Shown here: piece after piece, positions 1 through 64,000 of the stretch | Layout of the letters: each line of letters opens with the position of its first letter | Position numbering within the stretch: position 1 is the stretch's first letter | Origin: Yinghuangia soli | GTDB lineage: Bacteria > Actinomycetota > Actinomycetes > Streptomycetales > Streptomycetaceae | Reading direction: 5' to 3' | Length of the DNA stretch: 64,000 nucleotides | Assembly (NCBI RefSeq): GCF_021502675.1 | Contig: NZ_JAKFHA010000002.1 | Location: forward strand, 173,670-237,669 | The notes under the pieces: model-generated | Told to the model about the DNA's origin: nothing | Databases searched by the model: none | Seen by the model: only the letters and a program-made list of their open reading frames with translations | Made by a program: the position numbers and the translations under genes

Positions 1-572
1 CCGCGCAGGACGTCGATCGCCTCGGCGTCCTCGCCGTGGCCCGGGCGCAGCAGCATGTGGCCGCCCTCGCCGGGCAGCGGCACGTAGCCGCCGCCGGGGA
101 TCGGGACCAGTCCGGCCACGCCGAGTCCGGTGCCCGGGCCGAGGACGGCCATCGGGAGGGACGTGTCGGGTCGGCGGTCGCCGATGACCAGCAGGTCGTC
201 GTCGCGCAGGTGCGGCAGCGAGAGCGCGAGCGCCTCGAAGTCGTTGATCAGGTGCAGCGCTTCGACGCCGAGGCGGCTGCGCGTCTCGGAGATGGACAGG
301 GCCCAGGTGCCGTTGGTGAAGCGGAAGCGGTCACCGGTGACGGGACCCGCGACCGCCGCGCACATGGCGCTCGGGCGGCCGTCCACGCCGACCGCGGACA
401 GGTACTGCCCGACGGCCGACTCCAGGTCGGGGTGCTCGGCGGCGCGCAGCACGAGGATGCGCTCGGCACGGCCGCCGGGGCGGGTGATCAGGCCGAAGCG
501 GGCGTTGGTGCCGCCGATGTCGGCGACCAGCCAGGGGCGTTCGGCGGAGGGCAGCGGGATCTCGCGGCTCAC
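1..572 (-). CDS. glk: Glucokinase, bacterial Glk type (C-terminus beyond window)
   Basis: The first 190 codons are present; the 3' end runs off the left edge. The product should phosphorylate glucose with ATP in the cytosol. Near the N-terminus is the phosphate-binding signature [12 protein letters not shown], followed by INDFEALA with the likely catalytic Asp, and [11 protein letters not shown]. These are hallmarks of the E. coli-type glucokinase family, not of the ROK-type GlkA usual in streptomycetes. The GTG start at 572 overlaps the edd stop codon by 4 bp (GTGA), so translation is probably coupled to edd. With edd it would feed glucose into the Entner-Doudoroff route. The family call is firm; the missing C-terminus cannot be judged. 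Confidence 0.9.
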
Positions 573-2461
573 GGCGCGCCTCCCGCCACGTGGTCGAGCG
601 GGCTGCCGAGCGTGCCGGCGCCCAGGTCGGCGGGGCCGACGCCGGCGCGCAGCGCGGTGAACAGCTCGCGTCCGGTGCCCACCCACTCGGTGTCGGACGG
701 GGCCGCACCGGTGGCCGGGCGGGCCGCGAACTCGGCCTCCGGGACGTCGATGCGGAGCGTGCCGGCGACCGCGTCCAAGGTCACCACGTCGCCGTCCCGC
801 ACCCGGGCGAGCGGACCGCCGGCGGCCGCTTCGGGGGTGCAGTGGATGGCGGCGGGGATCTTGCCGGACGCACCGGACAGGCGGCCGTCGGTGACCAGCG
901 CGACCGCGTGGCCGCGGTCCTGCAGGACGCCGAGCGCCGGGATGAGCTTGTGCAGTTCGGGCATGCCGTTGGCGCGCGGGCCCTGGTAGCGCAGCACCGC
1001 GACGACGTCGCGGTCCAGCTCGCCGGCCTCGAAGGCGGCGGTGAACTCGGCCTGGCCGTCGAAGACCCGGGCAGGCGCGCTGACGATGTGGTGCTCGGCG
1101 GCGACCGCGGAGACCTTCACCACGGAACGGCCCAGGTCGCCGTCCAGCATGCGCAGGCCGCCGTCGGGCGCGAACGGGTCGTCGTACGGGCGCAGCACGT
1201 CCGTGTCCAGGCTCTTCGCCGGGCCGTCGCGCCAGGCCAGCTTGCCGTCCTCGAGGTACGGCTCCTGGCGGTAGCGGTCCAGGCCGGGGCCCGCGACCGT
1301 CTTGACGTCCGCGTGCAGCAGCCCGCCGTCGAGCAGCGTGCCGATCAGGAACGCGGTGCCGCCCGCGGCGTGGAAGTGGTTGATGTCCGCCGGTCCGTTC
1401 GGGTACATCCGGGCCAGCAGCGGGACCACCGTGGACAGTTCGGCGAAGTCGTCCCAGGTGAGCTGGATGCCCGCGGCCGCGGCGATGGCCACCAAGTGCA
1501 GCGTCAGGTTGGTCGAGCCGCCCGTGGCGAGCAGCGCGACGACCGCATTGACCAGGGCCTTCTCGTCGACGACCTCGGCAATCGGGGTGTAGTCGCGCAC
1601 CAGCGTCGCCGGGTCGCCGAGCGCGGTGGTCGCGGCGACGCGCGCACCTGCGGCGTCGGTCAGCGCGGCGCGCAGCGGCTGGTCGGGGTGCACGAAGCTG
1701 GCACCGGGGAGGTGCAGGCCGAGCACCTCCATGAGGAGCTGGTTGGTGTTCGCGGTGCCGTAGAAGGTGCAGGTGCCGATGCCGTGGTACGCCTTGGCCT
1801 CGGCATCCAGCAGCTCCTCGCGGGTGGCCTTGCCCTCGGCGAAGCGCTGGCGGACCCGCGCCTTCTCCTTGTTGGGGAGGCCGGAGGACATCGGACCGGC
1901 CGGCACGAACACGGTCGGCAGGTGCCCGAAGGACAGCGCGCCGATGACCAGGCCCGGCACGATCTTGTCGCACACGCCGAGCATCAGCGTGCCGTCGAAC
2001 ATGTCGTGCGCGAGGGCGACCGCCGCGGCCATGGCCACGACGTCGCGGGAGAAGAGGGAGAGCTCCATGCCCGCGCGGCCCTGCGTGATGCCGTCGCACA
2101 TCGCGGGCACGCCGCCCGCAAACTGCGCGACGCCGCCGGCCGCGGCGACCGCGGCCTTGAGCTGCTCGGGGTAGTCGCGCAGCGGCTGGTGCGCGGAGAG
2201 CATGTCGTTGTAGGAGGAGACGATCGCCACGTTGGGGCGGACCGGGCCCTGGGCGCCGGTGCCGCGCAGCGTGAGCTTCTCCTCGGGGGAGCAGGCCGCG
2301 AAGCCGTGTGCGAAGTTGGCGCAGCCGAGCGCGGTCCGGGCCGGCCGCTGCGATGCGGCGGCGTTCACCCGCTCCAGGTACGCCGACCGTGCGGCGGCAC
2401 TGCGGCGGGCTATGCGCTCCGTCACCGCGGCCACCGTCGGGTGGGTCGTCTGCTCGTTCAC
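569..2461 (-). CDS. edd: 6-phosphogluconate dehydratase (Entner-Doudoroff)
   Basis: This 630-aa protein has the normal length for Edd, which converts 6-phosphogluconate to 2-keto-3-deoxy-6-phosphogluconate. The cysteine-bearing segments expected to hold the [4Fe-4S] cluster are visible: [19 protein letters not shown] and [13 protein letters not shown]. The C-terminal motif [17 protein letters not shown] is typical of the IlvD/Edd family. Substrate choice (Edd rather than IlvD) follows from the overall length, the Edd-like N-terminal extension and the downstream glk. The gene reads away from a ROK regulator; a 9-bp inverted repeat lies 45 bp upstream of the start. No eda aldolase gene is in the window; it may follow glk. 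Confidence 0.93.
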
Positions 2462-2505
2462 GTTCTCTGCCCCTCAGGAATCTTTCGAGGATCAAACTAG
2501 GCCTA

Positions 2506-2529
2506 CTTTTGCTTCTTGGCAAGCAAAAG
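2506..2529. promoter_or_regulatory. Inverted repeat, likely operator of the ROK regulator
   Basis: A perfect 9-bp inverted repeat, CTTTTGCTT and AAGCAAAAG, is separated by CTTGGC. It lies in the gap between divergent edd and the ROK gene and is much AT-richer than its surroundings. The position suits a repressor site controlling edd-glk and the repressor itself. No binding data can be inferred. Confidence 0.6.
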
Positions 2530-2602
2530 AATGACGCTCAGGCGTAGAAGACATGAACTTCGGTCTTTGACCGACCTAAAAGGGTCCTGCTTCACTGTCT
2601 GT

Positions 2603-3820
2603 ATGGCCCGACGCGCAAACCCCCTGCCGCACAGCAGTGCCGGGGAAGTCCTGCAGCTTGTGCGGGACGGTGAGGCCGAGACGCGGGCCGATGTCGCCCG
2701 GCTGACCGGACTCTCCCGTTCCGCCGTTGCCGCGCGCGTCGACGACCTGGTGGACGCCGGGCTGCTCGTCGAACGCGCGGACCGCGCCTCCACCGGCGGC
2801 CGCCCCCCGATGCGCCTCGAACTCAACGCCGCGGGCGGCGTGGTGCTCGCCGCCTCGCTCGGCAGCAGCCGCGGCCAGCTCGCGGTCTGCGACCTCACCG
2901 GCCGGGTGCTGGCCACCCGCGAGACCGCGATGGCGGCGGGCAGCGGCCCCGAGGCGGTCCTGTCCCGGCTGCCCGACTGGTTCGACGCGCTGCTGGCGGA
3001 AGAGGGGTACGACCCCGGCACCGTGCGCGGCATCGGCGTCGCGGTGCCCGGCACCGTCGAGCTGGCCACCGGCCGCGCGGTCGGTCCGCCCACGCTGCCC
3101 GGCTGGGACGGCGTGGCCATCGCCCCGGCGCTGCAGCGGCGTTGGCCGGTCCCGGTCTACGTCGACAACGACGTGAACGTGATGGCGCTCGGCGAGTACC
3201 GCACCCGCGGCGACGCCGGCGACCTGGTCTTCGTGAAGGTCTCCACCGGCATCGGCGCGGGCATCGTGTCGGAGGGCAAGGTCTACCGCGGCGCGCTCGG
3301 CGCGGCCGGGGAGATCGGCCACATCCCGGTGGCCGGCGGCACCGGGACGCGCTGCTGGTGCGGCAACGTCGACTGCCTGGAGGTCCTGGCCAGCGGCCGG
3401 CACCTGGTCGAGACGCTCGCCGCGCACGGCGCCGCGGTCTCCGGCGTGCGGGACGTGGTGGCGCTGGCCGCCGCGGGGCACCCGGAGGCGGTCCGGCTGG
3501 TCCGCGAGTCCGGGCGGCTGCTCGGCGAGGTGCTGGCCAGCGTGGTGAACGTGCTGAACCCGGCGGTCGTGGTGCTCGGCGGCGACCTCGCGGACGCCGG
3601 CGACCCGCTGCTGGCCGGGGTGCGCGAGGTGGTCTACCGGCGCTCGACCGCGGTGGCCACCCGCGAGCTCAAGATCGTGGCGAGCCGGCTCGGCGAGGAG
3701 GCGGGCCTGGCCGGGTGCGCGGTCATGGCCCTGGACCGGATCCTGGCGCCCGAATCGGTGGACGCCACCCTGGCGCGGCACGCCGCGCAGCGTGCGGTGG
3801 ACGACGCCGTACCCGCCTGA
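2603..3820 (+). CDS. ROK-family transcriptional repressor
   Basis: The 405-aa protein has an N-terminal winged helix-turn-helix (about residues 12-75, ARLTGLSRSAVAARVDDLV) followed by a ROK sugar-binding fold. Visible ROK features are VDNDVNVMALGEYR around residue 187 and the zinc ligands in the CWCGNVDCLE segment around residue 250, preceded by GEIGHIPV. The ATG at 2603 was chosen because the reading frame upstream runs through the inverted-repeat operator. Divergent placement from edd-glk suggests control by glucose or a phosphorylated sugar; the ligand is unknown. Confidence 0.88.
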   Translation: MARRANPLPHSSAGEVLQLVRDGEAETRADVARLTGLSRSAVAARVDDLVDAGLLVERADRASTGGRPPMRLELNAAGGVVLAASLGSSRGQLAVCDLTGRVLATRETAMAAGSGPEAVLSRLPDWFDALLAEEGYDPGTVRGIGVAVPGTVELATGRAVGPPTLPGWDGVAIAPALQRRWPVPVYVDNDVNVMALGEYRTRGDAGDLVFVKVSTGIGAGIVSEGKVYRGALGAAGEIGHIPVAGGTGTRCWCGNVDCLEVLASGRHLVETLAAHGAAVSGVRDVVALAAAGHPEAVRLVRESGRLLGEVLASVVNVLNPAVVVLGGDLADAGDPLLAGVREVVYRRSTAVATRELKIVASRLGEEAGLAGCAVMALDRILAPESVDATLARHAAQRAVDDAVPA

Positions 3821-3852
3821 TCTGCCGTACGCGTCCGCCCCGCCGCCCTGCT

Positions 3853-3889
3853 GCCCCGCTGCCGTTTCCGGCCGCGGGGCTCTTCTTTT
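3853..3889 (+). terminator. Intrinsic terminator after the ROK gene
   Basis: A hairpin with arms GCCCCGC and GCGGGGC is followed by the T-rich tail TCTTCTTTT. It lies 32 bp after the ROK stop codon. Confidence 0.6.
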
Positions 3890-3928
3890 CGGCCATTTCT
3901 TGCCGCGGGCCGGGTCGGCACGCCGAAA

Positions 3929-3968
3929 GTTGAGCGCTCAACGACTGGTGGAATGTTGAAGCATCAAC
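3929..3968. promoter_or_regulatory. Two tandem palindromes upstream of pirin
   Basis: GTTGAGCGCTCAAC (3929-3942) is a perfect 14-bp palindrome. GTTGAAGCATCAAC (3955-3968) has the same GTTGA/TCAAC arms around a different centre. The centres are 26 bp apart and the second ends 58 bp before the pirin start. TTGA-N-TCAA arms are typical of MarR-type operators, and pirin genes are often under MarR control. No MarR gene is adjacent. Confidence 0.6.
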
Positions 3969-4025
3969 TAATGTTGCAGCAGTCAGACCCGGACCCGCCG
4001 GGCCGTGCGCACCGAGGAGGAAGCC

Positions 4026-4982
4026 ATGCCCGCCGTGACCGTCGAGAACCCGCTGACGCTGCCGCGCCTGCCCAAGCCCGAGGTGGGGAGCCTGCCGCGC
4101 AAGGTGGTCCAGGTGGCCACCGCGCCGAGCGGACTCGAAGGGGAGGGCTTCCCGGTGCGCCGCGCGTTCGCGGGCGTCGACCAGGCCCGTCTCGACCCGT
4201 TCATCATGATGGACCAGATGGGCGAGGTGGAGTACGCGCCGGGCGAGCCGAAGGGCACGCCGTGGCACCCGCACCGCGGTTTCGAGACGGTGACCTATCT
4301 GATCGACGGCACCTTCCGGCACCACGACTCGGCGGGCGGCGGCGGTCTCATCACCGATGGCGACACGCAGTGGATGACGGCGGGTTCCGGCCTGCTGCAC
4401 ATCGAGGCCCCGCCGGAGGAACTGGTGCTCAGCGGAGGCCTGTTCCACGGTATCCAGCTCTGGGTGAACCTGCCGTCCGCGAAGAAGATGAGCGACCCGC
4501 GCTACCAGGACATCCGGGCCGGCCAGGTCAAGCTGCTGGCGAGCGAGGACGGCGGTGCGCTGGTCCGGCTGATCGCCGGATCGGTGGCCGGATATGACGG
4601 TCCGGGCATCACGCACACGCCCATCACGCTGGTGCACGCGACGCTCACGCCCGGCGCGCGGCTCGAACTGCCGTGGCAGCCGGACTACAACGCCCTCGTC
4701 TACAGCCTCGCCGGCAGCGGCACCGCGGGGGCCGAGCAGCGCCCGCTGCGCCGCGGCCAGACGGCGGTGTTCGGGGACGGCGGCAGCATCGAGCTGCGCG
4801 CCGACGAGAAGCAGGACGGGAACACCCCGAACCTGGAGGTGATCATTCTCGGCGGCCTTCCGATCCGGGAGGAAATCGCCTGGTACGGGCCGTTCGTCAT
4901 GAACACCCATGCCGAACTCGCCCAGGCGTTCGATGATTTCCGGTCCGGCCGGATGGGCAACATCCCTGCGGGTCACGCCTGA
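4026..4982 (+). CDS. Pirin family protein
   Basis: This 318-aa bicupin protein carries the pirin metal-binding motif WHPHRGFETVTYLIDG (about residues 78-93), with further histidines in FRHHDSAGG and LLHIEAP. Pirins are iron-binding cupins; some have quercetinase-like activity and others act as redox-sensitive partners, so the role here is open. The start at 4026 follows GAGGAGG with suitable spacing, preferred over an in-frame GTG at 4005. It is monocistronic, between the palindromic operators and a strong terminator. Confidence 0.9.
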   Translation: MPAVTVENPLTLPRLPKPEVGSLPRKVVQVATAPSGLEGEGFPVRRAFAGVDQARLDPFIMMDQMGEVEYAPGEPKGTPWHPHRGFETVTYLIDGTFRHHDSAGGGGLITDGDTQWMTAGSGLLHIEAPPEELVLSGGLFHGIQLWVNLPSAKKMSDPRYQDIRAGQVKLLASEDGGALVRLIAGSVAGYDGPGITHTPITLVHATLTPGARLELPWQPDYNALVYSLAGSGTAGAEQRPLRRGQTAVFGDGGSIELRADEKQDGNTPNLEVIILGGLPIREEIAWYGPFVMNTHAELAQAFDDFRSGRMGNIPAGHA

Positions 4983-5013
4983 CCCGGGGGAGCCGCCGTC
5001 ACCGGCAGCCTGT

Positions 5014-5056
5014 CGCGAACGGGACTGCGGGCCTCGCGCCCGCAGTCCCGTTCGCG
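5014..5056 (+). terminator. Strong 19-bp stem-loop after pirin
   Basis: Two perfectly complementary 19-nt arms (5014-5032 and 5038-5056) enclose a 5-nt loop, 31 bp after the pirin stop. There is no long T tract, as is common for actinomycete terminators. Confidence 0.75.
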
Positions 5057-5149
5057 TATCTGACGATCCGTCAGGTGCTTTAGGCTGGCGGCTGCGGTGT
5101 GTTCCCGCACGCCGGTTCGGGTCATGGAATGCGCCGTCGTGTGCGCCCC

Positions 5150-5178
5150 TTGACGCTGCCGAGCGGGCTGGCCACACT
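5150..5178 (+). promoter_or_regulatory. Possible promoter for the small-protein group
   Basis: TTGACG at 5150 and CACACT at 5173 are separated by 17 bp. The -35 match is good and the -10 match poor. It is the best sigma70-like candidate in the 274-bp gap before 5331; nothing else is recognised in that gap. Confidence 0.3.
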
Positions 5179-5330
5179 GAGCAAGGTCAACTGGAACATA
5201 CCGGTTTGTGGGCAAAATGCATCTCATTCCACGGGGGGATGAGAGCCGTACTACCGCGACGACCACCCGGGGGCGGAAGATGTCTCAGGAGAGGGCCGAG
5301 TCGCGATACGGGGCGGGAGGCGGTGGCTGA

Positions 5331-5609
5331 ATGGCCGACACGCCGTGGCGGAAGAACATCCGCGAGAGCACCGTCAAGAACCGTGTGAACACGGTCAACT
5401 GGGCTGCCAAGAGGCTCGTCCACTCCGAGCTGCTGACCGCCGCGATCCTGGGCGCCGCGTGTATTGCCGCGGTGGTCCTTCATCTGCGCGGCCACGCCGC
5501 CAAGGGCGAATGGGTGGGCGTGGCGATCGCGCTGCCCTGGGTGCTGGCCGCGGTACGCCACCGCAAGATCTGCAAGCCCTGCCCGCACGGTGCGAAGGGC
5601 GGCGGGTGA
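5331..5609 (+). CDS. Small membrane protein, unknown function
   Basis: A 92-aa basic protein with a hydrophobic stretch (LLTAAILGAACIAAVVLHL, about residues 35-53) and a second one (WVGVAIALPWVLAAV, about 61-75). It ends with a short Cys-containing basic tail (HRKICKPCPHGAKGGG). The stop overlaps the next start (TGATG), so the two genes are translationally coupled. I do not recognise a family. Confidence 0.6.
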   Translation: MADTPWRKNIRESTVKNRVNTVNWAAKRLVHSELLTAAILGAACIAAVVLHLRGHAAKGEWVGVAIALPWVLAAVRHRKICKPCPHGAKGGG

Positions 5610-6277
5610 TGAGCGCCCCCGGCTCCGGCGGCAGGCCCAAACCGCGCCTCGGCGGCCTGGGCGGCCGCTTGGGCGGCAAACGCAAGCCCGCGGCCGCACC
5701 GGCCCCGCGTACCGGTTGGAAGCCCAAGGGGACGCCCCAGTCCGGCGGTTCGGCGGGCGGCGGCTCCGGAGGCCCGGCCGGGCCCCGGCGCGTCCCGCCG
5801 TCGCGCACCACGCCCGGACAAGGCGGCGGCCCCGCCCGGCGCCCGGGCGCCACCGGCGGCAAACCCGGCACCGGCGGCGGCAGCAGCGAACGCCGCAGGT
5901 CACCGCGCCAGTTCCTGCCCGGTGGAGCCCGCCGCGAGACCGATGCCGGCACGGATCCGCAGGACGGCGCGGACGGCGGCACCAACACCCGTCCCGGCAC
6001 TCCCGCTTCCGGCGGAGGCGGCGGTGGCGGCTGGACCGGGCTCGGCTACACCGCGGTCGACTACTTCATGATGCTTCCCGGCTTCGCGGTCGCCTGGTAC
6101 GGCGGTCAGTTGGTCCAGGAGTGCGCCGTCGAGGCGGGCGGCAAGGCCGCGTTCGCCCTGTGGTTCATGATCGGCTTCTGGGTCGTGCTGGCGACGGCCC
6201 GCTGGCCGTCGTTCCGCATGCTGCGCTGGGCCTGGGTCCTCGCGGGGGTCCTGGGCGCATTCGCGGTCCCCGGGTGA
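5609..6277 (+). CDS. Gly/Pro/Arg-rich protein with C-terminal membrane segments, unknown
   Basis: Of the 222 residues, the first ~140 are low-complexity, disordered and positively charged, rich in GG, PR and RR. The last ~80 contain two hydrophobic segments (DYFMMLPGFAVAWYGG and FALWFMIGFWVVLATA, then WAWVLAGVLGAF). The start is fixed by overlap with the preceding stop. The layout suggests a membrane protein with a long cytoplasmic tail. Function is not assignable; the neighbours at 5331 and 6398 are also small membrane proteins. Confidence 0.6.
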   Translation: MSAPGSGGRPKPRLGGLGGRLGGKRKPAAAPAPRTGWKPKGTPQSGGSAGGGSGGPAGPRRVPPSRTTPGQGGGPARRPGATGGKPGTGGGSSERRRSPRQFLPGGARRETDAGTDPQDGADGGTNTRPGTPASGGGGGGGWTGLGYTAVDYFMMLPGFAVAWYGGQLVQECAVEAGGKAAFALWFMIGFWVVLATARWPSFRMLRWAWVLAGVLGAFAVPG

Positions 6278-6397
6278 TGAGCGGCGCGAGACCGTCGAAT
6301 TCACCACCGAATTCACCGTCGTAGAAAGCACGCCACCCCGGCAGCCGGGGTAGGTCACCGCACACAGGGATCCACAGCGCTGGACCGGAGGGGAACC

Positions 6398-6661
6398 ATG
6401 TACACGCCACTCGCCGCCCTCGTCGCCGCACCCGAGGACACCACGACGGTGGGTCAAGGGGTGACGATCGGGGTTCCGATCCTCATCATCTTCATCCTCT
6501 TCTACCTGGTGACCCACAAGGGTTACAAGATGGGCGGGCTGATCCTCGCCTTCGTGGCCGGGGTCATGCTGTCCGGCACCGCGGCGGCGGGTTCGCTGTC
6601 GCAACTGGTGGAATCCGTGGTCAACGCAGGGGTGAACGCCGTCACCGACGTCTTCCAGTGA
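6398..6661 (+). CDS. 87-aa membrane protein, unknown function
   Basis: Two hydrophobic segments are seen: GVPILIIFILFYLVTH (about residues 24-39) and GGLILAFVAGVMLSGTAAAG (about 46-65). An amphipathic C-terminus follows (LSQLVESVVNAGVNAVTDVFQ). GGAGGGG-type purines precede the ATG at 6398. It may form one functional group with the two preceding genes, 120 bp upstream. No family is recognised. Confidence 0.6.
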   Translation: MYTPLAALVAAPEDTTTVGQGVTIGVPILIIFILFYLVTHKGYKMGGLILAFVAGVMLSGTAAAGSLSQLVESVVNAGVNAVTDVFQ

Positions 6662-6718
6662 TCCGCTGATCCACGGTTCCGCCGGGTCGGCCAGGCCCGG
6701 CGGAACTCGGATGCGCGA

Positions 6719-7177
6719 TCAGCCGGCGGACCGGCCGAGAGCGGCCGCCTTCCCGGGCCGCTCCATGTACATCTCGTCCGGTGCTGCGAAGCCGAACTGC
6801 GCGTACAGGCCGTGCGCGTCGGCGGTGTGCAGCATCCACTTGAAGGCGGCGCCGTCGCCTTGCTCGACCATGAGCCGCACCAGCTCCTTGCCGAGCCCGT
6901 GCCCGCGCGCCGAGGGCAGCACGAACACGTCGGCGAGGTAGGCCATCGACAGCCCGTCGGAGATCGCCCGGGCGAACCCGACCAGTGCTCCGTCGGCGGT
7001 CCGGTAGGCGCCCGCCACGCGCCACGAGATGTCCAACTGGCGTTCGAGATGCGCGCGTTCTCGCCAGGTGCTCCAGTAGGCGCCGGTGGAGAGGAACTCC
7101 CACACCGTGTCGCGGTCCACACGCGCCGGATCGTCGTCGACCTCGTACGCGCCCTGCTCGCCCACTGCGCTCCGCAT
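6719..7177 (-). CDS. GNAT-family N-acetyltransferase
   Basis: The 152-aa protein contains the acetyl-CoA-binding core of GNAT enzymes: YLADVFVLPSARGHGLGKEL (the R/Q-x-x-G-x-G/A loop) and the late YAQFGFAAPDEMYMERP strand. The acceptor substrate cannot be predicted. It is a single gene, convergent with the small membrane-protein gene that ends 58 bp away. Confidence 0.85.
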   Translation of the reverse strand: MRSAVGEQGAYEVDDDPARVDRDTVWEFLSTGAYWSTWRERAHLERQLDISWRVAGAYRTADGALVGFARAISDGLSMAYLADVFVLPSARGHGLGKELVRLMVEQGDGAAFKWMLHTADAHGLYAQFGFAAPDEMYMERPGKAAALGRSAG

Positions 7178-7280
7178 CCTGCGAACCTACCCGGCCGCGC
7201 TCGCCGGGCGGCAACGGGTTTTCGATGTGAGGATCGGAGGAGCCGGGGGCGGGACCGAGGCCGCCGAGTGAGGAGCAGCG

Positions 7281-8096
7281 ATGCCGTTCATCGGGCCGGC
7301 CGCGCCGGGCAGCGTGCACGTCATGACCTTCAACCTGCGCGGTCCCGAGGACGCCCCGCCGCACGGCTGGGCGGACCGCAGGCCGGTGGTGGAGGAGATC
7401 CTGCGTACCGAGCGGCCGACCGTGGTCGGCACCCAAGAAGGCAAGTGGCACCACATCCGCGATCTGGCGGAGGCGCTGCGGCCCGCGTACGACTGGATCG
7501 GACTGGGCCGTTCGGGTGGCAGCAAGTCCGAGTACACCGCGGTCTTCTACGACTACGAGCGCCTCGAAGTGCTCGCTTACGACCACCTGTGGCTGTCCAG
7601 CGTCCCCAAGCTGATCGGTTCGCGGACCTGGGGGAACATCCAGCACCCGCGCATGCTGACCTGGGCAGCCTTCCGGGACCGTGCCGACGGCCGCGAGTTC
7701 GCGGTGGTCAACACGCACTTCGACCACATGTCGCCGCTGGCCCGCTCGCGCAGTGCGCACCTGGTCCGGCGGCTGACCGCCCGCAAACTGCACCGGTCGC
7801 GCTGGCCGGTGCTGGTCACCGGGGACTTCAACGCGCCGGGGCCCGGGTCGCGCCCGTACGACGTGCTCACCGAAGACGGCCTGTTCCGCGATGCGTGGGG
7901 GACCGCGAAGGAGCGGGTGGGCGACGAGGTGCGGACCTTCCACGGGTACGCCGAGCCGGTGCCGGGCCGCCGGATCGACTGGATCCTGGCGGACCGGCAC
8001 TGGACGGTCGAGCGCGCGGGGATCAACACCTTCACCGCGGGCGGCCGGTTCCCGTCGGACCACTGGCCGGTGCAGGCGCTGGTCGTACCGGGCTGA
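7281..8096 (+). CDS. Endonuclease/exonuclease/phosphatase family protein
   Basis: This 271-aa protein has the EEP fold motifs in order: MTFNLRG (Asn), GTQEGKWHH (Glu, metal ligand), VVNTHFDHMSP (His), VTGDFNAPGPG (Asp/Asn pair) and a terminal SDHWPVQALV (Asp-His). All catalytic residues look intact. A GAGGAG ribosome site precedes the ATG. No signal peptide is visible. Substrates in this superfamily range from DNA to phosphoinositides to sphingomyelin, so none is proposed. Confidence 0.85.
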   Translation: MPFIGPAAPGSVHVMTFNLRGPEDAPPHGWADRRPVVEEILRTERPTVVGTQEGKWHHIRDLAEALRPAYDWIGLGRSGGSKSEYTAVFYDYERLEVLAYDHLWLSSVPKLIGSRTWGNIQHPRMLTWAAFRDRADGREFAVVNTHFDHMSPLARSRSAHLVRRLTARKLHRSRWPVLVTGDFNAPGPGSRPYDVLTEDGLFRDAWGTAKERVGDEVRTFHGYAEPVPGRRIDWILADRHWTVERAGINTFTAGGRFPSDHWPVQALVVPG

Positions 8097-8132
8097 GCGG
8101 CCGCAGCCGCTTCGCAGGCCGAGCCGGTCCGG

Positions 8133-8510
8133 TCAGTCGGCGGGAGCGGCGTGGAACTCGTCGACGACCTCGATCCGCCCGACGATGTGCGCGTTGAACT
8201 CGCCGAGCTCCTCGGCGGGTACCCAGAGCTCCAGGATGGTCCGGCCGCCGGCCTGCCGGACCGGGTACCGGGCCAGGAAGTCCGTCTCGACCTCGAAGCG
8301 CGTGACGTAGCCCGCGCCACTGGCCGGGACGTTCCAGTCGCGCGCGATGCGGATCGCGTAGTCGCGGTTGAGGACCGGATAGAAGATCGGCTGGTCGGGC
8401 AGCCGGGGCGGCCACGCGCGCCAGCCGGACTCGGCGACCAGGGCCAGCTCGGCGGGGCCGGTCGGGCGCCAGAGCGTGGTGGTCGCCGGGGGCGGCGTGC
8501 GCGTGGACAT
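8133..8510 (-). CDS. Small conserved protein of the 'ADP-ribosylation/crystallin J1' name group
   Basis: This 125-aa soluble protein has the pattern TTLWRPTGPAEL..ESGW..(P)PRLP.QPIFYPVLN, then ARDWNVPASG.GYVTRFEV. It matches from memory a widespread bacterial family that databases name ADP-ribosylation/crystallin J1. That name is inherited and there is no evidence here of ADP-ribosyl hydrolase activity. It is convergent with the EEP gene. Confidence 0.6.
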   Translation of the reverse strand: MSTRTPPPATTTLWRPTGPAELALVAESGWRAWPPRLPDQPIFYPVLNRDYAIRIARDWNVPASGAGYVTRFEVETDFLARYPVRQAGGRTILELWVPAEELGEFNAHIVGRIEVVDEFHAAPAD

Positions 8511-8594
8511 CGGAACCTCCCTGTTCGGCGGTGCGGCACCGAGTGTGGCGGCCGTCCGGGCAGGGCGTCGACCGAATTCGGACGCCCGGGACGC

Positions 8595-8737
8595 CTGCCA
8601 GGGCCGCTGCCGGGACTCCTGTCAGGGCGACTGTCGGAGTGCCTGTCGGAACGGGCCTGTCACGGCTGTCAGGCCCGCTGTCAGGACGGCTGTCAGCGCG
8701 CTGTCAGGCCTCTGCCCGGCTGTCAGGACGTTGTCAG
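8595..8737. repeat. 12-bp-periodic CTGTCAG repeat array
   Basis: Thirteen copies of CTGTCAG or close variants start at 8595, 8607, 8619, 8631, 8643, 8657, 8666, 8678, 8690, 8701, 8712, 8720 and 8731. Spacing is mostly 11-12 bp. The array ends 46 bp before the GtrA-like gene. It may be a simple minisatellite or a set of phased protein-binding sites. Confidence 0.75.
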
Positions 8738-8782
8738 TGCGCGGTGAGTGGACCGTCAGCGCACTCCGCGAATGTCTCTCTC

Positions 8783-9310
8783 ATGACGACGACCGCAGAC
8801 ACCACCGCCCCCGCCCCCGGCCCCCTCGCTTCCTTCCTCCGCTTCGTGCTCTGCGGCGGCGGCGTGACCGTCGCGGCCTCCTTCGTGCTCGCCCTGATGA
8901 GCGGCGCGATGCCCTTCTTCGCGGCGAACATCGTCGTCACGATCGTCTCGACCGTGGTGACCACCGAGCTGCACGCCCGGGTCTCGTTCCGCAGCGCGGA
9001 GCGCGGCTGGGGCGTGCACGTGAAGTCGGCCGGCACCGTTGCGGTCAGCTTCGCGTTCACCACCGCCGCGGTGATGGTGCTGCACCTGTTCGCGGCCGCC
9101 CCCGGCATGCTGACCGAGCAGGCCGTATACCTCGCCGCCTGCGGCCTGGCGGGGCTGGGCCGCTTCGTGGTCCTGCGGGTCATGGTGTTCGCGGCCAAGC
9201 CCGCCAAGTCCGCCGAGTCGGCGCAGTCCGCCACGCCGGCCGGGACCGCCGAGCTGCCGGTGGCCGCCGCCGCGGACATCACCCGCGGCACCGTCGCGAT
9301 GGCGGCCTGA
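8783..9310 (+). CDS. GtrA-like four-helix membrane protein
   Basis: The 175-aa protein begins MTTTADTT and has four predicted membrane spans (about residues 18-36, 39-58, 80-102 and 108-130). The first part, FLRFVLCGGGVTVAASFVL, and the LHARVSFRS segment resemble GtrA-family proteins, which act in lipid-linked sugar translocation or wall glycosylation. The C-terminal 45 residues are Ala-rich and cytoplasmic. No clear ribosome site precedes the ATG. The upstream 12-bp repeat array sits in its promoter region. Confidence 0.65.
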   Translation: MTTTADTTAPAPGPLASFLRFVLCGGGVTVAASFVLALMSGAMPFFAANIVVTIVSTVVTTELHARVSFRSAERGWGVHVKSAGTVAVSFAFTTAAVMVLHLFAAAPGMLTEQAVYLAACGLAGLGRFVVLRVMVFAAKPAKSAESAQSATPAGTAELPVAAAADITRGTVAMAA

Positions 9311-9348
9311 CCGCCCCGTCCTGCGGCTGAGCGCCGCGGTCGTCGTCT

Positions 9349-9379
9349 GCCGCCCGGGTCCTCGGACCCGGGCGGCTTT
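9349..9379. terminator. Bidirectional terminator between GtrA-like and MocR genes
   Basis: Arms GCCGCCCGGGTCC (9349-9361) and GGACCCGGGCGGC (9364-9376) are followed by TTT. The two flanking genes are convergent, so one hairpin probably serves both. Confidence 0.7.
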
Positions 9380-9380
9380 G

Positions 9381-10811
9381 TCATGTCCGGGGGCCGGGCA
9401 GGATCCGGCACAGGGCGTCCAGCGCCGCCGGGTAGGCGTTCTCGCCCGGTGCCGCGTAGCCGACCACCAGGCCGTCGAAGGGCGGCACTTCCGCGTCCGG
9501 GTGCCGGTAGGAGGCGGTGCCGTCCAGGCCGATGCCGAGCGCCGCGGCCGCTTCGAGGGTGGCGGCCTCGGTCCCGTGCGGCAGTTCGAGCACCGCGTGC
9601 AGGCCCGCGGCGATGCCGGTCGGTGCGATGTGCGGGGCCTGTCCCGCGAGGGCCGCGACCAGGCGGTCGCGGCGGCTGCGGTAGCGCTGGCGCATCTTGC
9701 GGATGTGCCGGTCGTACGCGCCCGAGGCGATCAGGTCGGCCAGGGCGAGCTGACCGGTGACGCCGGCCCAGGCCTCGCGCAGGCCCTTGGCGGCCAGTAC
9801 CGGGGCGATCAGGTGCTCCGGCAGCACCATCCAGCCGATCCGCAGCGCGGGGGACAGGCTCTTGCTGACCGAGCCGATGTACACGACGTGTTCGGGGTCG
9901 AGGCCCTGGAGCGCGCCGACGGGTTCCCGGTCGTAGCGGAACTCCCCGTCGTAGTCGTCCTCCAGGACCACCGTGCCGCGGCTCCGCGCCCAGTCGACCG
10001 CGCCCGCGCGGCGGGCCGGGTGCAGCGCGCCGCCCATCGGGAACTGGTGCGCGGGGGTCAGCAGGGCGGCGCGCAGCCCGCGGTGCCCGGCCAGTTCCCC
10101 GGTGCGGCAGCCGTCCGCGTCGATGCCGAGCGGCACGGTGCGCACGCCCGCGGCGGCCAGCAGGTCGCGGTGGAAGGGCAGCCCGTACGCCTCGACGCCG
10201 AGCGGCCCGGTCAGCACCCGGCCGCCGAAGAGCAGCCGCAGCGCGTGGGCGAAGCCCGAGCAGACCACGATGCGTCCGGGCGAGGTGCGGACGCCGCGCG
10301 ACCGCGCCAGGTAGTCGGCGAGTGCCCGGCGCAGTTCGGGGCGGCCGCGCGGGTCGAGCGGGCCGAAGGCGTCGTGCGGTGCCGCGGCGACGGCCCGGCG
10401 TACCGAGGTGCTCCAGGCCGTGCGCGGGAACGCCGTTACGTCGGGCTGCCCTTGGCGCAGGTTGTGGCGCGGTGCGGCGGCGGCCGGGTCGTCGGGGACC
10501 GGCTCGGGAGTACGCGGCGGCTTGAGCGGCGCGGCCCGCTGCGCAACGCGGGTGCCGGAGCCCTGGCGGGCCGTCAGCCAGCCTTCCGCGACCAGCTCGG
10601 CGTACGCGTCGGCGACGGTGTTGCGGGCCACCCCGAGGTCGGCGGCCAGCGAGCGGTACGGCGGCAGCTTGGTGCCGGGCGCGAGGCGGCCGTCCTGCAC
10701 GGCGGTACGCAGCGCGCGGGCCAGGGCGGCGCGGCGGCTGCCCGGTCCGGAGAGGTCCAGATGCAGGTCGAGGCCGATGCGCTCGGCCGAATCGACCCAG
10801 GATTCCGGCAT
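9381..10811 (-). CDS. MocR/PdxR-type regulator (GntR HTH fused to aminotransferase fold)
   Basis: This 476-aa protein has an N-terminal GntR winged helix (about residues 20-90: LPPYRSLAADLGVARNTVADAYAELVAEGWL). A fold-type I aminotransferase domain follows, with the PLP lysine in YIGSVSKSLSPALRIGWM. MocR regulators use bound PLP, with or without an amino ligand, to control PLP synthesis, GABA or amino-acid genes. No pdxS/T or aminotransferase target is adjacent, so the regulon is unknown. Confidence 0.88.
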   Translation of the reverse strand: MPESWVDSAERIGLDLHLDLSGPGSRRAALARALRTAVQDGRLAPGTKLPPYRSLAADLGVARNTVADAYAELVAEGWLTARQGSGTRVAQRAAPLKPPRTPEPVPDDPAAAAPRHNLRQGQPDVTAFPRTAWSTSVRRAVAAAPHDAFGPLDPRGRPELRRALADYLARSRGVRTSPGRIVVCSGFAHALRLLFGGRVLTGPLGVEAYGLPFHRDLLAAAGVRTVPLGIDADGCRTGELAGHRGLRAALLTPAHQFPMGGALHPARRAGAVDWARSRGTVVLEDDYDGEFRYDREPVGALQGLDPEHVVYIGSVSKSLSPALRIGWMVLPEHLIAPVLAAKGLREAWAGVTGQLALADLIASGAYDRHIRKMRQRYRSRRDRLVAALAGQAPHIAPTGIAAGLHAVLELPHGTEAATLEAAAALGIGLDGTASYRHPDAEVPPFDGLVVGYAAPGENAYPAALDALCRILPGPRT

Positions 10812-10972
10812 CGAATTGCACCCCTCGCACGGTCGCTTGGCGATCGTAGGTTAGCCGCACGTCTGCTCGCCGAAGGTGCGTCGGGTCGCCCTTGCAGAGG
10901 GCGGGTACGGCGAATGCGCCAGGGGCCCGGTGACCGCGTACGCGCCGGGCTCCTGCCGCTGCCATGCGATCG

Positions 10973-11650
10973 TCAGCCGGACTGCGGGCCGTCCGGCAGG
11001 AGCTGCCGGATGAGCGTGTCCCCGGCGTTGGCCTCCCACTCGGCGACCTGCCAGCCGCGCTCGTGCACGAGCAGGTGGAAGGCCTCGGGGGCGAACGCGG
11101 CCAGCATGAGGTCGGCGGCGCGGTCCGTCCCGATGCCGGCCCGGAGGCCGGTCTTGGCGGCGAGCGCCTCGGCGAAGCGGGTCTGCACGGTGAGCCGCTG
11201 CGCGATGTTCGTCTGCCACAGCTCGGCGATCTCCGGGTCGTGCGCGGCCGTCGAGCGGACCGCCTCCAGGATCGGCGCGACGCGCGTGAGGATGCGGGCG
11301 GACGCGGCGGCCTGCAGCCGCAGTTGGCCGGCCGGGTCGGCGGCCAGGGCCTCGGCCACCCACGGGCGGTCCAGGGTGGCGACGGGCTCGGTGTCCCCGG
11401 CGATCTCCACGTCGAGCACCTCGGTGAGGATCGCGCGCTTGGTGGCGAAGGTGAAGTAGAGCGTCTGGACGGCCATGCCGGCCTGCTTGGCGATGGCCTG
11501 CATGGACGTCGACGCATAGCCCTGCGCCACGAACAGGTCGCGGGCGGCGGCCAGCATGCGGGCCCGGTTGGCGGCGGCCTTGGCGGCCCGCACACCTCCG
11601 GACTTGGCGGTCCGGGCCATCCCGCCGGCGTCCGCTCCCGTCGCGTCCAT
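10973..11650 (-). CDS. TetR-family regulator
   Basis: The 225-aa protein has a TetR HTH at about residues 25-70 (FVAQGYASTSMQAIAKQAGMAVQTLYFTF) and a helical ligand-binding domain. The ATG at 11650 follows GGAGGAC; longer frames start inside the 24-bp palindrome just upstream. That palindrome probably mediates autoregulation and may also influence the divergent LAL regulator, whose start lies 81 bp beyond it. Confidence 0.85.
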   Translation of the reverse strand: MDATGADAGGMARTAKSGGVRAAKAAANRARMLAAARDLFVAQGYASTSMQAIAKQAGMAVQTLYFTFATKRAILTEVLDVEIAGDTEPVATLDRPWVAEALAADPAGQLRLQAAASARILTRVAPILEAVRSTAAHDPEIAELWQTNIAQRLTVQTRFAEALAAKTGLRAGIGTDRAADLMLAAFAPEAFHLLVHERGWQVAEWEANAGDTLIRQLLPDGPQSG

Positions 11651-11668
11651 CGGGTCCTCCGTTCGACT

Positions 11669-11692
11669 GGAGCGCCACTCTAGTGGCGCTCC
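11669..11692. promoter_or_regulatory. 24-bp palindrome, likely TetR operator
   Basis: Perfect 11-bp arms GGAGCGCCACT and AGTGGCGCTCC enclose CT. It begins 19 bp upstream of the TetR start, in the divergent TetR/LAL promoter region. Confidence 0.7.
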
Positions 11693-11772
11693 GCCGAGGG
11701 CTTCACCGAAGGCGGAGGATTCCTGGTCACGGCACCGGCCCGCCCCGGCAGACGGCGTGTCAGGATGGGCGG

Positions 11773-14700
11773 ATGCTGCCATACGCGGTGTACCGGACGC
11801 CCTTCGTCGGCCGTACCGGGGAGATCGCCCGGATCGACGAGGCGCTGCAGCGCGCCCGCGCGGGAGACCCGCGCGCGCTGCTGGTCGCGGGCGAGGCCGG
11901 GGTCGGCAAGACGCGCCTGCTCGAAGAGGCCACCGAACACGCCGCGGACGTCGGCATGAACGTCCTCGTCGGGCACTGCGTCGACCTCGGCGACGGCGGC
12001 CTGCCGTACTTCCCGTTCACCGAGATCCTGCGCGCGGTCGAGGCGGACCCCGCACTGTCCGGCGTGCTCGACCACTACACGGCCGTCCAGCGGCTGCTGC
12101 GCGACGGTGCCGCGGCGGCCGGGGACGAGTCCCGCGGGGCCGGCATCGGCGTCCGGCTGCGGCTGCTCGAAGAGGTCGCGACGCTGCTCGCCGACCTGGC
12201 CGAGCGCGCCCCCGTCATGGTGGTGATCGAGGACCTGCACTGGGCCGACCAGTCCACCCGCGACCTGCTGCGCTTCCTGCTCAGCCGACTGCTGCCGCAG
12301 CGCAACGGCGGGCCGCCCCAGCAGCGCCTCGCGATCGTGGCCACGTACCGCTCCGACGACCTGCACCGGCGGCATCCGCTGCGGCCGCTGCTCGCCGAGC
12401 TGGTCCGGCTGCCCGCGGTGGCCCGGCTGGACCTCGGTCCGCTCGGCGATGCGGACGTGTCCGAACTGGTCCGGCTGACCGGCACCGAGGCGCTGCCCGA
12501 CGAGACCGTGCGGCGCATCGTCGAACGTGCCGAGGGCAACGCCTTCTACGCCGAGGAACTGAGCGCGGCAGCCGCCGACGACGGGCTGGGCGGCCTGCCG
12601 CCGGGCCTCGCCGAGGTGCTGCTCACCCGGATCGAACAACTGTCCTCCACTGCGCAGCGCGTGTTGCGCACCGCGGCCGCGGCGGGCCGCCGGGTCGAGC
12701 ACGGACTCCTCCGGGACGCCGTCGAACTCCCCGACGACGAGGTGGAGTCGGCGCTGCGCGAGGCGGTCGGGCGGCATCTGCTGGTCGCCGACACCGGCGG
12801 CGCCTACACGTTCCGGCACGCGCTGCTGCGCGATGCGGCGTACCGGGACCTGCTGCCGGGCGAGCGGGTCCGCATCCACGCGTCCTTCGCGCGGCTGCTC
12901 GCCGACGAGCAGCGCAAGGCCACCAGCGCCGCCGAGCGCGCCCACCACCACCGCGAAAGCCATGATCTGCCCGGTGCGTTCGCGGCCTCGCTGGAGGCGG
13001 CGGACCACGCCGCACGGGTCGGCGCGCCGGCCGAGGAACTGCGGCACGTCGAGGCCGCGCTCGAACTCTTCGATGCGGTGCCGGACGCGGCCGAGCGGGC
13101 CGGCGCCGACGATGTGACGCTGATCCTGCGCGCCTCCTCGGCCGCGGTCCGGATGGGCGAGGCGCACCGCGCGGTCGCCCTCGCGCGCGAGGCACTCGGC
13201 CGCGTCGGGTCGCACGCCGACAACGACATGGCCGCCAAGGTCCGCTACACGCTGGCCTCCAGCTTGTTCAGCGTGGACATGCTGGAGTCGGCCTACGACT
13301 TCAGCAGCCAGGCGCTCGACCTGATCCCGACCGAGCCGCCGACGACAACCTGGCTGTGGGCGGCCGCCACGCATGTCCAGGCGGCGTTCTACGTCAAGCA
13401 GAACGACGTGGTGCGCGAGCTCGGCGCGAAGGTGATCGAGGCCGCCGACAAGCTCGGTTCGGGCGACGCCAAGGCCGACGTGATGATCACCATGACGGCC
13501 GTGGAGCCGGACAACCGCAAGACCCGGAAGGGCCGGGAAAAGCTGCAGCAGGCCCGCGAGTTGGCACGCGCGGCGGGCAACAACCCGATCGAGATGCGGG
13601 CGCTGTTCAACCTGGGCATGGGGGCGCACGAGTCGGGCGACCTGGTCGAGTGCCTGGCCTGGCTGGACGAGGGCATGGAGAGCGCGCGCCGCGCCGCGCA
13701 GACCACCGCGCCGTACCCGCTCGACATCCGGTACCTGCGGGCGCTGACCCTCTACACGCTCGGGCGCTGGGACGACGCGCTGGAGACCGTCCCGGCCTCG
13801 GCGCCCACATCGTTCGGGTACGTCGCCGAGGCGGCGCTGTACGTCCCGCTCGGCCGCGGCGAGCCGGGGACCGCCGAGCGGGCCGAGGCGCTCTACCACC
13901 GGCGGCCGCCCAACTGGACCGGCACCCTGCTCGCGGGCATCGTGCTGGTGGACGAGGCGTCGCTGCGCGGTGATGCGGCGGCAGCCGTGGCCTGGGCCCA
14001 CCGCGCGCTCGCCGACCTGCGGGTGGACGCTCCGCCGATGCCCGCGGTCGGGGTCCGGCTGGCCGCGCTGGCGCTGTCGGCGATCGCCGACACGACCGCC
14101 GACCTGCGGCTGACCGGCCGGGCCGACGAGGCCGGCTCCTGGACGGAAGCAGCCGACGAACTGGCCGAGTTGGCGCACGCCACCGACGAATACCACGTGG
14201 AGATGCGGCCCAGCGGGCCCGAAGGCGTGGCGTGGCTGCTCCGCGTGGACGCGGAACGCGCGCGGGTGGACGGCGTGTCCGATCCGGAGCAGTGGGCGGC
14301 CGTGGTCGCGGCCTTCGACTACGGCAACGTCTACGAGCAGGCCCGCGCCCGGGTGCGGCTGGCCGAGGCGCTGCTGACCGCCGACCGGCGTGCGGAAGCG
14401 TCCGCCGAGGTGGAGGAAGTACGCGCGGTGGCCGACCGGTTGGGGGCGCGGCCGCTGCGTGCCGCGGTCGACATCCTGGCCCGGCGCGGGCGGCTGGGTG
14501 CTGCCGGAGCCGCCGCCGGCCCGGCGCACGCGTCCGGTGCGACCGGCGCCGCGGGGGCGTTGCGCGGCGGTCCGGAGGCCGGCGATCTGCCGGTGCTGAC
14601 CGGGCGCGAGCGCGAGGTGCTCGAACAACTGGCGCTGGGCCGGACGAACCGGCAGATCGGCGAGGCGCTGTTCATCAGCACCAAGACCGCGAGCGTGCAC

Positions 14701-14790
14701 GTCTCGAACATCCTTGCCAAGGTCGGCGCCGCGTCGCGCACCGAGGCGGTCGCGCAGGCGTACCGGCTGGGGCTGATTCCCCCGCCGTAG
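11773..14790 (+). CDS. LAL-type LuxR-family transcriptional regulator with AAA ATPase
   Basis: This 1005-aa protein has Walker A GEAGVGKTR (about residue 40), Walker B VMVVIEDLHWAD (about 148), a long TPR-like helical middle and a C-terminal LuxR HTH (LTGREREVLEQLALGRTNRQ and following). LAL regulators are ATP-dependent activators, often of sugar use or secondary metabolism. The start at 11773 gives the usual N-terminal FVGR.GE motif immediately. It may be under TetR control through the shared upstream region. Its target is not evident here. Confidence 0.87.
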   Translation: MLPYAVYRTPFVGRTGEIARIDEALQRARAGDPRALLVAGEAGVGKTRLLEEATEHAADVGMNVLVGHCVDLGDGGLPYFPFTEILRAVEADPALSGVLDHYTAVQRLLRDGAAAAGDESRGAGIGVRLRLLEEVATLLADLAERAPVMVVIEDLHWADQSTRDLLRFLLSRLLPQRNGGPPQQRLAIVATYRSDDLHRRHPLRPLLAELVRLPAVARLDLGPLGDADVSELVRLTGTEALPDETVRRIVERAEGNAFYAEELSAAAADDGLGGLPPGLAEVLLTRIEQLSSTAQRVLRTAAAAGRRVEHGLLRDAVELPDDEVESALREAVGRHLLVADTGGAYTFRHALLRDAAYRDLLPGERVRIHASFARLLADEQRKATSAAERAHHHRESHDLPGAFAASLEAADHAARVGAPAEELRHVEAALELFDAVPDAAERAGADDVTLILRASSAAVRMGEAHRAVALAREALGRVGSHADNDMAAKVRYTLASSLFSVDMLESAYDFSSQALDLIPTEPPTTTWLWAAATHVQAAFYVKQNDVVRELGAKVIEAADKLGSGDAKADVMITMTAVEPDNRKTRKGREKLQQARELARAAGNNPIEMRALFNLGMGAHESGDLVECLAWLDEGMESARRAAQTTAPYPLDIRYLRALTLYTLGRWDDALETVPASAPTSFGYVAEAALYVPLGRGEPGTAERAEALYHRRPPNWTGTLLAGIVLVDEASLRGDAAAAVAWAHRALADLRVDAPPMPAVGVRLAALALSAIADTTADLRLTGRADEAGSWTEAADELAELAHATDEYHVEMRPSGPEGVAWLLRVDAERARVDGVSDPEQWAAVVAAFDYGNVYEQARARVRLAEALLTADRRAEASAEVEEVRAVADRLGARPLRAAVDILARRGRLGAAGAAAGPAHASGATGAAGALRGGPEAGDLPVLTGREREVLEQLALGRTNRQIGEALFISTKTASVHVSNILAKVGAASRTEAVAQAYRLGLIPPP

Positions 14791-14956
14791 CACCCGGATG
14801 CCCATCGCGGGCCGGGGTGGCGCAGTGTGGCGAACATCCGGTTGTCTTGACGGATTTTCGTACGTGCTGTGACCCATTCGGGCGGCGCTCGTTGCCCAGT
14901 TCGGGGGACCGGACTTGCTGCGCCCGGCCAGGCGGCGCGGCGGGAGGGCGACGGGC

Positions 14957-16990
14957 GTGGTGGACGACGGCGCAGGAGACGGCGCGGCGCAGCGGCGAGA
15001 GCAGGCTGCGGTGCGCGTGGGCCGGTGGTGGCGGACGCTGTCCGGCACTGCCGACGAGGCGGTCGGCGGCACCGAGGCGGTGATCGTCCGGCACTATCCC
15101 GAACTGGTCCGGCTGGCCTACTTGGTCCTTCCGCAGGCCGGCGAACGCCACGAACGCGTCCTGGCCGCACACGCGATCGTGCAGGACGCGCTGCCGCGGC
15201 GGACCGCCGACGGCCGTGCGCTGGACGTCGACGCGGTGCGGGCCCGGGTCGTGCGGCAGGCGCTGCGGCAGTGCGGGCGCGGCCGCCCGGCACGCCGGAT
15301 GCGCATGCTGCCGCAGGTCTGGGGCCTGAAGTTCTTCACGGCCGCGGCGGATCCCGACTCGCTCGCGACGGAGCGCACGATCGCCGCGCTGGCACCGTCG
15401 GCCCGGGCGGCCTACGCCGCAGTGCGGATCGGCGGACTGCCCGCTGCGGAGGTACGCGAAGTCCTGGTCGCGGCCGGGCTCGCGGACCCGGACTCGGCGC
15501 TTGCGCAGGCCGCCGCGGCACCCGCGCCGCAGGGCTGCCCGGACGGCGCCGCGGCCGGCAACTGGGCCTTTTCGAGCGCTGGTTCGCCGTCCGCTGCAGA
15601 GATTCCGGCCGAGTCCGCAGAAGGGCTCGCGGGCGGACCGCTCGACCCGTGCACCGTGCGCGTGCGGCCGTCCGACCTCATCCGCCGCCGCCGGATCCGC
15701 TACGGCCTCGCGGTGACCGCGGCGATGGCCGTGGTCGCCGCGGGCAGCCTCGCCGTACTCGACGCCGGGCGGACCGGAACACCCGCGCCGCAGCGGGCCG
15801 AACGCGCCGCGGCCACCACCGCACCGGACACCGCGCTGCCCGGGCAGATCCCGGTCGGTGCCTGGAAGACCACCACGCGCCTCGACTTCGCGGTCTGGAG
15901 CACGCGCGGACCGCGGGCCGGGGACGCCGAGTTGGCCCGCCGTGCGGTCGCCGCCTGGACCGCGCCGGACCCGGGCGTGCGGACCCAGGCCGGCCCGCGC
16001 ACCCAGGCGGGACCGCCCGCGGGGCTGCCGCAGCTGCTGTTCGCCGGCGACGTCGCCGGATCGGCGGTCGTGCTGCTCGCCGACGCCACCCGCCTCGCCC
16101 GGTACACCGAGGCGCCGGCGGGCGCCCGCACGCTCGACATCGCGGCCTCGGACGACTCGGACGCCCGCTCGTCGTCAGCGGTCGTGCTGGCCCGCGCGGC
16201 CGGCGGCGTGCACCTGCTGCTGGCCCCCTGGGTGACCGAGGCCAAGGTCCGCGACCTGCGCCGCCCCGGGGACGCCCCGAAGCCGCTGGCGGTCGGCGCC
16301 GACGGGGTCACCGGTCCGGCCGCGCTGGGCGGTCCGGCCGACTGCGGCAGCGTCGCGGTCCTCGAACTGCGCTCCGACCGGGCCGCGGACCGCAATCCGT
16401 ACCTGCTCGCCGACTTGGGCGACCTTTCCGCCGCGCACCTGACGTACATGCCGCCGCCCGAATTCCCGCACACCGGGCGCCCGTCCGAGGCGGCGTCGAG
16501 CGAGCGCGCGCTCACCGCGTGGTCGCGTACCGCCTGCCTGCTGGACGGGCTCCGCAGCCAAGGCCTGCGGCTGGTGAACAACTGGGAGTTCGCGCACTTC
16601 GCGCTGCCCGAGGCGCCCGGCGAGGCGACCTGGTCCTGCCTGCACGCGTTCGACCGGTCCGGCGGCGGCAGCACGACCGTCGCGTTCACCCCGCCCGGTG
16701 CGGCACCGCCGCAGACCCGCACCCTCGCCAAGGCGGCGGACTCCCCGCTGTGCAGCAGGTCCGGCAACGACGTCGTCGCCTACACGTGGTGGCAGGCGCC
16801 GACCGGCGCCTGGTACTTCGCCGCGGCGGGCAGCCGCGATGTGCTTCGCATCACGGTCGGCGCCCCCGTCGCGACCACCACCGACACCCGGCAGCTGGTG
16901 CTCCCGGCGCCGGCGTCGGTCCCGGTCGGATCGCGGGTGGCGGTGACCGCATCCACCAAGCAGGGCACCACCGTCCCCGCGCCGCAGTAG
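14957..16990 (+). CDS. Single-span membrane protein with sigma-like N-terminus, unknown
   Basis: The ~677-aa product has a cytoplasmic N-terminal region of about 240 residues. Its beginning (VIVRHYPELVRLAYLVLP) resembles region 2 of ECF-like helical proteins. One membrane span follows (about residues 248-268, YGLAVTAAMAVVAAGSLAVL), then a ~400-residue extracellular part with several Cys. GTG at 14957 is chosen after GGGAGG; an earlier TTG at 14915 is possible. It follows the LAL gene by 166 bp. Function is unknown; a membrane-bound regulator or sensor is one possibility. Confidence 0.6.
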   Translation: MVDDGAGDGAAQRREQAAVRVGRWWRTLSGTADEAVGGTEAVIVRHYPELVRLAYLVLPQAGERHERVLAAHAIVQDALPRRTADGRALDVDAVRARVVRQALRQCGRGRPARRMRMLPQVWGLKFFTAAADPDSLATERTIAALAPSARAAYAAVRIGGLPAAEVREVLVAAGLADPDSALAQAAAAPAPQGCPDGAAAGNWAFSSAGSPSAAEIPAESAEGLAGGPLDPCTVRVRPSDLIRRRRIRYGLAVTAAMAVVAAGSLAVLDAGRTGTPAPQRAERAAATTAPDTALPGQIPVGAWKTTTRLDFAVWSTRGPRAGDAELARRAVAAWTAPDPGVRTQAGPRTQAGPPAGLPQLLFAGDVAGSAVVLLADATRLARYTEAPAGARTLDIAASDDSDARSSSAVVLARAAGGVHLLLAPWVTEAKVRDLRRPGDAPKPLAVGADGVTGPAALGGPADCGSVAVLELRSDRAADRNPYLLADLGDLSAAHLTYMPPPEFPHTGRPSEAASSERALTAWSRTACLLDGLRSQGLRLVNNWEFAHFALPEAPGEATWSCLHAFDRSGGGSTTVAFTPPGAAPPQTRTLAKAADSPLCSRSGNDVVAYTWWQAPTGAWYFAAAGSRDVLRITVGAPVATTTDTRQLVLPAPASVPVGSRVAVTASTKQGTTVPAPQ

Positions 16991-17207
16991 GCCGCCGGAC
17001 CGGGAAACGGCCGCCGCAGCGCACCGGAATTCGCGGTTCCGCTGCGGTCCGGGGGCGTGCCTCCGGCAATTCCGTACGGCCCGCCGGCGGCGGAATTCGC
17101 TCCGCGGCGCCGGACCGCCTCGTGCTACTGTCGACAGCGGTTGCGGTTGTGGTTCCCCCAGACCCCGAGCGCCTCACGTCGTCGCCAGGACGACCGGTGA
17201 GAGCGCT

Positions 17208-17325
17208 TTTGTCTTTCCGGATGCTTTCGGACCCCCTCGGGTCCTTCCGGATTCTGTATCTCCGGTTTCCCCGGACGGGCGATCATCACGGCGACACGGG
17301 TCCGCAGCGTGCGGAACCCGCGGAC
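17208..17325 (+). promoter_or_regulatory. Structured 5' part of the helicase leader
   Basis: The 709-bp gap before the DEAD-box gene contains hairpins. GGACCC/GGGTCC with loop CCTC lies at 17229-17244 inside a larger CCGGA/TCCGG pair, and GTCCGC/GCGGAC lies at about 17300-17325. They lie just upstream of a small reading frame. The rest of 16,991-17,208 shows nothing I can name. Confidence 0.4.
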
Positions 17326-17345
17326 CGCCCTCAAGGGAGAACGGA

Positions 17346-17408
17346 ATGACCATGCGCACCGCCATGTTGTCCGGCGCGGAAATGGGCCACGGCCTCGTCC
17401 TCGTCTGA
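17346..17408 (+). CDS. Possible 20-aa leader peptide
   Basis: ATG at 17346 follows AGGGAGA at good spacing and encodes MTMRTAMLSGAEMGHGLVLV before TGA. It has four Met codons in 20 and lies in the leader of the helicase gene. It could be a translated leader used for attenuation, or a chance reading frame. Confidence 0.35.
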   Translation: MTMRTAMLSGAEMGHGLVLV

Positions 17409-17551
17409 CCCCCACACGCATTCCCGGCCGGGCCCGCACCTTCGCGTGCCGGTCCCGCCCTGCTGCGTTTCGAGGCGCCCGAGCGCCCCGACCCGGGCCG
17501 CAGGCCCAGTCCCGCGCGTCCGCCGCCGGCCCCCGGAATTCCTCCGGGACG

Positions 17552-17575
17552 CCGCCGGGCGGTTTTCTCGCCCGG
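17552..17575 (+). promoter_or_regulatory. Mutually exclusive hairpins (attenuator-like)
   Basis: CCGC-CGG-GCGG followed by TTTT (17552-17566) looks like a terminator stem. CCGGGCG (17555-17561) can instead pair with CGCCCGG (17569-17575), which disrupts it. It lies between the putative leader peptide and the helicase start. Confidence 0.35.
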
Positions 17576-17699
17576 AATTCCGGCCGCCCGGCCGGAATGG
17601 CCCAGTAAATTGCCCCGGCTCGTCCCCGCAATTCTCCGTGCTGCGTCCTCCGCCGCGGGAATTCCTTGGTGCGCGCCGTTGCCCAAGGAAAGGTTCCGC

Positions 17700-19307
17700 A
17701 TGAACCGCACACGCAACAACGACCGCGTCCCGCGCGGCAGGTCCGCAGGCTCCGGCGGCGGCACCGGGGGAGGCGGCCGCGGCGGCCGCCGCTTCGGGTC
17801 CGGCTCCGGCGGCCGCTCCGGCTCCGGGGGCGGGTCGTCGTACGGCGGCCGCTCCGGCGGCCGCAACAACTCCGGCGGCGCCCGCCGCCAGCCCTCGGTG
17901 GCGCGCGAGTTCGCCCTGCCGGTGACGGTCACCCCCGGTCTGCCGCCGGTCGCGGCGTTCGCCGACCTGGACATGCCCAAGGCGATGCTGACCGCGCTCG
18001 GCACGCAGGGCGTGGCCACCCCGTTCCCGATCCAGGCCGCGACGCTGCCGAACTCGCTGGCCGGCCGCGACGTCCTCGGCCGGGGCCGGACCGGCTCGGG
18101 CAAGACCCTGGCCTTCGGTCTTGCGATGCTGGCCCGGACGGCCGGCCGGCGCGCCGAGTCCAAGCAGCCGCTGGCGCTGGTGCTCGTCCCCACCCGCGAG
18201 CTCGCCCAGCAGGTCAACGACGCGCTGACGCCGTACGCCACCGCGGTCCGGCTGCGGCTGGCCACGGTCGTCGGCGGGCTGCCCATCGGCCGCCAGGCCA
18301 GTGCGCTGCGCAACGGCGCCGAGGTGGTCGTGGCCACCCCGGGCCGCCTCAAGGACCTCATCGACCGCGGCGACTGCCGCCTCGACCAGGTCGCCATCAC
18401 GGTCCTGGACGAGGCCGACCAGATGGCCGACATGGGCTTCATGCCGCAGGTCACCGCGCTGCTCGACCAGGTGCAGCCGGGCGGGCAGCGGATGCTGTTC
18501 TCGGCGACGCTGGACCGCAACGTGGACCTGCTGGTGCGCCGCTACCTGAGCGACCCGGTCGTGCACTCCGTCGACCCGTCGGCGGGTGCGGTCACCACGA
18601 TGGAGCACCACGTCCTGCACGTGCGGGACACCGACAAGCACCAGACCACCGTGGAGATCGCCGCGCGCGACGGCCGGGTGATCATGTTCCTGGACACCAA
18701 GCACGCGGTCGACAAGCTCACCAAGCACCTGCTGAACAGCGGGGTGCGCGCCGGGGCCCTGCACGGCGGAAAGTCGCAGCCGCAGCGGACCCGCACGCTG
18801 GCCCAGTTCAAGTCCGGCCTGGTGACCGTGCTGGTGGCCACCAACGTGGCGGCGCGCGGCATCCACATCGACGATCTCGACCTGGTCGTGAACGTGGATC
18901 CGCCCACCGACCACAAGGATTACCTGCACCGCGGCGGCCGTACCGCCCGGGCCGGCGAGTCCGGGAGTGTGGTCACCCTCGTGACACCGAGCCAGCGCCG
19001 CGACATGATGCAGTTGATGGCAACTGCGGGAATCACCCCGACGACCACCCAGGTGCGCTCCGGAGACGAGGAGCTGAGCCGGATCACCGGCGCCCAGGCG
19101 CCCTCCGGTGTGCCGGTCACCATCGCCGCGCCGCCCGCGGAACGTCCGCGCCGGGGCTCCACGTCCGCTTCCCCCTCGGCCCAGGGCCGCCGGGGCCGTA
19201 CCGACCGACCCCGGCGTACCACCGACCGCACGACGGCGACCCGCGCACCGCGGCGCCGCACCGCACCCCGGGACGGCGCGCCCGGGGGTTCCGCCCAATC
19301 CCGCTGA
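17700..19307 (+). CDS. DEAD-box RNA helicase (RhlE-like)
   Basis: This 535-aa protein has a Gly/Arg/Ser-rich N-terminal tail (about residues 10-70), then the helicase core. Q-motif FPIQAATLPNSL, motif I GRTGSGKT, PTRELAQQV, TPGRLKDL, motif II LDEADQMADMGF, motif III SAT, and motif VI HRGGRTARAG are all present. A basic, Ser/Arg-rich C-terminus follows. It is likely an ATP-dependent RNA-remodelling enzyme in ribosome assembly or cold adaptation. The start at 17700 follows AAGGAAAGG. The long structured leader suggests post-transcriptional control. Confidence 0.9.
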   Translation: MNRTRNNDRVPRGRSAGSGGGTGGGGRGGRRFGSGSGGRSGSGGGSSYGGRSGGRNNSGGARRQPSVAREFALPVTVTPGLPPVAAFADLDMPKAMLTALGTQGVATPFPIQAATLPNSLAGRDVLGRGRTGSGKTLAFGLAMLARTAGRRAESKQPLALVLVPTRELAQQVNDALTPYATAVRLRLATVVGGLPIGRQASALRNGAEVVVATPGRLKDLIDRGDCRLDQVAITVLDEADQMADMGFMPQVTALLDQVQPGGQRMLFSATLDRNVDLLVRRYLSDPVVHSVDPSAGAVTTMEHHVLHVRDTDKHQTTVEIAARDGRVIMFLDTKHAVDKLTKHLLNSGVRAGALHGGKSQPQRTRTLAQFKSGLVTVLVATNVAARGIHIDDLDLVVNVDPPTDHKDYLHRGGRTARAGESGSVVTLVTPSQRRDMMQLMATAGITPTTTQVRSGDEELSRITGAQAPSGVPVTIAAPPAERPRRGSTSASPSAQGRRGRTDRPRRTTDRTTATRAPRRRTAPRDGAPGGSAQSR

Positions 19308-19376
19308 CCAGTCCGCCGACCCGCGACCCGTTGCGCGGCCATCGGCCCCTCGTCCCCTCCCCACCTGTGAGGCATC

Positions 19377-19685
19377 ATGCGTTGCGTCATCGCCGGAGTC
19401 GCGTTCGACCTGACCAAGGACGGCGTCGTGGCGGCCATGAAGGGCGTCAAGGCCGAGCCGGCCACCGGCGTCTACGTCATCGTCGGCCGCGGCCACTATC
19501 CGGTGAAGCAGGTCGGTGAAGTCGTCACCGGGCAGGACCGCCGCGACTTCACCGCCACCGAGGTCGCCCGCGCGATGACGCGGCTCGGCTTCACCGTGCG
19601 CGACGCCGCGGCGGAGGCCGCCGCGCGCGAGCTCACCCCGCTGGAGGCCGCATCGGCCATGCTCGGCACGCCGATGTCCGCCTGA
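19377..19685 (+). CDS. Small conserved actinobacterial protein downstream of the helicase
   Basis: A 102-aa soluble protein (MRCVIAGVAFDLTKDGVVAA...) with a basic N-terminal half and an Ala-rich helical C-terminal half. It starts 69 bp after the helicase stop and ends before a very strong hairpin, so it is probably co-transcribed with the helicase. I recognise the pairing as common in actinomycetes but know no function. Confidence 0.65.
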   Translation: MRCVIAGVAFDLTKDGVVAAMKGVKAEPATGVYVIVGRGHYPVKQVGEVVTGQDRRDFTATEVARAMTRLGFTVRDAAAEAAARELTPLEAASAMLGTPMSA

Positions 19686-19695
19686 CCGCAGCACC

Positions 19696-19742
19696 ACCCC
19701 GTGCGGGCCCTGCCGACCAGGTCGGCAGGGCCCGCACGGGGT
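19696..19742. terminator. 23-bp perfect inverted repeat, terminator
   Basis: Arms 19696-19718 and 19720-19742 are perfectly complementary around a single A. It ends the helicase transcript, 10 bp after the last stop codon. Confidence 0.75.
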
Positions 19743-19793
19743 TCCGGGCGTTGTCGGAATTCTCCAAGACCCCGAAGATCCCCGGCTGGCACC

Positions 19794-21260
19794 GTGCGGA
19801 CGTCGTCCGTCCCCACGACCCGTCAGGGAGGCGCTCATGCGCCGTACACACGTCTTCAGCGCACGCAGACTCACGCCTGGCGCCGCGGTCTCGTGGCCGC
19901 TGCCGCCTGCGCGGCGCTGTTCGCCACGACCACCGGCCTGCCCGCGCAGGCCGACCCGGCGCCCGGGGCCGACCACCAGCGCGTCCTCGACGCGATGCGC
20001 TTCATCACCGACGACGTGAGCACCGGGAACGGGTCCGACCAGATCCCCGGCATGATCGTGCGCACCGAGGTCGACGGGGTCCAGTGGACCGGCTCCGTGG
20101 ACGACCACGCGGCGCCTGCCACCCGGCAGGTCGAGGCGAAGTTCCGGGCCGCGAGCAACACCAAGATGTTCACCGCGGTGGTCGTCATGCAGCTCGTGGA
20201 CGAAGGTCTGCTGTCGCTGGACGACGACGTGTACGGCATTCTCGGAAACGTCCTGAACGACAACGACCGGCAGGGCTGCCGGCTGCTCGGTCCGTGCTTC
20301 GCACCGTCGACCGATCCGGCGAAGAAGATCACGGTGAAGAACCTGCTCAATATGAGCAGCGGCGTGAAGGACTACCTGAGCGATCTCTCGTTCATGGCCA
20401 ATGTGGTGGCGACGTTCCCGAATACGTCCTACCCGGATCCGGCCGACCTGGTGGCCGAGGGCGCGGTCAACGGGCCGCAGTTCGCGCCCGGGAAGGGCAT
20501 GGAGTACTCCAACACCAATTACGCGCTGCTCGGCATGATCATCGCCGAGAAAGCCCAGATGTCCTGGGAGGACGCGGTCACCGAGCGCATCATCGACCGC
20601 ATCGGCCTGACGCAGACCACCCTGCCGCGCAACGGCGATCCGGTCCTTCCCGCACCGCATGACGCGCACTGGACCAACTACACGAAGGCGCGTGTCGGCA
20701 GCGTCTGGCTCGGCAAGCCGGCCGGCGACCAGAACGCCTCGTACGCGTACGGCACCGGATCGGTCATCTCCACCACCGGCGACCTGCTGAAGTTCATGAA
20801 GGCGCTGCTGACCACCGAGACGCTGCTGCCGGCCCCGCTCCGCGACCAGATGATCGCCGAGGCGAGCCTCAACACGAACCCGGTCGGCGTCAAGGTCCCC
20901 GAATTGGACTGCGGAATCCGGACCGACCGCTGGCAGGAGTGCATCCCGAACCCGGCACTGAGCAATGTGCAATCGCCGAAGGACACCACCGCGCCGACCA
21001 ACTGGTATGCGAACGGCAGCTGGAAGATCGGCAAGGCCGAGTACGGACTGGGCATCACCAAGCGCACCCTGACCTGCGGTGACGGTAGTCAGCAGGTCCT
21101 GTACGGCCACAACGGCGGAATTCCCGGGTCGAAGACGTACACGTACTCGAACCGCACCGGTTCCCACATGATCTCGTGGAACCAGAACGGCGACTGGGAG
21201 GCGTGGGAGCTCTACAACCAATACGGAATGCTGGCGGCGGAGTTCTGCCCGGCGGCATAG
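19794..21260 (+). CDS. Secreted serine hydrolase, class C beta-lactamase/D-Ala-D-Ala carboxypeptidase family (S12)
   Basis: About 488 aa. A secretion signal is seen (WRRGLVAAAACAALFATTT, cleavage near PAQA). The S-x-x-K motif is AASNTKMF, the Tyr motif YSNTNYALLG, and the third box GHNGGIPGS. The fold suggests a peptidoglycan-modifying peptidase or esterase outside the cell. The start is uncertain. A good Shine-Dalgarno (AGGGAGG) with ATG at 19837 is in a different frame (+1), where only MRRTHVFSARRL makes sense. In the frame of the enzyme the options are GTG 19794 or GTG 19893. A frameshift near 19,840-19,890 is possible. Confidence 0.75.
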   Translation: MRTSSVPTTRQGGAHAPYTRLQRTQTHAWRRGLVAAAACAALFATTTGLPAQADPAPGADHQRVLDAMRFITDDVSTGNGSDQIPGMIVRTEVDGVQWTGSVDDHAAPATRQVEAKFRAASNTKMFTAVVVMQLVDEGLLSLDDDVYGILGNVLNDNDRQGCRLLGPCFAPSTDPAKKITVKNLLNMSSGVKDYLSDLSFMANVVATFPNTSYPDPADLVAEGAVNGPQFAPGKGMEYSNTNYALLGMIIAEKAQMSWEDAVTERIIDRIGLTQTTLPRNGDPVLPAPHDAHWTNYTKARVGSVWLGKPAGDQNASYAYGTGSVISTTGDLLKFMKALLTTETLLPAPLRDQMIAEASLNTNPVGVKVPELDCGIRTDRWQECIPNPALSNVQSPKDTTAPTNWYANGSWKIGKAEYGLGITKRTLTCGDGSQQVLYGHNGGIPGSKTYTYSNRTGSHMISWNQNGDWEAWELYNQYGMLAAEFCPAA

Positions 21261-21332
21261 CGAGGACGGCGGTTGCGCGGCCGACCCGGCTGCGCAACCG
21301 CCGTTCGCCGGGCGGCGCCGCGGTGACCGCTG

Positions 21333-22208
21333 CTACGCCGGGTCCTTTGCCCGAGCGTCCGCGATCACCTGGTGGGCGAGCTCCAGCAGGGCCGGGATGC
21401 CGGGGTGGCCGGGCTCCTGGCGCCAGGCCAGGGCGAGCGGTACGGGCGGGGCGTCCACGAGCGGCCGGTAGACCAGAGCCGGGTTGTTGTGGTTGACGGG
21501 GGTGGCGGACGTCGAGACGCCGACCGCGCGGCCGGCCGCGATGGCGACCAGCCACTCGTCGGTGTTGGCCACTTCGAGCACCGCCGCGGGGCGGGCGTCC
21601 GGCGGCCACAGGTCGAGCGTGGTGGAGCCGAAGACGACGTTGAGGGCGATCGGATGCGCGGCGAGGTCGGCGAGGGTGACCCGGGGGAGAGCGGCCAGCG
21701 GGCTGTCCGCCGGCATCGCGGCCACCCGTTCCTCCCACATCAGCACCTCGGAGCGCAGCCCCGCGGCGGGGAAGTCGCCGCGCAGCAGGGCGGCGTCGAC
21801 CCGGCCCTGGACCAGCCCAGCGGTCCGGTCGTCGATGCGCAGCACGTCGAGCGGCATGTCCGGGCGGTCCGCGTCCCAGCGGCGCAGGAGTGCGACGGTG
21901 TGCTCGCCGAGGGCCGCCCAGGTGTGGCCCAGGCGCAGCGGCCAGGCGCGCAGGCCGCCCGGGTCGAGCGCGGTCTCGACGGCGGCCGTCGCGGCGGCCG
22001 CCTTGTCCCAAAAGAGGCGCCCCTCGGAGGTCAGTTCGAGGTGGTGCGTGGAACGGTCGACGAGCCGGGCGCCCAGGTGGTCCTCGAGCTGGCGCAGGGT
22101 CCGGGAGAGCGCGGGCTGGCTCAGGTGGCGGCGTGCCGCGGCCCGGGTGATGTTGCCTTCCTCGGCGACGGCGAGGAAGGCGTACAGGTGCCGCAGCTCG
22201 ATGGTCAT
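21333..22208 (-). CDS. LysR-family regulator
   Basis: The 291-aa protein begins MTIELRHLYAFLAVAEEGN with a LysR HTH (AAARRHLSQPALSRTLRQLE) and a periplasmic-binding-like effector domain. It is divergent from an EamA exporter 69 bp away. The palindrome GCCGGAACCGGC at 22228-22239 lies between them. The arrangement is typical of a LysR regulator controlling its divergent exporter. Confidence 0.9.
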   Translation of the reverse strand: MTIELRHLYAFLAVAEEGNITRAAARRHLSQPALSRTLRQLEDHLGARLVDRSTHHLELTSEGRLFWDKAAAATAAVETALDPGGLRAWPLRLGHTWAALGEHTVALLRRWDADRPDMPLDVLRIDDRTAGLVQGRVDAALLRGDFPAAGLRSEVLMWEERVAAMPADSPLAALPRVTLADLAAHPIALNVVFGSTTLDLWPPDARPAAVLEVANTDEWLVAIAAGRAVGVSTSATPVNHNNPALVYRPLVDAPPVPLALAWRQEPGHPGIPALLELAHQVIADARAKDPA

Positions 22209-22277
22209 GCGTCCGGAGCATAACCGGGCCGGAACCGGCATTTCACGCGGAGCGCCCGGATTCCTAGCGTGGACGGC

Positions 22278-23180
22278 ATGACAATCACGGTGCACAACCC
22301 GGCCGCGCCGAAGCCCGCGCCGGTTCTTGTCCGGCGGGCTGCGTCCCGCGGTTCGCTCGGCGGCGTCGGCCTGGTGCTGGCCGGGGCGGTCTCCGTGCAG
22401 TTCGGTTCCGCCTTCGCGGCGCTGCTGTTCCCGCGTGCCGGGGCGCTGGGCACGGTCGCGCTGCGGGTGACGCTCGCGGCGCTGCTCATGCTGGCCGTGA
22501 CCAGGCCGCGGCTGCGCGGGTATTCGCGTGCGGACTGGGCCGTCGCCACCGGGTTCGGCCTGGCGCTGGGCGGCATGAACATCCTCTTTTACCAGGCCCT
22601 CGACCGTATTCCGCTGGGTGCCGCGGTGACGATCGAGGTCCTCGGACCGCTCCTGCTGTCGGTCGCGGTGTCCCGGCGCGCGGTCAGCCTGCTGTGGGCC
22701 GGGCTGGCGCTGGCCGGCGTCTACCTGCTGGGCCGCGGGGACTTCGGGAGCCTCGACCCGGCAGGTGTGGCGTTCGCCTTGGGGGCCGGCGCCATGTGGG
22801 CCGCCTACATCGTGCTGAACGCCCGTGCCGGGGCCCGCTTTCCGCGGTTGGACGGCCTGGCGATCGCGATGGCCGTCGCGGCCCTGGTCAGCCTCCCGCT
22901 CGGGATCGGCTCGGCGGGGGCGGTGCTCGGGCAGCCCGCGGTGCTGGCTCTCGGGCTGGCCATCGCGGTGATGTGCTCGGGCGTCCCGTACACGCTCGAA
23001 CTCCTGGCGCTGCGGCGGCTGTCCGCGGAGACCTTCGCGGTGCTTGCGGTGCTGTCCCCGGCTTTCGCGGCCACCGCCGGATTCCTGGTGCTCGGCCAGT
23101 CGCTGTCCGCGGTCCAGTGCGCGGCGATCGCCATTGTCATCGGGGCGAGTGCAGGGGCGGTGCGGAGCAGCAAGGCCTGA
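22278..23180 (+). CDS. EamA/DMT transporter, RhtA-like
   Basis: A 300-aa membrane protein with ten hydrophobic spans in two EamA halves (for example AVSVQFGSAFAALLFP and GAGAMWAAYIVLNARAG). This subgroup includes the E. coli RhtA threonine/homoserine exporter. It sits in the inner membrane and probably exports small amino-acid-like metabolites. ATG 22278 is chosen; GTG 22269 in frame is an alternative. It is probably regulated by the divergent LysR protein. Confidence 0.82.
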   Translation: MTITVHNPAAPKPAPVLVRRAASRGSLGGVGLVLAGAVSVQFGSAFAALLFPRAGALGTVALRVTLAALLMLAVTRPRLRGYSRADWAVATGFGLALGGMNILFYQALDRIPLGAAVTIEVLGPLLLSVAVSRRAVSLLWAGLALAGVYLLGRGDFGSLDPAGVAFALGAGAMWAAYIVLNARAGARFPRLDGLAIAMAVAALVSLPLGIGSAGAVLGQPAVLALGLAIAVMCSGVPYTLELLALRRLSAETFAVLAVLSPAFAATAGFLVLGQSLSAVQCAAIAIVIGASAGAVRSSKA

Positions 23181-23242
23181 CCGGGGGGCCGGACGCAAGT
23201 ACGCGGCGGGCGGCGGATCTTGCGCGGACACATCTCTTCCGC

Positions 23243-23261
23243 TTAGGTAAGCCATACCTAA
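23243..23261 (+). promoter_or_regulatory. Iron box (DmdR/IdeR operator)
   Basis: TTAGGTAAGCCATACCTAA is a 19-bp near-palindrome matching the actinomycete iron-box consensus (TTAGGTTAGGCTAACCTAA). It lies 61 bp before the siderophore-binding protein gene. It predicts repression when iron is plentiful. Confidence 0.88.
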
Positions 23262-23321
23262 GTTCCTGGTGGTCGATGCGCGCAGGTCGAACGCCGGTCC
23301 GTCCATGCCCGGAAAGGGCAG

Positions 23322-24395
23322 ATGATGTCCGATTTGATACCTGGCCGCGCCCGTCGGCGTTCCGGAAAGCCCCGCCTCGCCGCGGTCGTCGTGGCTCTGG
23401 CCAGTGCCCTGGTCATGACCGCGTGCGGCAGCAGCGGCGGCGACGACAAGCCGCAGCAGACCCCGGCGGCCGGCGGCGGCCAGAGCGCCCCGGCGTCGGC
23501 CGGGACGTTCCCGGTGACCGTCGAGCACAAGTACGGCAGCACCGAGGTCAAGTCCGAGCCCAAGAAGATCGTCACGCTCGGCCTCTCCGACCACGACACG
23601 GTGCTCGCGCTCGGCCTCAAGCCGGTCGGGGCCATCGACTGGTTCAAGGAGAAGCCGTACGGCAAGTGGCCGTGGGCGAAGGACCTTTGGGGCCCGACGC
23701 CGCCGGAGATCGTCGGCGAGCGCGACGAGTACAACACCGAGAAGATCCTCAAGCTGCAGCCCGACCTGATCATCGCCGTCTACTCGGGGATGAAGAAGGA
23801 GCAGTACGACACGCTCAGCAAGATCGCCCCGGTGGTCGCCCAGCCCAAGGGCTTCCAGGACTACGGCGCGCCGTGGCAGGACATGACCCGCCACATCGGC
23901 AAGTCCCTGGGCCGCGCGGCGCAGACCGACAAGCTGATCACGGACATCGACGCGCGCTTCAAGGCGGCCCGCGAGAAGCACCCCGAGTTCGCCGGCAAGA
24001 CCGTCACGGTGGCCGACAACTTCGAGCCGGGCATCTTCTCGGCGTTCACGAAGACCGACCCCAAGGTCATCTTCTTCACCGAACTCGGTTTCGCGACCAA
24101 CCCGAAGGTCGATGCGCTGACCAAGCCGGGCGACAACGTCGTCGACCTGAGCGCCGAGAAACTCGACGTGGTGGACAGCGACCGGCTGATCTGGGTGACC
24201 AGCGGCGCGGAGCACGATGCCCGCATCAAGGCGGAGCCGTTCTACACCAAGCTCAAGGTCGTCACGGAGAAGCGCGACCTGTTCGTGCCCTACGAGAACC
24301 CGGACATCGGCGCGGCCTTCTCCTTCAACACCGTGCTGTCGATCCCGTACGCGATCGACAACGTGCTCCCGCTCCTGGCCGCCAAGGCCGGCTGA
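23322..24395 (+). CDS. Siderophore/iron ABC transporter substrate-binding lipoprotein
   Basis: The 357-aa precursor has a basic N-terminus, a hydrophobic span and a lipobox LVMTAC (Cys at about residue 33). A FecB/FhuD-type periplasmic-binding fold follows (VTLGLSDHDTVLALGLKPVGA and LQPDLIIAVYSG). It would be anchored outside the membrane and deliver a ferri-siderophore to the downstream permeases. ATG at 23322 or 23325 follows GGAAAGG. An iron box controls it. Confidence 0.9.
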   Translation: MMSDLIPGRARRRSGKPRLAAVVVALASALVMTACGSSGGDDKPQQTPAAGGGQSAPASAGTFPVTVEHKYGSTEVKSEPKKIVTLGLSDHDTVLALGLKPVGAIDWFKEKPYGKWPWAKDLWGPTPPEIVGERDEYNTEKILKLQPDLIIAVYSGMKKEQYDTLSKIAPVVAQPKGFQDYGAPWQDMTRHIGKSLGRAAQTDKLITDIDARFKAAREKHPEFAGKTVTVADNFEPGIFSAFTKTDPKVIFFTELGFATNPKVDALTKPGDNVVDLSAEKLDVVDSDRLIWVTSGAEHDARIKAEPFYTKLKVVTEKRDLFVPYENPDIGAAFSFNTVLSIPYAIDNVLPLLAAKAG

Positions 24396-24401
24396 CGGTC
24401 C

Positions 24402-25451
24402 GTGGCCTCCCTCACCCGCGAGACCGGAGGCAAAGCCCCCGCCGCGCCACGGCACCACGTGGCGCGGCGGGGGCTCGGTCTGCTGCTCGCCGCCGTCGCC
24501 CTGGGGGTGCTGTGCCTGGCGAGCATCTGGGTGGGCACCCGCGGCATCGCCTTCACCGAGGTGTGGGGGCTGCTGTGGCACGACGACGGCTCCAAGGACG
24601 CCCTGGTCGTCCACGAATACCGCATCCCCCGCACGGTCTTGGGACTCGTGGTCGGGGCGGCGGTGGGGCTGGCCGGGGCGCTCATGCAGGCGGTGACCCG
24701 CAACCCGCTGGCCGACCCCGGGCTGCTCGGCGTCAGCCTGGGCGCCTCGACCGGGGTGATCACGGCCTCCGCGTTCGCCGGTGTGGTCAGCGTGCTTGGC
24801 CAGGTGTGGTTCGCGTTCGCGGGTGCGGCGATCGCGTCGGCGGCCGTCTTCCTGCTGGGCTCGGCCGGGCGGACCCGGGCGACTCCGGAGCGGCTGGTCA
24901 TCGCGGGCGCCGCGGTGACCGCGGTGCTCTACGCCTTCAACTCGGCCGTCCTGCTGCTCCAGCCGCGGATCTTCAACGAGTTCCGCTTCTGGCAGGTCGG
25001 GTCGCTGGCGGGACGGCAGTTCGACGTGGTCGCGGTGGTGGCCCCTTTCGTGGGCGTCGGCGCGTTGATCGCGATCGCCCTGGCCCGGCCGCTGAACGGG
25101 CTGGCCTTGGGCGACGAGGCGGCGCGCGGGATCGGCGTACGCGTCGGCCCCACCCGGCTGGCCGCCGCACTCGCGGTCGTGCTGCTGTGCGGTGCGGCGA
25201 CCGCCGGCGCGGGGCCGATCGCCTTCGTGGGACTGGCCGTTCCGCATATCGCCCGGTTCATCGCGGGGCCGGACCAGCGCTGGGTGCTGGCGTACTCGGC
25301 GGTGCTGGCCCCGATCCTGCTGCTCGGCGCCGATGTCCTGGGCCGGGTCCTCGGCAGTCCCGGGGAGATCCAGAGCGGCATCGTCACCGCGCTGCTCGGC
25401 GGTCCCGTGTTCCTCGCCCTGTGCCGCCGCCGAAAGCTGGTCATGCTGTGA
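24402..25451 (+). CDS. FecCD-family iron-siderophore permease
   Basis: A 349-aa polytopic membrane protein with FecCD signatures: YRIPRTVLGLVVGAAVGLAG, TRNPLADPGLLGVSLGAS and GPIAFVGLAVPHIAR. GTG start, 6 bp after the binding-protein stop. It overlaps the next permease by 4 bp (GTGA). It should form the transmembrane channel as a heterodimer with that protein. Confidence 0.92.
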   Translation: MASLTRETGGKAPAAPRHHVARRGLGLLLAAVALGVLCLASIWVGTRGIAFTEVWGLLWHDDGSKDALVVHEYRIPRTVLGLVVGAAVGLAGALMQAVTRNPLADPGLLGVSLGASTGVITASAFAGVVSVLGQVWFAFAGAAIASAAVFLLGSAGRTRATPERLVIAGAAVTAVLYAFNSAVLLLQPRIFNEFRFWQVGSLAGRQFDVVAVVAPFVGVGALIAIALARPLNGLALGDEAARGIGVRVGPTRLAAALAVVLLCGAATAGAGPIAFVGLAVPHIARFIAGPDQRWVLAYSAVLAPILLLGADVLGRVLGSPGEIQSGIVTALLGGPVFLALCRRRKLVML

Positions 25452-26497
25452 TCGTGATCCCCGGATTCGTGGTCCGGGACCGGCGGAACCGGATCTTCTC
25501 GGTGCGGATCCGCCTGCGGGCGCTGGCGGTCGGGGCCGGGCTGAGCGCGCTGCTCGCCGTGCTGGCCGGAGTCGCCCTGACCACGGGGGACTTCGACCTG
25601 CCGCTGGGGGACGCGCTCCAGGCGGTGTTCGGACAGGGCACGATGGCCGCCGAGTTCGTGGTCGACGAGCTGCGGATGCCGCGGATCCTGACCGCGGTGC
25701 TGGTCGGCGCCGCGCTCGCGGTGAGCGGCGCGATCATGCAGAGCCTCACCCGGAACGCGCTGGGCAGCCCCGACATCATCGGCTTCACGAACGGCTCCGC
25801 CACCGGCGCCCTGGTCGTCATCATCCTGCTGCAAGGGGGCATGACCGAGATCGCGATCGGCTCGATCGCGGGCGGACTGGCCACCGCACTGGCGGTGTTC
25901 CTGCTCGCGTACGGGCGCGGCGCGGGCGGATTCCGGCTGGTGGTCATGGGCATCGGGGTGGGCGCGATGCTGCTCGCCGCCAACTCGTACCTCATCACCC
26001 GGGCGAGCTGGCAGGAGGCCGTCGAGGCCCAGGAATGGCTGGTGGGCAGCCTCAACAACCGCACGTGGGACCAGGTGCAGGGGATGGCACTGGCCTGCGC
26101 CGTGCTGATGCCGATCGCCTTCGTGTACGGGCGGCGGCTCGCGCTGCTCGAGATGGGCGACGACGCGGCGCGGGCGCTGGGCGTCGACGCGGCACGGACG
26201 CGGCTGGTGCTGGTCCTGGTGAGCGTCACCCTGGCCGCGGTGGCCACGGCGGCGACCGGTCCGGTGCTGTTCGTGGCGCTGGCGGCACCGCAGTTGGCAC
26301 GTCGACTGACCGGAACCGCGGGGCCTGGCCTGGCCGGTGCGGCCTTGATGGGCGCGGTGCTGCTGCTGGCGAGCGACCTGGCCGCCCAGCGGCTGTTCAC
26401 GTCGGGGATCCTCCCGGTCGGGGTGGCGACGGGGACTCTGGGCGGCCTGTATCTGATGGGCGTCCTGGTGGCGGAGGCACGCAAACCGGGGGCATGA
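25448..26497 (+). CDS. Second FecCD-family permease
   Basis: A 349-aa membrane protein with ELRMPRILTAVLVGAALAVSG, TRNALGSPDIIGFTNGSATG and a GPVLFVALAAPQLARRL segment. The GTG at 25448 overlaps the preceding stop. The usual FecE ATPase gene does not follow; a terminator-like hairpin and a convergent gene come next. An ATPase encoded elsewhere must energise it. Confidence 0.92.
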   Translation: MIVIPGFVVRDRRNRIFSVRIRLRALAVGAGLSALLAVLAGVALTTGDFDLPLGDALQAVFGQGTMAAEFVVDELRMPRILTAVLVGAALAVSGAIMQSLTRNALGSPDIIGFTNGSATGALVVIILLQGGMTEIAIGSIAGGLATALAVFLLAYGRGAGGFRLVVMGIGVGAMLLAANSYLITRASWQEAVEAQEWLVGSLNNRTWDQVQGMALACAVLMPIAFVYGRRLALLEMGDDAARALGVDAARTRLVLVLVSVTLAAVATAATGPVLFVALAAPQLARRLTGTAGPGLAGAALMGAVLLLASDLAAQRLFTSGILPVGVATGTLGGLYLMGVLVAEARKPGA

Positions 26498-26499
26498 GG

Positions 26500-26533
26500 C
26501 TGCCCGCGGCTCGCGGGGGCGAGCTGCGGGCAG
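26500..26533 (+). terminator. Hairpin after the iron-uptake operon
   Basis: CTGCCCGC pairs with GCGGGCAG, and GCTCGC with GCGAGC inside, with one mismatch between the two helices. It begins 3 bp after the permease stop, so the operon appears to end without an ATPase gene. Confidence 0.6.
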
Positions 26534-26582
26534 GGCCGCTCACAGGTGCGTCGGGTGGGCGGGGCGCCACCGGCCTGGTGCG

Positions 26583-27794
26583 TCAGGCGGCCGCGACCGG
26601 CCCGGTGACGGGGGCCGCGGGCTTGCGGGTCGCGCGGCCGCCCTTGGACAGCTGCACCGACATGTTCATCTTGCGGCTCAGCCGGAACGTCGTGACCGGG
26701 CTCCCGGTGACCGTGTTCTTGTACATGACCGCGGACTTGCCGGTCAGGCAGAAGCGCCCCGGGGTGTCGTCGGCGCGGGTGAACTGGATGACCGCGTCCT
26801 TGCGGCCCAGGCTGACCGGCTGGTGGAAGTACCCGAACCGGAACGGCTTGACCTGCTTGCCGCGCAGCTCGCGGGCGATCGCGTCGGCGGCGTACGCGGC
26901 GGTCGGCAGCCCGCTCTGGCAGGTGCCGTGGATCGGGCCCCAGGCCATGTCGACCGCGGCCGCATCGCCGATCGCCCGGATCTCCGGGTGCGAACGGGAC
27001 TTCAGGGTGGCATCGACCAGGATCAGGCCCTTGCCGTCGACCGCGATGCCGGCATCGGCGGCCAGCCGCGGGACCTTCACGCCCGCGGTCCACAGGCACG
27101 CGTCGAACGGCAGCAGCTCGCCGCCGGACAGCTGCACCGCGTCCGGCAGGATCTTCGCGATCCCGGCGCCGGTCCGGACCTGCACGTCCAGGCGCTCCAG
27201 CGCGCGGTGCAGATGCGCCCGCGCCTTGCCGCCCATCATCGAGCCGACCTCGCCGCGGCTGATCAGCGTGACCTTCAAGTGCGGGTTCTGCTCGGCGATT
27301 TCCGTGGCCGCCTCGATGCCGGTGAGACCGCCGCCGCAGACCGCCACGCGGGCGCCCGGCGCCAGGCCGGCGATGCGGGCCGCGAAGGCTGCGGCCGAGG
27401 TCGCCGCCGGGCCGTCCAGCGTGTACGCGTGCTCGTCGGCGCCGGGTACCGCACTGGTGTCGGTGGTGCTGCCCAGTGCGTAGACGAGCCGGTCGTAGGG
27501 CAGCGTGCCGACGCCGTCGACGGCCACGGTCCGGCGTGCCGGGTCGATCGCGGTGGCCCGGCCCTGCACGAAGCGCACGCCGGTGCCGGTCAGGAGCCCG
27601 GCGATGTCGTGGCCCGGGATGTCCTGGCCGCTCGCCGTCTGGTGGGTGCGCATGCGCTCGGTGAACTGCGCCGACGCGTTGACCAGGGTGATCTCCGCGC
27701 CGCCCCGGCGGGTGCGGTGCGCCAGCCGGATCGCGGCCAGCATCCCGGTGTAGCCGGCTCCGAGGACGACGATCTTCTGCTGCGTGGCGTTCAT
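26583..27794 (-). CDS. NAD(P)/FAD-dependent oxidoreductase (type II NADH dehydrogenase-like)
   Basis: The 403-aa protein has an FAD dinucleotide motif VVLGAGYTGMLAAIRLA at the N-terminus and a second nucleotide motif VAVCGGGLTGIEAATEIAE (about residue 155). DKGLI.VD.TLKSRSHPEIRAIGD-like FAD contacts follow. NDH-2-like enzymes pass electrons from NADH to quinones, usually at the membrane face. The start at 27794 follows AGGGGAG. It is the last gene of a leftward group that also holds ferredoxin and its reductase. Confidence 0.8.
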   Translation of the reverse strand: MNATQQKIVVLGAGYTGMLAAIRLAHRTRRGGAEITLVNASAQFTERMRTHQTASGQDIPGHDIAGLLTGTGVRFVQGRATAIDPARRTVAVDGVGTLPYDRLVYALGSTTDTSAVPGADEHAYTLDGPAATSAAAFAARIAGLAPGARVAVCGGGLTGIEAATEIAEQNPHLKVTLISRGEVGSMMGGKARAHLHRALERLDVQVRTGAGIAKILPDAVQLSGGELLPFDACLWTAGVKVPRLAADAGIAVDGKGLILVDATLKSRSHPEIRAIGDAAAVDMAWGPIHGTCQSGLPTAAYAADAIARELRGKQVKPFRFGYFHQPVSLGRKDAVIQFTRADDTPGRFCLTGKSAVMYKNTVTGSPVTTFRLSRKMNMSVQLSKGGRATRKPAAPVTGPVAAA

Positions 27795-27946
27795 GATGCT
27801 CACTCCCCTGTGCGTGCCCCGCGTCGCGGCGGTGCGGTCCGGTCCGCATCGGTTGCGGTTTCGGAGTGGGGACAAGCGACGCGGGGCAGGCGTGACAGAG
27901 CGGGGATGTGAAGCAGGTCACATGGCTTTCGGCGGTCGGAAGCCGG

Positions 27947-28585
27947 TCACTCCGGCCAGTCGGAGCCCTCGACGATGCCGACGAAGTTCGGGCGCACGTA
28001 GCCGGGCGAGAACCGGTCGAGGACGTCCGCCTTGATGTTGCCGAAGGTGGTGGCGGGCTTCCCGGCGATCCCGTCGGTGAACGCCTGCAGGATGCGGCGC
28101 TTGAAGTCGGGCCGGGGGTGCGCGGCGACCACCGCGGCACGCTCCTCGTCCGAGACCGCGTGGTAGCCGATGCCGAGGACGTCCATCTCCACGCCGGCCG
28201 TGGTCAGCGCGATGACCGGGTGCATGTGGTTCGGGATCTCGGGTGTGGTGTGCAGCGCGATCGCCTCCCAGACGAGGCGGCTGCGGTCGTCGGCGATGCC
28301 GTGCGAGGCGAGGAACGCGCGGGCTTCGTCGGCGCCGTCGATCTCGAAGCGGCGGCCCGAGGCGCGATGCGGTGCGGTGAGGCCGATGTCGTGGAACATC
28401 GCCGCGATATAGAGGAGTTCGGGATCGTGTTCGATATCGAGGCGGCGCCCGTGCAGGGCGCCCCATAGGTAGACCCGCCGCGAGTGGTCGTACAGAAGAT
28501 CGTCGGTGGCGTCGCGTACGAGCTCGGTGGCCTCCTTGGCGAGCTTGCTGTCCGGGATGGCGATGTCGGCTATGCGGGTGCTCAT
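27947..28585 (-). CDS. HD-domain hydrolase, cyanamide-hydratase-like family
   Basis: The 212-aa protein has HSRRVYLWG, then LLYIAAMFHDIGLT with the HD metal pair, and a later EAIALHTTPEIPNHMHP segment with extra His ligands. This is the layout of the cyanamide-hydratase-like branch of HD phosphohydrolases. It follows the ferredoxin reductase by 126 bp on the same strand. The substrate is unknown; true cyanamide hydratase activity is not implied. Confidence 0.75.
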   Translation of the reverse strand: MSTRIADIAIPDSKLAKEATELVRDATDDLLYDHSRRVYLWGALHGRRLDIEHDPELLYIAAMFHDIGLTAPHRASGRRFEIDGADEARAFLASHGIADDRSRLVWEAIALHTTPEIPNHMHPVIALTTAGVEMDVLGIGYHAVSDEERAAVVAAHPRPDFKRRILQAFTDGIAGKPATTFGNIKADVLDRFSPGYVRPNFVGIVEGSDWPE

Positions 28586-28711
28586 GGGGGTCCTTGTCGT
28601 GGCGGCCGGTGGCGAGGTGGCGGGGGCGGGGGTGGCGGGTGGCTTCGGAGGTCGGCGGGGTTCGGTGGCCTGTGGGCTTGGTGGCCGGGGGCTTTGGCAG
28701 CCGACCTGGCA

Positions 28712-29893
28712 TCACGCCCGGGCGAATGCGCTTTCCGCCAGCAGGCGGCGGTGCGCGGCCAGACGACTGTTGCGCCCGATCGTGGCGGCGCCCACGAGGC
28801 GGCCCGCGCGGTGGTAGGTGACCTCCAAGTGGCGTCCGGCCAGGTTGTATTCCGCGGTGCGCTCCTCGTCCGCGATGTCCGGCCGGCCGACCGCGCGCAG
28901 CGTGACGCCGTGCAGGTCGGACCAGAAGGACGGGACGGCGGCGAGCGGTTGCGCGGCGTCGCCGTGGACGAGCGTGCGGGCCGCGACGGCCGCTTGTTCG
29001 ACGGCGTTGCTCCAGTGGCCCAGGGAGTCCGTGACGTCGCCCGCGGCGACGATGCCCGGCAGCGGCGTCCCGTCGGTCGACAGCACGCGCAGCCGTTCGT
29101 CGCAGCGCACGCCGCCGTCCAGCGCGATGCCGGACCCGGCGAGCCATCCGACGTTCGGTACCGCGCCGAGTGCGAGGACTGCGATGTCCGCCGCGAGTTC
29201 CGTGCCGTCGTCCAGGCCGACCGCGGTGAGCCGGGCGCCGCCGTCGAGAACCTCGGCACGGCGCCCGCCGACCACCCGGATTCCGGCCGAGTGGTGCAGA
29301 CCGGCGATGAACTGCGAAGCGGAATAACCGACTTGCCGGAGCAGTGCGCGTTCCTCGGGCACCACCAGCGTGACGTCGAGACCGCATACCCCGGCCGACG
29401 CCGCGATCTCGCTGCCCAGGAACCCGCCGCCCACGACGACCGCCCTGCGGCCCGGGACGAGGGCGGCACGCAGGGCCGCGGCTTCGTCCCGGGTGCGCAG
29501 GGTGTGCACGCCGGCCGGCAGCGGGGTGAGCGCGGCGGGCACGCGGGCGGCAGCCCCGGTGGCGATGACCAGGCCGTCGTAAGGGAGTTCGCGTCCGTCG
29601 GCGAGCCTTACGGTCTTGCCGTACGCATCGAGGCCGACGGCGCGCGTGCCGAGCAGCCAGGTGGCGTCGAGGTCGCCGGGCACCGGGAGGTCGGTTGCGG
29701 TTGCCTGCGCCTTCGCCTGAGCGGCGTACGAAGTCCCCTCCATGAGCGCGCTCTTCAACAGCGGCGGCCGGTCGTACGGCATGTAGGGCTCGTCGCCTAC
29801 CAGGACCAGCGCGCCACCGAACCCTTCGGCGCGCAGCGTCTGCGCGGCCCGCAGGCCGGCCAGCGAAGCACCGGCCACGACGATGCGCTTCAC
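28712..29893 (-). CDS. Ferredoxin reductase, FAD/NAD-dependent
   Basis: This 393-aa protein has GASLAGLRAAQTLRAEGF at the N-terminus, YDRPPLLK, a second nucleotide fold VVVGGGFLGSEIAASA and the late IVAAGDVTDS. This is the BphA4/FdR type that reduces a small ferredoxin for an oxygenase. The GTG start overlaps the ferredoxin stop by 4 bp, so the two are a coupled pair. No P450 or Rieske oxygenase gene lies nearby. Confidence 0.88.
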   Translation of the reverse strand: MKRIVVAGASLAGLRAAQTLRAEGFGGALVLVGDEPYMPYDRPPLLKSALMEGTSYAAQAKAQATATDLPVPGDLDATWLLGTRAVGLDAYGKTVRLADGRELPYDGLVIATGAAARVPAALTPLPAGVHTLRTRDEAAALRAALVPGRRAVVVGGGFLGSEIAASAGVCGLDVTLVVPEERALLRQVGYSASQFIAGLHHSAGIRVVGGRRAEVLDGGARLTAVGLDDGTELAADIAVLALGAVPNVGWLAGSGIALDGGVRCDERLRVLSTDGTPLPGIVAAGDVTDSLGHWSNAVEQAAVAARTLVHGDAAQPLAAVPSFWSDLHGVTLRAVGRPDIADEERTAEYNLAGRHLEVTYHRAGRLVGAATIGRNSRLAAHRRLLAESAFARA

Positions 29894-30090
29894 GGCGAGA
29901 CGCCCTCGATGGCCACGGCCCGGACCGGGCACATCGCCGCCGCGGTGCGGACCTCGTCCAGCCGGTCCGGGGACGGCTCCGCTTCGTAGACGAGGTAATC
30001 GTCGTCGTCGAACGCGAAGACGTCCGGCGCGGCGAAGACGCACTGGCCGTGGCTCTCGCACAGATTCATGTCCACGGTGATGCGCAGCAT
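29890..30090 (-). CDS. Small [3Fe-4S]-type ferredoxin
   Basis: A 66-aa acidic protein with CESHGQC near residues 11-17 and CPVRA near residue 54. The Cys pattern C-x5-C...C-P is typical of the single-cluster [3Fe-4S] ferredoxins that serve actinomycete P450s. AAAGGAAG precedes the ATG at 30090. It passes electrons from the adjacent reductase to an oxidase that is not in the window. Confidence 0.88.
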   Translation of the reverse strand: MLRITVDMNLCESHGQCVFAAPDVFAFDDDDYLVYEAEPSPDRLDEVRTAAAMCPVRAVAIEGVSP

Positions 30091-30146
30091 CGGGCTTCCT
30101 TTCTGCGGTGGTTTGCGGTGCGGGTGCGGTGCGTGTGCGACGGGGG

Positions 30147-31061
30147 TCAGGCGACGGGCGGGTTGAAGCGCGAGTAGTCCGGGGAACTCCAGCGCAGCGG
30201 CAGGGCGTCGGGGATCTCCAGCACGTCGCGGACCGAGAACTCGACGAGGCGCTGGGCGCCCGGCACGCGGGCGATCTCGTCGGCGTCCCAGATGGTCCGG
30301 GCCGTGCCGGAGAGGTGGAGTGCGGTGCCGGTCTCCCAGCCGGGGACCAGCAGGCCCGCCTCGGGGCGGAGTTCCAGGTTGCCGAGGGTCAGGAACATGG
30401 CGTTGCCGACGTAGTCGGGCCAGCGCAGCAGCGTGGGGGACAGGACCCGGAGGAACCCGGGGTTGCCGCCGCGGTGCGACGCGTCGGTGTTGCCTTGTTC
30501 GTCGGCGGTGGCCACGAAGAACGTGTCCGCGGCGCGGATCGCGTCCTGCTGGCGGCCGTCCAGCGCCGTGCCGCGGACGGCCTTGCGGGGGCGGGGAGAT
30601 GCCCCCGCAAGATCGGGGAAGCGGTGGCCGCGCTTCTGGATGTACTTCGGGCAGTTGGAGATGACCTGGTCCAGGTCGACGCGCAGGCCGGTCCCGGTCG
30701 GCGCGGCGCGGCCGTTGATCCGCATGCGGCGCCGGCTGGCGGGCTCGATGGCGATCATGCCCACCTGCGCGGGCCCGGCGAGCAGCGCGGCGAGCGGGTC
30801 CTCGGGCAGCGGCCGGGCGTCGATGAGAAGGGTCTCGGGGTCGGGGACCCGGAGGAATCCGGGCGGGCCGGTCAGCTGGGTGGCCCAGGTGCGTCCGTCC
30901 GCGTCCGTGCCGCCGACCACGATGAGCGGCTGCTCGGCGAGGAACGCCGCGGCCACCGGCGGGATCGTCCCGCCGATCCCGCCGAGCGAGAACGCGGCCT
31001 GGCGGGACAGTTCGGCGCGGTCCTGGACCGCGAGTTCCCCGCGGTGGTACTCGGTTGCCAC
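30147..31061 (-). CDS. Pyridoxamine-phosphate-oxidase-like FMN-binding protein
   Basis: The 304-aa protein contains two stretches resembling the split-barrel flavin fold: AAFLAEQPLIVVGGTDADG.(W)A.Q and AADTFFVATADEQGNTDASHRGGNPGFLRV. A linker, CPKYIQKR, lies between them. This resembles the PPOX-related family found beside flavohaemoglobin or redox genes; it probably binds FMN or F420. GTG start at 31061. It lies 57 bp upstream of ferredoxin on the same strand. Confidence 0.75.
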   Translation of the reverse strand: MATEYHRGELAVQDRAELSRQAAFSLGGIGGTIPPVAAAFLAEQPLIVVGGTDADGRTWATQLTGPPGFLRVPDPETLLIDARPLPEDPLAALLAGPAQVGMIAIEPASRRRMRINGRAAPTGTGLRVDLDQVISNCPKYIQKRGHRFPDLAGASPRPRKAVRGTALDGRQQDAIRAADTFFVATADEQGNTDASHRGGNPGFLRVLSPTLLRWPDYVGNAMFLTLGNLELRPEAGLLVPGWETGTALHLSGTARTIWDADEIARVPGAQRLVEFSVRDVLEIPDALPLRWSSPDYSRFNPPVA

Positions 31062-31163
31062 GGCATTCCTTTCCGTACGAAGCGGTGTGTGCGGGCGGCG
31101 GCGAAGCGTCTTCGATCTGCTGCCGGGTCGTCTGCCGATGGCTTCGGGCCGGCCCCGGGGGCG

Positions 31164-31203
31164 GGTCCGGCCGGCTCCGGGAGTGGCCGGAGCCGGCCGG
31201 ACC
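31164..31203. terminator. 17-bp stem-loop between VOC and PPOX-like genes
   Basis: Arms 31164-31180 and 31187-31203 are perfectly complementary around a 6-nt loop. On the leftward strand it follows the expected end of the VOC gene. It may stop or attenuate transcription into the downstream redox genes. Confidence 0.55.
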
Positions 31204-31254
31204 GCCTGGGGACGTCCGGGGCCGGCCGGGCCCGGGGCCCCCGACGGCCGCGGG

Positions 31255-31710
31255 TGAGAAGAACCCGCAGGTGGGGGCGCCCGCGGTGGGGGCGTCCGCG
31301 GGGTCGGCGCCGGTCGGCGCGTAGATCTCCAGGCGGATGCCGTCCGGGTCGAGGAAGAAGATCCCGCCCGAGGTGCCGTGCTCGCCGTGCGGCACGACGC
31401 CCTCGTGCACGAACGTCGCGCCGATCTCGCGCAGCACGCCCTCGGCGGCCTTGACCTCGTCGATCGTCTCGACCTGGAAGGACAGGTGGTGCAGGCCCGG
31501 GAGCGCGGTCGAGAAGTCCCCGGTGCTCTGCTCCCAGAGCGTGACCAGCAGCTTGCCGTCGCGGCCCAGGAACGCGAACTTCTTCCTGTCCTCCTTGCTC
31601 TCGCCGATCAGGTCGAACTCGAGCGCGGCCTGGTAGAAGGCCACCGAGCGGGCGAGATCGGTGACATTGAGGCCGACGTGGCCGGTCTGGAGTGCCTTCA
31701 GCTTGCTCAT
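31255..31710 (-). CDS. VOC (glyoxalase/dioxygenase-fold) protein, stop codon missing
   Basis: From ATG 31710 (GAGGAA upstream) the protein starts with HVGLNVTDLARSVAFYQAAL and includes GLHHLSFQVET and GIFFLDPDGIRLEIYAP, covering one complete VOC unit of about 150 residues with metal-ligand His/Glu. Homologues I remember end in ..APTCGFF. Here the same TCGFF is followed by TCA, not TGA, and the frame stays open for another ~1.3 kb, through the PPOX gene region and on into ferredoxin. The coordinates mark the recognisable domain. Either a stop was lost or the tail is real. Confidence 0.7.
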
Positions 31711-31978
31711 GCGTGGATTCCTCGGTTTCCGTGGGACGGGCGCCATGGGGTCGGGTGGCCGGGTGCGGGTGGCCGGGTGCGGGCGGCCGCCGCGGCCTGT
31801 GCATGGCCGAGTGCCCTGCCGGTACACGCGTTTCCGCGGCTCGGCCGGGCGGGGCTCCCGCACTTCGGCTCACATCGAACGTATGGGCGCCGCGTACCGC
31901 CTGCGAGGGACCGAACGCGCCACACAGGGGGCCTGACACACCAGCGGGAGCGGGGCCGAGGATCTAGCCTCGGAGACT

Positions 31979-33013
31979 GTGCTCAACGGAACCATCTCCG
32001 CCCGTATGGGGCGCTTCATGGTGGATGCCGCACGCCGGGCCGGAATGCCGCCCGAGCGGCTCGAACGCCTGCCCGGGCTCGAGAACGCAGTGCTCGCCGA
32101 CGAGTTCGTCCGCGTCCCGACGTCGGCCGCCCTGGTGCTGTGGGAGGAGATCGTCGCCGGGCACGCGACCCCCGGCGCCGGGCTGCATGCCGCCGGGATG
32201 GCACCGCTGGGGTCGTTCGGCGTGTGGGACTACCTGTTCACCACGGGGAGCACGCTCGCGGAATCGCTGAGCAGTGCGGGCGGATACATCACCGTGATCG
32301 GCGACCCGCAGGCCGAGCGGATATCCGTGGCGGACGACGGCCGTCTGCTGACCGTCTCGCACACCACCGGTCCGGCGGGTGCGGACGTGGTCGCCGCCAT
32401 CGAGCAGTTCGTCGCCGTGCTCGTCACCCGCCGCGCGACCGAGGCGCTGCGGCGTCCGGTGGCCCCGGTGCATGCCGCCTTCCGGCACCGCGCCCCGGTA
32501 CGCGCGAGCGCGCTCGCCGAACTCGCCGAACTGCTGGGCACCCGCAGCCTCGAGTTCGGTGCCCCCGCGAACTCCGTGACCTTCCTCGCCGACGACGCAC
32601 ACGCTCCGCTGCCGCACGTCCAGCCCGGCCTGCACCAGGTCCTGCGCGACCACGCGGAACTGTCCATCGCCGCGGCCAAACCGGTCCTGACCTGGCACGC
32701 CGTCTTCCGGACCGCGCTGGAGGCGGCCCTGCGCGACACCGACCTGTCGCTGGCCGCCGTCGCCCACCGCATGGGGACCACCCCGCGCACCCTGCAGCGG
32801 CGACTGGGCGAGCACGGCACCACGTGGCGCGACGAAGTCCAGTCCGCCCGCGAGCAACTCGCCCTGGAACTCCTGCGCGACGGGAATCTCCCGCTGCGGA
32901 CCGTTGCCGCGCGTACCGGGTTCAGCGACGCCCGCGCGCTGCGCCGCGCGATGCACAGGTGGCAGGGCGCCCCGCCCGCGGACATCCGAAGAACCTTGGC
33001 CACCCCGGCCTGA
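31979..33013 (+). CDS. AraC-family regulator (OruR-like)
   Basis: The 344-aa protein has an N-terminal arabinose-binding-like domain of the OruR/ArgR type (RLERLPGL, ...WDYLFTTGSTLAE). A C-terminal AraC double HTH follows (LAAVAHRMGTTPRTLQRRL and TGFSDARALRRAMHRWQG). It starts 268 bp from the divergent VOC gene and is the likely activator of the leftward VOC/PPOX/ferredoxin group. The 268-bp gap shows no other recognisable element. Confidence 0.87.
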   Translation: MLNGTISARMGRFMVDAARRAGMPPERLERLPGLENAVLADEFVRVPTSAALVLWEEIVAGHATPGAGLHAAGMAPLGSFGVWDYLFTTGSTLAESLSSAGGYITVIGDPQAERISVADDGRLLTVSHTTGPAGADVVAAIEQFVAVLVTRRATEALRRPVAPVHAAFRHRAPVRASALAELAELLGTRSLEFGAPANSVTFLADDAHAPLPHVQPGLHQVLRDHAELSIAAAKPVLTWHAVFRTALEAALRDTDLSLAAVAHRMGTTPRTLQRRLGEHGTTWRDEVQSAREQLALELLRDGNLPLRTVAARTGFSDARALRRAMHRWQGAPPADIRRTLATPA

Positions 33014-33034
33014 CCCGAATCGCCACGCCGGGCC

Positions 33035-33976
33035 TCACCCCGTCGTCACACCACTGCGATGCTCCTGCGGGCTGATCCCGTACACGCGCTTGAAGGCCGA
33101 ACTGAGCGCGAACCCGCTGCCGTAACCCACCTGCCGGGCAACGGCGTTCAGCGTGGCATCCGATTGCCGCAGCAGATCCGCGGCCAGCGCCATGCGCCAC
33201 TCGGTCAGATAGGTCATCGGCGGCGTCCCCACCGCCGTACGGAAGCACTCGGCGAGCGTCGCACGCGACACTCCGATCGCGGCAGCCAGCCGAGCCAACG
33301 TCCAATCCTCCGCCGGGGCTTCGTGGAACAGCCGAAGCGCCTCGCCGGCCACCGGATGGCTGTGCGCCCGGTACCAGGCCGGGGCCTCGGTCTCGGGCCG
33401 GTCCATCCACGCCCGCAGCACCGAGATGAGCAGCAGGTCGAGCAACCGGTCCAGTACGACGCCTTCGGCCGGCCCCTGCCGGGTGACCTCCTTGGCCAGC
33501 ACCGGGACAAGCGCCGAGTCCCACGTATCCGCCTGCACCACCAACAGCGGTGGCAGCACATCGAGAAGCCGCCGCCCGACCGCACCGACCTCCTCGTACA
33601 CGCCCAGCACCATCTGCACCGACCCGTCGGGATCGCTGCCCCACGTCCGCACCCCGAGCGCCATCCGCTCCCGCAGATCGACACCGTCGGGCGTCATGCA
33701 GCGCTGGCCGGGATGCACGATGACCTGCGGCGACGTCCCGTCCCCATCACTCATGACATACGGATCCGGCCCCCGCACCACGGCAATATCCCCAGGCCGC
33801 AAGCGCACCGGCCGGCCCTCCGCCGGCCGGAACTCCGCCCCACCGCGCAGCATCACCGCGACGCACAGCGGCGACCCGTCCTGCACCCGGATCGACCACG
33901 GCGGGTCCAACACGATCCGCAGCACGAACGCCCCACTGGCCCGCGGCCCTTCCAGCAACCCCGAGAGTGCATCCAC
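33035..33976 (-). CDS. AraC-family regulator with cupin sensor
   Basis: About 313 aa. An N-terminal cupin domain (DPPWSIRVQDGSPLCVAVMLRG) is followed by a C-terminal AraC HTH (ARLAAAIGVSRATLAECFRTA and VGYGSGFALSSAFKRVYGISP). The start is placed at GTG 33976 (VDALSGLLEGP), where the family normally begins; GTG 34006 is possible. It is divergent from an NmrA-like reductase gene, its likely target. Confidence 0.85.
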   Translation of the reverse strand: MDALSGLLEGPRASGAFVLRIVLDPPWSIRVQDGSPLCVAVMLRGGAEFRPAEGRPVRLRPGDIAVVRGPDPYVMSDGDGTSPQVIVHPGQRCMTPDGVDLRERMALGVRTWGSDPDGSVQMVLGVYEEVGAVGRRLLDVLPPLLVVQADTWDSALVPVLAKEVTRQGPAEGVVLDRLLDLLLISVLRAWMDRPETEAPAWYRAHSHPVAGEALRLFHEAPAEDWTLARLAAAIGVSRATLAECFRTAVGTPPMTYLTEWRMALAADLLRQSDATLNAVARQVGYGSGFALSSAFKRVYGISPQEHRSGVTTG

Positions 33977-34057
33977 GCTCCGCACTCTAGACGATCGGAC
34001 ATGCACCCCGGCATCTCAGCCATGGATCGTCCGACCTGCACCCCCAAGACTCGTGTC

Positions 34058-34891
34058 ATGACCACCAACGAGCGCACGACCCTGGTCCTTGGCGGCACAG
34101 GCCGGATCGGCCGCCGCGTAGCCCGCCGCCTCACCGACCGAGGCGTCGACGTACGCATCGGCTCCCGCACCGCCGAACCCCCCTTCGACTGGGAGGACCC
34201 GGCCACCTGGCCCGGAGTCTTCGCCGGCGTCAAAGCCGCGTCCCTCATGTACTACCCGGAGATCGAATGGCCCGGAGCCGCCGACGCCATCGGCACCGTC
34301 GCCCGCCTGGCCGTCGACGCCGGCGTCGAGCGCTTGGTCCTCCTCTCCGCCCGCAACCAGGCGGAAGCCCAGCGCGCCGAGGCCGCCGTGACCGCCCTCC
34401 CCGTCGCCTGGACGATCGTCGCCCCGGCCTCCTTCCACCAGAACTTCGACGAAGGCGTCTTCCGCGCCCCGCTCCTCACCGGCGAACTCGCCCTCCCCGC
34501 CGGAGACAACGCCGACCCCTTCATCGACGCCGACGACATCGCCGACGTCATCACGGCAGCCCTCACCGAACCCGGCCACGCGGGCAAGCGCTACGAACTC
34601 ACCGGCCCCCGCCTCTGGACCTTCGCCGAAGCCGTCGCCGAAATAGCCCGCGCCACCGGCCGCGACCTCCGCTACACCCCCGTCACCCGCACCGAATTCG
34701 CCGACACCCTCACCGCCGAAGGCACCCCCCGCGCCGTCGCCGACCCCCTGGCCACCCTCATCACCGACTACTTCGACGGCCGCAACAGCACCCTCACCGA
34801 CCACGTCGAGCACGTACTGGGCCGCAAACCCCGTGACTTCGCCGACTGGGTAGCCGAGACAGCCCCCACCGGCATCTGGTCCGCCCCCTGA
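34058..34891 (+). CDS. NmrA-like NAD(P)-binding protein
   Basis: This 277-aa Rossmann protein begins TLVLGGTGRIGRRVARRL (NAD(P) motif). It follows the atypical SDR/NmrA pattern (LVLLSARNQAEAQRAEAAV, IDADDIADVITAAL). The substrate is unknown; relatives include quinone-oxidoreductase-like and ergot-alkaloid-like enzymes. Divergent pairing with the cupin-AraC regulator suggests induction by a small molecule. The 225 bp after it hold an inverted repeat. Confidence 0.82.
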   Translation: MTTNERTTLVLGGTGRIGRRVARRLTDRGVDVRIGSRTAEPPFDWEDPATWPGVFAGVKAASLMYYPEIEWPGAADAIGTVARLAVDAGVERLVLLSARNQAEAQRAEAAVTALPVAWTIVAPASFHQNFDEGVFRAPLLTGELALPAGDNADPFIDADDIADVITAALTEPGHAGKRYELTGPRLWTFAEAVAEIARATGRDLRYTPVTRTEFADTLTAEGTPRAVADPLATLITDYFDGRNSTLTDHVEHVLGRKPRDFADWVAETAPTGIWSAP

Positions 34892-34944
34892 CGCGCCCCA
34901 CCGGTGCCTGGTTCGGCCCCGAGCCGACCTCTGGACGAACCGTT

Positions 34945-34977
34945 CCTGTTCCGCAATCGGCATCTGCCCGGAACAGG
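34945..34977. terminator. Inverted repeat between convergent genes
   Basis: CCTGTTCCG and CGGAACAGG are separated by 15 nt. It lies 54 bp after the NmrA-like stop and may end that transcript. Confidence 0.4.
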
Positions 34978-35116
34978 GCACGGTTCCCGCACCGCAGCTG
35001 CATCGCCGATCTACGGAGTGAGCCACCCGCACCTCCGGCAACGGCGTTGTCCGCTGGTGTTGGTGCGGATCACCTGCGTGCGTTGCGGCGCAGGCGGCCT
35101 GCGTGTCCGGCGGCCG

Positions 35117-35749
35117 TCACGGTTCGAAACAGGTAGTGCTGCCTGCCGGGCAGCGGCGGGTGCCGCCGCCGATCAAATGCACTTCCACGTCGGCGTCGTC
35201 CATGCCGGCCTTGTCGAGTGCGGTGCGCAGGTCGGCGAGCGGGGGCACGGGCGGCAGGCCGACGGTTGTGACGGTGATGCGGCCGCCGAGGGCGTCGACG
35301 GCGTTGACGGCCCAGTGCCGCTCCGCGGCCCACTGCTCGGCGACGGGCTTGGCGTCGTCGGCGAGTTGCCGGTCGCGGGCGACCGCAGCGGTGCCGGTGG
35401 TGAGCGGTACGGCGACCAGGAGCAGCATCGCGGCGACGACCGCGAGCGTCTTGCCGCGCAGCTCGCCGACGCGCACGTCGGCCGTTCCGCGGGCGGCGAT
35501 GCGCACGAGGTGGGCCCGGTCGGCGAGGACGACGGCGAGCGCGCTGCCGAGGATCGGGGTCATCAGCGGCGCGACGATCATGGCGCCGATCACCGTGGCG
35601 GTCGAGTCGCCGACCACGCCGGCGGAGGCGATGACGGCGGCGAGGAGCAGGAGGCCCCAGAAACGCGTCGAGCTCGGGCTGCGCCAGGACTTCTCGATGA
35701 ACAGGGCGGCGGTCATGCGCTGGACTGCTGGGGTGTCGACAGCGGGCAT
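35117..35749 (-). CDS. DUF389-type membrane protein, apparently shortened
   Basis: The 210-aa protein has the DUF389 hallmark (FWGLLLLAAVIASAGVV, then DSTATVIGAMIVAPLMTPIL) at about residues 29-67. A third span (TLAVVAAMLLLVAVPL) and a soluble tail with two late Cys follow. DUF389 proteins normally carry several more membrane segments between the second span and the tail, so a central part seems to be missing. AGGAGG precedes the ATG. Function of the family is not established. Confidence 0.7.
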   Translation of the reverse strand: MPAVDTPAVQRMTAALFIEKSWRSPSSTRFWGLLLLAAVIASAGVVGDSTATVIGAMIVAPLMTPILGSALAVVLADRAHLVRIAARGTADVRVGELRGKTLAVVAAMLLLVAVPLTTGTAAVARDRQLADDAKPVAEQWAAERHWAVNAVDALGGRITVTTVGLPPVPPLADLRTALDKAGMDDADVEVHLIGGGTRRCPAGSTTCFEP

Positions 35750-35910
35750 GCTCGGCGCCTCCTTGACCGGATCCGGAAGCCGGCGAGGCGGCGGAGCGGC
35801 ACCGCGACCGGTCCGCCCCGGGTACCCGCAACCGTCCCGCCGCTCACCTCGGCCACCGCGTCCGCAATTCGTGTGCCCCGCCGGAATTCATTGCCGGTCC
35901 GGGGAATGCC

Positions 35911-37635
35911 TCAACCCTCGCCAGGTCCGGCATCGGTGCCGACGGCGTCGAGCGGCAGCTCCGCCCAGACGGTTTTGCCGCGTGGCCCCGTTCGCACGCC
36001 CCAATCCTGAGCGAGCTGGGCGACGAGGAGCAGGCCGCGGCCGCCTTCGTCGTCGTCGAGCGAGCGACGCACACGCGGCGCGGCACTGCTGCTGTCGGCG
36101 ACCTCGCAGGCCAGGGTTCTCTCCCGGAGGATCAGCCGCAGGCCGATTTCCCCGGCGGAGTACCGCACGCCGTTGGTGACGAGTTCGCTGACCAGCAGTT
36201 CGGCGGTGAACACCAGGTCGTGGAGTCCCCACTCGGCCAGTTTTCGGGCGGTGAGCCGACGCGCTTCCGCGGCGCTTTCGGGGAGGTTCCGCAGCGACCA
36301 GGCCGCGGTGCGGTCGCCGCCCAGCACCCGGGTCCGGACCAGCACGAGGAGCGCGTCGTCCTTGGGGCCGTCGGGGAAGGCCTCGGTGAGGACGGCGTCG
36401 CAGGCCGGCTGGAGTTCGCCGCCGGCGGCGCGGAGTGCGTCGGCCAGTACGGGCGCCGGGTCGCCGGACAGGCTCGAGGTGTGCAAGGCCAGGACGCTGC
36501 CCGCGTTCAGCGGGACGGAGGTGACCGGGAAGCGGCCCTCGCCCGGACCGCCCAGCGGCGGCCCGGCCGGCGCGTCGATCACCGCGGCGGTGCCGTCCGG
36601 GGCGACCGCGGAGGGCGCCGGATGCCCGGCCCGGGCAATCGCGCAGGTGCCCGCGATCGGGTCGTACACGGCCACGACGCATCCGGCGGTGAGGACGTCG
36701 GGGAGGGGGTGGTCGTCGGCCAGGGCGGGGCGTCCCATCGCGGTCTCCACGGCCAGGTCGTGGACGCGGCCGAGGATCTCGTCGGGGCCCAGGTCCAGGG
36801 CCGCGAGTGCGGCGATGGCGGTGCTGACCTGTCCCATGAGGCTGACCGCGGCCATGCCCTTGCCGTCGATCTCCCCGACGACGCAGGCGATGCGGGCGCC
36901 GGACAGCGGGAGCACGTCGAACCAGCTGCCGGACGCGGCCACCGGCAGGTACGTCCACGCCGTCTCGGCGGCGACGTGGGCGGGGAGCCGGCGCGGTACG
37001 AGGTTGCGCTGCACCAGGCGCGCCAGCGCCCGCTCGCGGGTGTGGCGGCGGGCGTTGTCCAGGCATGCGGACGCATAGGCCGCCAGCCCGGCGGCTTCGC
37101 CCAAGTCCGGCTCGGCGAACGCCGCGGAGGAGCCCAAGCGGTACAGCGAGACCATCCCCAGCACGACCCCGCGCACGGTCAGCGGCACCGCGATCATCGA
37201 GTGCGCGGCCTCGGCCCGGGCCAGCCGGGCGCGTTCGGGGTCCCGGCGCAGCCACACGTCGTCCGCGGCAAGCCTGCGCACCAGCCGGGGCCGCAGATCG
37301 CCCAGCACCTGCGCGTACGGCGACCCGAACTGCAGCCCCCAGGCATCGCCGACGGCATGGACCGCAGGTGGTGCGGCGCGACGGGCGGCCGCGGCTGCGG
37401 CGCGCCGTACGGTCACCTGTCCGGCGACCGGGCCGGGCGCCGGCGCGTCGCCGTGCAGCACCGCGTCGAGCAGGTCCACGACGGCGACGTCGGCCAGCCC
37501 CTGCACCGCCACCTCCGCAAGCTCCGCGGCGGTGCGGAACAGGTCCAGGGACGTGCCGATGTGTGCGGCGCCGGACTCCAGCAGGCGCAGTCTGGCGCTG
37601 TCGGTTCGCTCGGCGGCTGAGCCGTCTTGCGGCAT
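35911..37635 (-). CDS. GAF / SpoIIE-like phosphatase / HATPase regulator
   Basis: The 574-aa protein has a GAF-like sensor (about residues 20-190), a SpoIIE/PP2C-type domain (about 205-440) and a C-terminal RsbW-like ATPase (ELLVSELVTNGVRYSA with the N-box Asn, and DDEGGRGLLLVAQLA). This architecture is typical of streptomycete anti-sigma/anti-anti-sigma switches. Two metal-site positions look altered: the usual GGDW(Y/F)D is SGSWFD and GDVxGxG is GEIDGKG. The late DDALLVLVR Asp pair is kept. It may be a weak or pseudo-phosphatase. Confidence 0.82.
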   Translation of the reverse strand: MPQDGSAAERTDSARLRLLESGAAHIGTSLDLFRTAAELAEVAVQGLADVAVVDLLDAVLHGDAPAPGPVAGQVTVRRAAAAAARRAAPPAVHAVGDAWGLQFGSPYAQVLGDLRPRLVRRLAADDVWLRRDPERARLARAEAAHSMIAVPLTVRGVVLGMVSLYRLGSSAAFAEPDLGEAAGLAAYASACLDNARRHTRERALARLVQRNLVPRRLPAHVAAETAWTYLPVAASGSWFDVLPLSGARIACVVGEIDGKGMAAVSLMGQVSTAIAALAALDLGPDEILGRVHDLAVETAMGRPALADDHPLPDVLTAGCVVAVYDPIAGTCAIARAGHPAPSAVAPDGTAAVIDAPAGPPLGGPGEGRFPVTSVPLNAGSVLALHTSSLSGDPAPVLADALRAAGGELQPACDAVLTEAFPDGPKDDALLVLVRTRVLGGDRTAAWSLRNLPESAAEARRLTARKLAEWGLHDLVFTAELLVSELVTNGVRYSAGEIGLRLILRERTLACEVADSSSAAPRVRRSLDDDEGGRGLLLVAQLAQDWGVRTGPRGKTVWAELPLDAVGTDAGPGEG

Positions 37636-37792
37636 GAGTGACCTCCCGGCATGCGGCCAACGGTGCGGCGGCGCGGTACGCCTGCCTTGCCGCGCCGGTA
37701 CCTCGGAGGAGCCCCGGATAATCCGCGGATGCCGAGCTCCCCCGGCCGCCCCGGCCGTGCGTCGGCCCGCGAACCTTCGCATAATCGAATAT

Positions 37793-38047
37793 ATGGGAGA
37801 CAAACGGCGAAATGCTGACAAGCCACCCATGGTGACCGTCCGCGGCAAGGACTACCGCCTGCGCACGCTCGCGCTCGCTCTCCTGGGCGTGCTGGCGGTC
37901 TGGTTCGTCGTCGCGAACACCGAGTCGGTCGAGATCCGGCTCTGGATTCCCACGGTCAGCCTGCCGCTGTGGCTGGTCCTGGCGGTCACCCTGCTGGTGG
38001 GCATCACGATCGGGCTGCTGATCGCCCGCCGCCGTACCAAGGCGTAG
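37793..38047 (+). CDS. LapA-domain (DUF1049) small membrane protein
   Basis: An 84-aa protein with two spans (TLALALLGVLAVWFVVANT and WLVLAVTLLVGITIGLLIA) separated by VEIRLWIPTVSLPL. The motif N-x-x-x-V-x-(I/L)-(R)-(L/F) between spans is characteristic of the LapA domain, also called DUF1049. Its role in membrane or surface assembly is poorly known. Divergent from the SpoIIE-like gene. Confidence 0.75.
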   Translation: MGDKRRNADKPPMVTVRGKDYRLRTLALALLGVLAVWFVVANTESVEIRLWIPTVSLPLWLVLAVTLLVGITIGLLIARRRTKA

Positions 38048-38093
38048 TCGGGAGTGGCCGCCCGCGACCGGCCGGAGAACGGAGGCTGTACGG

Positions 38094-38642
38094 ATGTTCG
38101 GTGAACGGCGGAAGCGCCGGAGGGCCAACCGCGCCTTCGACCGGGGCGACGATGTCACCCGATACCGGATGCGCCAGAAGATGTTCTCGATCGGCGACGA
38201 CTTCTGGATCGACGACGACGAGGGCGAGCACCTGTACAAGGTCGACGGCAAGGCACTGCGCCTGCGCAAGACCTTTGTCATCGAGAACCGCGACGGGCAG
38301 CGCGTGGCCGCGGTGCAGAGCCGCCCGGCGCGGATCAAGGAGTCGATGGAGATCGAGGACGCCCACGGCAACCGCATCGCCCTGGTCAAGAAGGCCATGG
38401 TGGGGCCGGTCCGCGACCGGTGGCGCATCAAGCAGGAGAACGGCCCGGAGCTGACCGTGCACGGCAACATCCTCGACCACGAATACACCGTCGAGGACGA
38501 CGGGTTCACCGTCGCCGAGGTCTCCAAGAAGTGGGGCCGCCTGCGTGACACGTACGGCCTGGCCATCGGCCCTGATGCCGACCACGCCACCGTCCTCGCG
38601 GCAGCCATCGCCATCGACACGATGGCGCATCCGGGCGACTGA
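38094..38642 (+). CDS. LURP-one-related (DUF567) protein
   Basis: The 182-aa protein has the tubby-like LURP-one core: YRMRQKMFSIGDDFWIDDDE, YKVDGKALRLRKTFVIEN, then DRWRIKQENGPELTVHGNIL. It begins 46 bp after the LapA-like gene, probably in one transcript. LURP-one proteins have a beta-barrel fold related to phospholipid scramblases; the bacterial function is unknown. Confidence 0.85.
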   Translation: MFGERRKRRRANRAFDRGDDVTRYRMRQKMFSIGDDFWIDDDEGEHLYKVDGKALRLRKTFVIENRDGQRVAAVQSRPARIKESMEIEDAHGNRIALVKKAMVGPVRDRWRIKQENGPELTVHGNILDHEYTVEDDGFTVAEVSKKWGRLRDTYGLAIGPDADHATVLAAAIAIDTMAHPGD

Positions 38643-38718
38643 CCCAGAACCGGCGCCCCGGCGCCCCCCGGCGGCCTCGGAGTCGCCTGCGGTGCAGCGC
38701 GATCCGATCCATGCCTGA

Positions 38719-38814
38719 GTACGGACCTACATCGACGCGATGGTCACCGAAGAGTGGCCGCTGCTTGCCGCCGGCGAGACCTCCGCACGGCTGGACGCCA
38801 TGACCGGGAACTAG
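38719..38814 (+). pseudogene. C-terminal fragment of a DUF4239-like protein
   Basis: Thirty-one codons ending in TAG read VRTYIDAMVTEEWPLLAAGE and onward, resembling a conserved central piece of DUF4239 (bestrophin-like) membrane proteins. A stop codon lies directly upstream in frame and there is no start. It looks like debris left at the insertion site of the integrative element. Confidence 0.45.
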
Positions 38815-38823
38815 ACAACGAAC

Positions 38824-38850
38824 AGGGCCCAGGTCTATGACCTGGGCCCT
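38824..38850. terminator. tRNA-Gly terminator copy at attL
   Basis: AGGGCCCAGGTC and GACCTGGGCCCT pair around TAT, 5 bp from the tRNA 3'-end fragment. A related hairpin occurs at the right att copy (51599-51625). On the leftward strand it follows the CCA end of the tRNA sequence. Confidence 0.7.
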
Positions 38851-38855
38851 AAGTC

Positions 38856-38899
38856 TGGAGCGGGCGACGAGAATCGAACTCGCGCTCTGAGCTTGGGAA
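38856..38899 (-). other. attL: 3' end of tRNA-Gly(CCC)
   Basis: Forty-four bases identical to 51631-51674. Read leftward they give anticodon loop TTCCCAA, the T arm GCGAGTTCGATTCTCGT, acceptor CGCCCGCT and CCA. The 5' half of a tRNA does not follow. This is the crossover repeat of the element. Confidence 0.85.
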
Positions 38900-39008
38900 T
38901 CACAGCGGCGATCAACCCAATCAGCCACCTGACCTGTATGAACGCATCTTGACCGCTCGTGACCGTGGGCCTCCTGGCGCCGCTCCTGACCGCGGTTTAC
39001 CGGCCCTT

Positions 39009-39027
39009 AGGGCACGTCTAGGGCACG
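39009..39027. promoter_or_regulatory. Putative integrase arm-type sites, left
   Basis: Two AGGGCACG copies lie 11 bp apart (AGGGCACGTCTAGGGCACG), 110 bp inside attL. The same doublet occurs at 51551-51569 inside attR. Repeats flanking both att sites suit integrase arm binding. Confidence 0.55.
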
Positions 39028-39053
39028 TGACCAGCGGCCGACCGGAGCACGGC

Positions 39054-39572
39054 TCAGAACGTTCGCCACTCGGTGTCGGGAACGTGCTCCCAAACACCCA
39101 TGGCCCACTCATGGATCATGAACAGCGGTCGACTGAGCACCACATCGCCGGCACGCTGCACACGCATGATGAGCCCAAGATCCCGAACTGACGCGTTCCC
39201 TTCATGCGTCCAGGACAACTCAAGCCCCTGCGCCTCGGTGTGATCACAGATCCAGTCAGTCAGCTCCGAGGGGACGCAGCCGACCAAGGACACACCGTCC
39301 AGCGTGACTTGCGGACCATCGCTCGCGTCGACAGCGACACACGCCAGACGTCCGTCACCGCTGTAGTAGGCCGTCACGCCAATGTGGTGGAACTGCTCCG
39401 CGATGGCCTCTTGCGAACGCAGCTGTGAGCGACTCGAGGTTGCGGACGGGCAGTCCAATGCCTCGCCAACCTCGCCGGCGGTCATCCCAAATCGTAAGGG
39501 CCCGACCCCGACGAGCGGCTTGAACGCCCAGCGCTCATGTTGACCATCCAGCCTGGCATCCCGAAGCCCCAT
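39054..39572 (-). CDS. Hypothetical protein near attL
   Basis: About 172 aa, soluble and acidic: FKPLVGVGPLRFGMTAGEVGEAL at the N-terminus, then alternating strands (VTAYYSGDGRLACVAVDA, VTLDGVSLVG). I recognise this type from other streptomycete genomes only as an unnamed family. ATG 39572 is chosen over an in-frame TTG 39584; no good ribosome site is present for either. It is the first cargo gene inside the element. Confidence 0.6.
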   Translation of the reverse strand: MGLRDARLDGQHERWAFKPLVGVGPLRFGMTAGEVGEALDCPSATSSRSQLRSQEAIAEQFHHIGVTAYYSGDGRLACVAVDASDGPQVTLDGVSLVGCVPSELTDWICDHTEAQGLELSWTHEGNASVRDLGLIMRVQRAGDVVLSRPLFMIHEWAMGVWEHVPDTEWRTF

Positions 39573-39765
39573 GGGGGGACCCAATCATGCGGGCGGGTCA
39601 GAGTCGGAGTTCACCCCGCAGACACACGGCTCCGTAGGCACCCGGAGGCCGCACCTGCCTTGCTGGTGGCTTCCCGGCTGACCCCACGCGGCCAGGTCCG
39701 AACCGTCCCGGCACGCCTCGGACATGGTGTGAGTTTCCGCTGTGTTGCGCAATCGGGACGAACGT

Positions 39766-40965
39766 CTAATCCTCAGACGCAATGTGCCCAAGATTTCCTA
39801 GTAGTGCGTGCGGAGGAGCACCCAGCAACTCGCTCAGCATGTGCACCAGAACTGCTGAAGTATTTACCAGATCGCTAACAAGTGGCCCCACTTCTCCATC
39901 CCTTTGAAGTATGAGGTTGATGACTCTCCCGGTCTCCTCGAGATCGCCCATCAAGAATGTGGAAAGCAGTGCGGAGGCCCGCGTCCCGTCAGTGGGTAGC
40001 GACGGAGGTGGGCTTGGTTCTTCAATGCACAATTCGGCGAAAGGATCCTCCGTTTCTGAAGCCGCCAGAATGGCCACCAGTGAATCCTGGTCGGGGAACG
40101 TGCGAACAGAGAAGTTGATATTCCCGTGTGCATCAGCGCTCCTGGGTAGTCGGAAGAGCGCCGCATTTCCGCTCATGCCGTTCAGCGACTCTATAGACTT
40201 GATCAGGATCGGACTAAAATTGATGCATCGGCGCAGGATGATACGCAGCATCTGCTCTTCGACAGTTGCGTAGCCTTCCATCGCGTCTTCCATGAGTGGA
40301 ACGAGAGGAATCTTTTCAGGCCAGGTGTTCAGTAGCGCCTTGGCATGCTTGCTCCACTTGAATCGTGCCGTGAGCAGTCGGGATCTGTCGAGGCTGAGTA
40401 CGATTCTCCGGTTGGGTGCAGATCCTGAGATGTCTAGGTAGCCGGATGGAATTCCGCAATGCTGTGTATAGTCTCGCAGATTATAGAGAAAGCGGTAGCC
40501 GTCATGGCTGTCGAATGCGCCACTCGTCGCTGCTTTGTATGCGATCATCTCGGCGCTTTTTTCGCCGAAGGCATTCAGGATGAAATCTCGCTCATTCTCT
40601 AGGTAGAGGCGTGTCGCAGCTAGCCAATTGGTGACCTCTGCCATGACGGATTTATTGACTGGGCCCCTCTGTGCGCGGCGAAAATCACCGCCGAATCGCT
40701 CAACATTCGCCAATGATTCAATCATCGTTCTGATGTTGAAAAAGCTTCGCTGGATGAGTTCGAATGCGCTGCGTTCAACCAAGGCCTCATAGGTATCAAT
40801 TGCCTCGATGTGGCGGTCGAACTCGGCATCAGAAATTTCCCGCGCTATCCTTACGGACATGCCCCGTTGCCCAGGTTTCTGTTCCCAGGTTCCTAGGGCG
40901 TAACCCCCCAAACTGTCAGCTGGAGGTGGGGTTGTGGCCATGATCGGATTTTCGTTGTCAGGCAT
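39766..40965 (-). CDS. Unknown 399-aa cargo protein (defence candidate by location)
   Basis: A soluble, mostly helical protein without signal or membrane spans. Distinct segments are RTMIESLANVERFGGDFRRAQ, NERDFILNAFGEKSAEMI and DYTQHCGIPSGYLDI. GC is close to 50 %, far below the core genes, with many AT-ending codons, which indicates recent acquisition. It lies between the hypothetical protein at 39054 and a tRNA-Arg scar, next to an AbiTii-like gene. No family is recognised and no catalytic motif is obvious. Confidence 0.65.
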   Translation of the reverse strand: MPDNENPIMATTPPPADSLGGYALGTWEQKPGQRGMSVRIAREISDAEFDRHIEAIDTYEALVERSAFELIQRSFFNIRTMIESLANVERFGGDFRRAQRGPVNKSVMAEVTNWLAATRLYLENERDFILNAFGEKSAEMIAYKAATSGAFDSHDGYRFLYNLRDYTQHCGIPSGYLDISGSAPNRRIVLSLDRSRLLTARFKWSKHAKALLNTWPEKIPLVPLMEDAMEGYATVEEQMLRIILRRCINFSPILIKSIESLNGMSGNAALFRLPRSADAHGNINFSVRTFPDQDSLVAILAASETEDPFAELCIEEPSPPPSLPTDGTRASALLSTFLMGDLEETGRVINLILQRDGEVGPLVSDLVNTSAVLVHMLSELLGAPPHALLGNLGHIASED

Positions 40966-41325
40966 GCGCACCCACTTAAGTCCACGGATCTCCAAGGGTA
41001 GAGCTGTCCCGCCTATGCGGCGACAGAGTTTGGTGGACCCAGTGCAACGGTGGCTGTGATGCACAGCTTCACTGCCTTGTGGACGGCCTCGACCTGATCG
41101 GCTGCCACTCGGCACGCAGTGCGTTCGCGCCGGCCAGCCGACCGAGCGGCTCCACCAGGCACTGCACGAGTGAGGGTCAGCGCGAGGGCGCCGATGGGCT
41201 AAACGCTCAGGTGCGACGGAGCCTGATGGGGGACTAAGAGTACGCATCAGGCACGAGCGGGCAGCTGAGCGGGTATTCACCCAGCCCCTGCTCTGACTGT
41301 GGGAACCCGAGTGCTCTGCGCAAGC

Positions 41326-41358
41326 AAGAGGCCCTTCCTTGACTGGGAAGGGCCTCTT
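41326..41358. terminator. Terminator beside the tRNA-Arg remnant
   Basis: Perfect 13-bp arms AAGAGGCCCTTCC and GGAAGGGCCTCTT surround a 7-nt loop. It lies where a tRNA terminator would be, 4 bp from the CCA end of the remnant. Confidence 0.7.
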
Positions 41359-41361
41359 GGC

Positions 41362-41405
41362 TGGGGCGCTCGGGAGGATTCCAACCTGCAACGTTTGATC
41401 CGTAG
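41362..41405 (-). other. Remnant of tRNA-Arg(ACG) 3' half, probable old att scar
   Basis: Read leftward the segment gives CTACGGATC (anticodon-loop-like), GTTGCAGGTTGGAATCCTCC (T arm with TTG instead of TTC) and GAGCGCCCCA. It resembles the 3' part of tRNA-Arg with substitutions that would spoil the T loop. No 5' half is present. The remaining part of 40,966-41,463 has no gene I can support. Confidence 0.55.
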
Positions 41406-41463
41406 CTCGCGCAAGACGGACACCCGAGGCCGTAGAAGGTTGCTACTCCTGTAATGACTTTGG

Positions 41464-42384
41464 CTATCCGAAGTAGCTTAGAACGGTATCCGTCACGACG
41501 TTGGTCGCAACCCCCGTTCCAACAGCTGTGGCAGATGTCCTACCCAGGGACATAATCCGTCCTAGCCAACCTTGGACACGTGGACCCGCCGACGCGGCAT
41601 CTGGCGCCTCGGCTCGGTCGCCTGCCAGCGCCTCGCTTAGTTCAGTTAGTAGATCTTCGTTGACGCCGAGATCTCGAAGGTGCTGAACAAGCTCCTCGTC
41701 GCTCTTCGGCGTATTCACGAATGAATTTTGAGTGAAATTCGACGACCCTTGCGCCACATTGGCTGGGCCATTGATGATGGTGTTGAAGATGTCATTGCCT
41801 TTTTCGGCCGTCACTAGTGAATCTCCTGCCTTTTCTCCTGCTTCTGGGTCCTCTTGCTCCAATTTCAACGCAAAGTCGAGGACACGTGTACGGACGGCAT
41901 CGACCACTGCCTTCATCTCGGACGGCGGCACCGAATTCCAGATGGCAATGGCTCCCATGTCCGGGTACAGGGTGAACTCTCCAGCTTCCTGGCCTGCATT
42001 GAAGCTCGCTACTGCGGCACCGGGCCACGGGGAACTAAGCATTCCGTCGCCAGATCGAGCCGCCAGATCCTCGATCGCTGAAACGCTCTGGCGCAAGAAG
42101 ATCTTATCGAGATCACGAAATCTGGCGGGGAGCAATTCTGTTGCAACTTGGACATTAGAAAGACTTGAATTGAACGGCCCTAGGAACTTGCCTCTAACCT
42201 CACAAGGGATCGGGCCCCGATATTCAGGGACCTCTCCTGTATAGCCATTCAGTTCATGGCCAATCCAGGTCAGGGCTTCGGTGATTCCTAGCCTCGTCGC
42301 GAGAACTCGTGCCTTTCTGAGCAGACTCGCCGTTGAGGTTGATTCTCCGGCCGCCTCGATGATGATGTCCTGCAACAGAGCCAT
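41464..42384 (-). CDS. AbiTii-domain protein (abortive-infection-like)
   Basis: The 306-aa protein begins MALLQDIIIEAAGESTSTAS, continues LLRKARVLATRLG, then ALTWIGHELNGY and VPEYRG. This is the N-terminal AbiTii pattern (about residues 1-75). A middle region holds GNDIFNTIINGPANVAQGSS and NFTQNSF, and the C-terminus is a Gly/Ala/Thr-rich hydrophobic helix (TSATAVGTGVATNVVTDTVL) that could insert into the membrane. AbiTii proteins are linked to phage-induced growth arrest. GC is lower than the core genes. It is transcribed alone. Confidence 0.7.
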   Translation of the reverse strand: MALLQDIIIEAAGESTSTASLLRKARVLATRLGITEALTWIGHELNGYTGEVPEYRGPIPCEVRGKFLGPFNSSLSNVQVATELLPARFRDLDKIFLRQSVSAIEDLAARSGDGMLSSPWPGAAVASFNAGQEAGEFTLYPDMGAIAIWNSVPPSEMKAVVDAVRTRVLDFALKLEQEDPEAGEKAGDSLVTAEKGNDIFNTIINGPANVAQGSSNFTQNSFVNTPKSDEELVQHLRDLGVNEDLLTELSEALAGDRAEAPDAASAGPRVQGWLGRIMSLGRTSATAVGTGVATNVVTDTVLSYFG

Positions 42385-42483
42385 GAGTTTCCCAGGGGCG
42401 CAGCGTCGCCCGCGGAGCTCCCGCGGGCCTCTAGTCTGCCCTCAACCCGGCATCTGTGTCTGGCAATGCAGGCAGGCCGCCCC

Positions 42484-42538
42484 GGGGGGGGGGGGGGGCC
42501 CGGCGGGCCCGCCCCCCCCCCCCCCCCCCCCCCCCCCC
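42484..42538. repeat. Homopolymer block: G15 and C27
   Basis: A run of 15 G (42484-42498), a 13-bp GC linker and a run of 27 C (42512-42538). They could fold on each other. It lies in a 411-bp gap (42,385-42,795) with no recognisable gene. It may be an assembly error, a slippage hotspot or a real structure. Confidence 0.8.
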
Positions 42539-42795
42539 GCGGCAGGTGATGGCGCGCCCGTCAGGGCGCGGCCTTGATCCAGTAGAGAACAATTCGGCAG
42601 TTGATCTGCTTGGGACTTCGTCACGCGCGGACGAGTGGCAGCCAGGCCGCGACCGGAGGCATTCAAGTCCGGGAGGCAGGCGGAGTGGCACGCATCGTCA
42701 CGAACCGCGTAGGGGGATCGGGGGAAGGACGGAACTTCCCCCGGATCGGCCGGCAGGCCGATCGGCGCGGTACGCGTCCACGGACCGGCAACAGC

Positions 42796-43062
42796 TCAGC
42801 CTTCCTGGTCCTCCTTGGTGGGCCACCAAAGGCTCGCCAGCTTGACGTTGTCGCCGGCCTGAGCGGCCTTGACGCTCTGGGCGGCGCGGGTCAGGGAATT
42901 GGCGAGAAGGAGGGCGTCTTCGGGCGTCAGATAGATCTCGGACGACAGGTCCAGGCTGAGGCGGACCTCATTGGCTCCGGGATCGATGGCGACATCGAGT
43001 TCGGTCGTCTGCCCTCGGCTGTCCCGTAGGTCCAGCTGCCAATCACTCATGAAGCGGCTCAT
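42796..43062 (-). CDS. Small hypothetical protein
   Basis: An 88-aa acidic protein with VAIDPGANEVRLSLDLSSEI and LTPEDALLLANSLTRAAQSV, suggesting a short beta-sheet plus helix. The start may be 43062 or the second Met at 43050. It lies 37 bp downstream of the PP2C-like gene on the same strand, so it may belong to that operon. Family unknown. Confidence 0.6.
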   Translation of the reverse strand: MSRFMSDWQLDLRDSRGQTTELDVAIDPGANEVRLSLDLSSEIYLTPEDALLLANSLTRAAQSVKAAQAGDNVKLASLWWPTKEDQEG

Positions 43063-43099
43063 GCCCGAATCATCTCGGGGCGAGCAAACGCTTTGAGCG

Positions 43100-43930
43100 T
43101 CAGATCGGGCGGGATTGGCACCATGCGGCGGTGGCGTCGTCCTGGGCTTTGCCTCGGGGCCAGCGGGAGCCGTCGGGGTCGGCCTGTTCGGCTGCGCGGA
43201 CTTGGGCGATGAGGGCCTCGGGGCCCTGCTGCCGCAGGATGTCGAGGGCGCCTTGCCAGTCGGTGAGTTCGAAGCGGTCGACGGCTCGGGATGCTCCGTC
43301 GGATAGTGCGGTGATGCCCTGGACCTTGTTGAGGGGGATGGTGCCGGTGAGGGCTTCGGCGGCTGCGGCGGGGTTGGTGGCGGCGACCCAGAAGCCTCCG
43401 GGCTGGTTGCGGTGGGCGCGCATAGCCTCGACGTAAGCGCGGTGTGCGGCGACGTGTTCGGCAGTGCCAGCAGCAGCAGCGTCCATCGGGCCGCGGTACT
43501 TGTTCCCCACCTGGCCCTCGCGGTCGTCGGTGATGACCTGGATGCCGTCGGGCGTCTCGATGGCCAGGGTCGAGTCGGCGAGGACTAGGTACTCAAGCTG
43601 TTCGGCAACCTGGCGGGCGACGATGACCGTGGCCGAGGGGGTGCCGGGGTGGTCGAGGTCGCAGGTGTCGGCGTGCTGGGCCGCGGTGGCGGTGATGGCG
43701 TCCGCCAGGCAGTCGGTGAGCGTGCGTTCGTGGTCGGTACTGGCGCGGGTGAACAGCTCCAGGCCTAGGCGACCGACGTACCAGGCGACGGAGTGGATGC
43801 AACCGGACGGTGATCCGACCGGGGTGCCGCACCCGTCCAAGAGGACGAGTGTGGTGGGGCCTGCCGCGATGAAGTCCTCGTTGGGCTTGGCGGGGTCGCC
43901 GGGCTCGGTTGCGAACTCCATTCGCAGCAC
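43100..43930 (-). CDS. PP2C-like phosphatase carried by the element
   Basis: The 276-aa protein has NEDFIAAGPTTLVLLDGCGT (metal Asp pair as in PP2C), SGCIHSVAWYVGRLG, HADTCDLDHPGTPSATVIVA, NQPGGFWVAATNPAAAAEAL, LSDGASR and AQDDATAAW near the end. The order of Asp motifs fits the PP2C fold although overall similarity to ordinary PP2C is low. Start GTG 43930 follows GAGGAG; it sits right against the HTH gene. A clear relative is carried by the neighbouring element at 55947. Confidence 0.7.
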   Translation of the reverse strand: MLRMEFATEPGDPAKPNEDFIAAGPTTLVLLDGCGTPVGSPSGCIHSVAWYVGRLGLELFTRASTDHERTLTDCLADAITATAAQHADTCDLDHPGTPSATVIVARQVAEQLEYLVLADSTLAIETPDGIQVITDDREGQVGNKYRGPMDAAAAGTAEHVAAHRAYVEAMRAHRNQPGGFWVAATNPAAAAEALTGTIPLNKVQGITALSDGASRAVDRFELTDWQGALDILRQQGPEALIAQVRAAEQADPDGSRWPRGKAQDDATAAWCQSRPI

Positions 43931-43932
43931 GC

Positions 43933-44775
43933 CTACTCCTCGTCGTGGTTGTAGAACGGCGTCCGGGCGCGGACGCTGATGGGCTCGTTCGATTCGGGGT
44001 CGTACGTCACGTCGACCAGGACGGAGAATCGGCCGGTGCCGACGCGCTGGTAGAGGTCTTCGAGGTCGTGGGTGATCAGGTGGATCACGCCGAGCGAACC
44101 TTGGGGGTGGATGCCGGTGAGGACCAGAAGCAGCCCGTTGCCGTCCGGGCGCGGCAAGCGCGCCAGGTAGGCGACGTCGGTGTCCGTGGCCGGGGTGGAG
44201 TCCATGCCGGCGCGGTGGACCTCGTCGGTGGTGAGGTCGCGCAGCGTCCAGGGGCCGTCGGCGGCCTTCTCGAACCTGAACCGCGGGTCCGTGGCGAGCA
44301 CCCCGGCAACGTCCTGGGACAGGCGCGGGCCGCAGACCACGACCAGGCCGTCACGGTTGAGGTCGATCGCGCCGCTGAGCGGAATGTGCTCGAACGTCGG
44401 CTCCAGGCGGTAGGAGCGCGCGAGTTCGGCAAGTCGGTTCGCGCCGGCGAAGTCCTCGGCGGCCAGCACCGGGCGGGCGTTGCTGGCCTCCTGCTTCAGC
44501 GGGGTCGCGATGATCACGCGGCTGGTGCCCAGGAACGCGGACTCGGGCGCTGGGGCGGCCTGCTTGAGCTGGTGGATGCGCCCACGGGTAAGGCCTGCGG
44601 CGGCGGCGATCTCGGCGTACGAGAGGCCCTGGCCGTGCAGTTCGGTGATGACGCGCTGCCGAAGACGGGACAGCTCGGTGACCTCGCGTTGCGCTTCGGC
44701 AAGGCGCTCGGTGGCGGCCTTGAGCAACGCAAACGGGTCGGCGATCCTGGCGATCCGGTCGGCCTCGGTAGGCAC
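43933..44775 (-). CDS. HTH DNA-binding protein of the element
   Basis: About 280 aa. An N-terminal helix pair (LLKAATERLAEAQREVTELS) leads into a sigma-70 region-4-like HTH (LSYAEIAAAAGLTRGRIHQL). A C-terminal domain with SRVIIATPLKQEASNARPVL and SQDVAGVLATDPRF follows. GTG 44775 is chosen after AGGAGG. Two operator-like 18-mers lie 30 and 128 bp upstream. It is probably a regulator of the element or of host entry; the PP2C-like gene follows with a 2-bp gap. Confidence 0.7.
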   Translation of the reverse strand: MPTEADRIARIADPFALLKAATERLAEAQREVTELSRLRQRVITELHGQGLSYAEIAAAAGLTRGRIHQLKQAAPAPESAFLGTSRVIIATPLKQEASNARPVLAAEDFAGANRLAELARSYRLEPTFEHIPLSGAIDLNRDGLVVVCGPRLSQDVAGVLATDPRFRFEKAADGPWTLRDLTTDEVHRAGMDSTPATDTDVAYLARLPRPDGNGLLLVLTGIHPQGSLGVIHLITHDLEDLYQRVGTGRFSVLVDVTYDPESNEPISVRARTPFYNHDEE

Positions 44776-44804
44776 CTCTCCTCCTGTCTCCCCCGTCAGC
44801 GCCG

Positions 44805-44920
44805 AGTCTAGGGGGATAGACAGCACAAGGAAACGCCAGCTTCGGGCGACGCTTTCGCGGGTCGTGGACACGGCGAGCTGTCCCCTCCGGCTTCGAGTCG
44901 AGTGTATAGGGGGCTATACA
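44805..44920. promoter_or_regulatory. Two KorSA-type operators upstream of the HTH gene
   Basis: AGTCTAGGGGGATAGACA (44805-44822) and TGTATAGGGGGCTATACA (44903-44920) match the consensus of three sites before pra. The second overlaps the 3' end of the ATPase gene. They predict that the HTH/PP2C genes are in the same regulon as transfer and replication. Confidence 0.75.
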
Positions 44921-45357
44921 GCGCTAGTGGAATCAGTGTCGTGGGACGTGTTCCACGGCATGTCTGCCCAGGTGGCGTGCCTGCCGGGAGTGTCGCCGGC
45001 AGATCCCCAGGCAGTCGCGAAGTGCTCGACGATCTGGAGGCCTCGGCCGAAGTCTTCGACGTCGCCGCGGTCGAAAGTCGTGCCCGTGGGCGGCCCGTCG
45101 TCGTACACGAACACGGCGATCCCCTGATTGAGCGGGAGTAGCCACAGGCGGAAGGTGCCGCCCTGGCCGGACCTGGAGTGCAGGACCGCGTTCGTGGTCA
45201 GCTCGGACACCACGAGCGCGATGGCGTCGACGTTGGGGCAGGAGTGCAGGATCTTGCGCGTGAACTCGCGGGCAACTGCGATGGATTCGGGTGCGCCGGG
45301 AAGCTGGAGGAACCAGCCTTCCTCGGGGGCTTCCTTGAGTTGCTGGGGATGATGCAT
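44914..45357 (-). CDS. RsbW-like ATP-binding regulatory protein
   Basis: The 147-aa protein has the HATPase fold of anti-sigma kinases: ALVVSELTTNAVLHS (N-box Asn), VFVYDDGPP (G1-like Asp) and FGRGLQIVEHFATAWG (Gly-rich lid). ATG 45357 follows GGGAGG. It could phosphorylate an anti-anti-sigma partner or simply bind ATP. It is divergent from the KorSA-like gene and shares its promoter region. Confidence 0.8.
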   Translation of the reverse strand: MHHPQQLKEAPEEGWFLQLPGAPESIAVAREFTRKILHSCPNVDAIALVVSELTTNAVLHSRSGQGGTFRLWLLPLNQGIAVFVYDDGPPTGTTFDRGDVEDFGRGLQIVEHFATAWGSAGDTPGRHATWADMPWNTSHDTDSTSAV

Positions 45358-45412
45358 GTCGGGATCCTCCCGATGATCTCCGCATGGCAATGATCACTTT
45401 CCGTGACCTCGT

Positions 45413-45434
45413 ATCCGAGGTTGCAAGCTCGGAT
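45413..45434. promoter_or_regulatory. Inverted repeat in the korSA-like promoter region
   Basis: ATCCGAG and CTCGGAT surround GTTGCAAG, with TTGCAA at the centre. It lies 43 bp upstream of the GntR start and may be a regulatory site for either divergent gene. Confidence 0.45.
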
Positions 45435-45476
45435 GCAGGCTTGTCAACCTGTGCGCAGGATTCGCAAGGGGGCAGC

Positions 45477-46223
45477 GTGGCAGAGGCGGCAGGACAGCCG
45501 GCGTACGCACGGGTCGCAGACGTGCTGCGGAGCGAAATCACCTCCGGGGTATGGCCGGTGGGTGCCAAGCTGCCGAGCGTCGCGCAGCTTGAAGTGCGCT
45601 TTGGTATGAGCGAACAGCCGGTCCGGGCAGCGCTGCGTCTGCTGGTCGGAGAGGGCTTGGTGGAGGGGCGGGCCGGTAGCGGGACGTTCGTTCGCGACCG
45701 GGGCAAGGTGCTGCGATTCGCGCGGACCCGGCGTCCTGGGCAGGGCGGGCCGCTGTCGTCGGCCGACGTCGCGGAAGGGGCGCGTATTGCCTGGTCGCAC
45801 AGCTCTCAGCGGGCGTTCGCCACGGCCGGGCTGGCCGTGCGGCTCGGTATCGAACTGGGCGACGCGGTTCAGCAGACGCGCTACCGCTGCACGGTCGACG
45901 GGGCTCCGGTGCAGCTGGTGACCAGCTGGGAGCCGCTGGCGATTGTCGGTGGAACGGGAGTGCTGCTGCCGGAGGATGGGCCGTTGTGCGGTGCCGGTGT
46001 GGCGGCTCGGATGGCTGCGATCGGCTATTCGGTGACGCGGGTCGTGGAGGAAGTGGGCGCACGGGCTGCGACGAAGGCTGAGGCGGAGGGCCTGGCTCGG
46101 CGGGTCGGCCTGGCGGTGCTCGTGGTGGAGCGCACGAACTGGGCCGGCAAGCGGGCGGTCGAGACTGCGGACATCGTCATTCCGGGTGACGGGCATCGGC
46201 TCGTCTACGAACTCCCCGGCTAG
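45477..46223 (+). CDS. GntR-family regulator, KorSA-like
   Basis: The 248-aa protein has a GntR winged helix (KLPSVAQLEVRFGMSEQPVRA, about residues 35-75) and a UTRA-like C-terminal effector domain. GTG 45477 after AAGGGGG is preferred to the upstream 45384. In pSAM2 the KorSA repressor shuts off pra and so replication and transfer. The position directly upstream of pra supports the same job. It is the best candidate to bind the 18-bp operators. Confidence 0.82.
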   Translation: MAEAAGQPAYARVADVLRSEITSGVWPVGAKLPSVAQLEVRFGMSEQPVRAALRLLVGEGLVEGRAGSGTFVRDRGKVLRFARTRRPGQGGPLSSADVAEGARIAWSHSSQRAFATAGLAVRLGIELGDAVQQTRYRCTVDGAPVQLVTSWEPLAIVGGTGVLLPEDGPLCGAGVAARMAAIGYSVTRVVEEVGARAATKAEAEGLARRVGLAVLVVERTNWAGKRAVETADIVIPGDGHRLVYELPG

Positions 46224-46262
46224 AAGCGGAATTTCCGCCTCCGGAGCCTCTCGAAAGAATCT

Positions 46263-46370
46263 TGTACACCCCCCTAGACACTTGCGGGATGCCGCTCCTA
46301 CCTTCGATGTACATCCCCCTAGACAACGTCGCTCGGGGTGGACAGCTCCGGCTGTCTAGGGGGGTCTACA
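46263..46370. promoter_or_regulatory. Three evenly spaced KorSA-type operators before pra
   Basis: Sites at 46263-46280, 46308-46325 and 46353-46370, read on one strand or the other, are TGTCTAGGGGGGTGTACA, TGTCTAGGGGGATGTACA and TGTCTAGGGGGGTCTACA. They are exactly 45 bp apart. The last ends at the pra ribosome site. Confidence 0.85.
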
Positions 46371-46386
46371 GAAGGAGTTCAACAAG

Positions 46387-46785
46387 ATGGCGATCAAGCT
46401 GGCGATTCCGGTGGCCTTCACGGACGTGTTCCCGGTGGGGGCGTACGCGACCAAGGTCGAGCCGGTCTCCGACTTCGAGGCGTCCAAGAGCGGTCAGCAG
46501 GTCCAGGCGCGCGACAAGGCGACGGGGCTCCCGATGTGGGTCGTCACTGTGTCCGACCCGGACCCCGACGCTCGCGACGCGTCCGTGAAGGTCAAGATCC
46601 CCGCGTCCGTGGCGCCGGTGCTGCCGGAGGAACTGCCCGGACTCCCGTTCCGGCCGGTCGAGTTCGACGGGATGACCGTCACGCCCTGGGTGAACGGGTC
46701 GGGGCGGCTGGCGTACTCGTTCCGCGCCGCGGGCCTGCACGCGCCGACGGGCGCCGGGAGCAAGCAGGCGGGCAAGGCGGCCTGA
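46387..46785 (+). CDS. pra: Pra-like activator of replication, integration and excision
   Basis: The 132-aa protein has the Pra pattern: IPVAFTDVFPVGAYATKVEP, VQARDKATGLPMWVVTVSD, DASVKVKIPA, LPFRPVEFDGMTVTPWVN and SGRLAYSFRA. In pSAM2-type elements Pra switches on rep-xis-int and transfer. GAAGGAG precedes the ATG. Three operators in the promoter point to repression by the KorSA-like protein. Confidence 0.85.
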   Translation: MAIKLAIPVAFTDVFPVGAYATKVEPVSDFEASKSGQQVQARDKATGLPMWVVTVSDPDPDARDASVKVKIPASVAPVLPEELPGLPFRPVEFDGMTVTPWVNGSGRLAYSFRAAGLHAPTGAGSKQAGKAA

Positions 46786-46897
46786 CCGCAGAGGAGTTCG
46801 TACGCGGTCCCGGTGCCCCGTGACTTTGGCGGGTCTGGGCACTGGGACCGCTCCCGATCAAGAGACCTGACGATCTATCGAAGGGGTGTCCCCAATC

Positions 46898-48241
46898 ATG
46901 GCAACGTTCCAGCGCTTGGGGCGGCGCGGGGTCGCGATCGTCGCGGCGGTGCTGTTCCTGATCTACACGGTCGCCGAGGCGGCGGCCGGTTCGAAGGCGA
47001 CCACGGTCGTCTTCCTCGGCATCGGGCTGGGCCTGGTGCGGTGGTGGTTCTTCTCGTTCGCCGGCCGGGTGCGGCGCGGCTGGCCGAAGCTGGCCAAGGC
47101 CCTCGGACTGTGGCAGCAGGACCCGATCAAGCGGCTCAACGAAGAGTTCTCGTACGCCTGGCCGAAGATCACCAAGGTGAAGCAGGTGCCCGGCGGCTAC
47201 CTGGTGCGGGTGAAGCTGCTGCCTGGCCAGACGCCCTCGGCGCTTGGTGACCACACGGACGGGCTTGCACATGCCTGGCGGGTGTTCCGGGTCGATGCGT
47301 CCTCACCTGCCCGGGGCGTCGTGGTGCTGCGGGCATGGGTGGCGGACCCGTTGGACAAGCCGTTCGGTCCGGCCGAGATGGGCATGCCGGGCCTGCTCGA
47401 CCGGCATGAGACGCCTGCTGCACCGCCAGTGAAGGAACTGCCCGCACCGGCTCGGGATCCTTGGGCGCCGAACTTCTCCTCGGTGGAGTTGGGGCGGTGT
47501 GACGACGGGTCGCCGTGGGTGCTGCGGCTGCACGGGACGCACGTCCTGGTCGCCGGGGTTACGGGGGCGGGCAAGGGCTCGATCCTGTGGGGCGTCACCC
47601 GCGGCCTGATGCCTGCGGCCCGTGCCGGGCTGGTGGAGCTGTGGGCTCTCGACCCGAAGCGGATGGAGCTGTCCTACGGCCGGGCACTGTTTCAGCGGTA
47701 CTCGTCGGATGCCGCCGAGATGGTCGAGATGCTCGAAGACGCGGTGGCGGAGATGTCCGCGCGGGCGCACAGGTTCGCGGGCAAGGTCCGCACTCATGAG
47801 CCCTCGGTGGACTGCCCGTTCGTGGTCGTGATCGTGGACGAGTTGGCGTTCCTCACTGCGTACCAGCCGGACCGTGATCTGCGGAAGCGGGCGGATGCGG
47901 CGATAGCGACGCTGACGAGTCAGGGCCGCTCGGTCGGGTTCTGCGTCCTCGGTGCACTCCAGGATCCGCGTAAGGAGGTCATGAACCTCCGGAACCTGTT
48001 CCCGGACCGCATCGCGCTGCGCCTGGACGAACCGGCGCAGGTCGACATGGTGTTGGGTCAGGGTGCGCGGGACCGCGGCGCGGAAGCCGACCTCATCTCC
48101 CCGATCCCGTCGGTCGGCGCGGGGGTCGGATACGTGAAGCGCGAGACGCACCCCGAACCGGTGCGGGTGCGTGCGGCGTACGTCTCCGATGCCGACATCG
48201 ACCGGATGGTCGGCGACGTCACGCCGGGCGGTGCGGCATGA
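46898..48241 (+). CDS. FtsK/SpoIIIE-type DNA translocase (conjugal transfer)
   Basis: This 447-aa protein has two N-terminal spans (VAIVAAVLFLIYTVAEAA and TTVVFLGIGLGLVRWW), then a P-loop ATPase with Walker A GVTGAGKGS (about residue 222) and Walker B FVVVIVDELAFL (about 308). AICE translocases of this type move double-stranded DNA between mycelia. The ATG at 46898 is preferred to GTG 46886. It overlaps the next gene by 4 bp. Confidence 0.9.
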   Translation: MATFQRLGRRGVAIVAAVLFLIYTVAEAAAGSKATTVVFLGIGLGLVRWWFFSFAGRVRRGWPKLAKALGLWQQDPIKRLNEEFSYAWPKITKVKQVPGGYLVRVKLLPGQTPSALGDHTDGLAHAWRVFRVDASSPARGVVVLRAWVADPLDKPFGPAEMGMPGLLDRHETPAAPPVKELPAPARDPWAPNFSSVELGRCDDGSPWVLRLHGTHVLVAGVTGAGKGSILWGVTRGLMPAARAGLVELWALDPKRMELSYGRALFQRYSSDAAEMVEMLEDAVAEMSARAHRFAGKVRTHEPSVDCPFVVVIVDELAFLTAYQPDRDLRKRADAAIATLTSQGRSVGFCVLGALQDPRKEVMNLRNLFPDRIALRLDEPAQVDMVLGQGARDRGAEADLISPIPSVGAGVGYVKRETHPEPVRVRAAYVSDADIDRMVGDVTPGGAA

Positions 48242-48570
48242 GCTGGGGTGTGGACATGGCCGGCGGGGCGGACGTGTTGGGGATCGTCGCGGACTTCCTC
48301 GTGGCGCACCCTGCTCTGCCGGAGCTGGTGGGCGTCCAGGTGACCTGGCACCACGCCGACAAGGCCTGGCAGGTCAACGTGCAGTTGGCGGGCGGAAACG
48401 TGACCGGCTTGGCCGGTTGGGCGGCGGTGCTGCGGGGCCCGGTGACGACGGTGGTCGACGGCGACGGCGCGTACATCGGGCCGTACACCCGTCACGAGGT
48501 GACCGGCCTGCTGCGCGGCCACCCGGTGACGGTGTGGGCGTGCGAACGCCGTGGCCTGGAGTCGGCATGA
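48238..48570 (+). CDS. Small conserved AICE protein between translocase and Rep
   Basis: A 110-aa soluble protein with Trp-rich and beta-type character (VQVTWHHADKAWQVNVQL, VTTVVDGDGAYIGPY). Start and stop overlap both neighbours by 4 bp, so it belongs to the translocase-rep operon. Similar small genes are found at this place in other AICEs; function unknown. Confidence 0.7.
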   Translation: MSWGVDMAGGADVLGIVADFLVAHPALPELVGVQVTWHHADKAWQVNVQLAGGNVTGLAGWAAVLRGPVTTVVDGDGAYIGPYTRHEVTGLLRGHPVTVWACERRGLESA

Positions 48571-50177
48571 CCGCCGGTACGACGCGGATCGAGCGGGCCC
48601 GCATGCCCTTCGCGAAGGAGGTCGTGTGGGCCGTCGCCCTCGAACACGGCGTCTGCATCCGCCCCATCGCCCTGCGCCGTACCGACATCACGACCGGTGA
48701 AACCGAGATCGTGGATGTCCCGTGCGGGGCTACGCTGGCGAGCGTCTGCCCGACCTGCGCGGAACGCAAGCGTCAGCTGCGGATGGCGCAATGCCGCGAG
48801 GGCTGGCACCTGACCGAGGAACCGGACCTCGACGCGGACGACCCGGACGAGACACAGCGCTGGCTGGTCGAACTGCGGGCGGACGCGACCAAGGCCCACG
48901 ACGCTGCGGCCGGCACCGAACGCAAACAACTCGGCGAAGACCTGGCCGCCCTCGATGACGAGATCCAGCGGGCAGGCGTGCGGGGCAACGTCGACCCGGA
49001 CAAGGCCTCCCGGCGGGTCCGGTCGACCCGGCGGCGCAAGGACGTGACCGACCTGCCTCGGCGCCCGGTCGACGCGCGCACGGTCGGGAAGGCGTATGTG
49101 GCGCCGGACGGGAAGACGTTCCGTCCCTCGCTGTTCGTCACGCTCACCCTGCCCTCCTACGGGCGGGTCCGCTCCGACGGGACGCCGGTGGACGCGGCGT
49201 CGTACGAATACCGGCGGGCTGCGCGGGACGCGCTGCACTTCTCCAAGCTGGTGGACCGGTTCGTACAGAACCTGCGCCGGTTCGTCGGCTTCGACGTCCA
49301 GTACTTCGCCGCGGTCGAACCGCAGCGGCGCCTGGCCCCGCACGTGCACCTGGCGATCCGCGGAACGGTCTCGCGGGCGGAGCTGCGGCAGGTCGCGGCG
49401 GCGACCTATCACCAGGTGTGGTGGCCGGCCTGCGACGAACCGGCGTACGACGGCGACGCCGTACCGGTCTGGGACTCGGACCTCGGCGCCTACGTCGACC
49501 CGGACAGCGGGGAGCCGCTGGCGTCCTGGGACGAAGCACTCGATGCCCTCGACGCGGACGACGCGGCGGAACCGGTTCACGTCGCCCGGTTCGGCGTCCA
49601 GGTCGACGCGAAGGGCGTCCTGGTCGGCTCGCGGGACGCGCGCCGCTGTATCGGCTACCTGTCGAAGTACCTGAACAAGTCGGCGCACGAGTGCCACGAA
49701 CCGGCGAGCGATGCCGAACGGGCGCACGTCGACCGGCTGACGGAAGTGCTGCGGTACGAGCCGTGCTCGCCGGCCTGCGCGAACTGGCTCCGGTACGGCG
49801 TCCAACCGAAGAACGCGCGCGACGGGATGCGGCCGGGCCACTGCAAGGCCAAGGCACACCGCCGAACCCACCTCGGCTACGGCGGACGCCGCGTCCTCGT
49901 CTCCCGAAAGTGGTCCGGCAAGTCCCTGGCCGACCACAAGCAGGAGCGGCGGGCGTGGGTCCTGGACCTGGTCGGCGAAATGGCCGACCGCGGCGAAGCT
50001 CCCGACCGCTACCTGTGGGAACACGCACGACCGTCCGACCCGGACGTCCCCTCGATCTCGCATCGCCTGCTGCGGGCGGTCGCTGAACGGGTCCGCTGGC
50101 GGTCCGCCCTGGACGACGCGAAAGCACGCGCAGATGGACAGCTCGGAAGTTCGGCAACCACGGGGAGGGCGGCATGA
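48567..50177 (+). CDS. repSA: RepSA-like replication initiator
   Basis: The 536-aa protein has an N-terminal Cys pair (CGATLASVCPTC), SLFVTLTLPSYG, the HUH-type motif LAPHVHLAIRG (about residue 258) and the likely nicking Tyr in YLSKYLNKS (about 363). Late Cys/His residues follow (CSPACANWLRYG). It is a rolling-circle initiator that replicates the excised circle. It overlaps xis by 4 bp. Confidence 0.88.
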   Translation: MTAGTTRIERARMPFAKEVVWAVALEHGVCIRPIALRRTDITTGETEIVDVPCGATLASVCPTCAERKRQLRMAQCREGWHLTEEPDLDADDPDETQRWLVELRADATKAHDAAAGTERKQLGEDLAALDDEIQRAGVRGNVDPDKASRRVRSTRRRKDVTDLPRRPVDARTVGKAYVAPDGKTFRPSLFVTLTLPSYGRVRSDGTPVDAASYEYRRAARDALHFSKLVDRFVQNLRRFVGFDVQYFAAVEPQRRLAPHVHLAIRGTVSRAELRQVAAATYHQVWWPACDEPAYDGDAVPVWDSDLGAYVDPDSGEPLASWDEALDALDADDAAEPVHVARFGVQVDAKGVLVGSRDARRCIGYLSKYLNKSAHECHEPASDAERAHVDRLTEVLRYEPCSPACANWLRYGVQPKNARDGMRPGHCKAKAHRRTHLGYGGRRVLVSRKWSGKSLADHKQERRAWVLDLVGEMADRGEAPDRYLWEHARPSDPDVPSISHRLLRAVAERVRWRSALDDAKARADGQLGSSATTGRAA

Positions 50178-50404
50178 GTGCGAAGACTGATCGTCTTCTG
50201 GACGTCCGTGAGGCGGCGGAACGCATGGGCCTGAAGGGCGAGCGGTTCCCACGCCGGCTGGTCGCGGAACGGCGGATCGAGTACGTCAAGGTCGGCTCGC
50301 ATGTCCGCATCCGGGAGAGCGCGATTGACGCGTACCTGGCGGCGAACACGGTGGAGCCGATCCGGCGGCGGCCTCGGTCGCGTGCTCTGCGGAGGGCGGC
50401 CTGA
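50174..50404 (+). CDS. xis: Excisionase (Xis)
   Basis: A 76-aa basic MerR-like HTH protein (LLDVREAAERMGLKGERFPR and VKVGSHVRIRESAIDAYL). It should bend attL/attR DNA and direct the integrase to excision. It overlaps rep by 4 bp and meets int at 50404. Confidence 0.88.
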   Translation: MSAKTDRLLDVREAAERMGLKGERFPRRLVAERRIEYVKVGSHVRIRESAIDAYLAANTVEPIRRRPRSRALRRAA

Positions 50405-51579
50405 TGCCCCGGAAGCGGAAGCAGAACCGGCGTCGGTTCGGGACCATCCGGCGCCTCCCGTCCGGCAAGTACCAGGCTCGGTACACCGGTCCGGACGGCA
50501 TCCGTTACGACGCGCCCGACCTGTTCGAGACCTTTGATGACGCGGACGACTGGCTTGCGGCCAAGCAGACGGAGATCAGCCAGAAGGACTGGCGCGACCC
50601 GGACGCCGGCGCGGTGGAGTTCGAGACGTACGCGCTGTTGTGGGTCGAGGAACGCGAACTCGCGCCGACCACTATCGAGCTGTATCAGCGGCTGCTGCGG
50701 CTGCACATCCTGCCGACGTTCGGGGCCCTCGACCTGGACGAGATCACCCCGCCTCGCGTCCGGGCCTGGCACGCCGAACGCAGGAAGGCGACCGGGGCGA
50801 CGACGGTGGCGAAGTCGTACCGGCTGCTGAAGGCCATCCTGCAAACAGCTTTCGAGGATGACGAGTTGATCCGGCGCAATCCCTGCCGGATCAAGAAGGC
50901 CGGGCGAGAGAAGGCGCCGGAACGTCCCATCGCGACCGTGGCCCAGGTCGACGCGCTGGCGGAAGCGATAGGGCCGCGCTGGCGGCTGATGGTCTATTTC
51001 GCCGCGTACGCCACACTCCGGCCGGAGGAGCAAGCGGAGCTGCGGCGTGAAGACGTCGATCCGGAGACTCGGGAGCTGTCGATCACCCAAGCGTCGCCGG
51101 AACTCACGACCGGGCGGCGGGTGACAGGTGATCCGAAGTCGGAGGCTGGCACGCGCGTCGTGGTCTACCCGGCGTTCCTGGACCTCGAAGTGAAGCGGCA
51201 CCTCGACTGGTTCGCAGAGAAGGAGAATGACGGGCTGCTTTTCGTCGGCGAGAAAGGCAAGCCGTTCCGGAGGTCGACGTTCGGGCGGAAGTGGCGAAAG
51301 GCGCGTACGGCCGTCGGGTTGCCCGAGCACTTCCACTTCTACGACTTGCGGCACACGGGGAACACGCTTGCGGCGCAGTCGGGTGCGACGGTGAAGGAGT
51401 TGATGGTGCGCGCCGGGCAGTCGACAGAGCGGGCCGCGATGATCTACCAGCACTCGACGGACGAGCGGCAGCGGGAGATCGCGGAGGGCCTGGACGCTCG
51501 GGTGCAGCGGGACCGTGGCAAGGGCACGAACGCTGGCGACGGGGACGCTAAGGGCACGCCTAGGGCACGAGATGCTTAG
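50404..51579 (+). CDS. int: Tyrosine site-specific integrase
   Basis: The 391-aa protein has an arm-binding N-terminus, a SAM-like core-binding domain (about residues 60-150) and a catalytic domain. Catalytic residues: Arg in ATLRPEEQAELR (about 206), YDLRHTGNTLA (box II with Tyr in place of the first His), GQSTERAAMIYQHS (Gln for the third His, nucleophile Tyr about 347). These replacements are common in this integrase group. attR lies 51 bp after the stop. Its last codons overlap the AGGGCACG arm-like repeats. Confidence 0.9.
   Translation: MPRKRKQNRRRFGTIRRLPSGKYQARYTGPDGIRYDAPDLFETFDDADDWLAAKQTEISQKDWRDPDAGAVEFETYALLWVEERELAPTTIELYQRLLRLHILPTFGALDLDEITPPRVRAWHAERRKATGATTVAKSYRLLKAILQTAFEDDELIRRNPCRIKKAGREKAPERPIATVAQVDALAEAIGPRWRLMVYFAAYATLRPEEQAELRREDVDPETRELSITQASPELTTGRRVTGDPKSEAGTRVVVYPAFLDLEVKRHLDWFAEKENDGLLFVGEKGKPFRRSTFGRKWRKARTAVGLPEHFHFYDLRHTGNTLAAQSGATVKELMVRAGQSTERAAMIYQHSTDERQREIAEGLDARVQRDRGKGTNAGDGDAKGTPRARDA
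51521..51569. promoter_or_regulatory. Putative integrase arm-type sites, right
   Basis: AGGGCACG occurs at 51521, 51551 and 51562, within the last codons of int. The last two form the same 19-bp doublet as at 39009-39027. Confidence 0.55.
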
Positions 51580-51598
51580 AAAGGTCTAGACAACAACG

Positions 51599-51625
51599 AA
51601 GGCCCGGGTCGATGACCTGGGCCTT
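51599..51625. terminator. tRNA-Gly terminator copy at attR
   Basis: AAGGCCCGGGTC and GACCTGGGCCTT pair (one G-T) around GAT, 5 bp from the tRNA fragment, followed by TTGT. It may also stop int transcription. Confidence 0.7.
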
Positions 51626-51630
51626 TGTCT

Positions 51631-51674
51631 TGGAGCGGGCGACGAGAATCGAACTCGCGCTCTGAGCTTGGGAA
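51631..51674 (-). other. attR / junction: 3' end of tRNA-Gly(CCC)
   Basis: Identical over 44 bp to 38856-38899. The next 29 bp differ, then CTGACCTGT and GAACGC recur at the same distance as at the left copy. No tRNA 5' half follows, so this is a junction with a second element rather than the chromosomal tRNA gene. Confidence 0.85.
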
Positions 51675-51850
51675 ACCCGGTCTGGACCGGGACGAGGGAC
51701 GGTCTGACCTGTGGGAACGCGTTCGGCGCCTCTCCCCGCGCCACCACTGGTTGACCGCCGCTGCCCCTGGATGCCCGCGCTACGTGGTGCGGAGGTGGTG
51801 CAATGCGGGGAACTCGGTCGGTTAACCCGTGCTGACTACGACGTCCACCC

Positions 51851-53167
51851 CTACAGCAACAAGACTTCGTCCGGGCGCCGCTCGGTCACGATGGCAGCTT
51901 GACTGTCCTTGAGCTGTTCGAGGCAGGCAAGCAAGTCTCCGTCGTGGTCTTCGTTGGCCATGGACCGAAGCTCCGTCGCAAGCTCCCGACCGTTGATAAG
52001 CGAGATCGGGTACTGGTCCTCGACCATCTCGACCTGCGCCGCCTCCGAGAAGTACCCCGTCGTCACATACACGCCAATCCAGCCTCGTTGAAGCCTCGCC
52101 ACTATCCGGGCGATCTGCTCGGCGCTGATCGATGTGTCCGGCTTGACGCACTTGGCCTGCCCAAGCACGACCAGACTGGTACCTGCCGTCCCACGACCCA
52201 CGTCTATGCGTCCGACGAAGTCAGCGCCGCCGTCACCCGAACGACGGGTCAGCCAACCTTCGCGGTACGACGCACCAACTCCGAGGATCCGCCCGGCGAC
52301 TGCGGAGGCCACCGCCTCGAAGTCATGCTTCCGGTTGTCGAAGAACTGGTAGATCGTGAGCAGGTCCTTGGCCTCTTCGGATCCGACAGGCGGCTTCTGA
52401 TCCTTCGACTTCACTATCCGGGAACGGGCGACGCGCCGTCGGACTCGCGGCAAGGCCGAGTGCCCCTTGTCGACCCACTCTCGCCAAGCCGCCGGCGCCA
52501 GCTTCAGCGCCTCATCGATGCTGAGTCCTGGGGTTCGCCGCGCTTCGATCCAGCGCCAGTCAAGGGAGTCGTCCTCATCAGCAAGGTCGATCATGGCGAA
52601 GTCGTACACATAGTTCGCGAAGGTGTCCCGGTCTTCGCCAGCCCACTGGATGAGGCGCTCCGCGCGCTCCACCAGCCCGACCCCGCAGAACTCGACGTGC
52701 CCTTTGGGACTGCTGCCGCGTCGCACTGCCCGGAAGACCAACAGCGGCTCTGCGTAGCGTCTAACGTCAGCAGTCGGGGCACGATGGCGTTCGAATGCCC
52801 GCAGCAGAGCACCGTTGCCCTTCGTCTCGCCTACAGGCACCGCGAGGCCGGGCTTGTGGTCACCGAAGTACCTGACGTGGCCTACTTCCAAGCTGAAGAC
52901 GTCATGCCACGGTGTCTGCTCGCTGCCGGCCTTCCAGGGGCTGGACCGGATCAGAATCGCGGCGCGGCGCGGCCCAGTCGCCGCCTGTACCTCAGCGATG
53001 CTGTTGATGCCGGACTCCAGAAGGACGCGCTTCTGGCCAGGGGTGTCGGTCGCATGCCAGAAGTTGCGGAACCCGTCGACGTCCGGCGGGACCGGGTCCT
53101 TGCCTGCCGCGTAGCGAAAGATCTCACCCACACGCAGCGTCCCCGACACCGATCCAGCCTCCCCCAC
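51851..53167 (-). CDS. Modification-dependent restriction endonuclease, AspBHI/Mrr type
   Basis: The 438-aa protein has an N-terminal domain resembling the SRA-like AspBHI recognition fold (FRNFWHATDTPGQKRVLLES, LEVGHVRYFGDHKP). The C-terminal Mrr-like nuclease has SGDGGADFVGRIDVG, then LVVLGQAKC as the D..QxK catalytic pair. A late segment (WIGVYVTTGYFSEAAQVE) is also Mrr-like. It probably cuts DNA with methyl- or hydroxymethyl-cytosine. GTG start. No methylase is nearby, as expected. 51,675-51,850 and 53,168-53,495 hold nothing else I can support. Confidence 0.8.
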   Translation of the reverse strand: MGEAGSVSGTLRVGEIFRYAAGKDPVPPDVDGFRNFWHATDTPGQKRVLLESGINSIAEVQAATGPRRAAILIRSSPWKAGSEQTPWHDVFSLEVGHVRYFGDHKPGLAVPVGETKGNGALLRAFERHRAPTADVRRYAEPLLVFRAVRRGSSPKGHVEFCGVGLVERAERLIQWAGEDRDTFANYVYDFAMIDLADEDDSLDWRWIEARRTPGLSIDEALKLAPAAWREWVDKGHSALPRVRRRVARSRIVKSKDQKPPVGSEEAKDLLTIYQFFDNRKHDFEAVASAVAGRILGVGASYREGWLTRRSGDGGADFVGRIDVGRGTAGTSLVVLGQAKCVKPDTSISAEQIARIVARLQRGWIGVYVTTGYFSEAAQVEMVEDQYPISLINGRELATELRSMANEDHDGDLLACLEQLKDSQAAIVTERRPDEVLLL

Positions 53168-53495
53168 GTCAAGAGCGCCAGTCGCCCCCCGTACTGATTG
53201 ACAACGCGGCCTACGACCGCAAGTTCCCGTGAAGCGTGACCGCCACCAGAACTAGGCGAACGGCTGGATCCTCGATTCATGGTCGAAGCCGGGGCCGTCC
53301 CGCTCTCCTCGCCGGACAGCGGCGGAGCAGCCTGGACTCGCTGCCTGAGCTGCTGCTTTCGTCGCCTCAGCGTCTGATCGTGCGATTCCGCCCCGTGGAT
53401 GCCCCGCAGGGACCTACCAAGAGACGGGTTCCGTGGCAACATCAAGGCGCAAGCGGGGCGGCAGTGTCCCGCTCTTACCGGCCCCCGGGGGACAC

Positions 53496-53933
53496 GTGAG
53501 CACACCAAGCAACACGCCGCCGCTCATGAGTAGCGACCAGGTGAAGCACCTCGAATTCATTCAGGCCATAGTCGCCAGGCTTGGCAATGGGTCCTTCCTT
53601 ATTAAGGGCTGGACGATGACCATCGCTGGCGCCTTCTTTGGTGTAGCTGCCAATAAGTCGAGCTGGCAGATTGCTGCCGTGACTCTGATCCCGATTGTGG
53701 GATTCTGGATGCTCGATAGTTACTATCTCCGGCAGGAACGACTCTTTCGCAAACTTTACGACGATGTCCGAAAGCCCGCGACGGCGGTTGAGCCATACTC
53801 TATGAACATTCAACCGTACCTTGCGATCGTGCGCTGGCCTGATGTCATCAGGTCTCACACAATGGTCAACTTCTACGGGTTGCTAACTGTAGCCAGCCTG
53901 GCGATAATCACCGCGACGGCGCTCCATCGCTAG
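53496..53933 (+). CDS. Small multi-span membrane protein paired with a TIR gene
   Basis: A 145-aa protein: HLEFIQAIVARLGNGSFLIK and GWTMTIAGAFFGVAA (span 1), then IAAVTLIPIVGFWMLDSYYL (span 2) and RQERLFRKLYDDVR. A third span, VNFYGLLTVASLAIITATAL, is at the C-terminus. The pattern recalls SLATT-like and related small effector membrane proteins, and I remember similar proteins next to DUF1863 TIR genes. GTG 53496 follows GGGGGA. The TIR gene is tail-to-tail with a 9-bp gap. GC is lower than in the core genes. Confidence 0.7.
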   Translation: MSTPSNTPPLMSSDQVKHLEFIQAIVARLGNGSFLIKGWTMTIAGAFFGVAANKSSWQIAAVTLIPIVGFWMLDSYYLRQERLFRKLYDDVRKPATAVEPYSMNIQPYLAIVRWPDVIRSHTMVNFYGLLTVASLAIITATALHR

Positions 53934-53942
53934 CATTCGGTA

Positions 53943-54446
53943 CTAGTAATTCCTGTAGGTTTGCCTAATGGTGACGGCCTCCTCGATCCACTTTTCGAGA
54001 TTGTCCTTAATGTATCCGTAAGTGTATTTGCTCGTCTGGTATGGAGAGTCGTATGTCTTTACGAAAGTGGAGAGTCGGCTGCCGCCGGGGGTCGTGACGC
54101 GAGAGAAGGGATTGTCGCCTTTGGGGCTCTGCTCGCCTTGGAAGTTCTCAAGCTTGTGGATGTAGATCCCAACGACCCCCTTGCCGTCCCGCCACGACTT
54201 CTCGATTTCATAGTTAATCCATCTACGTCCGGCTGTCTTGCTGCCAATCAGCACAACCGTCGCGGACCGGCCGGACATCTGGCCGTCAATCCACCGCTGG
54301 ATCGCTGGATCGCCGCCAGCCCTCACCTCCTCCCATGCGTTGTCTGATACCGAGTGGCTGCCGTCAACGATGCCTGAGTTTCTGACCATTGCTGCGCGGG
54401 AGCTGTCGGGGGCGTAGTGGAAGCTGTAGAAGACCTTGCGAGCCAT
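53943..54446 (-). CDS. ThsB-like TIR-domain protein (DUF1863 type)
   Basis: The 167-aa protein begins MARKVFYSFHYAPDSSRAAM, with VRNSGIVDG, WEEVRAGGDPAIQRWIDGQM and SATVVLIGSKTAGRRWINYE (TIR beta-D/alpha-C region with the conserved Glu). A segment common in this family, KLENFQGEQSPKGDNPF, follows. Such TIR proteins make or use NAD-derived signals in Thoeris-type phage defence. ATG 54446 after AGGAG. No ThsA (SIR2 or macro) gene is adjacent; the small membrane protein is the likely partner. Confidence 0.82.
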   Translation of the reverse strand: MARKVFYSFHYAPDSSRAAMVRNSGIVDGSHSVSDNAWEEVRAGGDPAIQRWIDGQMSGRSATVVLIGSKTAGRRWINYEIEKSWRDGKGVVGIYIHKLENFQGEQSPKGDNPFSRVTTPGGSRLSTFVKTYDSPYQTSKYTYGYIKDNLEKWIEEAVTIRQTYRNY

Positions 54447-54629
54447 GGCTCTCCTAGGGTTGTGCATCACTCGGACCCCCGGGAGCGGAGTCCGGACTCA
54501 AACGCTACGCCGTGTGGCCGACAGATGTGCTCGGAACACCCGCGAAGGTGCGGGTCGGGTTCGGCTGTGCTGCACATACCTCAGCGAACCGCGGGCAGTC
54601 ATCCTGGTGGGAGCTGAGGAGGCTCGACA

Positions 54630-55067
54630 ATGGGTAGTTCTCAAGAACGGCAAAACTGTGCTTTCTGCGCTATTGCCTCAGGCGCCGCCCCGGCGGCGAT
54701 CGTCTTTGAGGCAGAAGATTCAGTCGGGTTTCTTCCACTGAATCCAGCAACGTTCGGTCATACTCTTATCATTCCGCGGCGGCATTTTCGCGATTTGTGG
54801 GAGATTCCAAAGGATGTCATGGCTGATTTGATGAAATCTGCTCTAGTTGTGGCACATGGAATCCGGGATGCGCTGAGGCCGGAGGGTATGAATATAATCA
54901 ACTCGGCAGGAGAGGTGGCTTCTCAGACCATCTTCCATATTCATGTCCACCTGGTTCCTCGCTGGCAGGATGATCGCATGGGGAGGCTGTGGCCGCCGGA
55001 TGAACCACAGGACGAGGCGGCGCGGCGCGAGACTGCGAGGCGAATCGCTGAATATATCGCGATCTGA
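54630..55067 (+). CDS. HIT-family nucleotide hydrolase/transferase
   Basis: The 145-aa protein begins CAFCAIASGAAPAAIVFEAE, contains FGHTLIIPRRHF and the catalytic triad motif FHIHVHLVPRW (His-x-His-x-His). HIT proteins cleave nucleotide phosphoramidates or dinucleotide polyphosphates. GAGGAGG precedes the ATG. It is divergent from the TIR gene by 183 bp and shares its lower GC, so it may be cargo acquired with it. Confidence 0.85.
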   Translation: MGSSQERQNCAFCAIASGAAPAAIVFEAEDSVGFLPLNPATFGHTLIIPRRHFRDLWEIPKDVMADLMKSALVVAHGIRDALRPEGMNIINSAGEVASQTIFHIHVHLVPRWQDDRMGRLWPPDEPQDEAARRETARRIAEYIAI

Positions 55068-55149
55068 TTACCTTCGGTCATGACTTCGTCGCCCGATTTA
55101 GCTGGGCAGAAAATGCTGTCCGTCGTGTGCGAGGGGTTGAGTTTTTATG

Positions 55150-55380
55150 CTAGGCCGAGGCGTCGTCGGCACCGATTCTGTACGAGTTCAGTCGTAAGTG
55201 TGCTTAGTTCGTCGATTGCATGCAGTTCGACATTCACGCCGGTTTCTTTTCTGACCCCCGTAAGCCGTCCGTGACGGTTGGACACTTCGAGGACACCGCT
55301 CGGGGTTCCGGTGGCCGTTGTCACGGTGACGCACCACGGGGACTTGGTCTTTTTCGTTCAAGATGACGCCACCCAAGCCG
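55150..55380 (-). pseudogene. Decayed NUDIX hydrolase copy
   Basis: In two overlapping frames the leftward strand gives GGVILNEKDQVPVVRHRDNG and then SGVLEVSNRHGRLTGVRKET. These line up with the N-terminal and NUDIX-box parts of the intact gene at 55522 (VVVDDAGRCLLTRRRDNG, GGVLEANETITDG). Frameshifts and loss of the REExGU box show it is dead. The rest of 55,068-55,521 has no gene. Confidence 0.5.
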
Positions 55381-55521
55381 GAACCACGGGCAGCCGGACG
55401 CGCTGGGGCTGAAACACTCCGGGGTGTCCCGACTGTCCGTTGCGTTTTGGCTGGTCGGAGCCGTAAGTGGACAGGCAGACACTTCCCCCCGATTGTTTCA
55501 GTCCTCCCTCCTCGAATGGAC

Positions 55522-55950
55522 TCAGAGGAGAGCGAGCCCGTCGTGAGATCGGATGGCGGGAGCGGTTCCTTCTTCCAGTGCGTCACTGACGCGCACTCGG
55601 TACGCCTCGATCATCAGGTCGTCGAGTTCGCCGCGGTGGGCCCACCGGAACTCGGTGACCTCGCTGTTCGCTGTCAGCACTCCGCTGACAGCGCGACACC
55701 GAAAGACCAGCGCGACAACGCCAATCCGCATGTTCTTGTAGACACCAGTCAGGCTGACCGGCTCGATTTCGAGGCCAGTTTCCTCGCGCATCTCGCGCCG
55801 CAACCCGTCCGTGATGGTCTCGTTCGCTTCGAGTACGCCGCCGGGAGCTTCCCAATTTCCGTTGTCCCGCCGCCGCGTGAGCAGGCAACGCCCAGCGTCG
55901 TCGACGACTACGCCCGCGACGCTGACTGAGTGCCGCGCTGGGTCTGTCAC
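55522..55950 (-). CDS. NUDIX hydrolase
   Basis: The 142-aa protein has a complete NUDIX box, GGVLEANETITDGLRREMRE followed by ETGLEI. RRRDNGNWEAPGG precedes the box and VVALVFRCR follows it. It hydrolyses a nucleoside-diphosphate-linked substrate that cannot be named. GTG 55950 overlaps the stop of the PP2C-like gene by 4 bp (GTGA), so the two are coupled. Confidence 0.88.
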   Translation of the reverse strand: MTDPARHSVSVAGVVVDDAGRCLLTRRRDNGNWEAPGGVLEANETITDGLRREMREETGLEIEPVSLTGVYKNMRIGVVALVFRCRAVSGVLTANSEVTEFRWAHRGELDDLMIEAYRVRVSDALEEGTAPAIRSHDGLALL

Positions 55951-56696
55951 GGCTTGAACTCACGGCATAGGGCGATCGTGGCGTCGTCGTACTGCTTACC
56001 GCGGAACGTCCCGGGGGTGGTGGCGTGCTCGGCTTCGCGCACGGCACGGATGGCGACGGCGGGGCCCTCGGTCTCGGCGACGTCCATGAGCTGGGACCAC
56101 GACCATTCGTAGCGTTCGACTAGGCGGGACATGCCGTCGGTCATGAGCGCGGCGCGACGGACGTCGGTCGCAGGGAATGAGCCGATGACGGCGTGTTCGG
56201 CTGCCTCGGGCTTGGTGCTCGCGACCCAGAAGCCGCCGGGCTGGTTTCTGGTCTTGCGGAGGTCATCTTGGGTGTAGCCAGGCAGGTGCTTCGTGGCGTC
56301 ATCGCTGTATGCGTGAACCTTGCCGTCCGTGGTCTCGATGACCAACGGCGAGTCGCACAGCACGAGGTAGTCGACCCGGTCGCCCTGATGACGCAGGAGG
56401 GCGACCGTGCTCGACGGGCTACTTGAGTTCGACAGGTCGCATGTGTCCGCGTGCAACGCGCACACACGCTCGATGGCGCCGGCCAAGGTGGACGTCAGGG
56501 ACGTGTCCGGCTCGGTCACCAGGGCGGTGGCAAGTTGCGTGCCGAGGTGTTTGACCAGCCACGGGACGCCGTGGACGCAGCCGGATTCGCTGAGCTGCGT
56601 TGCCCCGTCGAGGACGACGACGAACCGTTCCCCCGCGATGACGAAGTCGTCGTTGATCCCGCCCGGTGTGGGCACGCTGGTGTAGGTGACCTGCAA
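55947..56696 (-). CDS. PP2C-like phosphatase, paralogue of the one in AICE-1
   Basis: The 249-aa protein shares the same landmarks as the gene at 43100: NDDFVIAGERFVVVLDGATQ, SGCVHGVPWLVKHLG, HADTCDLSNSSSPSSTVALL, LCDSPLVIET, NQPGGFWVASTKPEAAEHAV, MTDGMSR and YDDATIALC. The Asp residues expected of PP2C metal sites are kept. It follows the GntR gene by 12 bp and is coupled to the NUDIX gene, giving a GntR-PP2C-NUDIX operon. Confidence 0.72.
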   Translation of the reverse strand: MQVTYTSVPTPGGINDDFVIAGERFVVVLDGATQLSESGCVHGVPWLVKHLGTQLATALVTEPDTSLTSTLAGAIERVCALHADTCDLSNSSSPSSTVALLRHQGDRVDYLVLCDSPLVIETTDGKVHAYSDDATKHLPGYTQDDLRKTRNQPGGFWVASTKPEAAEHAVIGSFPATDVRRAALMTDGMSRLVERYEWSWSQLMDVAETEGPAVAIRAVREAEHATTPGTFRGKQYDDATIALCREFKP

Positions 56697-56708
56697 GGAC
56701 TTTCCTGT

Positions 56709-57485
56709 CTACTCGGGTGCGGGGAACTCGTAGCAGAAGACGTGTCGGTCGCCTGCGACCACTGATGTGAGTACTTCCACGGGACCATCGGCGGTGAACG
56801 CGATTCGTCGCAGCTCGGCGACCGGGATGCCGGGGGAGAGGCGGAGAGCCTTCGTCTCGTCGGGCGAGGGCATACGGATGGCGATCTCCTCGCGGAACCG
56901 CTCCAGCCGGAGGCCCTTCTCCTCAAGTCGCGCGTAGCTGCCGCCGGGGCCTGTGTCCTCGTTGCGGATAGCCGTGTCGGCGACCGTTTCAAGGCGGTAG
57001 TAGCTGTCCGCGACCTGTGTGGGTTCGTCGTCGACCCAGTTGCGCCGGCGGCGTACGAAGACCGTGGTGTCGGGCTCGATGTCGAACCACTCGGCGACCC
57101 ACCTGGGAGCGGGTACGTCTTCGAGCCCGAGAATCTCCTGACCCCAGCGGCGCCCCTGTGCCTCTATCTCCGCCTCGAAGGCTGCCTTGCCCTCGGCCCG
57201 CGTCTTACGCGAGAAGCGGGCCGAACCCATGTGGATCGTGGGTGGCTGCTTCTTCACGAAGACGCCGCGGCCGCGTTCGGAGACAACGAGACCTTCCTCT
57301 TTGAGGAGCCGTACGGCCTGGCGAGCGGTCGTCGGCGACGTGCCGTACGTCCCGACCAGCACGCTTTCGGACGGAAGCGGCTTCCCAGGTTCCAGCGCCC
57401 CGCTGACGATCTGCTCGCGCAACTCGTCGGCGATCTGCCGCGACGGGGGTCGCGGGTCGGTCGGATCGATGCTCATGCGAGCCAT
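56709..57485 (-). CDS. GntR-family regulator with UTRA domain
   Basis: The 258-aa protein has a GntR winged helix (LPSESVLVGTYGTSPTTARQ, about residues 35-80) and a UTRA domain (DTTVFVRRRRNWVDDEPTQV, ...LSPGIPVAELRRIAF). ATG 57485 (or 57476) lies just below two operator-like palindromes. It faces the transfer operon at 57935 and is the probable repressor of both transcripts, the counterpart of KorSA in the first element. Confidence 0.83.
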   Translation of the reverse strand: MARMSIDPTDPRPPSRQIADELREQIVSGALEPGKPLPSESVLVGTYGTSPTTARQAVRLLKEEGLVVSERGRGVFVKKQPPTIHMGSARFSRKTRAEGKAAFEAEIEAQGRRWGQEILGLEDVPAPRWVAEWFDIEPDTTVFVRRRRNWVDDEPTQVADSYYRLETVADTAIRNEDTGPGGSYARLEEKGLRLERFREEIAIRMPSPDETKALRLSPGIPVAELRRIAFTADGPVEVLTSVVAGDRHVFCYEFPAPE

Positions 57486-57495
57486 CGTAGAACAA

Positions 57496-57574
57496 CTTCC
57501 CTAGTGAGGTATTGCAGCATCGGGAGTTGTCGCGCTACGGTGACGTCACTGCCTCACTAGTGAAGCAGTGACGT
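57496..57574. promoter_or_regulatory. GntR operators of the second element
   Basis: CTTCCCTAGTGAGGTA (57496-57511) and the centre CCTCACTAGTGAAG of a 32-bp near-perfect palindrome (57543-57574) are related sites in opposite orientation. The larger palindrome has arms ACGTCACTGC and GCAGTGACGT around CACTAGTG. It probably covers both divergent promoters. Confidence 0.8.
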
Positions 57575-57841
57575 AGTTGTGTAGTGCTCGCCGAGAGTGC
57601 TTTGATCTGCGCTTTTGCACACCAACGGGCCCGCTCCTGCGGGTCAAGTGGCCTTGTGGGGCCTTGGGTACCGGCAACCCTTTGCAACCGGATGGCAATC
57701 GAGGCCGTAAGGCCACGTCCCTGCCTACCAACGGCAGCTTTTCCTGCCGGAAGGGGACATCCGTACCAGTGCTCATCGTCCCGGACGACCGCGGTCACGC
57801 GGGTGCGTCCGGGGCCATGACCACTCGTCAGACGAAGACGA

Positions 57842-57900
57842 GGCACACACGATGTGTGCCGGGGCGACCGCCCATCCCGGCAAGGTCCGGCGGTCGCCCC
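57842..57900 (+). promoter_or_regulatory. Two consecutive hairpins before the transfer operon
   Basis: GGCACACA/TGTGTGCC with loop CGA (57842-57860) is followed at once by GGGGCGACCGCC/GGCGGTCGCCCC (57861-57900). They lie 34 bp before the GTG at 57935 and may attenuate or stabilise the mRNA. The remaining part of 57,575-57,841 shows no gene. Confidence 0.5.
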
Positions 57901-57934
57901 GTGGGTCGCTCTCCTACGAAAGAGGAGTACGACC

Positions 57935-58201
57935 GTGAGAAACATTGTCGGGGGTCGTCTGGTGTTCTCGGGTTCCGAGTTCGCCGAACTGGCGATGGGT
58001 ATCGACCCGGAGCTGTTCGCCGGAACCGCGGGTGAGACCGCGATGGAGCGGGCCGCGCGGCTGGATGCCGCGCGGGACGTGCTCGCGGACCTGTGGCGTG
58101 AGGACCCGGAGCTTGCCGCTTACGCCGCAAGCCTGTTGGCCGAGTCGGCGCGGGTCATCGAGCTGCCGACGCGACGCACCGCCAGGCGGTGGGCGGCGTG
58201 A
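57935..58201 (+). CDS. Small AICE-type hypothetical protein
   Basis: An 88-aa protein (RNIVGGRLVFSGSEFAELAM...) that is mostly helical and acidic in the middle, with a basic end (LPTRRTARRWAA). GTG 57935 follows GAGGAG. It overlaps the DUF2637-like gene by 4 bp. Comparable small genes precede this membrane protein in other actinomycete elements; function unknown. Confidence 0.65.
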   Translation: MRNIVGGRLVFSGSEFAELAMGIDPELFAGTAGETAMERAARLDAARDVLADLWREDPELAAYAASLLAESARVIELPTRRTARRWAA

Positions 58202-59613
58202 CGGAGACCTTGTACACGATGTCCGCGCACCGCCGGATGGACCGGGCGCGGATCGAAGAGGCGAACGCTGCCGCGTCGGAGCGGACCGCGCTTGCCGCGG
58301 TGGTGCAGGCGCAGGCGGCGGCACAGGTCGCCGAGATCCGCCGGCAGGAAGAACGCAGCATCCGCGCCGAGACCGGCGCGGACAAGGCGCAGGCACGCGC
58401 GGCGCGTCAGGAGCGCGTGAGCAAGGCGCTGGGGTCGGTGCGTGAGCGCCGGGACTTCGCGTTGGTCTCGGGTGTCATGGTCGCTTCGATCGGCACGGCG
58501 TGGCCGGCGCAGATGGGTTTCTACCTGGCCATGGGCATGAACCCGGTGCTCTCGGTGCTGGTCACTGCGATGACCGAGGGTGCCGCATGGGCGGGTGCCG
58601 CGATGGCCTCCAAGGCGATCGAGGACGGCGACCGCCCGGCGGGCATCTACCGGGCGATCACGTGGGGTTCGGCGTTCGCCGCGGCGGCGCTGAACTTCGC
58701 GCACACCTGGCACCGGAGCATCCCGCTTGCGTGCGTGCTCGCGCTGGCGAGCCTGCTGGGCGTCCTGTTGTGGGAGGCGTACGCGCATTCGCGCACGCAG
58801 ACCGAGGGCGGGAAGTCCGGCGCGCAGATCCGGGCCGAGATCTACCGCAAGGCGCGGTTCCGCAAGGTCTCGCGCCGGACCCGCGACCTGATCGCCGCCG
58901 TCCCCGGACTCGACCCGGACGCCGCATGGGTGATCGCGTGGCGTGCGGTCTACGGCGCCGACCCGGGCGTGACCCGTCGGACGCTCAAGCAGCACCACAA
59001 GGCGGTCAAGGCCATCGCGAAGCTTCTCGACAAGGCCCTGGAGTCGGGCGCCGAGTCGGTCGGGCTCGCCGTGCTCCAGACCCCGACTGCCACGCTCGCC
59101 GACATGGCGCCGGGCGGCACGGTCGCCGAGTCGGTCGCGTCGGTCCGCGACGCGGAGTCGTTCGCGTTCGCCGCCGCCGATCCGATCGAAGAACTCATCG
59201 GGTCGGCGGACGTCGACGTCGACGCCGACGACGACACGGGCGACGATGGCGAGTCGGTCCGCGAGTCGGGTGACGGCGCAGACGAGTCGGGCGCACGGTC
59301 GGTATCCAACCAGAAGATTTCATCTAATTCCACGCAAAACGGATCACGTCTGGGTCGGGCGACCGCTGGCCCGCGTCGGGCGACCGGTCGGGTGCCGGAG
59401 TCGGCGAAGTCGGTGGTTCCGAAGCGGAACGTCGCCGAAATGCTCGCCGAGGCACGGGAGTTGACGGCCGATTGGCCGACCGACCGACTGACGGCCGATC
59501 GCATCCGCGAGGAGGTCCGCACGTCGGCGAAGTCGGCCCGGATCCTGCGTGACACGCTGCGCGCCGAACGCGAGTCGGGCGGCGGCGCCGACGCGGTGGG
59601 GATGGCGTCATGA
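58198..59613 (+). CDS. DUF2637-like transfer/spread membrane protein
   Basis: The 471-aa protein has an N-terminal coiled coil (about residues 15-80, Ala/Glu/Arg-rich) and four hydrophobic spans (about 85-195, e.g. FALVSGVMVASIGTAWPAQM and IPLACVLALASLLGVLLW). A long cytoplasmic tail contains an acidic stretch (VDVDADDDTGDDGE). This resembles the DUF2637/Spd-type proteins of actinomycete plasmids. Its stop overlaps the next start (ATGA). Confidence 0.72.
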   Translation: MTETLYTMSAHRRMDRARIEEANAAASERTALAAVVQAQAAAQVAEIRRQEERSIRAETGADKAQARAARQERVSKALGSVRERRDFALVSGVMVASIGTAWPAQMGFYLAMGMNPVLSVLVTAMTEGAAWAGAAMASKAIEDGDRPAGIYRAITWGSAFAAAALNFAHTWHRSIPLACVLALASLLGVLLWEAYAHSRTQTEGGKSGAQIRAEIYRKARFRKVSRRTRDLIAAVPGLDPDAAWVIAWRAVYGADPGVTRRTLKQHHKAVKAIAKLLDKALESGAESVGLAVLQTPTATLADMAPGGTVAESVASVRDAESFAFAAADPIEELIGSADVDVDADDDTGDDGESVRESGDGADESGARSVSNQKISSNSTQNGSRLGRATAGPRRATGRVPESAKSVVPKRNVAEMLAEARELTADWPTDRLTADRIREEVRTSAKSARILRDTLRAERESGGGADAVGMAS

Positions 59614-59924
59614 CGGGGCCGCGGGTGTTGTCGTTGGGCACGGGGGTGCAGTCGACCGCGCTGTTGCTGCTGTCCGCGAAGGGTGGGATCCCGAAGTTCG
59701 ACGCCGCGGTGTTCGCGGACACCGGTTGGGAGCCGGACGCGGTCTACCGGCACCTTGACCGGATCGTGCGCGAGGTTGCCGAGCCTGCCGGTATCCCGGT
59801 GCTGCGGGTGTCGTCGGGGAACATCCGCGCCGACGCCCTCGACCCCGCCAAGCGGTTCGCGTCGATGCCGCTGTTCATCCAGAACCCGGACGGCACCGGT
59901 GGGATCGCGCGTAGGCAGTGCATC
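59610..59924 (+). pseudogene. PAPS-reductase-like gene, truncated by a recombinase unit
   Basis: The first 104 codons read LSLGTGVQSTALLLLSAKGG (ATP-binding SGG-like loop), FDAAVFADTGWEPDAVYRHL, VLRVSSGNIRADAL and RRQC. AICE-borne relatives continue with RRQCTxxYK and another ~200 residues. Here the frame passes into unrelated sequence from about 59,922 and then into a recombinase. The 5' part is intact and coupled to the upstream gene. Confidence 0.7.
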
Positions 59925-59987
59925 GTTAACCGCACCATCTTCCGGTCGTTGGTCACCGCGCTGTTGTTGGTGACTAAGGAGCGTGAA

Positions 59988-61181
59988 GTGGAGCTTCGGC
60001 AAAGGCTGTTGGAGGGTCAGGGTGCGGTTCCCCGCGTGGGGGCCGTCCTGGAGACCGGCGGACAGCACCCGCCGTACATGGTGCTCGACAGGTTCGGCGA
60101 CGAGGTCGAGGCGGTCACGCAGTTCCTGCGTGAGCTGGCGGTCGGGGACGCGAGCCCGCTGACGTGCCGCAGCTACGCGTACGGGCTGCTGCGCTGGTTC
60201 CGACTGTTGTGGGTGCTCGGGGTGTGGTGGGAGTGTGCGACCGAGGCAGAGGTCGCGGTGCTGGTGGGGTGGCTGCGGTCGGCCGCCAATCCGCAGCGTC
60301 GCCGCTCGGTCGGGACGCCGGAGCCGGGGGCGGTGAACCTGCGGACCGGAAAGGCTAGCCTGCGGGCCGGGTACGCGCCGCGGACGATCAACCACGCGTT
60401 GAGCGTGGTCAGCGGGTTCTACGCCCACCACGCTCACTACGGTCGCGGCCCGGTGGTCAACCCGGTGCCCGTCTCACCGCAGCGGCGTCGGGCTCTTGCG
60501 CACCGCAGTCCGCTGGAGCCGCGGCCGGTGTTCGGGCGCGCGCGGCTGCGCCAGAAGGTGGCGGACCGGCCGCCGCGGTCGATTCCCGATGCCCTGTGGG
60601 ACGAGCTGTTCGACGCGATGGGGTGCGAGCGGGACCGCGCACTGCTGGACTTCTTCGTCTCCAGCGGTGCCCGCGCGTCCGAACTGCTGGGCGTCGGCTT
60701 GGAGGATGTCGACTGGGCGGGGCGGCGGATCTACGTCGTCTCGAAGGGCACGCGCCTGCGCGAAGCGGTGCCGGCGTCGCCGCAAGCGTTCTTGCGGCTG
60801 GCTGCGTACTTGGACGAGGCCGGGTTGCCGGAACCGGGGCAGCCGCTCTGGCGGACCCGCCGCGGACCGGCCCGTCCGTTGAGCTACGCCGCGCTGCGCA
60901 GGGTCGTGCAGCGCGCGAACGACCGGCTCGGCACGAACTGGACGATCCACGATGCCCGGCACACCGCGGCGGCCCGCATGGCGAACGGCGGTCAGCTGAC
61001 CCTGGCGGAGGTGCAGGCGATCCTGCGGCACTCGGACATCCAGACCACCGGCCGCTACCTGACGGCACGCATCGAGGAACTGTTCGACAAGCTCGCCGAG
61101 CACTACGCGCGCCCGCGTCCTGCCGCCCATTACCCGGTCGGCTACGACCAGGCCGACGTCGAGGCGGTGTTCGGTGTCTGA
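59988..61181 (+). CDS. Tyrosine recombinase A (TnpA-like)
   Basis: The 397-aa protein has a SAM-like core-binding domain (PPYMVLDRFGDEVEAVTQFL, SYAYGLLRWFRLLWVLGVWW) and a catalytic domain with SSGARASELLGV (Arg), HDARHTAAARMA (HxxR), LRHSDIQTTGRYL (His and Tyr). GTG 59988 is selected because AAGGAG lies 6 nt upstream. The frame continues upstream into the PAPS-like fragment, so a fusion product is formally possible. It overlaps the next gene by 8 bp. Confidence 0.87.
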   Translation: MELRQRLLEGQGAVPRVGAVLETGGQHPPYMVLDRFGDEVEAVTQFLRELAVGDASPLTCRSYAYGLLRWFRLLWVLGVWWECATEAEVAVLVGWLRSAANPQRRRSVGTPEPGAVNLRTGKASLRAGYAPRTINHALSVVSGFYAHHAHYGRGPVVNPVPVSPQRRRALAHRSPLEPRPVFGRARLRQKVADRPPRSIPDALWDELFDAMGCERDRALLDFFVSSGARASELLGVGLEDVDWAGRRIYVVSKGTRLREAVPASPQAFLRLAAYLDEAGLPEPGQPLWRTRRGPARPLSYAALRRVVQRANDRLGTNWTIHDARHTAAARMANGGQLTLAEVQAILRHSDIQTTGRYLTARIEELFDKLAEHYARPRPAAHYPVGYDQADVEAVFGV

Positions 61182-63630
61182 CGCGCATGCGGGGCGCTCG
61201 ACCGGGCTGAGCCGCCGCAGGCGGCCCAGCCCGGTGGCCGAGGGCCTGGACTTCCCCAGCCGTTTCGTCTCCGGGACGATGCGGGCCGAGCCTGCGGTCG
61301 CCGCGGTTCCGCCGCGGCCGTTCGGCGAACTGTCGCGGACGCCAGCGGCGAGCATCGCCGGCCTGGCCCGGGACGCTTGGGAGACTCCGGCGGGAACCGC
61401 GCGCCACCGGTACTACGCGACCGGGCAACTGCTGGAATACCTGGAGGAGTTTCCCGGACACACCTGGCAGGCGCGCTGGGACGCGAGTCCGCTCGGTCGC
61501 GGTGAGGCAGCCGCGCTGGATATCGGCCGGGCACGGTCGTCAGCAGAGAACGCGACGCCGTGGACCGCGGCAGTGCGCGCGTTGTTCTGCCTGCGGGTGG
61601 TCCAGCCGAGTCTGCTCGCCTTCCGACGAAACTCCCGGACCGAGTACTCCCCGTTCTTCGTCACCGCTCAGCGCGATCCGGCGCTGGAGCACTATGCGGA
61701 GCTGACCCGGGCCGCGGACATCGGCCACCTTCATCGGCGGGACGCGCTGTTCTGCGTGTGTTCGCTGCTTACCTGCCAGGGCATCGCCTTCGCCGACATC
61801 ACCCCGGCGTCCTTGCTGCATCACGGCCACGAGTATCGCCGGGTCAAGAATGTGCTGCGTGCCGGCCGGAAGGACCGGAACCGGTTCGACGGCTACACCG
61901 CCTGGACGATCCTGCACAAGGCCGGGCACTTCCCGGCAGGGACCCCGGGGACGATGCGCGAGGCGCTGCACCGCGGGCCGCTGACGGCGACAGAGCTGGT
62001 GAGTCAGTACCAGGTCGAGAACGCGTCGGTGCGTGAACTGCTGATCGCCTACCTCCAACGCCGCTCTGCGGACGCCGACTACTCCACGCTGTCGGGGTTG
62101 GCAGTGACCCTGGTCAAGAACTTCTGGCTCCAGATCGAGGAGCTCAGCCCCGGACACCCCGACCTGAAGATCAGCCCCGAGCTCTACGACGCCTGGCGCG
62201 AGCGGATCAGCGTCCGCGCCGACGGCAAGCCCCGCAAGGGCCTGGTCACCGAGCTGATCTCGGTCCGCAGCTTCTACTACGACCTGCACACCTGGGCCGT
62301 CGACGAGCCAGAGCTCTGGGGGCCGTGGGTCGCGCCGAATCCCATCCCGCCTCGCGAGCTGCGCGGCATGGGCAAGCTCCGGCGCCGCAGCGACGAACGC
62401 ACCGCCGACCGCATCCGCGAGCGCCAGCCGCTGCTGCCGATCCTCATGCAGCACGTCACCGAACGCTACGAGCACTACCGGGACCTGCGCGAGCTGACCG
62501 CGCACGCGGCTGTCGATGAGGAGTTCACCCACCGCGGCCGCACCTTTCGCCGCGAGGTCACCGCTCCCGACCGGCACCGTGGCATTCGGAACGCGCCCAG
62601 TCTCCGCGTCCGCGACCTGGAGACCGGCGAGCTGATCGCGATCTCGTTCGAGGAGGACAGCGCATTCTGGGACTGGGCCGTCACCGAGACCCTGCGCCAT
62701 TCGGGCCTACGCGTGGAAGAACTCGGCGAGCTGAGCCACCTGAGCATCCGTCGCTACCAGCGAGCCAACGGCGAGGTCATCGGCCTGCTGGTCGTCGCCC
62801 CCTCCAAGACCGACCGCGAGCGGGTCATCCCGATGTCGCCCGACCTGTTCCACATCATCGCCTGCATCGTCCGTCGGCACACCGCCGACGGAAAGACCAT
62901 TCCGCTGCTGGCCAAGTTCGACCCGCACGACAAGGTCTGGAGCGCGGATCTGCCCTATCTGTTCCAACGCCTCAACGGCGGCACCCGGTCGGTGATCAGC
63001 TCCGGGACCATCCTCAACATGCTCAAACGGCGCTGCGAAGCGCTCGCCACCGAGCACCCCGCCTTCCGGACGATCCGGTTCACCCCGCACGACTTCCGGC
63101 GGCTGTTCGCCACCGAGCTGGTCAACAGCGGCCTGCCGATCCACATCGGCGCGGCCTTGCTCGGTCACTTGAACATCCAGACCACCCGCGGCTACGTCGC
63201 AGTCTTCGACGAGGACGTCGTCCGCCACTACACCGCCTACCTCTCCGACCGCCGACAGGTCCGCCCGAGCGAGGAATACCGGCCCGTCACTGACGACGAG
63301 TGGACCGAGTTCGAGGAGCACTTCGACAAGCGCAAGGTCGAACTCGGGGCCTGCGCACGCCCATACGGGACGCCGTGCATTCACGAACACGCCTGCGTCC
63401 GCTGCCCGATGCTCCACGTCAGCACCAAGATGCTGGCTCGCCTCGACGACCTCGAAGTCGATCTCCTCGCTCGTCGGCAGCGCGCGGAGTCCGAGGGGTG
63501 GCTCGGAGAGATCGAAGGTGTCGAGCTCACGCTCTCCCACTTGCGAACCAAACAGGAAGAGACCCGTCGCCGCGCTCAGCGACCGCTTGTCGACCTGGGC
63601 ATTCCGATACTGCGCACGCCCGGGGAATGA
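61174..63630 (+). CDS. Large tyrosine recombinase B (TnpB-like)
   Basis: The 818-aa protein has an unknown N-terminal ~450 residues and a catalytic part: LRHSGLRVEELGEL (Arg), HDFRRLFATEL (HxxR), LGHLNIQTTRGYV (His and Tyr). A Cys/His cluster near the end (CARPYGTPCIHEHACVRCPM) may bind zinc. Such large recombinases act with a smaller partner in multi-recombinase transposons. GTG start inside the end of recombinase A implies coupled translation. Confidence 0.88.
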   Translation: MSDAHAGRSTGLSRRRRPSPVAEGLDFPSRFVSGTMRAEPAVAAVPPRPFGELSRTPAASIAGLARDAWETPAGTARHRYYATGQLLEYLEEFPGHTWQARWDASPLGRGEAAALDIGRARSSAENATPWTAAVRALFCLRVVQPSLLAFRRNSRTEYSPFFVTAQRDPALEHYAELTRAADIGHLHRRDALFCVCSLLTCQGIAFADITPASLLHHGHEYRRVKNVLRAGRKDRNRFDGYTAWTILHKAGHFPAGTPGTMREALHRGPLTATELVSQYQVENASVRELLIAYLQRRSADADYSTLSGLAVTLVKNFWLQIEELSPGHPDLKISPELYDAWRERISVRADGKPRKGLVTELISVRSFYYDLHTWAVDEPELWGPWVAPNPIPPRELRGMGKLRRRSDERTADRIRERQPLLPILMQHVTERYEHYRDLRELTAHAAVDEEFTHRGRTFRREVTAPDRHRGIRNAPSLRVRDLETGELIAISFEEDSAFWDWAVTETLRHSGLRVEELGELSHLSIRRYQRANGEVIGLLVVAPSKTDRERVIPMSPDLFHIIACIVRRHTADGKTIPLLAKFDPHDKVWSADLPYLFQRLNGGTRSVISSGTILNMLKRRCEALATEHPAFRTIRFTPHDFRRLFATELVNSGLPIHIGAALLGHLNIQTTRGYVAVFDEDVVRHYTAYLSDRRQVRPSEEYRPVTDDEWTEFEEHFDKRKVELGACARPYGTPCIHEHACVRCPMLHVSTKMLARLDDLEVDLLARRQRAESEGWLGEIEGVELTLSHLRTKQEETRRRAQRPLVDLGIPILRTPGE

Positions 63631-63640
63631 CACGAACCAG

Positions 63641-63943
63641 TCAGTACCGAAAGCTTGCTCGCCCCTCGGTGAGATAGATCATCCAGGGGCGAATGGAGTC
63701 GCCGCCGGCGACAGGTCGCAGTTCGACACCGAGGTCTCGCACCGCGGCAAGGGCTCCGCTCAGATGCTCCGGGAACTGCTCGCGGCGGGCCTCCTCCTGC
63801 GCGGCAAAGAGCGGGCTCAGCTCGGCCCAGCCTGCTCCCGGCACGAACCGACCGAGGAACCAGGGTTGATCAACGCTCACGTCGCAGAGCGAACCGACCA
63901 ACGAATCGCCGTGCCAGACCTCATAAGCCGCAGTCTCCCCCAT
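63641..63943 (-). CDS. Hypothetical protein at the window end
   Basis: A 100-aa acidic protein (MGETAAYEVWHGDSLVGSLC...) with WFLGRFVPGAGWAELSPLF and a C-terminal WMIYLTEGRASFRY. ATG 63943 follows GGGGAGGG. It is convergent with recombinase B. It belongs either to the recombinase unit or to the host element; no family is recognised. 63,944-64,000 shows nothing more. Confidence 0.6.
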   Translation of the reverse strand: MGETAAYEVWHGDSLVGSLCDVSVDQPWFLGRFVPGAGWAELSPLFAAQEEARREQFPEHLSGALAAVRDLGVELRPVAGGDSIRPWMIYLTEGRASFRY

Positions 63944-64000
63944 GCACCCTCCCCATCCCCGCACCCACCATCAACGACCACCTATCTAACCGGAGGGTCC

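Follow-up and report, generated by a model that had tools for sequence, protein, structure and literature searches.

The KorSA-Pra control of pSAM2, in which KorSA represses its own promoter and the pra promoter (excerpts of PMC8584621), is one of the closest described counterparts of the DNA analysed here. Others are found among bacterial PP2C phosphatases. In groups IV-V of a survey of these enzymes, the motif 1 Arg is variable and motif 11 has DD in place of DN (excerpts of PMC12088040). In PstP of Mycobacterium tuberculosis, mutants of D38 and D229 lose over 90% of their activity and the Arg20 mutant keeps about 40%, i.e. a loss of ~60% (excerpts of PMC3052367). The association of a kinase, a PP2C and a vWA protein has also been described but is of another kind (excerpts of PMC7159879). 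As far as the openly licensed literature was available, we recognised no paper on a PP2C or phosphatase of AICEs, conjugative elements or plasmids or on their operators, and the word "phosphatase" is absent from the available text of PMC3218068, PMC8584621 and PMC9513070.

Here, we analysed 64,000 nucleotides of Yinghuangia soli (hereafter the window, i.e. the whole of this stretch), which include two genes for PP2C-like proteins, PP2C-A and PP2C-B. They belong to a regulator-phosphatase module of actinobacterial mobile elements that is real, conserved and, as far as our literature searches reach, undescribed. The element carrying PP2C-A (element 1) has the order of pSAM2, i.e. GntR regulator, Pra-position gene, FtsK, RepSA and integrase. 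It differs from the KorSA-Pra system in that an operator-like site follows another regulator, HTHS, and not GntR, and in having PP2C as an added component.

Two tandem elements at a tRNA gene

An 89-bp direct repeat is present in three copies, two in the window (Table 1) and one 9.7 kb beyond its end, at positions 9703-9791 of the following stretch (L175), inside an intact tRNA-Gly(CCC) gene. The middle copy is 89% identical to the left one and the L175 copy 97%. Since these repeats delimit them, the PP2C genes are carried, as originally predicted, by two elements, namely a tandem pair of AICEs integrated at tRNA-Gly(CCC). Element 1 (~12.9 kb) carries PP2C-A, HTHS, HATPase, GntR-A, the Pra-position gene, FtsK, RepSA and integrase genes; it thus has the integrase, the Rep, the FtsK-type transfer gene and the flanking att repeats of a tRNA that characterise AICEs. 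Within the window, element 2 (~22.2 kb) carries restriction, TIR, HIT, NUDIX, PP2C-B and GntR-B genes, and past the window (in L175) FtsK, Prim-Pol and its own integrase. Hence, it also has an integrase, a Prim-Pol replication gene, FtsK-type genes and att repeats at a tRNA. In two other Yinghuangia genomes (L179 and L180), the same site is occupied by AICEs in which PP2C was not matched.

Table 1. Positions of the main features of both elements in the window
Feature	Position	Strand	Remark
Left attachment repeat, element 1 (89 bp, 3' part of tRNA-Gly(CCC))	38811..38899	.	repeat search
PP2C-A, diverged PP2C-fold protein, element 1, 276 aa	43100..43930	-	start probably 43921
HTHS, sigma70-region-4-like HTH and alpha/beta C-terminal domain	43933..44871	-	start probably 44775
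Operator-like site before HTHS, 3 mismatches	44805..44822	-	pattern match
Operator-like site before HTHS, 3 mismatches	44903..44920	-	pattern match
RsbW-like HATPase (HATPase_c_2)	44914..45390	-	Pfam
GntR-UTRA regulator A (GntR-A), KorSA-like by position	45384..46223	+	start probably 45477
Putative operator site 1, TAGACA at -35 position	46263..46280	+	pattern match
Putative operator site 2	46308..46325	+	pattern match
Putative operator site 3, inverted, ends 16 bases before start codon 46387	46353..46370	-	
132-aa protein, Pra position of pSAM2-type elements	46387..46785	+	label by position only
FtsK/SpoIIIE-type transfer protein, TraSA-like	46886..48241	+	
RepSA replication initiator	48567..50177	+	RepSA match 7.7e-99
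Tyrosine integrase, element 1	50404..51579	+	
Middle attachment repeat, element 1 end / element 2 start	51586..51674	.	89% identical to left copy
NUDIX protein overlapping PP2C-B end (compare Pif of pSAM2)	55522..55950	-	
PP2C-B, diverged PP2C-fold protein, element 2, 249 aa	55947..56696	-	
GntR-UTRA regulator B (GntR-B), immediately upstream of PP2C-B	56709..57485	-	
Second GntR-B site copy, CTCACTAGGGA	57498..57508	-	
Palindromic site CTCACTAGTGA(A) before GntR-B	57553..57564	.	kept in Yinghuangia and Embleya loci

The probable start of HTHS is the one at which most of its relatives begin. The first three residues of PP2C-A are doubtful because the gene caller starts it at 43921 and its relatives begin near there. 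The 132-aa protein at the Pra position has no match in Pfam.

Both elements carry defence cargo. Element 1 encodes an AbiTii-like protein (41464-42384, minus strand; PADLOC 2.2e-33), and element 2 a methyl-directed restriction enzyme (51851-53167, minus strand; PADLOC mREase_II 3.8e-214) and a TIR-like ThsB protein (53943-54470, minus strand; PADLOC ThsB 3.2e-69). Furthermore, two consecutive genes of the phage integrase family (523 and 818 aa) are located at 59610-63630 on the plus strand. We take the first of them to be fused behind the start of a PAPS-reductase-like ORF, perhaps by insertion of a RIT-like recombinase cluster.

Fold and active site of the PP2C-like proteins

PP2C-A and PP2C-B are related (39% identity, 103 of 261 columns, E 3e-52) and share the motifs GCxHxxxW, HADTCDL, NQPGGFWVA, DG.SR and DDAT, as the original prediction had it. 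PP2C-A barely passes the cut-off of 24 bits of Pfam PP2C_2 (PF13672), with 24.7 bits, PP2C-B reaches 44.0 bits, and 14 of the 18 members of an 18-row family alignment match PP2C_2 at E 0.1. NCBIfam has no name for either protein, a sequence-profile search of the PDB at E 1 matched no PP2C, and hhalign comparisons of the 18-row alignment with single PP2Cs were insignificant. The fold emerged from an AlphaFold model of PP2C-A computed with the 18-row alignment as input (pLDDT 93.9, pTM 0.91). The first-listed matches of this model among solved chains are PP2C-fold proteins, with PstP of M. tuberculosis (1txo, 2cm1) leading (Foldseek E 1.1e-10; Z 21.4, rmsd 3.8, 212 residues, 20% identity). By this model, the proteins have a diverged PP2C fold, as predicted, and a non-PP2C fold was not seen.

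Motifs were mapped by a MAFFT alignment with the PstP orthologue of the same genome, which matches PstP at 2e-79. Another candidate, L161, proved not to be PstP and was ruled out. Five metal-ligand Asp are kept in PP2C-A: D19, D32, D119, D211 and D264. Through the orthologue, the last four correspond to D38, D118, D191 and D229 of PstP, where D118 and D191 are the residue numbers that we assume. The metal-binding Asp of motifs 1, 2, 5, 8 and 11 are invariant in the 18-row alignment. The phosphate-binding Arg of motif 1, equivalent to Arg20 of PstP, and the GGH motif (DGxGGH) are lost, and motif 11 reads DD instead of DN. Since these classical motifs, which mark PP2C groups I-III, are missing, we compared the family with groups IV-V and PP2C_2. 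It shares with them the PP2C fold, the metal Asp, the DD of motif 11 and the loss of the motif 1 Arg (excerpts of PMC12088040), a likeness of motifs and not of placement in a tree. Besides, the family of the window has a CxH...HxxxC set, an RN..GGF block and the pairing with a regulator of mobile elements.

Conservation was assessed in 106 rows, drawn from 156 PP2C genes (those of kept loci with a length of at least 220 and a score above 60). All five metal Asp are kept in 83 of them: 22/23 of the HTHS-coupled, 6/6 of the GntR-coupled and 55/77 of the other rows. The metal ligands kept in 28 of the 29 regulator-coupled rows make phosphatase activity most likely; the missing motif 1 Arg counts against it, since the same loss cost PstP about 60% of its activity (excerpts of PMC3052367). 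One clade (17/106 rows; loci L062, L069, L073, L079, L083, L086, L088-L090, L092-L096 and L098-L100) has Asn in place of D211 and may consist of inactive or altered enzymes.

The Cys/His set is nearly invariant in the 106 rows (C44 in 101, H46 in 101, H86 in 103 and C90 in 102). C44, H46 and C90 are jointly missing from three Amycolatopsis rows, and the model of PP2C-A shows isolated bridges at positions 44 and 90. These three observations together suggest that C44, H46, H86 and C90 form a metal or disulphide site.

A role in phage-triggered modification, which had also been proposed, found no support: neither PP2C matched PHROGs at E 0.01, and PADLOC, i.e. models of known defence systems, gave 0 families at E 0.01 for PP2C-A, PP2C-B and HTHS. 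The single match of PP2C-B in a phage collection, MT835726.1 (L185), was rejected as a phage copy. This sequence has 75% GC and carries, by our reading, urease-accessory-like genes; it is probably a piece of bacterial chromosome filed as phage. In a library of viral folds, matches with E under 0.001 were PP2C-fold proteins of giant viruses, entomopoxviruses and one Myoviridae sp., a likeness of fold only.

Regulator partners and mobile linkage

As predicted, both PP2C genes neighbour regulators, HTHS and GntR-A in element 1 and GntR-B in element 2. HTHS has a sigma70-region-4-like HTH, detected in 16 of 17 members (E 0.1), and a C-terminal alpha/beta domain (HTHS model, pLDDT 84.6), which in fold most resembles the N-terminal domain of GH67/GH115 glycosidases and BcsB (Z 11.5, 126 residues). 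It lies directly upstream of PP2C in all 25 HTHS-bearing loci of the set fetched by PP2C; in 23 of them, the gap measures between -4 and +19 bases. Because this adjacency depends on finding loci by PP2C, we also counted from HTHS. On plasmids, 22 of the 24 records with HTHS, counting near-duplicates, have PP2C next to it. Among 61 genomes, this holds for all five matches under E 1e-20, including one decayed copy and one fusion that lacks the PP2C start. In a 396-genome sample of the phylum, where six candidates were scored per genome and the count may therefore be too low, PP2C adjoins at 6 of 9 places; our genome and G024 belong to both genome sets. The 61 genomes also have five weaker HTHS matches (E 2.5e-8 to 5e-4), most of which cover just the HTH, and none of these adjoins a PP2C. 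HTHS without PP2C thus occurs in 2/24 plasmid records and at 3/9 places of the phylum sample, one of these loci ending 0.3 kb past HTHS; the five solitary cases are in Nocardia farcinica, on a Streptosporangium plasmid and, at three places, in a single genus (two genomes). Furthermore, the distances of HTHS and PP2C correlate (r 0.90 over 21 pairs, 0/5000 permutations), shared descent remaining in this mirror-tree test.

Members of the PP2C family are present in 50 of the 61 genomes (our own included, with either query), and several branches sit in constant host neighbourhoods. Their constant chromosomal neighbours are presumably a conservon-like cluster (13-14 loci), a pirin-like gene (7) and a Kribbella-type epimerase (12). 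The original prediction of a subfamily specific to mobile elements must therefore be rejected for the family as a whole, and stands for a part of it: the regulator-coupled copies, with HTHS or GntR, are the mobile ones. Mobile markers (integrase, Rep, FtsK or SpdB-like, all homologues of genes of the window) lie near PP2C in 14 of 19 long HTHS-coupled loci, four further loci being plasmids picked beforehand, and in 3 of 6 long GntR-coupled loci, one further being a plasmid; the window is counted in both classes. Loci without a called regulator partner have such markers in 3 of 82 cases and none in 79, which differs from the HTHS class with p 1.3e-10 (Fisher); these 82 include L070, which has an HTHS ORF, and L061 and L064, which have a GntR ORF, all missed or mis-started by the gene caller. 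Corrected for descent, nine independent pairs gave on average 6.8 in the same direction and 0.0 in the opposite one (median p 0.016, range 0.008-0.125), with only L070 of these three loci mended. The predicted link to mobile elements in other genomes is supported for these copies. The protein had thus been seen correctly and its mobile specificity overstated; the pairing with a regulator across elements and the operator are new.

On a quick tree of the family, which gave long-branch warnings, seven label changes are needed for the HTHS-coupled copies and three for the GntR-coupled ones, so coupling has changed several times. PP2C was matched in 34 plasmid records, eight of which were examined at the match, one of them a Novosphingobium outgroup. 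HTHS adjoins in 22 of the 34, two have an annotated GntR upstream, and at least one plasmid, of 0.54 Mb (L187), has an uncoupled PP2C with neither HTHS nor GntR upstream. RepSA is encoded in 8 of the 61 genomes and only the copy of the window is near a PP2C.

In some Streptomycetaceae, two members of the family lie ~3 kb or less from each other (L143, L146 and L151 in G025, G012 and G004, and G033:C800). In Yinghuangia seranimata (G001:C31:29600-30696, L177), an HTHS-PP2C pair is decayed: the PP2C piece has two stops and the HTHS piece is 91% identical to HTHS of the window.

Operator-like sites and the proposed control

An 18-bp site, TGTASAYCCCCCTAGACA, occurs in three copies, 45 bases apart and the third inverted, between GntR-A and the Pra-position gene, and in two weaker copies before HTHS, i.e. 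five matches in the window against 0.01 expected. Since the pattern was derived from the window, the latter was left outside the 33 HTHS loci in which it was searched, as were L188-L191, the fusion L034/L115 and overlapping copies. In 16 of these 33 loci, 42 sites were found. The other 17, without a site at 3 mismatches, include short loci, the diverged plasmid type and also the full-flank Actinomadura locus L075. The site was absent from six AICEs without HTHS (117 kb) and from 90 PP2C loci without HTHS (1.62 Mb), at least one place being counted twice among the latter (L042, L132).

Searching from the site in the 396 genomes (2 mismatches) gave 29 matches in 24 genomes, against about 40 for the reversed pattern. 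Two or more sites within 100 bases occur only in G000, G024 and G248, all with HTHS-PP2C within ~2.5 kb. G259 has two HTHS-PP2C loci and one site match distant from both. At 3 mismatches, our genome has 11 matches against 8 for the control, with all three exact matches falling within element 1. Upstream of plasmid-borne HTHS, repeats exceeded all 20 shuffles in pRL1 and pXL100, and did not in pVMKU and the P9-2B-2 plasmid.

In 12 array promoters, chosen for bearing sites (window, Kitasatospora, Actinomadura and two other Streptomycetaceae), the arrangement does not vary: a pair of plus sites, spaced by 43-46 bases, precedes a minus site. The first site ends in TAGACA and is followed 17-18 bases on by TAnnnT in all 12, this being TACCTT in nine. 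Like a repressor, a protein bound to this array would mask both the -35 and the probable start region. HTHS is a likelier binder than GntR because HTHS, and no adjoining GntR match, accompanies the exact sites of seven Actinomadura loci, and because the site is absent from six AICEs with a GntR match and without HTHS.

We propose that regulator and PP2C together make up a control module of two genes in integrative and plasmid elements of actinobacteria, with an operator and a transfer switch linked to phosphorylation, a proposal to which we give even chances. HTHS would bind TGTASAYCCCCCTAGACA before its own gene and in the plus, plus, minus array that spans the promoter of the transfer genes; repression of both operons is the most likely effect. 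PP2C, encoded in the same operon as HTHS and most likely a working metal-dependent phosphatase, would set the activity of HTHS, its candidate substrates being HTHS itself or a protein acting on it. Excision and transfer would thereby be linked to a Ser/Thr phosphorylation signal. In this view, HTHS probably acts as the repressor of transfer and PP2C, encoded with it, as its modulator, and PP2C-B with GntR-B may follow the same scheme with a different regulator and site. That the HTHS-PP2C module itself encodes no kinase counts against this proposal; in AICEs, the HATPase is a candidate kinase. More tentatively, conjugation could be gated by a sigma-region-4-like repressor with its own operators and a PP2C, possibly zinc-bearing, that reads host Ser/Thr phosphorylation to release transfer, an arrangement evolved at least twice with the unrelated regulators HTHS and GntR. 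If true, this would tie actinobacterial conjugation to protein phosphorylation, and such elements could be found with the 18-bp site as a marker. The regulator-phosphatase pair comes with a defined DNA site, so that the site, a candidate binder and a candidate enzyme can all be named.

Other explanations can be considered. The HATPase, the PP2C-fold protein and the sigma-region-4-like DNA-binding protein stand in a row in many loci and recall RsbW-RsbV-RsbU. In such partner switching, the RsbW-like HATPase would be both kinase and anti-regulator, PP2C an RsbU/SpoIIE-like phosphatase resetting its target, and HTHS a sigma-like output. Indeed, 17 loci have a HATPase cluster near PP2C, 15 of them at position -2; the HATPase of the window matches HATPase_c_2 and weakly RsbA/RsbW, and four of 18 PP2C members weakly match SpoIIE. 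However, HTHS matches only sigma region 4, among the neighbours scanned no STAS protein was seen adjoining or stood out in the recurrent clusters, and HATPases are also found near GntR in AICEs without PP2C (L179, L181 and L184). Moreover, none of four scanned plasmid loci with HTHS (L035, L036, L038 and L039) had a match to the HATPase type of the window, "ATP-binding proteins" being annotated further off in L036 and L039. We therefore consider partner switching unlikely.

Exclusion is quite unlikely as well. PP2C would then block redundant transfer in the recipient like Pif, and different cassettes would allow tandem elements to coexist. PP2C-B lies between GntR and a NUDIX gene, and Pif is a NUDIX protein (excerpts of PMC3218068). 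In addition, two elements with different modules share one tRNA, and the control region of other RepSA elements (L182-L184) contains NUDIX and, by sequence reading, XRE-like genes. Nevertheless, no NUDIX gene directly adjoins HTHS-PP2C in the loci scanned, pRL1 having one ~6 kb off, and the NUDIX cluster of the window is found in only five loci, at +1 in four.

Alternatively, PP2C could dephosphorylate host targets in Hanks-kinase or sigma-factor pathways and so prepare the host for transfer. The chromosomal relatives without regulator partner in many genomes, which imply that the enzyme can work without such a partner, favour this explanation, but the mobile copies are tightly coupled to element regulators and co-diverge with them, and we consider it quite unlikely too. 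Least probable is a PP2C fold that binds the regulator or a ligand and acts by binding alone. The loss of the phosphate-binding Arg and the GGH motif and the clade with D211N favour it, and the five Asp kept in nearly all regulator-coupled rows count against it.

In element 2, the proposed pairing of PP2C with a regulator comes with a different palindrome, CTCACTAGTGA, located before GntR-B itself. Another palindrome, GGCACACACGATGTGTGCC, lies at 57842-57860, close to where the gene at 57854 starts, and palindromes matching it are present in the Y. seranimata and Embleya loci (L041 and L043).
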